From Desulfarculaceae bacterium (GTDB lineage: Bacteria; Desulfobacterota; Desulfarculia; Desulfarculales; Desulfarculaceae): a stretch of DNA of 33,621 nt. The translations under genes and the position numbers were made by a program. The notes below the pieces were generated by a model. The model saw only the letters and a list, made by a program, of their open reading frames with translations, ran no database searches and was not told the DNA's origin. Every line of letters begins with the position of its first letter. Position 1 is the stretch's first letter. Shown here in pieces: positions 1-33,621 of the stretch. The stretch lies in the NCBI GenBank assembly GCA_028277825.1, contig JANQFN010000393.1, forward strand, positions 1 through 33,621, written 5' to 3'.

Positions 1-2319
1 GAAGATGACCTTGCCTTCCTTCCATTCCGGCGGAACTTGGCCAAGCGCACTTAGCAGGGAGGGGGCCAAGTCTAAATATTGGACCGGGGTTTTGACCACT
101 AGCCCGCCTCTTTTACCGCCGGGCAGGCGGACCACCAGAGGACACGGATCTTCAATGCCTGATCCCCGGTTGTGATCGCTCATGTAAATCAAGATGGTGT
201 TTGCCCATTTGCCGCTCTCCTTTAGGGCGTCAACCACACGCCCCAAATGGGCGTCGACGGTAAGGATGGAGTCATCATACTCGTTTTCAAACCTAATTTG
301 GTCAGGGGCGGTTTTGGCGGAAAACTTGCGTTTGCCGATGATAAAGTTGGGACCGTGGGGGCCGAGCAAATGCAGGTGGGCAAACAGGGGGCGTTTTTCG
401 GTCCTAATTTTTTCAATGAGGTAATCCACCCTCTTGAAGTCATCAAGAGAATTGCGGGGGATGTTACCGGACACTAGTTGGCGCACCGATGGTTTGCGGT
501 GCTGCACGTATGTCACCCATCCGATGAGGACGCCCAGACGGTCCAACACTCCCTCGGCCAGTGAGTCCAAGAAATAAGCCTCTCTGGCAAACATCAGCCC
601 CGCCGTTAGCCTCCAGACGCTTTGTTCCAGCTCGATCTCATTTCCATTTATGTTGTGAAAGGCGTTTCTCAGGTTGTATCGCTGGGGATGCCCGTGCTGT
701 TCGTCAGAAAGATCCAGGGTGTAGTAGCCCCAATTGGCCAGGATTCCCGGCAGGTGCAGGTAGGAGTGCCGCCCGAACAGTACATCCACCTCCCATACCA
801 CCCGGCTGGTCAGCGGATGCACGCCAGTCATGATGCTGGCGATGCTGGGCCTGGTTTGGTGTCCGTTGGCGTAGGCCTGATCATAGCGGATCGACTCTGC
901 CAAAAGCCGGTCCAGGTTGGGCGATGTTTGGCGGGCATACCCATAGGCGCTCAGACGTTGAGGGTCCACCGAGTCTGGCAGAAAGAGGATGATGTTAGGC
1001 AGTGTGGCCGTCTTTGGCGGCCGGGTTATTACTTCCGCGACCTCTTCCCTGGTTATCAAATAGGCATGAATGGAATATGCCCCGGTGACCAACAGTAATA
1101 CAGCCGCGGCAATACCCAGAGCCTTGCCATGACCGCTGAGGGCCAGGTCCAGGCGCGAACGGCGAGCCAAGGCCAGAGCGGACAAGCTTGCCAGCATTAT
1201 TACGGCTGGATACAGGAAGGTGGTCAAGTCAGCCATGTCAATGCCCATGGCGCTGTACAGCCAGGCATCAAAATGGGTCAGCACCAGCGACACCAGGCAG
1301 GCGGCTAAAAATAACCGGCAGACCAAGCGTGTTGTCAAAAAAAGACTTCTACGCCCCGGCAAACAGACGGTCGCCATCCACAAAAAAAGCAAGGCGCCCA
1401 GGCCGAATATGAATCCCAGGGAAAGTGAGTTCAGGCCTACCAATAATAGGGTGGAGTTGTTGAAGCGTGACAAAAATGAGTAGTTGGTTAAGTGGAAAGC
1501 CAGATCCAGCACTATGGCTATCGCCACGAGCGTTGACCAAATGGATAGATAGGGCAGCAGACGGGTCCAAACTTCTTTTGCGTTGCGCGGCGCTTGCAAG
1601 TCAGCGGGCGTCCAAAGGGATTTCAAAAAACTCCTTGCTTGACGGGGTCTGACCAGTGCGGTCAACAAAAGACTGACTAAAACCAGAGGTAAGGTCAAAG
1701 GCTGGTTGGGGCGGGGCATCAACAGGTGGTTCCACCAGACATTGATGTTGCCGCTGTCGATATAATTCAGCGCGGTTCCCTGGAGCAGAACCGGCTCTTG
1801 GTCTCCAGGCCCTTGTACTTTTAGCTCGAAACCGCCTCTGGCAGGGGCGTTATGCAAATGCACCACCAAAAAGTAGGGGCCGGGCTCCAACTTCACTTTG
1901 GCTTGGCTAAAATTACGGGCCGAGACTCCGCGTTGATGAATCAACCGCTTGTGGTCTATGAAAAGGCTTCCATAGTCGTCGCAGGCCAACTCCAGGTGAT
2001 AGACGCCGGCCCGCTCGACCTTCCATACGGCAAAGGCCTGCAGTGAAGTATCCGGTGTGTCCAGGGTGGCTGTGGCTCCAGGGACATGCAGGCTTCGGAT
2101 TGACGGACCGCCCAACTCCTGGTTGGGGTAAATCTTCACGCGCATGCCCTGTTTTTGCCAGTCGACTTCGGGCAGCACCACCAAACGCCATACGTGGGGC
2201 CAGGCCATTTGCATGGCGAGCAATAGAAGGGCCAGTATGGCCAAGGCTGTCAGCGCCAGACCCCAGGCCGGTTTGGGCCGGCAACCTTTTTGTGGGGGAG
2301 AGGTTGTGGTTATGCTCAT
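1..2319 (-). CDS. Membrane-anchored sulfatase/phosphotransferase-fold protein with PA14-like domain (3' end outside window)
   Basis: The ORF track misses this gene because the frame stays open through the left edge; I translated it by hand for 773 codons from ATG 2319 with no stop. Residues about 20-40 form a TM segment (ALTALAILALLLLAM). A beta-rich region with VYHLELACDDYGSLFIDHKR resembles a PA14-type carbohydrate-binding fold. Several hydrophobic segments follow. A sulfatase/alkaline-phosphatase-superfamily domain comes last: PNIILFLPDSVDP (first metal Asp), TRPSIASIMTGVHP (nucleophile Thr/Ser region where sulfatases carry C/S-x-P-x-R), and ILIYMSDHNRG (second metal Asp/His). LtaS and EptA relatives share the layout of TM helices plus extracytoplasmic catalytic domain. 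The nucleophile looks like Thr rather than formylglycine Cys, which favours a phosphoglycerol/phosphoethanolamine-transferase-like or altered hydrolase role over a classical sulfatase. No clear Shine-Dalgarno precedes the start. Substrate unknown. Confidence 0.8.
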   Translation of the reverse strand, partial: MSITTTSPPQKGCRPKPAWGLALTALAILALLLLAMQMAWPHVWRLVVLPEVDWQKQGMRVKIYPNQELGGPSIRSLHVPGATATLDTPDTSLQAFAVWKVERAGVYHLELACDDYGSLFIDHKRLIHQRGVSARNFSQAKVKLEPGPYFLVVHLHNAPARGGFELKVQGPGDQEPVLLQGTALNYIDSGNINVWWNHLLMPRPNQPLTLPLVLVSLLLTALVRPRQARSFLKSLWTPADLQAPRNAKEVWTRLLPYLSIWSTLVAIAIVLDLAFHLTNYSFLSRFNNSTLLLVGLNSLSLGFIFGLGALLFLWMATVCLPGRRSLFLTTRLVCRLFLAACLVSLVLTHFDAWLYSAMGIDMADLTTFLYPAVIMLASLSALALARRSRLDLALSGHGKALGIAAAVLLLVTGAYSIHAYLITREEVAEVITRPPKTATLPNIILFLPDSVDPQRLSAYGYARQTSPNLDRLLAESIRYDQAYANGHQTRPSIASIMTGVHPLTSRVVWEVDVLFGRHSYLHLPGILANWGYYTLDLSDEQHGHPQRYNLRNAFHNINGNEIELEQSVWRLTAGLMFAREAYFLDSLAEGVLDRLGVLIGWVTYVQHRKPSVRQLVSGNIPRNSLDDFKRVDYLIEKIRTEKRPLFAHLHLLGPHGPNFIIGKRKFSAKTAPDQIRFENEYDDSILTVDAHLGRVVDALKESGKWANTILIYMSDHNRGSGIEDPCPLVVRLPGGKRGGLVVKTPVQYLDLAPSLLSALGQVPPEWKEGKVIF

Positions 2320-2620
2320 GGTGGTGTAGGTGTATTTTGGCCTGCTGTTAATGCAGGACGGCCGGCCTGTGGTAAAGGCACTTGCTATTCCCTCAGTTCA
2401 TCTGTCCAGTGGATTTTTGCAAGTCTGATGGCTTCCTACCTGTGCCTGGCGAAAATTTTTCGAACTTTGCATATCCCAGCCCAACACCTCGACTGTTTGA
2501 CTGTAACAAAAGCAATCTTTGTGCCAATATGCACAAAATGGCCCGATTCATGATTTTCCACGAAAATACTCTTTAATTGCCATATGTTAAACTAATAAAC
2601 CAAGATAAAGGCTGGGCAAA

Positions 2621-2650
2621 AAAATAATGCCAAACGTATTTAGCTGTCAA
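2621..2650 (-). promoter_or_regulatory. Candidate sigma-70 promoter toward the sulfatase-fold gene
   Basis: On the minus strand TTGACA (2650-2645) is followed after 18 bases by TATTTT (2626-2621), a 4/6 match to the -10 consensus. It would give a leader of roughly 300 bases. The evidence is the two hexamers and their spacing only. Confidence 0.3.
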
Positions 2651-2662
2651 AATGTTTTACAA

Positions 2663-2692
2663 TTGACAAGAATCACAACGTCGGTTTGTGAT
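2663..2692 (+). promoter_or_regulatory. Candidate sigma-70 promoter toward the antiporter gene (distal)
   Basis: TTGACA (2663-2668) is followed after 18 bases by TGTGAT (2687-2692, 4/6). It lies back to back with the minus-strand TTGACA at 2650-2645, so the two -35 boxes form an inverted repeat 12 bases apart. If used, it would put the hairpin cluster at 2778-2823 into a leader of about 270 bases. Confidence 0.3.
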
Positions 2693-2777
2693 ATCTTGAT
2701 TTACAGTTTCACAGTTTGCCGCACGGTCCTACATCTTGCGGTACTGCTTAAACAAACCATGTATTATTAAAAAGTTA

Positions 2778-2823
2778 GCCACTTGTCTTTAACAGTGGCA
2801 AGACAATGCACTCCACCAGTGGC
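2778..2823 (+). promoter_or_regulatory. Cluster of alternative stem-loops upstream of the antiporter
   Basis: GCCACT (2778-2783) can pair with AGTGGC at 2794-2799 or with a second AGTGGC at 2818-2823. TTGTCTT (2783-2789) can pair with AAGACAA (2800-2806). The TTGTCTT pairing overlaps the first two, so the structures exclude each other, as in leader RNAs that switch. I could not match a known riboswitch consensus. Confidence 0.3.
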
Positions 2824-2911
2824 CATCGCTGGTATATCTCTTGCTGACCTACTGGGAAACGCAAGGGGGGCAGGGGTAGTACTTTTACGGAAGGTAAAGG
2901 TGCGGATTCGG

Positions 2912-2939
2912 TTGACATTTATTTTTAGGCGAGTAATAC
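2912..2939 (+). promoter_or_regulatory. Candidate proximal sigma-70 promoter of the antiporter gene
   Basis: A perfect TTGACA at 2912-2917 lies about 60 bases before the ATG at 2974. With a 16-base spacer the -10 would be TAATAC (2934-2939), which is a weak match, and a TAAATA lies a little further on. The -35 box and location support a promoter; the -10 is uncertain. Confidence 0.35.
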
Positions 2940-2973
2940 CCTAAATAATAAAAGCGCAATTTGTGGTGCCGCA

Positions 2974-4983
2974 ATGACCCTCCTGATCGACATAATCATC
3001 ATCCTGGGGCTTTCTTTAGGAGTCATTTATCTCTTTCACCGCCTGGGTATTCCTTCAATCGTGGGTTTCCTGCTGACCGGGGCTTTGGCCGGGCCCAACG
3101 GGCTTGGGCTTATCACCAACATGCATGAAGTGGAACTCATGGCCGAGGTGGGCGTGGTTCTTTTGCTGTTCACCATCGGCCTGGAATTCAGCCTCAAACA
3201 ACTGCTTCGGATCAAGGGCGATGTCCTGGTCGGAGGTCTGCTGCAGGTGGGCGGGGCCATCGCCTTGATGGCGTTTTTTGCCCGGCTAGGCGATGTTTCC
3301 TGGAACGTGTCCCTGTTCATCGGCTTTTTGGTGGCTCTCAGCAGTACGGCGATTGTACTCAAACTCTTGCAAGATCAGTCCAACCTGGAGAGCCTGGCCG
3401 GACGGCTGTGTTTGGCTATGCTGATTTTCCAGGACCTGGTGGTGGTCCCCATGATTCTGGCCGTGCCCCTTTTGGCCGGTGCGGGGGCGGACGGTCAGCT
3501 GCACTGGCTGCCTCTTGTCCTCAAGGGCCTGTTGGTGTTGGGTATTTTGGTGGTTGGCGGGCGCTGGCTGGTGCCTTGGGCCCTGTCGCGCGTTGCCGCC
3601 ACCCGCAGCCAGGAGATGTTTCTGATCATAGTGGTAGTGCTGTGCATGGGAATAGCAGTGCTCACCTGGTGGGCCGGGCTCTCCTTGGCCTTGGGTGCCT
3701 TTGCGGCCGGGCTGATAATATCGTCTTCACCGTTCGGGCTGCAGGCCGTGGGCAGCGTGCTGCCCATGCGCGATCTATTCACCAGCTTATTTTTTGTCTC
3801 CATAGGAATGCTCATCGACCCCTACTACGTTTGGGATCATCCCGGTCTGGTGCTCGCGGCCACGGGCATAGTGCTGGGTGTGAAGTTTCTCACCACCGGC
3901 GGAGCGGTTTTGCTTTTGGGCCACGGCCTCAAAGTAGCAGCAGCTTCCGGACTGGCCCTGATGCAAATGGGCGAGTTTTCCTTTGTGCTTTCCCGGCTCG
4001 GCGTCAAGTCGGGCTTGTTGCAGCAAGACATCTACAATCTTTTTTTGACCACGGCAGTGTTGACCATGATAATGGCGCCGTTTCTGCTCAATGCCGGTTT
4101 CCGCTTGGGTGACAGGGCCCCTGCATGGCTAGCGGCCATCGGCGTGGGGCGCCTGTGGGCTGGTTCTTGGCGCAAGGAAACCGAAAACAAGGCCTCGAAG
4201 CCGCCTGCCGAGGTGTTGGTGGTGGGTTTGGGGCCGGCGGGACGTAAAGTGGTAAAAGCGGCCCAACTGGCCGGCATCGCCTATAGGGTGGTGGAAATGA
4301 ATCCCCGCACGGTGCGCCGGGAAACAGACGCTGGTCTCGACATCGTTTATGGCGATGCTTGCAACCCCACGGTGCTGGAGCATGCCGGTTTAACAAAGGC
4401 CAGGGTCTTGGTTATTTCCATGGGCGATTCCCTGATCACCCGGAAGATAACCGCAGCCGCCAGATCCTTGAATCCGGCGGTGTACATCATCGCCCGGACC
4501 CGCTGGGAGCACGAGGTGGAAGAACTCAAGGGCTTAGGCGCCGACGAGGTTGTCCCCGAGGAGTTTGAAACCTCTCTACAGATATTTGCCAGCGTGCTCA
4601 GGCATCTCCTGGTGCCGGAGGGAGAGATAGCGCCTTTGTTGGCTCAACTGCGCAAAAAAGACTATGATTATTTGCGCAAGGCCAGCCCTAGCGACTGGAC
4701 GGACCGTAGGCTGACGGGACTGTTTGACGATATTGAGATAGCCACCTATCGTTTGGAAAACGAATCGCCGTTTGCAGGCAGATCTCTGGCCCAAAGCTCT
4801 TTACGCAAGAAACATGGGATTCATGTGGTGGCCATACGCCGAGCTGGTTGCGTGATAGCTTCGCCTGGTGGCGAAGATGAGGTTCAGGCCGGTGATTTGT
4901 TGGTGGTGATGGGTGCTCCCCAAAAGGTGTTTGCCGCGGCACCCCTGTTCCGGGGAACCCGTGACCAGCCTAAGCCGGAGTAA
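2974..4983 (+). CDS. KefB-type monovalent cation:proton antiporter (CPA2) with C-terminal TrkA/RCK domains
   Basis: The 669-residue inner-membrane protein has about 12 hydrophobic segments over residues 3-375, typical of the Na_H_Exchanger fold, with the CPA2 segment LAMLIFQDLVVVP (Asp154 as candidate ion-binding residue). A TrkA-N nucleotide-binding domain starts at residue 414 (VVGLGPAG, GxGxxG). A TrkA-C-like domain covers about 570-660 (FAGRSLAQSSLRKKHGI). This architecture fits K+ or Na+/H+ exchange gated by nucleotide or ligand binding to the RCK part. The C-terminal RCK_C portion distinguishes it from the E. coli KefB/KefC layout. The gene stands alone, 127 bases before the regulator gene, and no Shine-Dalgarno is obvious before ATG 2974. 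Ion specificity cannot be read from the sequence. Confidence 0.9.
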   Translation: MTLLIDIIIILGLSLGVIYLFHRLGIPSIVGFLLTGALAGPNGLGLITNMHEVELMAEVGVVLLLFTIGLEFSLKQLLRIKGDVLVGGLLQVGGAIALMAFFARLGDVSWNVSLFIGFLVALSSTAIVLKLLQDQSNLESLAGRLCLAMLIFQDLVVVPMILAVPLLAGAGADGQLHWLPLVLKGLLVLGILVVGGRWLVPWALSRVAATRSQEMFLIIVVVLCMGIAVLTWWAGLSLALGAFAAGLIISSSPFGLQAVGSVLPMRDLFTSLFFVSIGMLIDPYYVWDHPGLVLAATGIVLGVKFLTTGGAVLLLGHGLKVAAASGLALMQMGEFSFVLSRLGVKSGLLQQDIYNLFLTTAVLTMIMAPFLLNAGFRLGDRAPAWLAAIGVGRLWAGSWRKETENKASKPPAEVLVVGLGPAGRKVVKAAQLAGIAYRVVEMNPRTVRRETDAGLDIVYGDACNPTVLEHAGLTKARVLVISMGDSLITRKITAAARSLNPAVYIIARTRWEHEVEELKGLGADEVVPEEFETSLQIFASVLRHLLVPEGEIAPLLAQLRKKDYDYLRKASPSDWTDRRLTGLFDDIEIATYRLENESPFAGRSLAQSSLRKKHGIHVVAIRRAGCVIASPGGEDEVQAGDLLVVMGAPQKVFAAAPLFRGTRDQPKPE

Positions 4984-5062
4984 AGATCTGCCTGTTGCGC
5001 GGAACTGAAGGTTCCACTGTTTACCCCAATGGGAGCATAAGCAAAAAAAGCCGACTTGCCAA

Positions 5063-5091
5063 TTGACGCTTGGTCGATGATAGTAAAAATT
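5063..5091 (+). promoter_or_regulatory. Weak candidate promoter before the enhancer-binding protein gene
   Basis: TTGACG (5063-5068) is followed 17 bases later by the A/T run AAAATT (5086-5091), about 20 bases before the start codon. The -10 is poor, so this is only a position worth testing. The downstream GGGAGCGG before ATG 5111 is a reasonable ribosome binding site. Confidence 0.25.
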
Positions 5092-5110
5092 ACTCGCTAG
5101 GGAGCGGAAC

Positions 5111-6520
5111 ATGTTTCGGGTGTTGATTGCCGAACCCAACGGCCGACTCAGGCAAAATTTGGAACGCCTGGTGATAGACCAGGGCTTCCGGGCTGTGCAA
5201 GCCCGGAATGCTGATGAGGCTCTGGCCGAAGTAGGGAGCAACTCGCCCGACCTGGTGTTGGTAAGCGTCGCCCTGCCCCCGGACGGGGGTTTGAAATTCC
5301 TAACCCTTGTCAAGGAAAGTGACCCCCGCTTGCCGGTGATTGTTACCGCCGCTCAGGGGGCCACCAATGAAACCATCGAGGCCATCAAACGGGGAGCCTT
5401 TGATTACGTAACCCTTCCTTATGAACCGGTGGATATGGCCTCCCTGATTCGCCAGGCCCTGGAATCGGGGCGCCTGGTCCGCTCCCCTGTGCAGTTGGAC
5501 AGCAAGGAAGAGCACGAGTTCATGGCCGGTGATGCCTTGTTGGGGCGCTCCCGGCCCATGCAGGAGTTGTACAAGGCCATCGGCCGGGTGGCGGCCACGG
5601 ACTCCACAGTGCTTATCCAAGGTGAAAGCGGCACCGGCAAGGAGTTGGTGGCCCGGGCGCTGTTCCAGCACTCCACCCGGGCGGACAAGCCCTTCGTGGT
5701 GGTCAATTGTGTGGCCATTCCCGAATCCCTTTTGGAGAGTGAGCTTTTTGGCTATGAAAAAGGGGCCTTCACCGGTGCCAACTCCCGGCGGATAGGAAAA
5801 ATCGAGCAGGCTGACGGGGGCACCATCTTTCTAGATGAAATCGGTGACATGCCCCTGGCCATACAGGCTAAAATGCTCCGGCTGCTGCAAGAGCGCAGCG
5901 TGGAGCGCATCGGAGGCCGTACCCCTCTGCCGGTTGACGTACGCATTCTTGCCGCCACCAACCGCGACTTGGCCCAGGCGGTGAGCCAAGGGCGTTTCCG
6001 CGAGGACCTTTTTTACCGCCTGAACGTGGTGCCCATCCACTTGCCCCCATTGCGTGAGCGGAGCGAGGATGTGCCCGTGTTGGCTGACTACTTTTTGGCT
6101 CGGGTCACCCGGGAATTGGGGGTGCGCAACCCCGGCATCACCCCCGAGGCTTACGAATTGTTGACCGCACACCCCTGGCCAGGCAACGTTCGCGAGTTGG
6201 CCAATGCCATGGAGAAATGCCTTATCTTCGGCCGGGGCCATCCGGTGGGGGCTGAGGAGGTGGGTTCGCTGGCGTTGAACCAGGATTCCGGCCCCGGCGG
6301 ATTGAATCCCGAGTTGGATGAAGCCATTAGGGCCTGGGCCCGCCAAGGCATCGCCTCAGGCCGCTCCAAATTACTGGCTGAAATGCTGGACCGGGTGGAG
6401 GAGCTAATCGTGTCCGAAGCTCTGGAGAACACCGGCGGCAACCGCACACGGGCCGCCCGGCTGCTGGGTATTTCCCGCCCCTCGCTGCTGACCCGCATAA
6501 AAAAGTACGGCATCGGCTAA
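5111..6520 (+). CDS. Sigma-54-dependent enhancer-binding protein with degenerate receiver domain
   Basis: The 469-residue NtrC-family protein has three parts. A receiver-like domain covers residues 1-120. The AAA+ sigma-54 interaction domain covers about 142-375, with Walker A GESGTGKE (171-178), GAFTGA loop (218-223), Walker B GGTIFLDEIGD (236-246) and an arginine-rich FREDLFYRLNVVPI segment. A Fis-type helix-turn-helix forms the end (NRTRAARLLGISRPSLLTRI). The ATPase and DNA-binding parts look intact. The receiver does not: the acidic pair is Glu8-Pro9, the phospho-acceptor position is Ser52 (LVLVSVALP) and the conserved Lys is Leu102 (DYVTLPYEP). Normal phosphorylation is therefore unlikely. 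It sits just upstream of a consensus sigma-54 promoter and an operon with a histidine kinase, which it probably activates. How it is switched is unknown. Confidence 0.93.
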   Translation: MFRVLIAEPNGRLRQNLERLVIDQGFRAVQARNADEALAEVGSNSPDLVLVSVALPPDGGLKFLTLVKESDPRLPVIVTAAQGATNETIEAIKRGAFDYVTLPYEPVDMASLIRQALESGRLVRSPVQLDSKEEHEFMAGDALLGRSRPMQELYKAIGRVAATDSTVLIQGESGTGKELVARALFQHSTRADKPFVVVNCVAIPESLLESELFGYEKGAFTGANSRRIGKIEQADGGTIFLDEIGDMPLAIQAKMLRLLQERSVERIGGRTPLPVDVRILAATNRDLAQAVSQGRFREDLFYRLNVVPIHLPPLRERSEDVPVLADYFLARVTRELGVRNPGITPEAYELLTAHPWPGNVRELANAMEKCLIFGRGHPVGAEEVGSLALNQDSGPGGLNPELDEAIRAWARQGIASGRSKLLAEMLDRVEELIVSEALENTGGNRTRAARLLGISRPSLLTRIKKYGIG

Positions 6521-6569
6521 GCTCAAATTCATTTACAATTTGAGCGTAAGAAATTGTAACGCTTTGTAA
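6521..6569 (+). repeat. Overlapping inverted repeats, candidate upstream activating sequence
   Basis: Directly after the regulator stop, GCTCAAATT (6521-6529) pairs with AATTTGAGC (6537-6545). Overlapping it, TTACAATTT (6533-6541) pairs with AAATTGTAA (6551-6559) across a 9-base spacer, and a further TTTGTAA follows at 6563-6569. All arms are perfect. They lie about 125-175 bases upstream of the sigma-54 promoter, the usual place for enhancer-binding protein sites. The first repeat could also act as a weak transcription end, but it has few G/C pairs and no T-run. Confidence 0.45.
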
Positions 6570-6693
6570 AAAATTCCGACACCAAACCTCTCTCACATCT
6601 ATTTTGTCGGCATTTCAAGAAGTACTTGTACAACTAGCTGATATTAATTGTTTTAACTGTAGTGATGGGGCACAGATCAGCTGGTAGTGAAGT

Positions 6694-6710
6694 TTGGCAC
6701 AACCTTTGCT
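6694..6710 (+). promoter_or_regulatory. Sigma-54 (-24/-12) promoter of the kinase-permease operon
   Basis: TTGGCAC (6694-6700), five bases, then TTGCT (6706-6710) matches the TGGCAC-N5-TTGCW consensus completely, with GG and GC 10 bases apart. Transcription would start near 6722. A ribosome binding site AGGAG (6735-6739) lies 7 bases before the TTG start at 6747. Confidence 0.88.
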
Positions 6711-6746
6711 TTGTTGGTATGAGCATCTATCAACAGGAGAGGACCT

Positions 6747-8474
6747 TTGCGCTTAAACCCCAGCCGGCCCAACAGATACTATCGAGCCCTCACCCGCAAT
6801 CTGGTGCTGTTTGTGGTGGTGGTATCTCTTTTGCCGCTGCTGTTCACCGGGGCCATTCTCCTCTATCAGTTTGAGCAAGCCTATCAGAGTAAGGTCGAGG
6901 AGCATCTTGAGGTGCTGCTCAAAAAGCACCGCCGCACCATAGATGCCTTTTTACATGACCGCTTGGCCGACATCCGGGTGTTGACCCGCTCACTCACAGT
7001 GGCGCAGATGAAAGATTCGTCGTTGCTTCAAACCAAACTCAATTTGCTCCGCGAGGAATATAACGGCGTCTTCGTGGATTTGGGGCTGGTGGATCCGAAG
7101 GGTTTGCAGGTGGCCTATGCCGGCCCATTCAATTTGATAGGCGCAAATTACGCTGGGGCCAAATGGCTGGAGAGGGCCCGGGCCGATGAGTACTTCATTT
7201 CCAATGTTTTCGCCGGATTCAGGGGCAGCCCACACTTCATCGTGGCGGCTCATAAGCGCCTGAATGGGCAGGATTGGCTCTTGAAGGCGACCATTGATTT
7301 CGAGACCTTCAATGCCTTGGTGGAGAACATCCGCATTGGTCAGACCGGCTTCGTCTTCATTTTGGACCGCAAGGGCGAACTCCAGACCAAACCCCGTCAG
7401 GAAGTAGTATTGGCCAGTGGAGCCTGGAGGGAAATCTTGGCCCTTCCCCTAAAAGAGGGAAAGGTGACCATCATTGAACAGGCCGATTCTCTGGACCGGG
7501 AAACGATCTATGCCGCCGCCTCTTTAAAAAACAGCTCGTGGATAATTTGCGCTCAGCAGGAGCGTTCCGACGCTTTCATGCACTTACTGCGTGCCCAGCA
7601 GGCCGCGTTGGTCATCTTTGTGTTGGGGGGCGTGGCCATTGTGCTGGTCTCGCTTTTGTTGGCCCGCCGTCTGGTCAGGCGTATCGCCGAGGCCGACAGT
7701 CAGAAGGAAGCCATGAACGAAAAAATGATTGAGGCCGGACGCCTGGCCTCCATTGGTGAGTTAGCCGCTGGCATCGCCCACGAGATAAACAACCCGGTGG
7801 CCATAATGGTTGAGGAAGCCGGTTGGATCGAAGACCTCATGTCCGATGACGGACCTCTCAGCGAAGAGACTTTAGCCGAGATTCAAAGGGCCGTGCAGCA
7901 GATTCAGGAACAGGGCGACCGTTGCAAGCAGATTACCTACAAACTTTTGAGCTTCGCCCGCAAGACCGATCCCACGGTCAAGGAAGTGAGCATCAACCGG
8001 CTGGTAGAAGAAGTCATCGGCTTGGTGAGCCAGAAATCACGCTACGGAGGGGTGAAAATCATAACCGACTTATCCGCCGGGCTGCCCCCGGTGGCGGCGT
8101 CTCCTTCCGAGCTGCAGCAGGTGCTTTTAAACCTGGTCAATAATGCCGTGGACGCCATCGAGAGCGACGGGGGAACCGTGGAAGTGATCACTTCCCAGGA
8201 GCAGGGCGATATTCATTTAACGGTGACCGATACTGGTATTGGCATTGCCGAGTCCAACCTGGCCCGTATATTCGACCCATTTTACACTACCAAACCGGTT
8301 GGGCAGGGCACCGGCCTGGGGCTTTCCATCTGTTACGGCATCATCAACAAGTTGGGGGGCGAGATCAAGGTGACCAGCGTCAAGGGTAAGGGGTCAGCCT
8401 TCACCGTGACGTTACCTGCTGACCAAAACAACAATCCGGCCTCGGCATCTGCCGAACAGGCCGAGCAAAGTTAA
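6747..8474 (+). CDS. Membrane sensor histidine kinase with dCache-like periplasmic domain
   Basis: The 575-residue protein has TM1 at about 20-42, an extracytoplasmic region of about 240 residues with Cache-like sequence (GQTGFVFILDRKGELQTKP), and TM2 at about 286-308. HisKA follows with the phospho-His in LAAGIAHEINNP (His345), then a HATPase domain with N-box NLVNNAVDAI (462-471), G1 DTGIGI (495-500), F-box FDPFYTTK and G2 GTGLGL (521-526). All catalytic motifs are present. The start is the TTG at 6747, chosen because AGGAG lies 7 bases upstream and TM1 begins soon after. There is no attached receiver; the two genes directly downstream encode stand-alone receivers that are the natural partners. 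Cache domains bind small molecules such as organic acids, but the ligand here is unknown. It is first in the sigma-54 operon. Confidence 0.92.
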   Translation: MRLNPSRPNRYYRALTRNLVLFVVVVSLLPLLFTGAILLYQFEQAYQSKVEEHLEVLLKKHRRTIDAFLHDRLADIRVLTRSLTVAQMKDSSLLQTKLNLLREEYNGVFVDLGLVDPKGLQVAYAGPFNLIGANYAGAKWLERARADEYFISNVFAGFRGSPHFIVAAHKRLNGQDWLLKATIDFETFNALVENIRIGQTGFVFILDRKGELQTKPRQEVVLASGAWREILALPLKEGKVTIIEQADSLDRETIYAAASLKNSSWIICAQQERSDAFMHLLRAQQAALVIFVLGGVAIVLVSLLLARRLVRRIAEADSQKEAMNEKMIEAGRLASIGELAAGIAHEINNPVAIMVEEAGWIEDLMSDDGPLSEETLAEIQRAVQQIQEQGDRCKQITYKLLSFARKTDPTVKEVSINRLVEEVIGLVSQKSRYGGVKIITDLSAGLPPVAASPSELQQVLLNLVNNAVDAIESDGGTVEVITSQEQGDIHLTVTDTGIGIAESNLARIFDPFYTTKPVGQGTGLGLSICYGIINKLGGEIKVTSVKGKGSAFTVTLPADQNNNPASASAEQAEQS

Positions 8475-8507
8475 CGAACCAAAGCCTTTTTGTGTGGAGG
8501 AAGAACC

Positions 8508-8954
8508 ATGGTTCAAATCAATCCCTCAATTCTGCTGGTGGACGACGAAGTGCCCTTCGTGGAAACCATGGCCAAGCGATTGGCAAAGCGGGATTTGACC
8601 GTTGATACGGCTTTTGGAGGCCGCGAGGCCCTTAAAAAGCTGGACAGCGGCGGACCAAGCACCATCGACGTGGTCATTTTGGATGTCAAGATGCCGGGCA
8701 TGGACGGGTTGGAGACCTTGGCTGCAATCAAGTCCGCCCACCCCAACGTCGAGGTGATCATGCTGACCGGACACGCCACAGTGGAGAGTGCCATCGAGGG
8801 CATGAAGGGCGGGGCCTACGACTACCTCATGAAACCCTGTGAGATGGATTTGCTCATGTCCAAAGTCAACGAGGCGGTAGACAAAAAACGGGCCCATGAG
8901 GCCAAGATTTTGGATGCCCGCGTGCGCATGCATGCCCTCAGGAGAGAGTCTTAG
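8508..8954 (+). CDS. Single-domain response regulator (first of three)
   Basis: A 148-residue CheY-like receiver without an output domain. The phosphorylation residues are intact: acidic pair Asp12-Asp13 (ILLVDDEV), acceptor Asp59 (VVILDVKMPGMDG), Thr87 (MLTGHA) and Lys109 (DYLMKPCE). A charged tail of about 25 residues follows. The ORF track starts 18 bases earlier, but GGAGG (8496-8500) lies 7 bases before ATG 8508, so that is the better start. It probably takes phosphate from the adjacent histidine kinase. With no effector domain it must act by protein contact or as a phosphorelay intermediate; the target is unknown. Confidence 0.9.
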   Translation: MVQINPSILLVDDEVPFVETMAKRLAKRDLTVDTAFGGREALKKLDSGGPSTIDVVILDVKMPGMDGLETLAAIKSAHPNVEVIMLTGHATVESAIEGMKGGAYDYLMKPCEMDLLMSKVNEAVDKKRAHEAKILDARVRMHALRRES

Positions 8955-8965
8955 AGGGAGCAGTC

Positions 8966-9346
8966 ATGAGCGAAGAAGGCGCCGAGCGGATCAAAATTCT
9001 TCTGGTGGATGACGAGCTGGGCTACCTGGAGGTGCTTCAAAAGCGCATGGACAGGCGTGGGCTGGCTGTCACTCCGGTGAGCAGCGGCACCGAGGCCATT
9101 CGTGTGGCGCGTCGGCAGAGTTTTGACGCGGCGGTGGTGGACCTGAAGATGGAAGACATGGATGGCATAGAGGTCCTCAAGGTCTTGAAGGTGATGGACC
9201 CCGATCTGGCGGTCATCATCCTCACCGGCCACGGTTCGGAGCAGGCCGCCCGGGAGGGCATGGCCCACGGCGCCTTCGACTACCTGACCAAACCCTGCGA
9301 GTTGAGCGACCTGTTGGAGCGCATTTACGCCTCGCAGAAGAGCTAG
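8966..9346 (+). CDS. Single-domain response regulator (second of three)
   Basis: A 126-residue CheY-like receiver starting 11 bases after the previous stop. The residues needed for phosphorylation are present: Asp15-Asp16 (ILLVDDEL), Asp59 (AAVVDLKMEDMDG), Thr in IILTGHG and Lys109 (DYLTKPCEL). It resembles the previous gene closely enough, including the shared KPCE segment, to suggest a tandem duplication. No output domain is present. Candidate partners are the histidine kinase upstream and the permease or small membrane protein downstream. Confidence 0.9.
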   Translation: MSEEGAERIKILLVDDELGYLEVLQKRMDRRGLAVTPVSSGTEAIRVARRQSFDAAVVDLKMEDMDGIEVLKVLKVMDPDLAVIILTGHGSEQAAREGMAHGAFDYLTKPCELSDLLERIYASQKS

Positions 9347-9405
9347 GCACATTGCGGCCTGCTCTGGCGACAACCATAGCGATTCGGAGTGGAAGGTAAT
9401 TAGCA

Positions 9406-10722
9406 ATGAATTTCTTTAAAGGGTTAGGACAATTCATGATGGCCGGGGCCCATGCGCATGCCCGCTGGGAGCTAGCTACGGCCCGCACCATTATGGGTGA
9501 CAAAAAGAGATTGGCGATCCTGGGGCTGATGCTCCTGCCGGTTATCCTCGGCGGAATCGCCTTTGCCGATGAAATCGCCAATAATTTGCCGGATGTGCTG
9601 GGCGGCAAAAAGGCCTATAGCCCGGCCTTCTACAGTACAGGGATATTCATCGCCTCCATTCTCATTGGCCTTTGCGCCGGACTCATCACCGGTTGCATCG
9701 GCGCTGGTGGCGGTTTTATCATCGCCCCGGCCCTGATGAGCGCCGGCATAAAGGGCATCCTGGCGGTGGGCACCGACCTGTTCCACATTTTCGCCAAGGC
9801 CATCATGGGAAGCGTTATCCACCGTAAACTGGGCAACGTATCAGTGGCCCTTGCCGTGACCTTTTTAATCGGGGCCATCGGCGGGGCCACTTGTGGCGGG
9901 CTCGTAAACCGGGTGCTTTATGAGATCAACCCGGTGCTGAGCGATGCCTTCATCACCACCGTCTACGCGGTGATGCTCGGCGGCCTGGGCTTTTACGCCT
10001 TGGCGGACTTCTTCAAGTGCCGTAAAGACGCCGAGGCCTGTGAACTGCCCCACGGCGGCAAGGTAGAGGGCGCCGAGTTAGGCAACATGCCCAAGAAGCT
10101 GCAGGGGATGAAACTGCCCCCCATGGTGCGTTTCGACCAGAGCCTGGTGCCCGGCGGCAGGGCCATCAGCGCCTGGTTCTTGATCATCAGTGGTTTTGTG
10201 GTGGGGCTGGCCGCCGGAATCATGGGCGTGGGCGGTGGCTTCCTGACCTTCCCCATCTTCGTCTACACCCTGGGTGTCAGTTCCATGACCACGGTGGGCA
10301 CCGACATCTTCCAGATCGTGTTCACCGCCGGCTATGCCGCCATCAGTCAGTATGCAATCTTCGGGTTCATCTTCTACACTTTGGCCATGGGCATGCTCAT
10401 TGGTTCGCTCTTGGGCATCCAGATAGGCGCCATGGTCACCAAAGTGGTGCCCGGTGTGACTATCCGCGGCTTCTACGCCATGGCCGTGCTGGCCGGCTTC
10501 ATGAACCGCATTTTCGCCCTGCCCGGCAAGCTGAGTGAGATGGAGGTGCTGCCGCTGCCTAAAACCGCGGTGACCATTCTGGACCAGATAGGCATCTGGG
10601 CCTTTTTCGCGGTGATCGGCGGTTTCGCGGTTTGGGTGATCGGCACCTTTTTCAAAAACACCAAAAACCTCAAAACAGCCCATCCCCCGGGAATGGCTCC
10701 GGGCGAGGAGGTGGCCTCATGA
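9406..10722 (+). CDS. TauE/SafE-family anion permease
   Basis: The 438-residue polytopic membrane protein shows the internal duplication of the family: GLITGCIGAGGGFIIAPALM (about residue 89) and GLAAGIMGVGGGFLTFPIF (about 268), each followed by a VGTDxF motif (VGTDLFHIF and VGTDIFQIV). Family members export or take up sulfite, sulfonates or related small anions, often by proton-linked transport. It has an N-terminal extension with one extra hydrophobic segment (LAILGLMLLPVILGG) and a cytoplasmic linker of about 60 residues between halves that contains cysteines (FFKCRKDAEACELP). Being in one operon with a sensor kinase suggests the kinase senses the transported compound or its metabolism. 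Substrate not determinable. Confidence 0.88.
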   Translation: MNFFKGLGQFMMAGAHAHARWELATARTIMGDKKRLAILGLMLLPVILGGIAFADEIANNLPDVLGGKKAYSPAFYSTGIFIASILIGLCAGLITGCIGAGGGFIIAPALMSAGIKGILAVGTDLFHIFAKAIMGSVIHRKLGNVSVALAVTFLIGAIGGATCGGLVNRVLYEINPVLSDAFITTVYAVMLGGLGFYALADFFKCRKDAEACELPHGGKVEGAELGNMPKKLQGMKLPPMVRFDQSLVPGGRAISAWFLIISGFVVGLAAGIMGVGGGFLTFPIFVYTLGVSSMTTVGTDIFQIVFTAGYAAISQYAIFGFIFYTLAMGMLIGSLLGIQIGAMVTKVVPGVTIRGFYAMAVLAGFMNRIFALPGKLSEMEVLPLPKTAVTILDQIGIWAFFAVIGGFAVWVIGTFFKNTKNLKTAHPPGMAPGEEVAS

Positions 10723-11420
10723 ACTCCCACGGCAAGGACAAAAAGAAGCTGATAGGCGGCCTGCTGATGACCGTGGTGTTCGTCGTGGTGCTCATCATTT
10801 TCTTCATGCCCGTTTTTGGCAAGGGCCAAAACGGCCTGGACTACTTGGACAACCTATATAACTCCATATCCAAGAAATCGGCATTCTACATCCCCGAACT
10901 GGCCGCTCAGGCGAAGCAGTTCAATGACACCAAACTGGATGCCACCCTCGACTTGCCCGACAAGGCCACGGCGGCGCGGGCGGCTTTGTTGTTCGCCCGC
11001 TCCGGCGCCACGGCCAAACAAAGTGGCGACAAGTTGGCGGTTAGCGGCGACCTGGGAAAGGTGCTGGCCGCCACCCTGGCCGACAGCGAGACCATGTTCA
11101 ACAACCAGGGAGACAAGCTGAGCAGCCTCTATGGAGGCAAGGACGCCAGGCTGATGCTCTACACCTGGTGGAGCGCCTACAAGGCCCTGGAAAAATCTCT
11201 TAACCGGCAAGAGGCCTTTGCTCAGGCGAAATTCGTCAAGGTGGTGCAGGCCAAGGCGGTGGAGATGAGCTACAATTACTACGGTATCGAACCGCAAAGT
11301 ATCGGCGAACGCTGGCTGATCGTTTTGCTCTCTTTGTTGTTCTACACGGTCTACACTTTGTGGTTCGGTTTCGGAGTCATGTACCTGTTTGAAGGAAGCG
11401 GTTATCAACTGGAGCACTAA
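10719..11420 (+). CDS. Uncharacterised two-TM membrane protein coupled to the permease
   Basis: I do not recognise a named family. The 233-residue protein has an N-terminal TM (LIGGLLMTVVFVVVLIIFFMPVF, about 11-33), an extracytoplasmic region of about 165 residues rich in Ala, Lys and Asp with predicted helices, and a C-terminal TM (WLIVLLSLLFYTVYTLWFGFGVMYLF). The ORF track starts at 10632, inside the permease gene. ATG 10719 is preferred because it overlaps the permease stop as ATGA and follows GAGGAGG. This coupling suggests equal production and a possible accessory or partner role for the permease. It is the last gene before the terminator. Confidence 0.8.
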   Translation: MNSHGKDKKKLIGGLLMTVVFVVVLIIFFMPVFGKGQNGLDYLDNLYNSISKKSAFYIPELAAQAKQFNDTKLDATLDLPDKATAARAALLFARSGATAKQSGDKLAVSGDLGKVLAATLADSETMFNNQGDKLSSLYGGKDARLMLYTWWSAYKALEKSLNRQEAFAQAKFVKVVQAKAVEMSYNYYGIEPQSIGERWLIVLLSLLFYTVYTLWFGFGVMYLFEGSGYQLEH

Positions 11421-11429
11421 CCGGGGAGC

Positions 11430-11460
11430 GGGGCCGCTCGCAAGGGCGGCCCCTTTTCTC
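11430..11460 (+). terminator. Rho-independent terminator of the sigma-54 operon
   Basis: GGGGCCGC (11430-11437) pairs perfectly with GCGGCCCC (11446-11453) across an 8-base loop and is followed by TTTTCTC. It starts 10 bases after the last stop codon of the operon. Confidence 0.9.
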
Positions 11461-11469
11461 CTTTACCCC

Positions 11470-11475
11470 TATACT
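11470..11475 (+). promoter_or_regulatory. -10-like element directly before receiver gene 3
   Basis: TATACT (5/6 match to TATAAT) ends 8 bases before ATG 11484. Transcription would begin at or next to the start codon, so the message would be leaderless. No good -35 is visible; the expected position falls in the terminator stem. Confidence 0.35.
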
Positions 11476-11483
11476 ATGATCTC

Positions 11484-11912
11484 ATGCAGTTTGAGCATCC
11501 CATACGCGTCCTCCTGGTGGACGACGAGGAAGCCTTCAGCGAGGTCCTGGCCCGGCGTCTGACCCGGTTGGGATTGACCGTAGCCACCGCCAGCAGTGGG
11601 GCCCAGGCCCTCAGGGCTTTGGCTGCATCCCCGGTCGACGTAGTGGTGCTGGACGTGAAGATGCCTGACATGGACGGCTTGGAGGTCTTGGCCCGCGTGA
11701 AGGCCGCCCACCCCCTTATCGAAGTTATCATGCTCAGTGGGTACACCGACCTGCCCACCTCCATAAACGGTTTGGAGCTGGGGGCCTTTGATTACCTGCT
11801 CAAACCGGCGCCCCTGGAGGAGGTGGCTGATAAAATATATGACGCCTGGCAAAAAAAGGAGGTGGCCGAGAAGAAGCTCGCCGCGTTGCAAGCCGAAATT
11901 CCCAAGAGTTAA
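11484..11912 (+). CDS. Single-domain response regulator (third of three)
   Basis: A 142-residue CheY-like receiver with all phosphorylation residues: Asp13-Asp14 (VLLVDDEE), Asp57 (VVVLDVKMPDMDG), Ser in IMLSGYT and Lys107 (DYLLKPAP). It has a short charged C-terminal helix and no output domain. It resembles the two receivers at 8508 and 8966. No Shine-Dalgarno precedes the ATG, and a TATACT box lies only 8 bases upstream. It is 18 bases before the PEP-synthase-like gene and probably cotranscribed with it, so it may control that protein directly or link it to the kinase at 6747. Confidence 0.9.
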   Translation: MQFEHPIRVLLVDDEEAFSEVLARRLTRLGLTVATASSGAQALRALAASPVDVVVLDVKMPDMDGLEVLARVKAAHPLIEVIMLSGYTDLPTSINGLELGAFDYLLKPAPLEEVADKIYDAWQKKEVAEKKLAALQAEIPKS

Positions 11913-11930
11913 CATCCGGCAGGATGGGGC

Positions 11931-14546
11931 ATGGACAACTTCAAGGATAAAATCAAGCGCCTTTTTGGCAGACGAAGCGAGCCCCCGGCCGACGAGGCGG
12001 GCCTGGGCGAAGAGTTTAAGGCCCGATATCTCAGCTTTCGTAAACTGCTGGCGGCCAACAACAAAGCTTTGGAACTCATGGCCGAAATGGAGGCCGCGGC
12101 CGGTGGAGGCAGCGTCTTCGGCATGTCCTTCGTTCGTTCCCGCGCGACTGCCCTGGGGGTGAGCGTCTACACCATGGTGGACCAAATGGAACGCTTAGCC
12201 CCGGGTAAGTATTCCGCCCTTATGCCGCGCCTCAAACAAATTCAAGCCAATCTGGATGAGCTGCTTACCTCGGCGGATAAGCCCGGCAACGAAGAGTTGA
12301 TCTTGCCCCTGGGCGCCATAGACCAGAGCCGGGCCGACGAGGCAGGTGCCAAAATGGCCAACCTGGGTGAGATAAAAAACCACCTGGGGCTAACCGTGCC
12401 CCCGGGCTTTGTACTCACCGCCGCCGCCTGGCGGCTGCTGTTGGCCTCACAGGGGCTGGGTGAGGAGATCTCCCGCCGGCAACAAGCCGCGGATATTGAA
12501 AACGCGGCTGAATTATTCACCCTGAGCAGCCAACTTAGACAACTTATCGTGGATGCCCCCCTGCCTTCTTGGCTGGAGGAAGCCTTGGATGCCGCCTATG
12601 TCACCCTGGCCGGCGAAGCCAATGGCCGGGTGCGGGTGTCCATGCGCTCCAGCGCCTTGGGCGAGGACAGCGCCGAGGCCTCTTTTGCCGGCCAATACGC
12701 CACCCAGCTCAACGTGCATCCTGATTTTTTGTCTCAGAGCTACAAAGAAGTGGCGGCGAGTTTTTACAGCCCCCAAGCCATGCACTACCGCCTGGTGCGG
12801 GGCCTGCGCGATGACCAACTGGCCATGGCCGTGGGCTGCCTGGCCATGGTCCCGGCGGTCAGTGGCGGGGTGGCCTACACCGCCAGCCCCCTGGATCGGG
12901 CCGATCGCGATGTGCACTTGACCGCCGCCTGGGGTCTGCCCCGGGTGGTGGTGGATGGCGAGGCCGCGGGTGACCACTTTGTGGTTAGCCGCCGCGAACC
13001 TCACCGGGTACTGAGCCAGAGCGTTGAGAACAAAACCAGTGAATTGGTCTGCCATCAAGATGAAGGGACTTGCCGCCTGGAACTTACCGACGAACGGGCC
13101 AACCAGCCCTGCCTGAGCGACCGGCAGGCAGTGGAGGTGGCCCGGGCGGCGCTCAAGCTGGAAGCTCACTACGGAGGCCCGCAGGATGTGGAGTGGGCCT
13201 TTGATGGATCGGAGCGTTTGACCCTGTTGCAGTGCCGGCCCCTGAGTCCGGCCGAGGCTGTGTCAGCCACGCCCGCCAAACCGGATCGAGCTTCCAGCGG
13301 CCTGCCCGCTCCTTTGGCCAGCGGCGGCATCACCGCCAGCCCCGGAGCCGGGGCCGGAGCGGTGCACTGGGTAACCAAGGACGTTGACGCCCTCACTTTC
13401 CGCCCGGGTGCGGTGTTGGCTGTAGAGCGGCCCTCCCCCCGCTGGGCCGTATTGGTGGCCAAGGCGGCGGCGGTGGTCTCGGCCCAGGGCGGAGCCGCCG
13501 GCCATTTGGCCACGGTTTGCCGCGAATATGGAGTGCCGGCCTTGTTCGGCCTGAGCAATATCGCCGAAACCTTGGCTCCGGGCACGGAGGTTACCGTGGA
13601 TGCTTCGGCCCAGGCGGTCTACCCCGGCCGAGTGGAGAGGCTGCAGGCGGCCAAGCAAAAGCGGCCGGATTTCATGGCCAACAGCCCAGTGCAACGCCTG
13701 CTGGGGCAAGCCCTGGAGCTAATTTCTCCACTTAGCCTGCTTGATCCCGACTCGACCGCATTCAATGCCGCCAATGTCAAAACCCTGCACGACATCACCC
13801 GCTTTTGCCACGAGAAGAGCGTGGCCGAAATGTTCGCCTTTGGCAAAGAGCGCCGCTTCCCCAGACGAGCGGCCAAGCAACTCTATTTTCAGGTGCCCAT
13901 GCAGTGGTGGGTGCTGGACTTGGACGATGGCTTCAGCCACGAGGTAACGGGTAAATATGTCAAACTGGATGACATAGCCAGCCTTCCCATGTTGGCCGTG
14001 TGGGAAGGGATGACAGCCATCCCTTGGGAGGGACCGCCGGCGGTGAGTGGCCGCGGTTTGGCTTCGGTCATGTTTGAAGCCACCGCCAATCCGGCCCTGA
14101 CCACTGGAGTCAAGAGCCGCTATGCAAACCGCAACTACTTCATGATCGCCGAACACTTCATGAACTTGCAGTCACGTTTTGGTTTTCACTTTTGCGCGGT
14201 GGAGGCGTTGGCTGGGCCGCGGCCGCGGGAAAATTATCTGAGCTTCTCCTTCAAAGGAGGAGCGGCGGACAGCTCCCGCCGTATCGGCCGGGTGCATTTC
14301 ATCGGCGAGATTTTAGAAGAGCGCGGCTTTAGTGTGGAGTTGACGCAGGATAATTTGAGGGCCCGTTTGGAAAGGGATGAGCAAGCCGCTACTTTAAACG
14401 CGGTGAAAGTGGTGGGCTATATGTTGATGCACACTCGCCAACTGGACATGATCATGGCCGATCCAGGCCGGGCGGCTTATTACCGGGACAAAATAAACAC
14501 CGACTTGGATTCCTTGCAAGATGCCGCCTCACAGCCCCATAGTTGA
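11931..14546 (+). CDS. PEP-synthase/PPDK-like protein with unusual N- and C-terminal regions
   Basis: The protein has 871 residues. Residues 30-115 form a helical region of unknown type. The PPDK N-terminal ATP-grasp domain follows at about 138-440, with VSMRSSALGEDSAEASFAGQ (236-255) and DVEWAFDG...LLQCRPL (419-437). A swivelling phosphohistidine domain covers about 468-570 with GGAAGHLATVCREYGVPAL; His525 is the predicted phospho-carrier. From about 580 to the end, where PEP synthase and PPDK carry the PEP/pyruvate-binding TIM barrel, I see no barrel motifs and recognise no family. ATP-driven histidine phosphorylation is therefore likely, but the acceptor need not be pyruvate; other ATP-grasp/phosphohistidine proteins use different partners. 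The gene follows receiver 3 by 18 bases. Confidence 0.8.
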   Translation: MDNFKDKIKRLFGRRSEPPADEAGLGEEFKARYLSFRKLLAANNKALELMAEMEAAAGGGSVFGMSFVRSRATALGVSVYTMVDQMERLAPGKYSALMPRLKQIQANLDELLTSADKPGNEELILPLGAIDQSRADEAGAKMANLGEIKNHLGLTVPPGFVLTAAAWRLLLASQGLGEEISRRQQAADIENAAELFTLSSQLRQLIVDAPLPSWLEEALDAAYVTLAGEANGRVRVSMRSSALGEDSAEASFAGQYATQLNVHPDFLSQSYKEVAASFYSPQAMHYRLVRGLRDDQLAMAVGCLAMVPAVSGGVAYTASPLDRADRDVHLTAAWGLPRVVVDGEAAGDHFVVSRREPHRVLSQSVENKTSELVCHQDEGTCRLELTDERANQPCLSDRQAVEVARAALKLEAHYGGPQDVEWAFDGSERLTLLQCRPLSPAEAVSATPAKPDRASSGLPAPLASGGITASPGAGAGAVHWVTKDVDALTFRPGAVLAVERPSPRWAVLVAKAAAVVSAQGGAAGHLATVCREYGVPALFGLSNIAETLAPGTEVTVDASAQAVYPGRVERLQAAKQKRPDFMANSPVQRLLGQALELISPLSLLDPDSTAFNAANVKTLHDITRFCHEKSVAEMFAFGKERRFPRRAAKQLYFQVPMQWWVLDLDDGFSHEVTGKYVKLDDIASLPMLAVWEGMTAIPWEGPPAVSGRGLASVMFEATANPALTTGVKSRYANRNYFMIAEHFMNLQSRFGFHFCAVEALAGPRPRENYLSFSFKGGAADSSRRIGRVHFIGEILEERGFSVELTQDNLRARLERDEQAATLNAVKVVGYMLMHTRQLDMIMADPGRAAYYRDKINTDLDSLQDAASQPHS

Positions 14547-14610
14547 CCTTAAATTCATTATTTTTTCGTGAGCCAAAATATCCCCTTCGCTTAACGGCAT
14601 ATTGAGCCCC

Positions 14611-15027
14611 TTACCGGGGTTCATTACCCGCAGCTTGCCGCGCTGCAAAATAGTTTAAAAGTTCATTTGTATCCATGAATTGATCGGCAAGTGCATCAGC
14701 CTCCGGCTCCATCGTTTTCTGTGAAAATATGACTTCTTTACCAAGTCCCTTAGCGAAGCCAATTTCAACACCAACTGCTCGACCTATGTACCCTTCTGCT
14801 TTATCATTTTGCTTTTTAGGACATAGTACATAAATTATTTTTGAATCTCGAATAGCTTTAAAATGGTCGCTCTGAAGCTTCTGCATTAATTCAACAGTAA
14901 CACCAGAATCTGGGATTACTGTACCAAGATTGGGAAACCGAACATCGATTCCGGCTTTTTGAAGTGTTTCAACAGTTTTTTTAATTTCAGCTTTAAAACT
15001 TACGCTTGCGCAAATTGTTACAGTCAC
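14611..15027 (-). CDS. Nucleoside 2-deoxyribosyltransferase-like protein
   Basis: A 138-residue protein. The opening TVTICASVSF, the spacing to AGIDVRFP and the later AVGVEIGFAKGLGKEVIFS follow the pattern of nucleoside 2-deoxyribosyltransferase-like Rossmann proteins, in which the Glu of a G-x-E segment is catalytic. The match is by pattern only and the function is tentative. The track starts at GTG 15036, but AGGTGA lies 5 bases before the GTG at 15027, so I use that start. Base composition is clearly AT-richer than both flanks and the gene is unrelated to its neighbours, suggesting recent acquisition. Confidence 0.65.
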   Translation of the reverse strand: MTVTICASVSFKAEIKKTVETLQKAGIDVRFPNLGTVIPDSGVTVELMQKLQSDHFKAIRDSKIIYVLCPKKQNDKAEGYIGRAVGVEIGFAKGLGKEVIFSQKTMEPEADALADQFMDTNELLNYFAARQAAGNEPR

Positions 15028-15061
15028 CAATGTCACCTCTGTTTTGCGTTAAATTAGTTTT

Positions 15062-15247
15062 TTATGGAGAATGAGACTCCCTAAATCGTTGTTTCATGAA
15101 ATACCGCTCGACTTCCCCAGTGAGGCTGTGACCGGTTCCAGCATCACAACCCATGTCGATAGCGTCGGATAATTCCAACATAATCAATTCGTGTTCGGTG
15201 TAGTTCGGTGTACATTGAGGATTATGCGGCAGTAGCTGCGTTTTCAC
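15062..15247 (-). CDS. Small hypothetical protein, possible remnant
   Basis: A 61-residue ORF from a GTG start 6 bases after the VOC gene stop. I do not recognise it. The second half (ELSDAIDMGCDAGTGHSLTGEVERYF) looks protein-like, while the first 15 residues do not, so the true start may be an internal ATG. It shares the AT-rich composition of the next gene and lies 34 bases upstream of it, so the two may have arrived together. A short direct repeat (TTCGGTGTA twice, near 15197-15211) crosses its 5' part and may mark a junction. Confidence 0.35.
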   Translation of the reverse strand: MKTQLLPHNPQCTPNYTEHELIMLELSDAIDMGCDAGTGHSLTGEVERYFMKQRFRESHSP

Positions 15248-15253
15248 TTTTGA

Positions 15254-15700
15254 TCAGCTGCTCGCAGCCTCGACAAACTCCAGCAGAACGTTTTCTTCCG
15301 TTTTTATGCAGAAAATACGTGTCAACTCGCCGGTAGGCGTGGGCATGAGGGTCGCGGGCGTAAAGGGCTGCCACCCCTCCTGACGCAAGCGCTGGTGCAG
15401 ACCGTCCAGGTCCTCCACCTCCAGGCACAGTGAAATGGGCGCGGGCAGGACCGGGGCGCGGGCCGGCTGCTCCAGGACGGGCTCCCGCAGGTTGATCAGC
15501 TCCAGCAAGCCCTGGTCCGGCCCCCGCAGCATGACCAGTTCGGCGGATATGCTTTCCATGCCGAAAAGCGCGGCCATGTCCTTGCCGCCCAAAGGGCCCG
15601 CCCGCCAAAGCTCGGTGTAACCCAGCAGACCGGTGAACAACCTCAGGGAACGCTCCAGATCATTGCTGAACAGGGAGAGGTGATGCAGCTTGCTATTCAT
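15254..15700 (-). CDS. VOC-family (glyoxalase/methylmalonyl-CoA-epimerase-like) protein
   Basis: A 148-residue protein with the paired beta-alpha-beta pattern of the vicinal-oxygen-chelate fold: KLHHLSLFSNDLERSLRLFTGLLGY at the start, PISLCLEVEDLDGLHQRL in the middle and ENVLLEFVEA at the end. The first His and last Glu are at metal-ligand positions, but the middle ligand, usually His before the xxFxVxD strand, appears replaced, so metal binding is uncertain. I chose ATG 15700 over the TTG at 15712 in the track because GAGA lies 6 bases upstream. Its codons begin 9 bases after the thiolase stop, so it is the last gene of the catabolic operon. An epimerase or isomerase step on a CoA intermediate is possible; substrate unknown. 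Confidence 0.75.
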   Translation of the reverse strand: MNSKLHHLSLFSNDLERSLRLFTGLLGYTELWRAGPLGGKDMAALFGMESISAELVMLRGPDQGLLELINLREPVLEQPARAPVLPAPISLCLEVEDLDGLHQRLRQEGWQPFTPATLMPTPTGELTRIFCIKTEENVLLEFVEAASS

Positions 15701-15708
15701 GAAGTGTC

Positions 15709-16854
15709 TCAATTGGTGATGATTATCGCGGTGCAGGACTTGGCGTCCCCATCTTTGTCGCCGCCCATGCAGTGAGCCAGGCCCGTTCCAGCGCCGGCGA
15801 CCTGACGCTCCCCGGCCTCGTTACGCAACTGAGTGGCCAGTTCCCAGACCTGGGCCAGACCAGTGGCTCCGGGCGGGTGCCCCCGGCTTAGCAACCCGCC
15901 GGAGACGTTGACCGGGATGCGGCCGCCCAAGGCGGTATCGCCGCTGGCCGCCAATTTGCCGCCTTCGCCGGGCGCGCATAGCCCCAGGGCTTCGTAATGC
16001 AGTATTTCACCGATGGTGAAGGCGTCGTGGCACTCGATCAGGTCCAGATCAGCGGGTTGCATGCCGGCCAGGGCATAGGCCGAGGCACATACCCGGTAAT
16101 CAGTGCCCCATCGCGCCATGTCCTGGGGGTTGGCATAATCGCCAGTGCCGTAGGCCCAGGCGCGAACCCGCAAGCAGCGGTCCAGGGAGGGGACGGCTTC
16201 TTTGGCGCACAACAATACGGCGGCGGCGCCGTCGGCTATGGGGCAGCATTGCAGACGGGTCAAGGGATCGGCGATCATGGGCGAACCCAGGACTTCCGCA
16301 ACATTGGTGGGCTTGCGAAACTGGGCCATGGGGTTAAAGGAAGCGTGCTCCCGGTTCTTCACGGCCACCGCGGCCATCTGCTCGGCGGTGGTGCCGAACT
16401 CGGCCATGTGGCGCACAGCCCGCATGGCGAAGCTGGCCGGGGTTACCAGGCCCAACTGGGTGTCCAGCTCGGTGGCCCCGGAGTTAAGCAGCCCCGCCTC
16501 GGGCACGCACATCTTCTCCCCGCCCACCACCAACACCGCCCGGGCCTGGCCGGCGGCAATGGCGTTGCAGGCCAGGTAAAAGGCGGCCGAACCCGAAGTG
16601 CAGGCGTTCTCCAGGTTGAAGATGGGTATCTGGTTGATACCCACCGACCAGAATACGTTCTGGCCCACGGTGACGTCCTTGAACAGGGGCGCGGCGGTGG
16701 CGCTGGCAAAAAACCCCATGTCCACGCGGCCCGGCTCCAGACCCGCATCGGCCAGGGCCAGCCCGGCCGCCTCGCCGGCCAGGTCCACCAGGGTGCGCTC
16801 GGCGTGCACCCCAAAGGCCGTCATGCCCACACCGGCCAGGTAGACCTCATTCAT
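15709..16854 (-). CDS. SCP2-type thiolase (acetyl-CoA acyltransferase family)
   Basis: A 381-residue thiolase. The nucleophile is Cys85 in LENACTSGSAAFYLA, the active-site His is in SGGLLSRGHPPGATG, and the second Cys region is near the end (AHCMGGDKDGDAKSCTAI). VALxGVGMTxFG-type opening (VYLAGVGMTAFG) and the overall length fit the SCP-x/SCP2 thiolase clade rather than FadA. The track extends to 17037, but those 61 residues are an antisense-like Trp/Ala/Arg-rich artefact; the ATG at 16854 overlaps the DUF35 gene by 8 bases. DUF35 proteins commonly work as partners of such thiolases. In this operon it would cleave the beta-ketoacyl-CoA made by carboxylase and ligase, releasing acetyl-CoA. Confidence 0.9.
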   Translation of the reverse strand: MNEVYLAGVGMTAFGVHAERTLVDLAGEAAGLALADAGLEPGRVDMGFFASATAAPLFKDVTVGQNVFWSVGINQIPIFNLENACTSGSAAFYLACNAIAAGQARAVLVVGGEKMCVPEAGLLNSGATELDTQLGLVTPASFAMRAVRHMAEFGTTAEQMAAVAVKNREHASFNPMAQFRKPTNVAEVLGSPMIADPLTRLQCCPIADGAAAVLLCAKEAVPSLDRCLRVRAWAYGTGDYANPQDMARWGTDYRVCASAYALAGMQPADLDLIECHDAFTIGEILHYEALGLCAPGEGGKLAASGDTALGGRIPVNVSGGLLSRGHPPGATGLAQVWELATQLRNEAGERQVAGAGTGLAHCMGGDKDGDAKSCTAIIITN

Positions 16855-17284
16855 GAGCGCCCTCCTCCGCTGGCTGGAAAAACGGCCGCAGACAGGGGTT
16901 GCCGCGCAGATCGACCCCCATTTCGCCCACCGCCAGGCGCAGGGGCAGGCCGATCTCCAGCCTGTCCAGCGACTCCGGGTCCAGGAGGCCCAGCACTCTG
17001 AGGCCGCTGCCGTCCAGGTCCACATAGCCCACCCCATAGGGGCAGGGTAAGCCCCAGGACGGCTTCACCCGGACCACGGTGAAGGTGTAGAGCTTGCCAG
17101 TGGAGCCGAGGTTTTTCTCATCTATTGCTCCCAGGCAAAGGGGGCAGCGGGACGGCCGGGGGAAGAAATCCCGGTCGCAGGCGGGACAGGCACCTCCCAA
17201 CAGGGAGGAACCTTCCCCTTCCTGGCCGGTGGTGAATATCCCCGGCGCCACTGGGGGGAGTTGTGCGGTGCCTTCAGAGTGCAT
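16847..17284 (-). CDS. DUF35 / OB-fold zinc-ribbon acyl-CoA-associated protein
   Basis: A 145-residue protein with an N-terminal rubredoxin-like zinc ribbon (Cys33, Cys36, Cys47, Cys50 in ACPACDRDFFPRPSRCPLC) followed by an OB-fold segment (GKLYTFTVVRVKP...PYGVGYVDLDGSGLRVLG). This is the standard ChsH2/DUF35 form. Members form complexes with SCP2-type thiolases or hydratases and are thought to channel CoA substrates. Start ATG 17284 follows AAGGAGAG. The end overlaps the thiolase start by 8 bases, which indicates translational coupling and supports a complex. Confidence 0.88.
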   Translation of the reverse strand: MHSEGTAQLPPVAPGIFTTGQEGEGSSLLGGACPACDRDFFPRPSRCPLCLGAIDEKNLGSTGKLYTFTVVRVKPSWGLPCPYGVGYVDLDGSGLRVLGLLDPESLDRLEIGLPLRLAVGEMGVDLRGNPCLRPFFQPAEEGAHE

Positions 17285-17368
17285 GACTCTCCTTGGCGGG
17301 CTGGTCCCGGGGTGAGCCGGGCCCGGTCCGCGTTGGATGGGCGACGGTGTGCCGTCGGGTGCGGCGGC

Positions 17369-17695
17369 CTACAGCGGGAACAGGTCGTAGATTTTCTGGG
17401 CCACCATCAGGTCGCCGGTCATCTTGAGCTGCCCGCTCATGAAGGCCTGCATGCCGTCGATCTCCATGTTGACCATGCCCAAAAACAGATCGGTGCTGCA
17501 GATCTGGGACACCGTCGGGGCGTCGTTGGCCCCTTCGAAGAGCTCGGCCTTGCCGTCGGCCACCTTGATGTGCCAGGTGCCTCCGCCGTCGCCCACCACT
17601 TCCCACTGGAACACGGCTTCCAGATCCTCGGCGGCCTGGGGGTTGAAATTTTCGATCATTGCGTCAAAGGCTTGAGTAGGTTCGGTAAAGGCCAT
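17369..17695 (-). CDS. SCP2 sterol-binding domain protein
   Basis: A 108-residue stand-alone SCP2 domain: FQWEVVGDGGGTWHIKVADGKAEL, then VSQICSTDLFLGMVNMEIDGMQAFMSGQLKMTGDLMVAQKI, which are the conserved strand and helix segments. The start is ATG 17695, 7 bases after AAGGAG; the track start at 17749 has no such site. SCP2 domains hold hydrophobic ligands such as fatty acyl chains, sterols and their CoA esters in a tunnel. Here it may carry the substrate or a CoA intermediate among the operon's enzymes. Confidence 0.88.
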   Translation of the reverse strand: MAFTEPTQAFDAMIENFNPQAAEDLEAVFQWEVVGDGGGTWHIKVADGKAELFEGANDAPTVSQICSTDLFLGMVNMEIDGMQAFMSGQLKMTGDLMVAQKIYDLFPL

Positions 17696-17717
17696 GATCC
17701 CGCTCCTTGTTGGCTGC

Positions 17718-17735
17718 GCGGACCGCGCGGTCCGC
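17718..17735 (-). repeat. Perfect 18-base GC palindrome between dehydrogenase and SCP2 genes
   Basis: GCGGACCG and its reverse complement CGGTCCGC flank a central CG in the 61-base gap between the dehydrogenase stop and the SCP2 start. It could form an mRNA stem or be a protein site. It has no T-run on the minus strand, so it is not a classical terminator. Confidence 0.6.
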
Positions 17736-17756
17736 CTTGACATTTTCACAGTTCTC

Positions 17757-18797
17757 TCAAGGCTTGAGCATCACCTTGATGCATTGGTCCTTGTGGTTCT
17801 CAAACAGGTCGTAGGCCTCCATGGCCTCGGCAAGCGGAAAGGTGTGGGTGACCAGACCCGACAGGTCCACCTTGCCGTTGGCCAGCAGGCTCATCAGGGC
17901 CCCCATGTTGCCCAGGTCGGCCAGCCCCATGCTGATGCGCACCCCGTAGAGCCCCAACAGGGGCAGGGGCAGTTCCACCGACTTGGCGAACAGGCCCACC
18001 ACCGAGAGCATGCCTCCCCGGCGCAGGCTGCTCAGGGCCTGGCTGAAGCTCTCCGGCAGACCCGCCGCCTCCACGGCCACGTCCACCCCCCGCATGTCGG
18101 TCTCCGCCAGAATGCGGGTGACCGGGCTGCCCTGACTCACGTCGATGGGCTCGGCCCCCAGGACCGCGGCCAGCTCCAGGCGCTTGGGCACCATGTCCAG
18201 GGCATAAACCCGGCTCGGGCCGAAAAGCTGGGCCGAGGCCACCGCGGCCAGCCCAATGGGACCGCAGCCGAACACGGCCACCGTGTCGCCGGGACCAACC
18301 CCGCCCTGCTGGATGGCGTGGAAACCGGTGGAGAACACGTCACCCACCAGGATGGCCTGCTCGTCGCTCACATTGTCCGGGATGGGCACGGCGCACATGT
18401 CCGCGTTGGGCACGGCCACGTATTCGGTTTGGGCGCCGGACAGCGGCCGGCCCTGGAACATGCCCCCGCCCCACACCCCGCCCACGTGGCAGGTCTGCAC
18501 CTCGCCGCGCATGCAAGAGGGACAGTACCCGCACCACAGCCCGGCGGCCACAACCACCCGGTCGCCCGGCTTGAAACACTTCACGTCCGGGGCGGTCTCC
18601 TCCACCACCCCCGCGAACTCGTGGCCGATCACCGTGCCTGGGGAGATGGGTATCTCGCCGTATTTGATGTGCAGATCCGATCCGCAGATGGCCGAGGTGG
18701 TCACCCTGACCAGCATTTGCCCCGGCCCGTCCAACTGGGGCTTGGGCACCTCCTCCAGGGCCAACTGGTGTCCCGGCTTGAGCACCACTCCTTGCAT
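17757..18797 (-). CDS. Zinc-dependent medium-chain alcohol dehydrogenase
   Basis: A 346-residue MDR-superfamily oxidoreductase. Catalytic zinc residues are Cys38 (AICGSDLH) and His59-Glu60 (VIGHEFAG). The structural zinc site has four Cys in CGYCPSCMRGEVQTC. The nucleotide site is VAVFGCGPIGLAA (GxGxxG), and the strand that follows ends in ALDMVPKR; an Asp there favours NAD(H). It is 22 bases after the ligase gene. Within this operon the reasonable reaction is oxidation of a secondary alcohol to the ketone that the carboxylase uses, as 1-phenylethanol dehydrogenase or 2-propanol dehydrogenase does in known ketone pathways (those may belong to other families). The physiological substrate is inferred from context only. 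Confidence 0.9.
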   Translation of the reverse strand: MQGVVLKPGHQLALEEVPKPQLDGPGQMLVRVTTSAICGSDLHIKYGEIPISPGTVIGHEFAGVVEETAPDVKCFKPGDRVVVAAGLWCGYCPSCMRGEVQTCHVGGVWGGGMFQGRPLSGAQTEYVAVPNADMCAVPIPDNVSDEQAILVGDVFSTGFHAIQQGGVGPGDTVAVFGCGPIGLAAVASAQLFGPSRVYALDMVPKRLELAAVLGAEPIDVSQGSPVTRILAETDMRGVDVAVEAAGLPESFSQALSSLRRGGMLSVVGLFAKSVELPLPLLGLYGVRISMGLADLGNMGALMSLLANGKVDLSGLVTHTFPLAEAMEAYDLFENHKDQCIKVMLKP

Positions 18798-18819
18798 GAC
18801 TTACCCTCTCCCCTCGCCG

Positions 18820-20412
18820 TTATCGCTTGATTTTGTAGCCGGCTTTTTCCCGGTCCCAGGTGTCCTCGGTGACTCCCTCGTTTCTGAGCTGCACCTTCTG
18901 CACCCGCATGGTGGGCGTCTTGGGCAGCGTCTCCATGAAGCGCACGAAACGGGGAATCATGAAATAGGCCATGTTGGCCTGGCAGTAGTCCATGAGTTCT
19001 TCGGGGGCCAATTCCGCCCCGGGCTTGAGCACCAGGCAGACCATCACCTCGTCCTCGGCCAGCTCCGACTTGGCGGCCACCGCGGTGGACTCCAGCACCG
19101 CCGGGTGACTGTTGATGATGGCTTCCACCTCGAAGGAACTGATGTTTTCTCCGCCCCGGCGCAGAGCGTCTTTTTTGCGGTCCACGAATATGTAGGTGCC
19201 GTCGGGGTTGCGGCTCACATAATCCCCGGTGCGGAACCAGAGATCGCGCCAGGACTCCAGGGTGGCCTGGGGCATGCGGTAGTACTCCAGCATCATGGTG
19301 AAGGGCTCCTGGGGCCGCACGATCAGCTCGCCAGGCGTGCCGTCGGGCACCTCCAGGTCCTGGTCGTCCACCACCTTCACCCGGTAGCCCGGCACCGCCC
19401 GGCCGATGGTGCCTTTACGGCGGTCATGCATTGAGTTGACCACCGGCAGACCCAGCTCGGACATGCCGTAGCCCTCCACCAGCACCACGCCGAAGCGCTG
19501 CTCAAAGGCCTCGAACAGGTCCGGCGGGCAGCCGGCGCCCACCATCAGGCGCAGGGGGTTGTCCGCGTCCTCGGGCCTGGGCTCGGCCTTCATCAGGATG
19601 GGCAGGATGCTGCCGATGTAGTTGAACTCGGTGCAATCGTAGGCGCGCACCTCCTCCCAAAAGCGGCTGGCCGAAAAGCGGGGAGCCAGCACCATGCGGG
19701 CCCCACTCATCAGGGCGGGCATGGTGGAGAGGAACTGGGCGTTGCCGTGGAACAGGGGCAAGGCGTTGTACAGGCAGTCGTCCTCGCCGTAGTCGGCCAT
19801 GTCCTGGACCATCTGGCCCATGTACAGGGCGTAGTTCTGGGGCATCAGGGCGCCCTTGGAGGGCCCGGTGGTGCCGGAGGTGAACATGATGCCAAAGGGA
19901 TCGCTCCAGATGACCCGCGGCTGAGCGAAGCCGCCGTCGTTGTCCACGATATCCTGGTAGATGAAGTGGGCGGGCATCCCAGACGGCAGTTCGCCGGGCT
20001 GGTCCACCAGGATTATCCGCTGAAGCTTATCCAACTCGGGCAGGACCCCGGCCAGGCGCTCCAGCAGAGGCGCCTCCACCACCGCTGCGCTGCAGTCGGC
20101 CTGGTCCAGCATGTAGGACAGAAGCTTGCCGCGGTGGGCCACGTTGATGGGCACCTCCACCGCGCCCAGCATGCTCAGGCCGAACCAGACGAAGAGGTAT
20201 TCGGGCCGGTTGCCCATGAGGATGGCCACTTTGTCGCCGCGGCCTATGCCGGCCGCCTCCAGGCCGGCCGCGGCCCGGCGGGAATATTGCTCCAGGTCGG
20301 CGAAACTGTAGCTGTCCGGGCCGAAGCGCAAAAACTCGCGCCGGCCGTATTTCCGGGCCTGGCGGGCCACCAGGGCGTGGATGGTGTTGTCGTGCACCGG
20401 ATCAAAGGACAT
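18820..20412 (-). CDS. AMP-forming acyl-CoA ligase (ANL superfamily)
   Basis: A 530-residue adenylating enzyme with P-loop TSGTTGPSKG (178-187), A5-type VEGYGMSELG (312-321), A7 WFRTGDYVSRNPDGTYIFVDRKKDALRRGGENIS (392-425) and the C-terminal A10 region LPKTPTMRVQK. At the position of the catalytic A10 lysine (usually T-G-K) it has Met502-Arg503; Lys506 remains. The track starts at 20532, but ATG 20412 is preceded by GGGAG 5 bases upstream and starts a typical N-terminus (MSFDPVHDNTIHALV). It lies 26 bases after the HyuB-like gene. The likely role is activation of the beta-keto acid made by the carboxylase, as benzoylacetate-CoA ligase does beside acetophenone carboxylase. Overall sequence is closest in style to CaiC/medium-chain ligases. 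Confidence 0.9.
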   Translation of the reverse strand: MSFDPVHDNTIHALVARQARKYGRREFLRFGPDSYSFADLEQYSRRAAAGLEAAGIGRGDKVAILMGNRPEYLFVWFGLSMLGAVEVPINVAHRGKLLSYMLDQADCSAAVVEAPLLERLAGVLPELDKLQRIILVDQPGELPSGMPAHFIYQDIVDNDGGFAQPRVIWSDPFGIMFTSGTTGPSKGALMPQNYALYMGQMVQDMADYGEDDCLYNALPLFHGNAQFLSTMPALMSGARMVLAPRFSASRFWEEVRAYDCTEFNYIGSILPILMKAEPRPEDADNPLRLMVGAGCPPDLFEAFEQRFGVVLVEGYGMSELGLPVVNSMHDRRKGTIGRAVPGYRVKVVDDQDLEVPDGTPGELIVRPQEPFTMMLEYYRMPQATLESWRDLWFRTGDYVSRNPDGTYIFVDRKKDALRRGGENISSFEVEAIINSHPAVLESTAVAAKSELAEDEVMVCLVLKPGAELAPEELMDYCQANMAYFMIPRFVRFMETLPKTPTMRVQKVQLRNEGVTEDTWDREKAGYKIKR

Positions 20413-20438
20413 GTTTGCTCCCAATGTCCTGGGGTTGC

Positions 20439-22499
20439 CTAAAAAGGCAGGCCGAAATCTCTCTTGGGCTTGGGGTGCGGGTAGCCGCCGTAATAGGTCA
20501 AAGCGCTGCGCGGCGGGGAGAGCTTGGCCCACTCCTCCTCGAACTGCTCCAGAGGCACCCCGCGCGCCTTGCGTTCTTGGAAGGCATCCCGGCGCAGCTT
20601 CTCGGTTCCCTCCTGGTCCACCAGCAGCGTCTCGGGGTCAAAGGCCACCTTGTACAGATTGGCCGCCGTCTCCCGGCTTACCAGACCCTCGCGCACGTCG
20701 GCCATCACCGCCTCGGCCTCGCGCTCCAGCACATCGCCGTAGCCCGCGCCCCCGCCGGCGGGCATGTAGTAAGTGTCGCCGTTGACAAAGGGGGTGATGC
20801 CCATGGTGATGTTATGCAGGCCGCGGTTGCCCTTCTCCGGGTTGCCCTCCTCGTAGAGTTGGTCCAGGTCCACCGGCAGATCGCGGTCGCTCTCGGCCAA
20901 GTGCTTTTTGATGTCGCTGCCGTGTACCGTCTGGATAAAGCCCGAGGGCACGGCGTAGCCCCCGAAGATACCCAGGGTGGCGGGGTACTTGCTGCCGTAG
21001 CCCAGCCCGCCCATGGCCAGCCAGGGCACGTGGTGGATGGCCACCCCGAAGCCCACTCCCGAGCCGCCCCGATATTTGCCGGGCCCGTAGGAGTTCTTGA
21101 AGTAGTTGCGGAACAAATACAAAAAAGGTCGGTCCGCCTCGGTGGTCTCCACGTCGGAGCAATCGCTCATGGTGGCGAAAAAAGCCCCGGCCCCGTTCAC
21201 TCCATCCTGGTCCGGCCGGGCCCCGGCCCCGGTGGCGTTGAGTTCGGGGCTGATGTCGGCCACCGGCTCCTCCCACTGGTTGAAGCCGCCGAAGTAAGGC
21301 ACCCCGAAGCCGCTGAACCAGGAGGCCACCGCCCGCTTGGGGTCCAGGTTGTAGATCATGCGCGCCCCGATCAGAAAGATGCCGTGCACGAAACAGGTCT
21401 GCACCGACGGGGCCAGGGCGGTGGGCGCGTCGCCGCTGGCCTTTACTATGGTCTTGTCCGGGAACTCCCAGTCCAGGGCATCCAACAGGGCGTTGTTGGC
21501 CGGCAGGTCGTGGAAGAACCAGCCGCAGAAATAGACCATGGCCAAGCCGATGATGCCCTGAAAGAAGCTGTTTTGGGGATGATTGTCCAGCAGGGGCGAA
21601 ACCCCGTCGAAGGTAAGCTTGAGCTTGTCACCTTTCTTTTCCAGGCAGATGCCGATCTTGACCAGCTTCTCCTCGCTGCCCACGATGTCTAAAAAGCGGG
21701 GCTGGCGCCAGGTGCCGTCGTTGAGCTTGGAAACCTTTTTGCGCGCCGCCCGGGCGGTGGTGGCCAGTATCTTGCGTAAGGCGCCCCGAAAGAACGCCAC
21801 CCCTTTCTCGGCCACGATCGCCTGAATGCGCCGCTCGACGATGCGGCAGGCGGCCAGGCGGGCCTTGATGTCCAGCACCATGGTGCGCGGGTCGCGGGTG
21901 GCGGTGCCCAGCATGGTCATGAGGTCCTCACGCAGGGTGTAATTCTCGCCCACCTTGATGGGGGGCACCATCAACCCTTCCTCGTAGCGCGACTTGGCCG
22001 CGATGGGCTGGCCGCCGGGCTCGGCCGAGCCGTTCTCACCGGTGTGCACGTTGGCCCCCACAAAACACAGCAGTTCACCTTCGGCGAACACCGGCACGCA
22101 CAGGCCCATGTCCGCCGCGTGCACCCCGGAGTAGAAGGGGTCGTTGAAAAAAAACGAATCCCCCGCCTCGACCCCGACCGTGGGGTCGTTCAGGTAGTGC
22201 TTGACGATGTACTTGACTGGAATCTGGCCCAGCACCGCGTGGAACCAAATGCCGGTGGCCACCACCGACAGATCGCCCAGGGCGGTGTAGATCCCGAAGG
22301 CCACGTCCCCCCAGCGCATGCCGGTGGAGGCTCCCAGTTTCATGGTGGTTTCCTTGCCCTCTAAGGCAATCATGTTCATCTTATGCTGGAATATCTCAAA
22401 ATCCAGATCCTCCACGCCCGCCATGGCCGCCTGTTCCTCCGGGGTGACCGCCTCGGGCTTGAGCCGCTCTACGACTTCGGTGTCTCTGGTGTAAGCCAT
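20439..22499 (-). CDS. HyuB-type subunit of ATP-dependent ketone carboxylase (hydantoinase B/oxoprolinase family)
   Basis: The 686-residue protein shows family segments GDSFFFNDPFYSGVHAADMGLCVPVF, GLHNITMGITPF and MPAGGGAGYGDVLERE. Family members include HyuB, the alpha subunit of acetone carboxylase and the gamma subunit of acetophenone carboxylase. In acetone and acetophenone carboxylases this type of subunit is thought to join the activated ketone enolate with (phospho)carbonate. The start ATG 22499 follows GGAGAGCGGAG and lies 18 bases after the HyuA-like gene. Its size (about 75 kDa) fits the 75-kDa acetophenone carboxylase subunit as I recall it. Hydantoinase activity is less likely given the two HyuA genes, the zinc-ribbon gene, and the ligase and thiolase in the same operon. 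Confidence 0.85.
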   Translation of the reverse strand: MAYTRDTEVVERLKPEAVTPEEQAAMAGVEDLDFEIFQHKMNMIALEGKETTMKLGASTGMRWGDVAFGIYTALGDLSVVATGIWFHAVLGQIPVKYIVKHYLNDPTVGVEAGDSFFFNDPFYSGVHAADMGLCVPVFAEGELLCFVGANVHTGENGSAEPGGQPIAAKSRYEEGLMVPPIKVGENYTLREDLMTMLGTATRDPRTMVLDIKARLAACRIVERRIQAIVAEKGVAFFRGALRKILATTARAARKKVSKLNDGTWRQPRFLDIVGSEEKLVKIGICLEKKGDKLKLTFDGVSPLLDNHPQNSFFQGIIGLAMVYFCGWFFHDLPANNALLDALDWEFPDKTIVKASGDAPTALAPSVQTCFVHGIFLIGARMIYNLDPKRAVASWFSGFGVPYFGGFNQWEEPVADISPELNATGAGARPDQDGVNGAGAFFATMSDCSDVETTEADRPFLYLFRNYFKNSYGPGKYRGGSGVGFGVAIHHVPWLAMGGLGYGSKYPATLGIFGGYAVPSGFIQTVHGSDIKKHLAESDRDLPVDLDQLYEEGNPEKGNRGLHNITMGITPFVNGDTYYMPAGGGAGYGDVLEREAEAVMADVREGLVSRETAANLYKVAFDPETLLVDQEGTEKLRRDAFQERKARGVPLEQFEEEWAKLSPPRSALTYYGGYPHPKPKRDFGLPF

Positions 22500-22517
22500 G
22501 CTCCGCTCTCCTCTTAT

Positions 22518-24677
22518 TTAGACCGGCTCCAGCACGCCGTTGAAAAACTGGTCCAGGGTGAAACGCCAGGAAGGTTCGATCACGAAGGTGGTGTGGCGGG
22601 CGTCCACCAGGGCCGGGCCGCTGATCTGGTTGCCCGGCAGCAGGTGGTGAAAATCATAAACCGCCGTTTGGCTGAACCCGCCCTGGCTGCGCCAATAGGC
22701 CCGCCGGGGTTCGCGGGCCGCCTCGGCCGGCGGCGCCGGTCCGGCCAGTTCGGCCGGGTTCCAGGAGGGCGGCGCCTGTTCCACCGTGGCGGTCAGGTAG
22801 AAGCACTCCACGTTGATGCCGCCCTGGAGAAAGGTGGCTTCCGGCGAGTACACCCGGGAATACTCCTGGGTGAAGGCGTCGCAGATGTCCTTGATGTGAT
22901 CGGGGTTTTCAAGGATCAGGTGGGGCGAGATCACCTTGGTGAGGTTGTATTGCATGCCGTAGCGCATGTCCAGCTCAAGCCGGAAGTTGATCGAATCCTC
23001 GCTGTATCCCTCCAGGCGCAGGTCGCGCACCGCCAGGTCCTTGAGTTCGGCCACCACCCGGTTGAAGCTTTCCAGGTCCGAAGAGTAGGACTGGTCCTTG
23101 TAGCGAAACAGTTTTTGGGTGGCCGAGTGATCCCACACCTGGCGCACCTTGACCGTGGAGGCCCCATAGGCCCCGGAGACCGGGGAATAATAGGGGGCCA
23201 GGACCTTGCTGACCCCCAGGTAAGGGGCAAAGCCACAGGCATGGGCCGGGCCGGCCCCGCCGCAAGTGAAGAGCATGAAGTCGCGCGGATCATGACCCTT
23301 GAGGGCCACCTCGTTGAAGGCCTCTTGTCCCATGTTGGCGTCCACCAGGGCCCTGATGCGGGCGGCGGCCTCGGCGGTTTCCAGACCCAGGGGATCGGCG
23401 ATCTTCTTGCGGATCACCTCCTCGCTCAACTCGGGGGCCAGGAGCATCTCGCCACCCAGATAATTGTCCGGGTCCAGATAACCCAGCACCAGGTCCGCGT
23501 CGGTGACGGTGGGTTCTTCGCCGCCCTGGTCGTAGCAGGCCGGACCGGGCATGGAGCCGGCCGACAGGGGGCCCAACTGAAGCGCGTTGTCCATCAGCTC
23601 GTTGAGCCAGGCGATGGAGCCGCCCCCGGCCCCAATGGACTTGACCTCAATGGCCGCGATGTTGGTGCGCCAGCGGTCGATGACCTGAATGAAGTCATAG
23701 GTCTTCAGGCGGCCGTCGGTGATCACCCCAATGTCAAATGAGGTGCCGCCCATGTCGGTGAAAACGATGTCCTGTTGACCGTACTCCCTTCCCAGGATGG
23801 CCGCCCCGTGCAACCCGGCCACAGGCCCGGCGTTGTGGGTGAGCACCGCCCGCGTGCGCGAGACCTTTTTCATGCCCCCGGTGTTTTGCACCAACTGCAG
23901 GGGCCGGGTGTAGCCGGAGGAGCGCAGGTCGTGGATCAGGGAGTTGAGCTCCTCGGCCATCACCCCGTGGATATAGGCGTTGACCACGGTGGTGACGAAG
24001 CGAGTGTACTCGCCCTGCTTGGGCGACACCTGGCAGGACAGAGTCACCGGCATGGAACCCAGGTAGTCCTCGGGATATTCCTCTTCGATGATCTGCTTGA
24101 TGGCCTGCTCGTGCACCGGATTGGCAAAGGACCACAGCAGACAGACCACGAAACCCATGGCCCCCCGGTCCACCAATAGCTGCAGCTTTTCCAGCACCTC
24201 CTCGGCCTGCAGGGGGCAAACCACGTTGCCCGCCGAGTCCACCCGCTCGCGCAGGCCAACCACCATGTCCCGGGGGATCAGGGGCTCGGCCTTGTTGATG
24301 CGGGCCAGGTCCTTGTTTTCGGTAACAGTCACGCCGTCGGCCCAGGAACGGGCCCGCCCCAGGAAGATGGTGTCCTCAAAGCCGGCGGTGGTGATGAGTC
24401 CCAGCTTGGGGCCGCTGCGCTCGATCAGGGCGTTGGTGCCCACCGTGGTGCAGTAGCGCACGGCCCTGGTCTGGGACAGCAACTGGTTTTGGCCCAGGCC
24501 GCACTCTTTGGCCAGGTCCTTAATGCCCCGCATGAAGCCCACGGACAGGTCATAGTGGGTGGTGGGGGTCTTGGACAGGCGAACTTCGCGCTCCGGGTCC
24601 TTTAGAAAGAAGTCGGTGAAGGTGCCTCCGACGTCTATGTTGATCTCGTAACCCGCTTGTGGTTGCTTGCTTGCCAT
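22518..24677 (-). CDS. HyuA-type ATPase subunit 1 of ketone carboxylase
   Basis: A 719-residue hydantoinase A/oxoprolinase-family protein of the ASKHA fold. It has phosphate-binding NIDVGGTFTDFFLKD at the N-terminus, HNAGPVAGLHGAAILGREYG and the second Asp motif FTDMGGTSFDIGVI in the middle, and GSIAWLNE and CGGAGPAHACGFA further on. I use ATG 24677 because AAGGTG lies just upstream; the GTG at 24683 in the track overlaps that site. The first codons lie 3 bases from the UroD-like stop. Family members use ATP to phosphorylate either the ketone enol or carbonate. It is one of two different HyuA genes here, as in acetophenone carboxylase, which has two HyuA-type subunits. Confidence 0.87.
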   Translation of the reverse strand: MASKQPQAGYEINIDVGGTFTDFFLKDPEREVRLSKTPTTHYDLSVGFMRGIKDLAKECGLGQNQLLSQTRAVRYCTTVGTNALIERSGPKLGLITTAGFEDTIFLGRARSWADGVTVTENKDLARINKAEPLIPRDMVVGLRERVDSAGNVVCPLQAEEVLEKLQLLVDRGAMGFVVCLLWSFANPVHEQAIKQIIEEEYPEDYLGSMPVTLSCQVSPKQGEYTRFVTTVVNAYIHGVMAEELNSLIHDLRSSGYTRPLQLVQNTGGMKKVSRTRAVLTHNAGPVAGLHGAAILGREYGQQDIVFTDMGGTSFDIGVITDGRLKTYDFIQVIDRWRTNIAAIEVKSIGAGGGSIAWLNELMDNALQLGPLSAGSMPGPACYDQGGEEPTVTDADLVLGYLDPDNYLGGEMLLAPELSEEVIRKKIADPLGLETAEAAARIRALVDANMGQEAFNEVALKGHDPRDFMLFTCGGAGPAHACGFAPYLGVSKVLAPYYSPVSGAYGASTVKVRQVWDHSATQKLFRYKDQSYSSDLESFNRVVAELKDLAVRDLRLEGYSEDSINFRLELDMRYGMQYNLTKVISPHLILENPDHIKDICDAFTQEYSRVYSPEATFLQGGINVECFYLTATVEQAPPSWNPAELAGPAPPAEAAREPRRAYWRSQGGFSQTAVYDFHHLLPGNQISGPALVDARHTTFVIEPSWRFTLDQFFNGVLEPV

Positions 24678-24679
24678 GC

Positions 24680-25633
24680 TCACCTTCTCATCTGGCGTAT
24701 TTGTTTAACCAGTGCCAACAGGGCTTGGGGGTCGTGGCCGCGCTTTAAGGGCCCCAGGCTGGTAAAGAAAAAGTTGCGCCCCGGCTTTTCGGCCAAGGCC
24801 CGGCCGCCAATTTCCAGCATCTGCTGGCATTGCGCTGGGTCGGCCGGCGAGAGCCCCAGCCCGATGCCCAAGCAGTCCGCGGCCAGTTCCCACTGGGCCT
24901 CCAGGGGAGGGGCCTGCCCGGCCTGGTCCGGCCCCAGGATGTAGAGGTCCATTTTCAGCGCGGCCAGGTCTTGAATCTGCCCGGCCCGGTAGTCTTGCAG
25001 GTATAGTCCCGTGGCCACGTCGTAGTAAGCCGCGATTTTTTTGAGCGTGAAGTACAGGCGCTTTAAGGCCGGTGGCAGGGGCTGGGCCACCAGGGGCCCG
25101 CTCTCCATGAGCAGCAGCACGTCGGGCCGGAGCTTGCAGAATTCCTCGTAAACCGCCATCAGAGCCGGCTTGATCACCGCGGGATCGGCTTCGGCTCCTT
25201 CCGCCTTAAAAAGCTGCGAGGCCACGGTCAGAGGGCCGTTCACCGCGGCCACGCAGCCGCGCTGATTTTTGACCACCTCGAAGACGCGCTTGGTGGCTTC
25301 CAGGGCTCCGGGCAGGCGGCCGCGCGCCAGGGGGTCCTCTCGCGGCGCTCCGGGCGGCGGGCCCAGTTGGGGACGATCGCCGGACCATTGCAACTCACAG
25401 CCGCAGGCCTCGGCCAAAAGGCTGAAGTGGAAACCAGCCACCACCCCGTCCAGGTCGAAGAGTTCCACTGTCTTGGCCAGGCTGTTGGCCCACATGGTGG
25501 GGTCGCAGGTCAGCTCCTGGTGGCCAACTCCGCCCACCTGGGCGGTGATGCCCCTGAGCAGGGGCACATATGCCGGCCTGGGCGGCAGCTCACCCGCCAG
25601 GAACTGGTCAAATATGTCCCGGCCGCTGGTCAT
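24680..25633 (-). CDS. UroD-like protein embedded in the carboxylase operon
   Basis: The 317-residue protein starts at ATG 25633, which overlaps the previous stop as ATGA; the track's longer form (to 25852) is not supported. The sequence VPLLRGITAQVGGVGHQELTCDPTMWANSLAKTVELFDLDGVVAGF and ACGCELQW follow the UroD/MtaA TIM-barrel superfamily. The H-x-C zinc motif of the methyl-transferring members, present in the gene at 32805, is not visible here. The calculated size, roughly 34-35 kDa, is close to the fifth, loosely bound 34-kDa subunit of acetophenone carboxylase as I remember it, but I cannot confirm homology. Translational coupling on both sides argues for a role in the carboxylase itself, for instance in maturation or as an accessory subunit. 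Confidence 0.75.
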   Translation of the reverse strand: MTSGRDIFDQFLAGELPPRPAYVPLLRGITAQVGGVGHQELTCDPTMWANSLAKTVELFDLDGVVAGFHFSLLAEACGCELQWSGDRPQLGPPPGAPREDPLARGRLPGALEATKRVFEVVKNQRGCVAAVNGPLTVASQLFKAEGAEADPAVIKPALMAVYEEFCKLRPDVLLLMESGPLVAQPLPPALKRLYFTLKKIAAYYDVATGLYLQDYRAGQIQDLAALKMDLYILGPDQAGQAPPLEAQWELAADCLGIGLGLSPADPAQCQQMLEIGGRALAEKPGRNFFFTSLGPLKRGHDPQALLALVKQIRQMRR

Positions 25634-25962
25634 GCGCGTCCATACCGCTCGATGAGCGAGTCGATATCCAGCTCGATTTCGTGGGTGAGGGGATGCCCCG
25701 GAGGCAGGTACTCGTTTTCGATCATCACCCCGCAACCAGGGCAATAGAACTCGATGAGCCGGCAGAAGTCCGGGTCCGGAATGAAACCATAGGCCTGCCC
25801 CTCGGGTTTGGGAGGATAAACCTCCTCCAGAGGCTTTTCGGCCACAAGACAACCCTTCTTGTAATTCTGCCGCGCATCGACCAGTTCATGCCCGCAGCGT
25901 TGACAGCACCATTTTTGACTCTCCAGGTCCACTTCCAGGTATTCGGTGATCCTGACTTTCAT
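25630..25962 (-). CDS. Zinc-ribbon small subunit of ketone carboxylase (acetone carboxylase gamma-like)
   Basis: A 110-residue protein with two Cys pairs, Cys20-x2-Cys23 (CQRCGHEL) and Cys74-x2-Cys77 (YCPGCGVMIENEY), forming a zinc ribbon, and an acidic C-terminus (HEIELDIDSLIERYG). Small subunits of acetone carboxylase (gamma) and acetophenone carboxylase (beta, 15 kDa) have this plan. The ATG is 2 bases after the HyuA-2 stop, and its own stop overlaps the next start as ATGA. It probably fills a structural role in the carboxylase complex. Confidence 0.8.
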   Translation of the reverse strand: MKVRITEYLEVDLESQKWCCQRCGHELVDARQNYKKGCLVAEKPLEEVYPPKPEGQAYGFIPDPDFCRLIEFYCPGCGVMIENEYLPPGHPLTHEIELDIDSLIERYGRA

Positions 25963-25964
25963 GG

Positions 25965-28010
25965 CTAGGCCGCCTTTTCCAGCACGCAGTGATTGTATTG
26001 GTCCACTTTCAGTCTCCAGCCAGCGGGCACCAGGGCGGTGGTCTCCACGCTCTCCACCAGGACGGGGCCGTCCAGTTGGTGCCCAGGCCGGAGCAGGGCC
26101 TGGTCGTAGACCGGGATGTCCTGGGCCGGGACGCCGCTTTGCAGGTACACCGCCCTCTGACCCTTGCGGGACTGTTCGCTTTCCTCGGCCGGGGCCAAGG
26201 ACTGCTCCTCGATGGGATGCTGGGTGATGCCCGCCTGGGCCACCAGGCTGGCGGTGGTTATCAATAGCTCGCCGCTTACCTCCTGGCCCGCCGCGCTCAG
26301 AAGCTCCCGGGTCTGGGCGGCCACGGCCTCCACCTGGGCCGTATCGGCGAAGAAGTCGGGTTGCGCGGCCACGCGAACCTCATCGCCGCCGCCGGCCGGA
26401 CGCACCAGCAGTTCGGCCGCCCAGGTGATGGCCGCCTCGTCAAAGCCCTCTCCCCGCATGTCCTTTAGCGCCTCGGCCCGCATGGCCTCCATGGGCGCGG
26501 CCAGGCCCGCCAACTCCGCGCCCGGGGCCAGGGGCAGGTCCACCCGTTTGTAGTACACATGGCCCACGTCCAGGCTGGAGGAGCCAAAGGCCGAAAACAC
26601 CGCCGAGTGGGGGGTGAAGACGATCTTGGGCAGACCGGCCACCTCGGCCACGCCGCAGGCGTGGGCCGGACCGGCCCCGCCATAGACCGCCAGCAGAGGC
26701 GTGGCCTCCGCGTCCCAAATATTGCCCTTGAGCTTGGCCACCTGCTGGCCCATGGTTTGGTCCACCAGTGTTTTGATGGCCAGGGCCGCCTCCTCAACGC
26801 TCACCCCCAGGGGCCCGGCGATCTTGCTTTCAATGGCCTCCCGGGCCTTATCCAGGTGCAGGGTCATGCTGCCGCCCAGGAAGAAATCGGCATCCAGGAT
26901 GCCCAGCACCAAGTCCGCGTCAGCCACGGTGGGTTCGCCGCCGCCCAGGCCAAAGCAGGCCGGACCGGGCAGGGAGCCGGCCGACTGGGGCCCCACGAAA
27001 AGCTGGCCATCCTCCACCCGTGCGATGGAGCCTCCGCCGGCACCGATGGCCCGGATGCCCAGCATGGGCAAGTTCACTTTGATGCCCTCCACCTCGGGCT
27101 CCAGTTCGTAGGAAGGCTCGCCGCCGCGCACGAAACCCACGTCAAAGGAGGTTCCCCCCATGTCGGCCGAGATCAACTCGCTCTGTCCGTAGAGCTCGCC
27201 CAGCAGCTTAGCCCCCAAAAGGCCCGCGGCCGGGCCGGAGTTATAGGTGTTTAGGGCTCGGGTCTTGGCCACCCGGGCCACATTGCCGTTGTTGTGTCCG
27301 ATGAACAGGGTCTTGGCGAACAGCCGCCGCCGCAGGTCCTCGCCGGCCTTGTAGAGCAGGCGCACCATGGAGGCGTGAATATAGGCATTGAGCACCGCCG
27401 CGTTGGTCCGCTGGTTTCGGCCGGAGCGGCGGGTGATATCCGAGGAGAGAAAGATGGACACCGAGCCCAGGTAGTCGCGAGGGTACTCCCGCTTGACCGC
27501 CGTGCGCACCAGGCGCTCGTTGGCCGGGTTCAAGTCCGCGTTGTTCAGGGCCACCACCAAACAGCGCGCCCCCCGGTCGATGAGCTCCTGGGCTGCGGCC
27601 AAGGTGGCCGCCTCGTCCGGCGCGCGCACCACTTCGCCCTGGTCCGACATTTCCTCTTCCAGGGCCAGGACCATGTCCGGAAACACCAAGGGCGCGCCGT
27701 CGGCGCCCTGGCCCACCAGCTCCAGATCTTCCATACCCCGGCTGACCAGCAGACCTATCTTGCTGCCGCTGCGCTGGATGATGGTGTTGGTCCCAATGGT
27801 GTTGGAGAAGCGCACCAGATCAGTCTGGTAGAGCAACTGCGGCGTCTCCAGGCCCAGGCGGCCGGCCCCGGCCTTGATACACTCTTGGAAGCAGACTGTC
27901 AGGTCATGTGGGGTAGTGGGCACCTTGACCGTTACTACCTGCCCGTTCCACACGAAATAGCCGTCAGTGAATGTGCCGCCGGTGTCAATATCGATGGTGC
28001 AGCCCATCAT
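25965..28010 (-). CDS. HyuA-type ATPase subunit 2 of ketone carboxylase
   Basis: A 681-residue hydantoinase A/oxoprolinase-family protein with CTIDIDTGGTFTDGYF at the N-terminus, YNSGPAAGLLGAKLLGELYG, SADMGGTSFDVGFV and YGGAGPAHACGVAEVAG. The motifs needed for the ASKHA nucleotide site are present. It is clearly diverged from the HyuA at 22518, so the two are distinct subunits rather than a recent duplication. Two ATG codons stand in tandem (28010, 28007); GAGGG spaces better with the second. It is the first enzyme gene after tetR and the gene order is HyuA-2, zinc ribbon, UroD-like, HyuA-1, HyuB. The roughly 72-kDa size fits the 70-kDa acetophenone carboxylase subunit. Confidence 0.87.
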   Translation of the reverse strand: MMGCTIDIDTGGTFTDGYFVWNGQVVTVKVPTTPHDLTVCFQECIKAGAGRLGLETPQLLYQTDLVRFSNTIGTNTIIQRSGSKIGLLVSRGMEDLELVGQGADGAPLVFPDMVLALEEEMSDQGEVVRAPDEAATLAAAQELIDRGARCLVVALNNADLNPANERLVRTAVKREYPRDYLGSVSIFLSSDITRRSGRNQRTNAAVLNAYIHASMVRLLYKAGEDLRRRLFAKTLFIGHNNGNVARVAKTRALNTYNSGPAAGLLGAKLLGELYGQSELISADMGGTSFDVGFVRGGEPSYELEPEVEGIKVNLPMLGIRAIGAGGGSIARVEDGQLFVGPQSAGSLPGPACFGLGGGEPTVADADLVLGILDADFFLGGSMTLHLDKAREAIESKIAGPLGVSVEEAALAIKTLVDQTMGQQVAKLKGNIWDAEATPLLAVYGGAGPAHACGVAEVAGLPKIVFTPHSAVFSAFGSSSLDVGHVYYKRVDLPLAPGAELAGLAAPMEAMRAEALKDMRGEGFDEAAITWAAELLVRPAGGGDEVRVAAQPDFFADTAQVEAVAAQTRELLSAAGQEVSGELLITTASLVAQAGITQHPIEEQSLAPAEESEQSRKGQRAVYLQSGVPAQDIPVYDQALLRPGHQLDGPVLVESVETTALVPAGWRLKVDQYNHCVLEKAA

Positions 28011-28081
28011 GATCCCTCGGTTTGAATTTTCAAGACTTTCTGAATCAGAGCCACCATGGCTTTGGCTGCGGTCCCGGCGGT

Positions 28082-28672
28082 CTATTCGCCAACGGAGCGC
28101 TTTATCATTCCCAATAAGATGAAATCGCAGATCTTGTCTATGGTCTCTTCCAAGGAAAGCGGTCCCTGGGGCCGGTACCAGCGCATGTGCCAGTTGATAA
28201 TGCCAAAAATATTGAAGGCCTGGATGCGCAACTCCTCGTCTCGCAGCTTTCCCGCGGCAGCCAGGTTCTGTAACTCGCCCATGTAGATGGCCATCACCTC
28301 CCGCTGTACACCACGGCTGTCCTCGCGGCCCTCTGGCGAAAGGCGCTCGTCGTCAAGCAGAAAGATCTTGTTTTCCCGGAACCGGGTGCCGGCCACCGTC
28401 AAATGGGTGCTAAGCAACAGGCGGAAGCGCTGCAAGGGCTCCAGGTCGCGGGAGACCACTTCTCTAAGTTGGTCCAACAGCACCTGGGAGTAGTGCCCCA
28501 TGATGGCCCGCAGGAGGCCCTCTTTGCTTCCGAAATAGTGATAGATGTTGGAGACGGTCATGCCCATCGCTGCGGCGATGTCTCTGACTGAAGTAGCTTG
28601 GTATCCCTTGGATGAGAAAAGCTCGGTTGCGGTGGCCAGCAGTTTGTCTTTGTTCAGTGGAGGTCTGGCCAT
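28082..28672 (-). CDS. TetR/AcrR-family repressor
   Basis: The 196-residue protein has the N-terminal TetR helix-turn-helix (LLATATELFSSKGYQATSVRDIAAAMGMTVSNIYHYFGSKEGLLRAI) and a C-terminal helical ligand domain of the type seen in FadR/PaaR-like regulators. It is the first gene of the catabolic operon, 71 bases before HyuA-2. A near-perfect palindrome overlapping the promoter upstream of its ATG is the probable operator, so it likely represses itself and the operon until a ketone or acyl-CoA intermediate binds. Confidence 0.92.
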   Translation of the reverse strand: MARPPLNKDKLLATATELFSSKGYQATSVRDIAAAMGMTVSNIYHYFGSKEGLLRAIMGHYSQVLLDQLREVVSRDLEPLQRFRLLLSTHLTVAGTRFRENKIFLLDDERLSPEGREDSRGVQREVMAIYMGELQNLAAAGKLRDEELRIQAFNIFGIINWHMRWYRPQGPLSLEETIDKICDFILLGMIKRSVGE

Positions 28673-28716
28673 GCGTGGGGCTCTATCCTTTCACCGGCTG
28701 GCTGAGTCGTAGATTT

Positions 28717-28746
28717 AACATAACGAGCGTTCGATATGTTTGTCAA
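28717..28746 (-). promoter_or_regulatory. Promoter of the catabolic operon overlapped by a TetR operator palindrome
   Basis: On the minus strand TTGACA (28746-28741) is followed after 18 bases by TATGTT (28722-28717, 4/6). The spacer and -10 are covered exactly by a 24-base palindrome (28717-28740) with outer arms AACATA/TATGTT and inner CGA/TCG, symmetric at 20 of 24 positions. Start of transcription would be near 28710, giving a leader of about 38 bases before ATG 28672. Confidence 0.75.
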
Positions 28747-28838
28747 CCGTGTTTTTCCGCTTATGGTTCTTTGCAAAAATTCAGTTCTATATCTTAAAGG
28801 TGGCGGCTAGGGCCAAATGTGGGTTCGGAATGAACAAT

Positions 28839-28856
28839 CCCGCCGCAAGCAGCGGG
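28839..28856 (-). terminator. Possible terminator downstream of the DUF2284 gene
   Basis: CCCGCTGC and GCGGCGGG (minus strand, one G-T wobble) make a tight stem with a minimal loop, followed by ATTGTTC. It lies about 105 bases after the DUF2284 stop. The T-run is short, so confidence is limited. The rest of 28747-28961 shows no gene. Confidence 0.35.
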
Positions 28857-28961
28857 GCGCCAAGGGGATGATCTCAGCTTTACAGTGCGGCAAGCCACGG
28901 GGAATGAACCCCCGTATGGAGGTTCAAGTCTGGGAGCAACCTCTAAAGACACCCATACCGG

Positions 28962-29498
28962 CTAATCCAACAGCACCATGCTGTAAAAAGCCGGCATGGC
29001 TTCTCCCTGGGGGTCAAAATCCACCTGTAAGCCCAGGGGCTCCACCGTAGCCGCGATGTCGATCCCATAGCAATCCATAGAGGGCCGGGCAAGGTGCGGG
29101 AAGCGGCAGGGCTCCGGATAAGCGCACTCGCTGCACAGATCACAAAGAGCCAGGGCCATGGCAAAGGGACAGCCATGTTGGAGCATTGCCTCCTTTTCCA
29201 AGGTCACCGTCACATCCTGGCTGTCCTTGGCATCCTTGGTTTGTACGACCATGGCTCTGCCGTAATGTGCGAAGGCCTTGTCGAATTGATCCTGATTCAA
29301 GATGGTGTGGGGCGGGCAGGTCCAATAGCGCCCCCAGCGGCTGCAGCCGAAGCGGCACTTGAAATGGGAGCGGGGGTCGAACACCACTTGGTCGGTTCTT
29401 ATCACCCTGGCGGCGGTGGCGCCCAGTTCCAGCGCCCTTTGCGTCAAGGACTCGAAGTGCTCATCTCCGGTTGTTATCTTGCTGGCTGACAAACTCAT
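28962..29498 (-). CDS. DUF2284 predicted metal-binding protein
   Basis: A 178-residue cysteine-rich protein with CRFGCSRWGRYWTCPPHT near residue 48 and CDLCSECAYPEPCRFPHLARPSMDCYGIDI near residue 120, the two hallmark blocks of DUF2284. The Cys spacing suggests iron-sulfur or zinc binding; the biochemical role is not established to my knowledge. DUF2284 proteins are frequent in anaerobes near methyltransferase and radical-SAM genes. Its ATG (29498) overlaps the VWA gene stop as ATGA, so it belongs to that operon. Confidence 0.85.
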   Translation of the reverse strand: MSLSASKITTGDEHFESLTQRALELGATAARVIRTDQVVFDPRSHFKCRFGCSRWGRYWTCPPHTILNQDQFDKAFAHYGRAMVVQTKDAKDSQDVTVTLEKEAMLQHGCPFAMALALCDLCSECAYPEPCRFPHLARPSMDCYGIDIAATVEPLGLQVDFDPQGEAMPAFYSMVLLD

Positions 29499-31798
29499 GT
29501 CGTAAGCCTCCTGTACATGTTGGGCAGCACCGTGGGCAGCAACTCTACCCTCGGCACGATAATGCTTTGGGTTTGGGGGGAGATGCGTTTTAGGTAAGAA
29601 GCCCCTTTTTTGTCGGTGGTGATGATAAAGGGGCTTATCTGGTGCTTCTTGGCCTCCATCAAAGCCTTCTTGGTGTCTTCCACTGCGTAGTCCAGATTGC
29701 CGTACTCCGAATCATAGGGCCGACCGTCGGTGAGGATGATCAACAGGCGGATGGCGGCGGGCACCTGGTCCAGTTGGTGGATCGCATGGCGCACCACCGC
29801 GCCCATGCGGGTGAAATGAAGGGGTTGCAGATTGCCCAGGCGATACTGCACCGTCTGGTCGTATTCCTCCCAGAAATCCTTGACCATGAACATGTCCACC
29901 CGGAAGCGGCCCTCCGAGGAAAAGCCCATGATGCCGAAGGGGTCACCCAGGGAATCCAGGGCCTCGGCCATGAGCACCATGGCCTCTTTCTGGAGGTCCA
30001 TCACCCGGCGGCCAGCCACCTCTTCCTCGGTGGAGCCGCTTTGATCCAGCAAAAACAGCACGGCCACGTCGCGCACCCTCTTGTCGCGGCGCACGTATAC
30101 GTTTTCGTTGAGCCAGCCGCTGGTGCGCATCTCCACCAGGGACTGGATCAAGGCGTCGATGTCCAGGTTGTCGCCATAGGGCTGAGCCCGATATTTGCGG
30201 AACCTTTCCGGCTTGAGCCGGGCGAACTGGCTCCGGATCAGGTTGATAAGACCCTGGCGAGCCTCGCGGGTGGCGGCCACTATGTCGTTGGGGTCATCCT
30301 TGGCCATGCGTTGGCGCACCAGACACCAGTCTATCTTGTAGTCGCCAAGGTTCTTGTCCCACTCCCAGTAGTTGAAAGCCTCGTAGTCCTCGTCCAAATC
30401 CTCGGCCTCAGGTGAATCGAACTCTATGCTCTCAAACAGATCGTTGAGTTGCTTCCACAGGCCGGCCACCTCCCGCTGCCCTTTGGCCATCATGGCCTCA
30501 AGCAGCGCCTCCACCACCTCGGTGGGCAGATCGCTGATCTCCTGGGCCTTTTGTTGGAGCTGGGTGATGGCCGCGTTGGCCTCCTGCATCAACACCGGCA
30601 GAAAATCGCCCCACCAAAGCGGCGGCGGTGACATCTTCAAGGGCGGTTCCTGTGGATAGTGGGGCGGCAGCTGGCCTTGGGCCACCTTCTCCATGTCTTG
30701 ACGCAGACCGGGCATGGTGGTCAACAGCGCCCTTTCCGCGGCCAGGTGGGCCGTGGTGTGGGAGATGCTCTTGTCGCCGGTGATGAGCCTCAGCGCGGTC
30801 TGGTCCAACAGAGCGCACTGGTGCAGAGCCATCAGCTTGAACAGGACGAAGTCCGGCGCCTTGGGGGGCAGAAAGACGGTGCGGCCGTCGGTGGCCGCCC
30901 CGCCCCCGAAACCCTGCACCCCGGCCAGGCTCTCATTGGACCGCACCCGGATGGGCCGGCCCAGGTAGGCTTCGCAGATCAGGGCCAGGGTGCCCGCGGC
31001 CTCGGAAAGCTTGACGCCCGAGATCAGATAGTCGCGCTGCTCGCGGGCCTTGGCCGAGGTGGCGCTAAAATAGCCCACCAGGTCCTCTTCGCACTGGTTT
31101 TCGGCCATGCCTTTAAGCACCCACTGCTGGACCTCTTCGTCGTTGAGCAGGCGGCAGGTGTGGGAGCCCTTGCGCACGAATGCCTCGGCGGCGTGGGGTG
31201 AACAGTTGCAGATGCTTCCCGCCAGATTGAGCAGGTGTTGCCAGCGGGGCAGGTCAAAATCCCGCTCCCCGTTCAGGGACTCCTCCATGTAGGCTTTGGC
31301 CACCCGCCAGATGCCCTGGTTGCCATTGAGGATTTCCAGGGCCAACTCCCCCCAGGACAAGAATTCCTCGGGGCCGTGTTGGGCCAAGGCCTCGGCGGTC
31401 TGCTCCAGGAAAGCGCCCGCCACGTCGATGTCCCGCTCAGCCAGACGCAGCGTGAAACGGGTCCACTCCTCTAAGAGTCCATCCTGGCCGGCCATGGTTT
31501 TGGCGTTGGCAAAATAGGGGATCACCAGAGACCAACTGGTGGCCCCCAACAAAAGGGCCTTTTTCAATATCTCGTCCCTGCTGGGAACCTCCTTGAGCGA
31601 CTCCATGGCGTTCAAAGTCTGCATAAAGAAGTTGCGCGACCTGCGTGAACGCATATGGGCGATCAATGAGCAGAGCCTGACGTAGATGTCCTGCGAGCCG
31701 GCGGGCAGGCGAGTGAGCAACTGCGGATGGTCCCTTAGAAATTCACTCAAGCTACGCAGGTTCTTGGCGGTGGGATTTTTACAGGCCTGGTAGTTCAT
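29495..31798 (-). CDS. NorD/CbbO-type von Willebrand factor A protein
   Basis: The 767-residue protein has a long helical N-terminal region and a VWA domain in its last about 190 residues. The MIDAS motif is LLDQSGST (DxSxS), with the distal Asp in LIILTDGRPYDSEY; a Thr (HFTRMG) is at the middle position. This matches the NorD/CbbO class, which works with a CbbQ/NorQ AAA+ ATPase as a metal-dependent insertase or activase. I prefer ATG 31798 (AGAG upstream) to TTG 31828 in the track. It follows the ATPase gene by 62 bases. Neither nitric oxide reductase nor RuBisCO genes are nearby, so the client protein is unknown; the methyltransferase in the same operon is the nearest candidate. Confidence 0.85.
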   Translation of the reverse strand: MNYQACKNPTAKNLRSLSEFLRDHPQLLTRLPAGSQDIYVRLCSLIAHMRSRRSRNFFMQTLNAMESLKEVPSRDEILKKALLLGATSWSLVIPYFANAKTMAGQDGLLEEWTRFTLRLAERDIDVAGAFLEQTAEALAQHGPEEFLSWGELALEILNGNQGIWRVAKAYMEESLNGERDFDLPRWQHLLNLAGSICNCSPHAAEAFVRKGSHTCRLLNDEEVQQWVLKGMAENQCEEDLVGYFSATSAKAREQRDYLISGVKLSEAAGTLALICEAYLGRPIRVRSNESLAGVQGFGGGAATDGRTVFLPPKAPDFVLFKLMALHQCALLDQTALRLITGDKSISHTTAHLAAERALLTTMPGLRQDMEKVAQGQLPPHYPQEPPLKMSPPPLWWGDFLPVLMQEANAAITQLQQKAQEISDLPTEVVEALLEAMMAKGQREVAGLWKQLNDLFESIEFDSPEAEDLDEDYEAFNYWEWDKNLGDYKIDWCLVRQRMAKDDPNDIVAATREARQGLINLIRSQFARLKPERFRKYRAQPYGDNLDIDALIQSLVEMRTSGWLNENVYVRRDKRVRDVAVLFLLDQSGSTEEEVAGRRVMDLQKEAMVLMAEALDSLGDPFGIMGFSSEGRFRVDMFMVKDFWEEYDQTVQYRLGNLQPLHFTRMGAVVRHAIHQLDQVPAAIRLLIILTDGRPYDSEYGNLDYAVEDTKKALMEAKKHQISPFIITTDKKGASYLKRISPQTQSIIVPRVELLPTVLPNMYRRLTT

Positions 31799-31860
31799 GC
31801 TCTGCTCATGGTGCTTGCTGACCGGCAAGTTGCCGGCACAAACGGTCGGGGCTGGTCTCC

Positions 31861-32694
31861 TTAGAAGATGCCGTGCACGATCTCCCTTATGGCGGTCTGC
31901 ATCTCCTCATCGTCGGTCATGGGGCTGACAACCCCCGCCTCACAAGCTTCTCGGGGGGCCACCCCGCCGACCATGAGCTTGGCGGCATACACCAAGAGCC
32001 TGGTGCTGACGCCCTCCTCCAGGCCGTGTTGCTTGAGGTTTCTCACCATCTCGGCCAGTTTGACCAGGCTCTTGGCGTTGGCCTCATCCAGGCCGGTCTC
32101 CCGCATGACGATGTCCTGTTCCTTGTCCGGCGGAGGATAGGAAAAATCCATGGCCACGAAGCGCTGGCGGGTGGAGTGCTTCAAGTCCTTCATCACGCTC
32201 TGGTAGCCGGGGTTGTAGGAGATGACCAGCAGGAAGTCCGGATGGGCCTCCAAAAGCGCCGCCCGCTTTTCCTGAGGAAGGATGCGCCGGTCATCGGTGA
32301 GGGGGTGGATCACCACCGTGGTGTCCTTGCGGGCCTCCACCACCTCGTCCAAATAGCAGATGGCCCCATGACGCACCGCCAGGCTCAGGGGGCCGTCGGT
32401 CCACACCGTCTCCGAACCCTTGAGCAAAAAGCGGCCCACCAAGTCGGCGGCGGTGAGGTCCTCATGGCAGGCTACAGTGATCAAAGGCCGCTTCAGTTTC
32501 CAGGCCATGTGCTCCAAGAACCTGGTCTTGCCGCACCCGGTGGGGCCCTTGAGCATGGCCGGCAGCTTGAGTTCAAAGGCCTTGGCAAACATCTCCAATT
32601 CGTTGTTCACCGGCAGATAGAAAGGTTCCTCGGTCAGATGATAATCCTCGATAGCCAGTTCCACGGCTTCCGCTGCTTTTTGTCTCGTGGTCAT
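31861..32694 (-). CDS. NorQ/CbbQ-type MoxR AAA+ ATPase
   Basis: A 277-residue AAA+ protein with Walker A GPTGCGKT (50-57), Walker B AICYLDEV (111-118), the pre-sensor [11 protein letters not shown] and arginine finger region [11 protein letters not shown]. The C-terminal part carries the CbbQ_C-type helical segment ([18 protein letters not shown]). In known systems CbbQ or NorQ forms hexamers that remodel a client enzyme with the help of the VWA partner encoded directly downstream. The ATG at 32694 has only a weak ribosome binding site (CTGTAAAG). The name follows family resemblance; the client is not RuBisCO or NorB here as far as the window shows. Confidence 0.88.
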
Positions 32695-32734
32695 CTTTAC
32701 AGTCCGCTTGTTCTTCTACCCGGGAGATTGGTTA

Positions 32735-32772
32735 CCCCGGCGGGCCGGGAACGAATCCACGGCCCGCCGGGG
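32735..32772 (-). repeat. Strong intercistronic hairpin (12-bp perfect stem)
   Basis: CCCCGGCGGGCC (32735-32746) and GGCCCGCCGGGG (32761-32772) are exact reverse complements with a 14-base loop, in the 110-base gap between the methyltransferase and the AAA+ gene. On the minus strand no T-run follows, so it looks more like an mRNA stabiliser or partial terminator that lowers expression of the downstream genes. On the plus strand it is followed by AGGTTTTC, but no plus-strand gene is seen. Confidence 0.75.
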
Positions 32773-32804
32773 AGGTTTTCTGCCATTGTAACGCTAAATA
32801 TGTC

Positions 32805-33621
32805 CTAGTACTTACCGTAAAGTTCCGCAGCCTCCATCATGGCCATGGCGTTGAGCAGGCTTCCGTTGGGCGGAAACTCGCAGCCCGTGGCGAGCACAAA
32901 GCCTCCACCGGCGGCCAACTCACCGATTTCCTTCTTGCACTCCTCGCGCACCTCGTCCTGGGTGCCCAGGAAGGCGTATCTGGCCGGTTCCATGTAGCCG
33001 CAGATGCAGACCTTATCACCCCATTTCTCCTTGGCTTCCACCCAGTTCTCGCAGTCATCGGGGGGATAGGCGCAGGAGATAGCCACCGGATTCATGGCCT
33101 CGATCTGCACGTCAAAATATATACCGTTTCCGCAGTTGTGCACCATGACCATGGCGCCTGCCTCGCGCACCGCCTCGGCCAGACGCTTGGCGTAGGGCGC
33201 CTCGATCTCCTTCCACATCTTTTTGCTCATGATGGTCTGGGAGGCGAATAAGGTGTCCAGCACGATGGCGTGGACGCCGGCGGCCACCTGGGCCTTGATG
33301 AAGTCGATCAGCACTTCGGTGATGGTCTCCTCGGCAGCGTGTACCGCCTCGGGGTGCTTCATGCAATCAACAAACAGTTTCTCCGCCCCGCGCATCATGG
33401 AAAGGATGCCCAGGGGACCGTATACAAAGCCCATGATGGCCACAGTATCGGCGCGCTCGGTGGCCATCACATCCATCATCCTGATGTGCTCGGACATACG
33501 GGGACTCTTGGTGGGGTCCACTCGCTCGATCTTGAAGTAATCGTCCGGGCTCTTGATCCAGGGATTGTCATAGTTGGGGTGGGCGGTGTCCTCGATGGGA
33601 TAGATCACCTCCTGGCCCAGG
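32805..33621 (-). CDS. MtaA/UroD-like (corrinoid) methyltransferase, 5' end outside window
   Basis: The frame stays open to the right edge (LGQEVIYPIEDTAHP); the GTG at 33608 in the track directly abuts AGGAGG and cannot be used with it, so the true start is outside. At least 271 residues are visible. VMVHNCGNGIYFDVQIE carries the H-x-C motif and LATGCEFPPNGSL the third Cys; these are the zinc ligands that activate thiols in MtaA, MtbA and related CoM/corrinoid methyltransferases. MSKKMWKEIEAPYAKRLAEAVREAGA is typical of the UroD fold. Heme biosynthesis is unlikely given the H-x-C zinc site. It probably moves methyl groups between a corrinoid protein and an acceptor; partner genes would lie beyond the window. 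Confidence 0.8.
   Translation of the reverse strand, partial: LGQEVIYPIEDTAHPNYDNPWIKSPDDYFKIERVDPTKSPRMSEHIRMMDVMATERADTVAIMGFVYGPLGILSMMRGAEKLFVDCMKHPEAVHAAEETITEVLIDFIKAQVAAGVHAIVLDTLFASQTIMSKKMWKEIEAPYAKRLAEAVREAGAMVMVHNCGNGIYFDVQIEAMNPVAISCAYPPDDCENWVEAKEKWGDKVCICGYMEPARYAFLGTQDEVREECKKEIGELAAGGGFVLATGCEFPPNGSLLNAMAMMEAAELYGKY

Follow-up and report, generated by a model that had tools for sequence, protein, structure and literature searches.

A PEP-synthase-like protein family with a putative new output domain in place of the PEP/pyruvate barrel, encoded beside TauE/SafE permeases and receiver-only regulators

What does a protein built like a PEP synthase do if the part that handles PEP and pyruvate has been exchanged? 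The question is raised by an open reading frame at 11931-14546 (+) of the window, the 33,621-nucleotide stretch of Desulfarculaceae DNA analysed here, which encodes, from an ATG start, an 871-residue PEP-synthase-like protein (PPSL). Dikinases serve in PEP manufacture, rifampin inactivation and phenol activation. The first-pass annotation of this DNA had described intact ATP-grasp and phosphohistidine domains, unfamiliar sequence at both ends and no PEP/pyruvate barrel, and had proposed that shuffling created a new dikinase-type phosphotransferase with a signalling link. Our analysis confirmed the observation and partly supported the interpretation.

The ATP-grasp and phosphohistidine (swivel) domains of PPSL are intact, with clear Pfam matches (Table 1) and with the catalytic residues K141, R239, E421, Q434, R436 and His525 present in the alignment. 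Position 525 is a histidine in 128 of 138 aligned PPSL proteins and an arginine in nine. NCBIfam models of PEP synthase align only up to about residue 576, with scores far under their cut-offs, and the PDB sequence matches (best 9dae and 2ols) are limited to the ATP-grasp and swivel part. The full-length AlphaFold model (pLDDT 84.1) has structural matches to PEP synthase, rifampin phosphotransferase (RPH), pyruvate phosphate dikinase (PPDK) and HpeI, which we read as arising through the ATP-grasp and swivel domains because none of these is matched by the C-terminal part on its own. The N-terminal ~120 residues, for which no Pfam family was matched, are indeed unfamiliar; they are modelled as a helical hairpin or bundle (helices 20-57, 65-89 and 97-112) and carry residues conserved across the family (F36, L40, N43, L47 and L97). 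An Hpt-like N-terminus is ruled out, as this region is without a conserved histidine.

The C-terminal region was searched for a diverged but complete barrel. PPSL has no Pfam match to PF02896 (PEP-utilizers_C), which represents the barrel, and a search with residues 581-871 alone was without a match in Pfam, NCBIfam and the PDB; a 29-sequence profile of the region gave the same result in the same three libraries. The AlphaFold model of this part, computed with 29 aligned relatives (pLDDT 79.7, pTM 0.74), is a mixed alpha+beta fold and not a (beta-alpha)8 barrel. A Foldseek search of the model against the PDB returned nothing below an E value of 0.001, and weak fold matches (best E 0.037) were set aside. 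Profile comparison with hhalign gave a probability of 0.1% against true PEP-synthase barrels, for which the barrel control gave 100%, and 0.3% against the RPH-type middle domain. Pfam, the profile comparison and the fold model together rule out a TIM barrel diverged beyond recognition, and the profile comparison rules out an RPH-like substrate domain. The region has conserved residues of its own, namely H620, H627, H753, G777, R787, D807 and D839; H753, R787 and D839 are invariant among the 138 aligned proteins, and H620 and H627 occur in 137 of them. By sequence, profiles and fold model, the PEP/pyruvate barrel is replaced in PPSL, with the domain order of PEP synthase retained.

Table 1 Features of the PPSL locus (window coordinates)
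Feature	Position	Strand	Evidence or remark
Sigma-54-dependent response regulator (receiver + AAA + Fis HTH)	5111-6520	+	PF00158 1.6e-74, PF00072, PF02954
Sigma-54 promoter element TGGCAC-N5-TTGC	6695-6709	+	0 mismatches; 38 bp before kinase gene
dCache histidine kinase	6747-8474	+	PF02743, PF00512, PF02518; TTG start as listed
RRa, receiver-only response regulator	8490-8954	+	ORF; homologues recur beside PPSL family
RRb, receiver-only response regulator	8966-9346	+	ORF; homologues recur beside PPSL family
TauE/SafE (TSUP) anion permease, 438 aa	9406-10722	+	PF01925 2e-36; conserved partner
M234 membrane protein	10716-11420	+	Overlaps permease gene; ends in His
RRc, receiver-only response regulator	11484-11912	+	PF00072 4.9e-29; 18 bp before PPSL
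PPSL	11931-14546	+	ORF, Pfam, PDB matches, AlphaFold, structural matches
Extra N-terminal helical domain, PPSL residues 1-120	11931-12290	+	AlphaFold helices; conserved residues
ATP-grasp (PPDK_N), PPSL residues 137-446	12339-13268	+	PF01326 1.2e-83; structural matches 2ols, 5hv6, 9goj
Phosphohistidine (swivel) domain, PPSL residues 491-559	13401-13607	+	PF00391 (PEP-utilizers) E 4.5e-16
His525 codon, expected phosphohistidine	13503-13505	+	Aligned with swivel-domain His
New C-terminal domain replacing TIM barrel, PPSL residues 581-871	13671-14543	+	Sequence, profile and model evidence

Compared with known dikinases, PPSL shares with PEP synthase (PpsA, TIGR01418) and PPDK the ATP-grasp (PPDK_N) domain followed by the swivel, in the same order, but it is without their PEP/pyruvate TIM barrel and has instead a new domain of ~290 residues and a helical N-terminus of ~120 residues. 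The small-molecule dikinases RPH, HpeHI and PpsAB (phenylphosphate synthase) also combine ATP-grasp and swivel without a barrel and use a phosphohistidine mechanism, which is predicted in PPSL (PMC4844700, PMC12167813); however, RPH-type proteins carry a segment of ~450 residues between ATP-grasp and swivel, whereas in PPSL the new domain comes last. Loss of the barrel is thus already known from RPH and HpeHI (PMC12167813), and so is the chassis of PPDK_N and swivel. What is new in PPSL is the output domain, the barrel-free domain order and the partnership with permease and receivers, for which the libraries searched hold no described counterpart. The window protein has the whole set of family hallmarks: the helical N-terminus, ATP-grasp, swivel, and the C-terminal domain with H620, H627, H753, R787 and D839. 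A subfamily of ~1065 residues (loci L275, L276, L277, L278, L279, L280, L281 and L288) has an extra C-terminal domain of ~220 residues that weakly resembles ConA-like 3-keto-disaccharide hydrolase domains (PF06439, E 7.5e-4). Fusions of PPSL with a receiver are ruled out, as the long frames are either this ConA-like extension or out-of-frame sequence.

The architecture is not a peculiarity of one genome but is found in many sulfate reducers. The C-terminal domain is encoded in 54 of 148 related genomes, so a chance origin was dismissed, and within a single family 121 of 148 genomes have it. In a sample of 296 genomes from the phylum of the window, 110 have PPSL, often in several copies and up to 12 per genome. 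Within this sample, dsrA counted above its curated cut-off occurs in 108 of the 110 genomes with PPSL vs 38 of the 186 without it (Fisher p 1e-44, not corrected for phylogeny). A GTDB-wide scan of limited sensitivity placed all matches that span the C-terminal part in deltaproteobacterial-titled records, except for one Betaproteobacteria-titled MAG. As far as seen from these sequences, PPSL is a large and old family with multiple copies, restricted to the phylum that was sampled. Of the shuffling idea, the replaced barrel stands, but the age and copy number of the family speak against a recent event.

Decayed copies suggest which part of the protein matters most. The ATP-grasp residues and the phosphohistidine are both kept in 122 of 138 aligned PPSL proteins; among the 16 degenerate ones, nine have lost both, six only the ATP site, and one is partial. 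With one exception, the degenerate copies adjoin another copy, which is usually intact. In Desulfovibrio pairs, the mean identity of the decayed copy is 76.5% over the C-terminal domain vs 57.8% over ATP-grasp, and that of the intact partner is 69.5% vs 70.5%. Since the C-terminal domain is kept where the ATP site or histidine has decayed, it is under selection separately from any ATP chemistry of its own chain, and its preservation in tandem copies indicates that it carries the core function. One PPSL gene, at L226:8166-10124, is seemingly frameshifted, with C-terminal matches in two frames, and stands in the nitrate-cluster gene order described below. A calcineurin-like phosphoesterase gene (PF00149) lies next to the third tandem PPSL gene, and convergent with it, in several genomes (L049:16135-16806, L180:12777-13475 and L135:5108-5863).

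In the window, PPSL is the last of a run of genes in the order sigma-54 regulator, histidine kinase, two receivers, TauE/SafE permease, M234, receiver and PPSL, and this order recurs in relatives, as does the sigma-54-dependent regulator gene upstream. A perfect sigma-54 element lies in the gap behind the regulator gene and fits the gene run from kinase to PPSL; by our own estimate, based on a 10-base motif, ~0.06 perfect elements are expected in the window. A strong terminator-like hairpin at 11430-11453 (+), with a 10-bp stem and a T run, lies between M234 and RRc. PPSL expression may accordingly be separate from that of the permease, and the run from kinase to PPSL is perhaps not one transcript. 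M234 gave no significant Pfam or NCBIfam match; its sequence reads as two hydrophobic segments flanking a long stretch outside the cytoplasm, and it is conserved directly 3' of permeases of the 438-residue type.

Across the family, the same kinds of neighbours return. Of the 96 groups of PPSL genes, 83 have a receiver-only gene and 64 a TauE gene within 6 kb, about a third being without the latter; a receiver-only gene on the same strand lies within 250 bp of 68 of the 138 PPSL genes. Histidine kinases recur too, and the full set of recurrent neighbours comprises permease, accessory membrane protein, receivers, kinases, USP and CBS proteins. No catabolic enzyme recurs among PPSL neighbours. 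A second clade (B) has the order kinase, sigma-54 regulator, USP, TauE, PF09608 protein, PPSL and receiver, often with a degenerate and a third PPSL next, 3' of the receiver, and a third arrangement has a membrane protein of ~100 residues as accessory. Several deeply split clades thus keep permease, accessory membrane protein, receiver-only gene and PPSL together, with accessory proteins (M234, PF09608 or the ~100-residue protein) that are unrelated between clades, and every type of permease retains a separate lineage of PPSL. The proposed signalling link holds in so far as receivers and kinases recur family-wide, but the most telling neighbours are the TauE/SafE permease and the accessory membrane protein that goes with it. 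Pairs of TauE/SafE and TIGR02186 (PF09608) in Alphaproteobacteria belong to the same permease and accessory families as in clade B, but no PPSL is annotated beside them and the C-terminal GxH is absent.

That ending is a marked feature of the partner proteins. A C-terminal histidine occurs in 30 of 30 PF09608 proteins, 30 of 31 paired TauE proteins and 12 of 13 of the ~100-residue membrane proteins, against a background of 10 in 364; the loci include L186, L040 and L242-L271, and in the window the M234 end at 11420. Endings in the phylum of the window are GAH or GGH in PF09608 proteins and paired TauE, and EH in the ~100-residue protein and about half of M234. All seven alphaproteobacterial PF09608 proteins are without it. 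As about half of M234 proteins are without the histidine and it is present in the PPSL-free genome G181, we regard it as a lineage trait, and it is ruled out as the phosphoacceptor of PPSL.

Genetic data bear on this family through a cluster in Desulfovibrio. In D. vulgaris and D. alaskensis, nitrate sensitivity comes from the cluster DVU0251-DVU0245 / Dde_0597-0605, which encodes a TauE permease, a small protein, PtxB, a histidine kinase, a receiver and a protein with PPDK_N and mobile domain, the last being DVU0246; transposon insertions in DVU0251 (TauE), DVU0250, DVU0247 (receiver) or DVU0246 abolished nitrate inhibition, and the authors proposed a leaky thiosulfate transporter (PMC4001038). 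Mutants of DVU0245 are still nitrate-sensitive (PMC4001038), so the effect of DVU0246 is not polarity on DVU0245. A literature search found no other paper naming DVU0246, and the published study left the C-terminal domain undescribed (PMC4001038). The same order (TauE, a protein of ~213-223 residues, PF12974, kinase, receiver, PPSL) is present in relatives, and in two of these (L218 and L221) PPSL bears the new C-terminal domain. DVU0246 is probably the PPSL counterpart, a membership that we infer from synteny; it is annotated at 745 codons vs ~870 for PPSL. The window region 6747-14546 resembles the nitrate cluster in having TauE, a small accessory protein, histidine kinase, receiver-only regulator and PPSL, but it differs in its 438-residue permease with M234, its three receivers and its sigma-54 regulator. 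The gene for the PtxB-like phosphonate-binding protein (PF12974) of the nitrate cluster, seen in L221 and L226, is absent from window positions 5111-14546.

Taken together, these results point to an anion-permease module of the TauE/SafE type, controlled by a two-component system, in which PPSL is the phosphohistidine component that uses ATP and activates or energises oxyanion uptake; we give this proposal about an even chance. The ATP-grasp domain would phosphorylate His525, converting ATP to AMP and Pi, with both the reaction and its direction predicted, and the swivel would carry the phosphoryl group to the C-terminal domain. The latter would then act on or with the permease complex, the receiver proteins or both, and uptake of an oxyanion (putatively thiosulfate, sulfite or a related ion) would depend on agreement among kinase, receiver and PPSL. 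The functional link between PPSL and permease is the best-supported step; the phosphorylation and its acceptor we infer. The proposal draws on co-occurrence in deep clades, the dsrA association, the DVU0246 genetics, the kept C-terminal domain, the separate PPDK and the sigma-54 element. PPSL groups without TauE within 6 kb suggest that the partner is perhaps encoded elsewhere or that the role is wider, and the ConA-like extension of the ~1065-residue subgroup is unexplained by the model. A bolder form is that an ATP-driven phosphohistidine relay on the PEP-synthase chassis directly gates or powers the secondary-type permease through the new output domain, with degenerate paralogues as dedicated docking subunits. 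Sulfate reducers would then have a phosphotransferase-coupled system of anion transport that resembles the sugar PTS in logic but is built from unrelated parts; we put this forward tentatively, as something that would be more surprising to see confirmed than refuted.

The decayed copies also bear on the reading of PPSL as a metabolic dikinase that phosphorylates a small molecule imported by the permease, its C-terminal domain binding the substrate as in RPH or HpeHI/phenylphosphate synthase. Its ATP-grasp and swivel match those of PEP synthase, RPH and HpeI, the conserved His, Arg and Asp of the C-terminal domain could bind an anion, and replaced substrate domains have a precedent in HpeHI and PpsAB (PMC12167813). 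This reading is nevertheless rather unlikely, as the C-terminal domain is kept in tandem copies that lack both ATP site and histidine, recurrent catabolic enzymes are missing nearby, and both the domain order and the profile of the middle domain separate PPSL from RPH; a plain small-molecule dikinase is likewise disfavoured. That PPSL is a PEP synthase or PPDK which has diverged but still makes PEP is very improbable: PEP synthases share 30-36% identity with half of the protein, but the barrel is absent by sequence, fold model and profile comparison, and the catalytic histidine is lost in some copies. The window genome also encodes a separate PPDK and an enzyme I, which leaves PEP synthesis to other proteins.

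A further reading, in our view also unlikely, makes PPSL a branch of the two-component system that acts as phosphodonor or phosphatase, exchanging phosphate between His525 and receiver-only proteins to tune sigma-54 transcription with no direct permease contact. Receiver-only genes are the commonest PPSL neighbours, receiver mutants of Desulfovibrio have the same phenotype (PMC4001038), and a sigma-54 regulator gene and a perfect element precede the cluster. Yet kinases are already there to phosphorylate the receivers, and this reading alone gives no reason for every type of permease to have a PPSL clade of its own. The swivel histidine of dikinases, moreover, normally donates to a bound substrate rather than to a receiver aspartate. 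Of the readings weighed, we prefer the permease module, and we conclude that PPSL probably switches or drives anion uptake and does not serve PEP manufacture.

A widespread dikinase branch tied to permeases and receivers would extend these enzymes to the control of membrane transport. Dissimilatory sulfur metabolism begins with the uptake of sulfur oxyanions, and the working of TauE-type permeases in sulfate reducers is described as unresolved (PMC5840216). The PPSL family offers a testable cause for the unexplained nitrate-resistant mutants of Desulfovibrio, which bear on souring control.

Other features of the window lie outside the PPSL locus. A second perfect sigma-54 element (TGGCAC-N5-TTGC) is found at 2512-2526 (-). 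Downstream of PPSL, hydantoinase/oxoprolinase genes occupy 20439-28010 (-), with a B gene at 20439-22499 and A genes at 22518-24683 and 25965-28010, and a gene for a VWA-domain protein adjoins a CbbQ/NorQ-type AAA gene at 29495-32694 (-).
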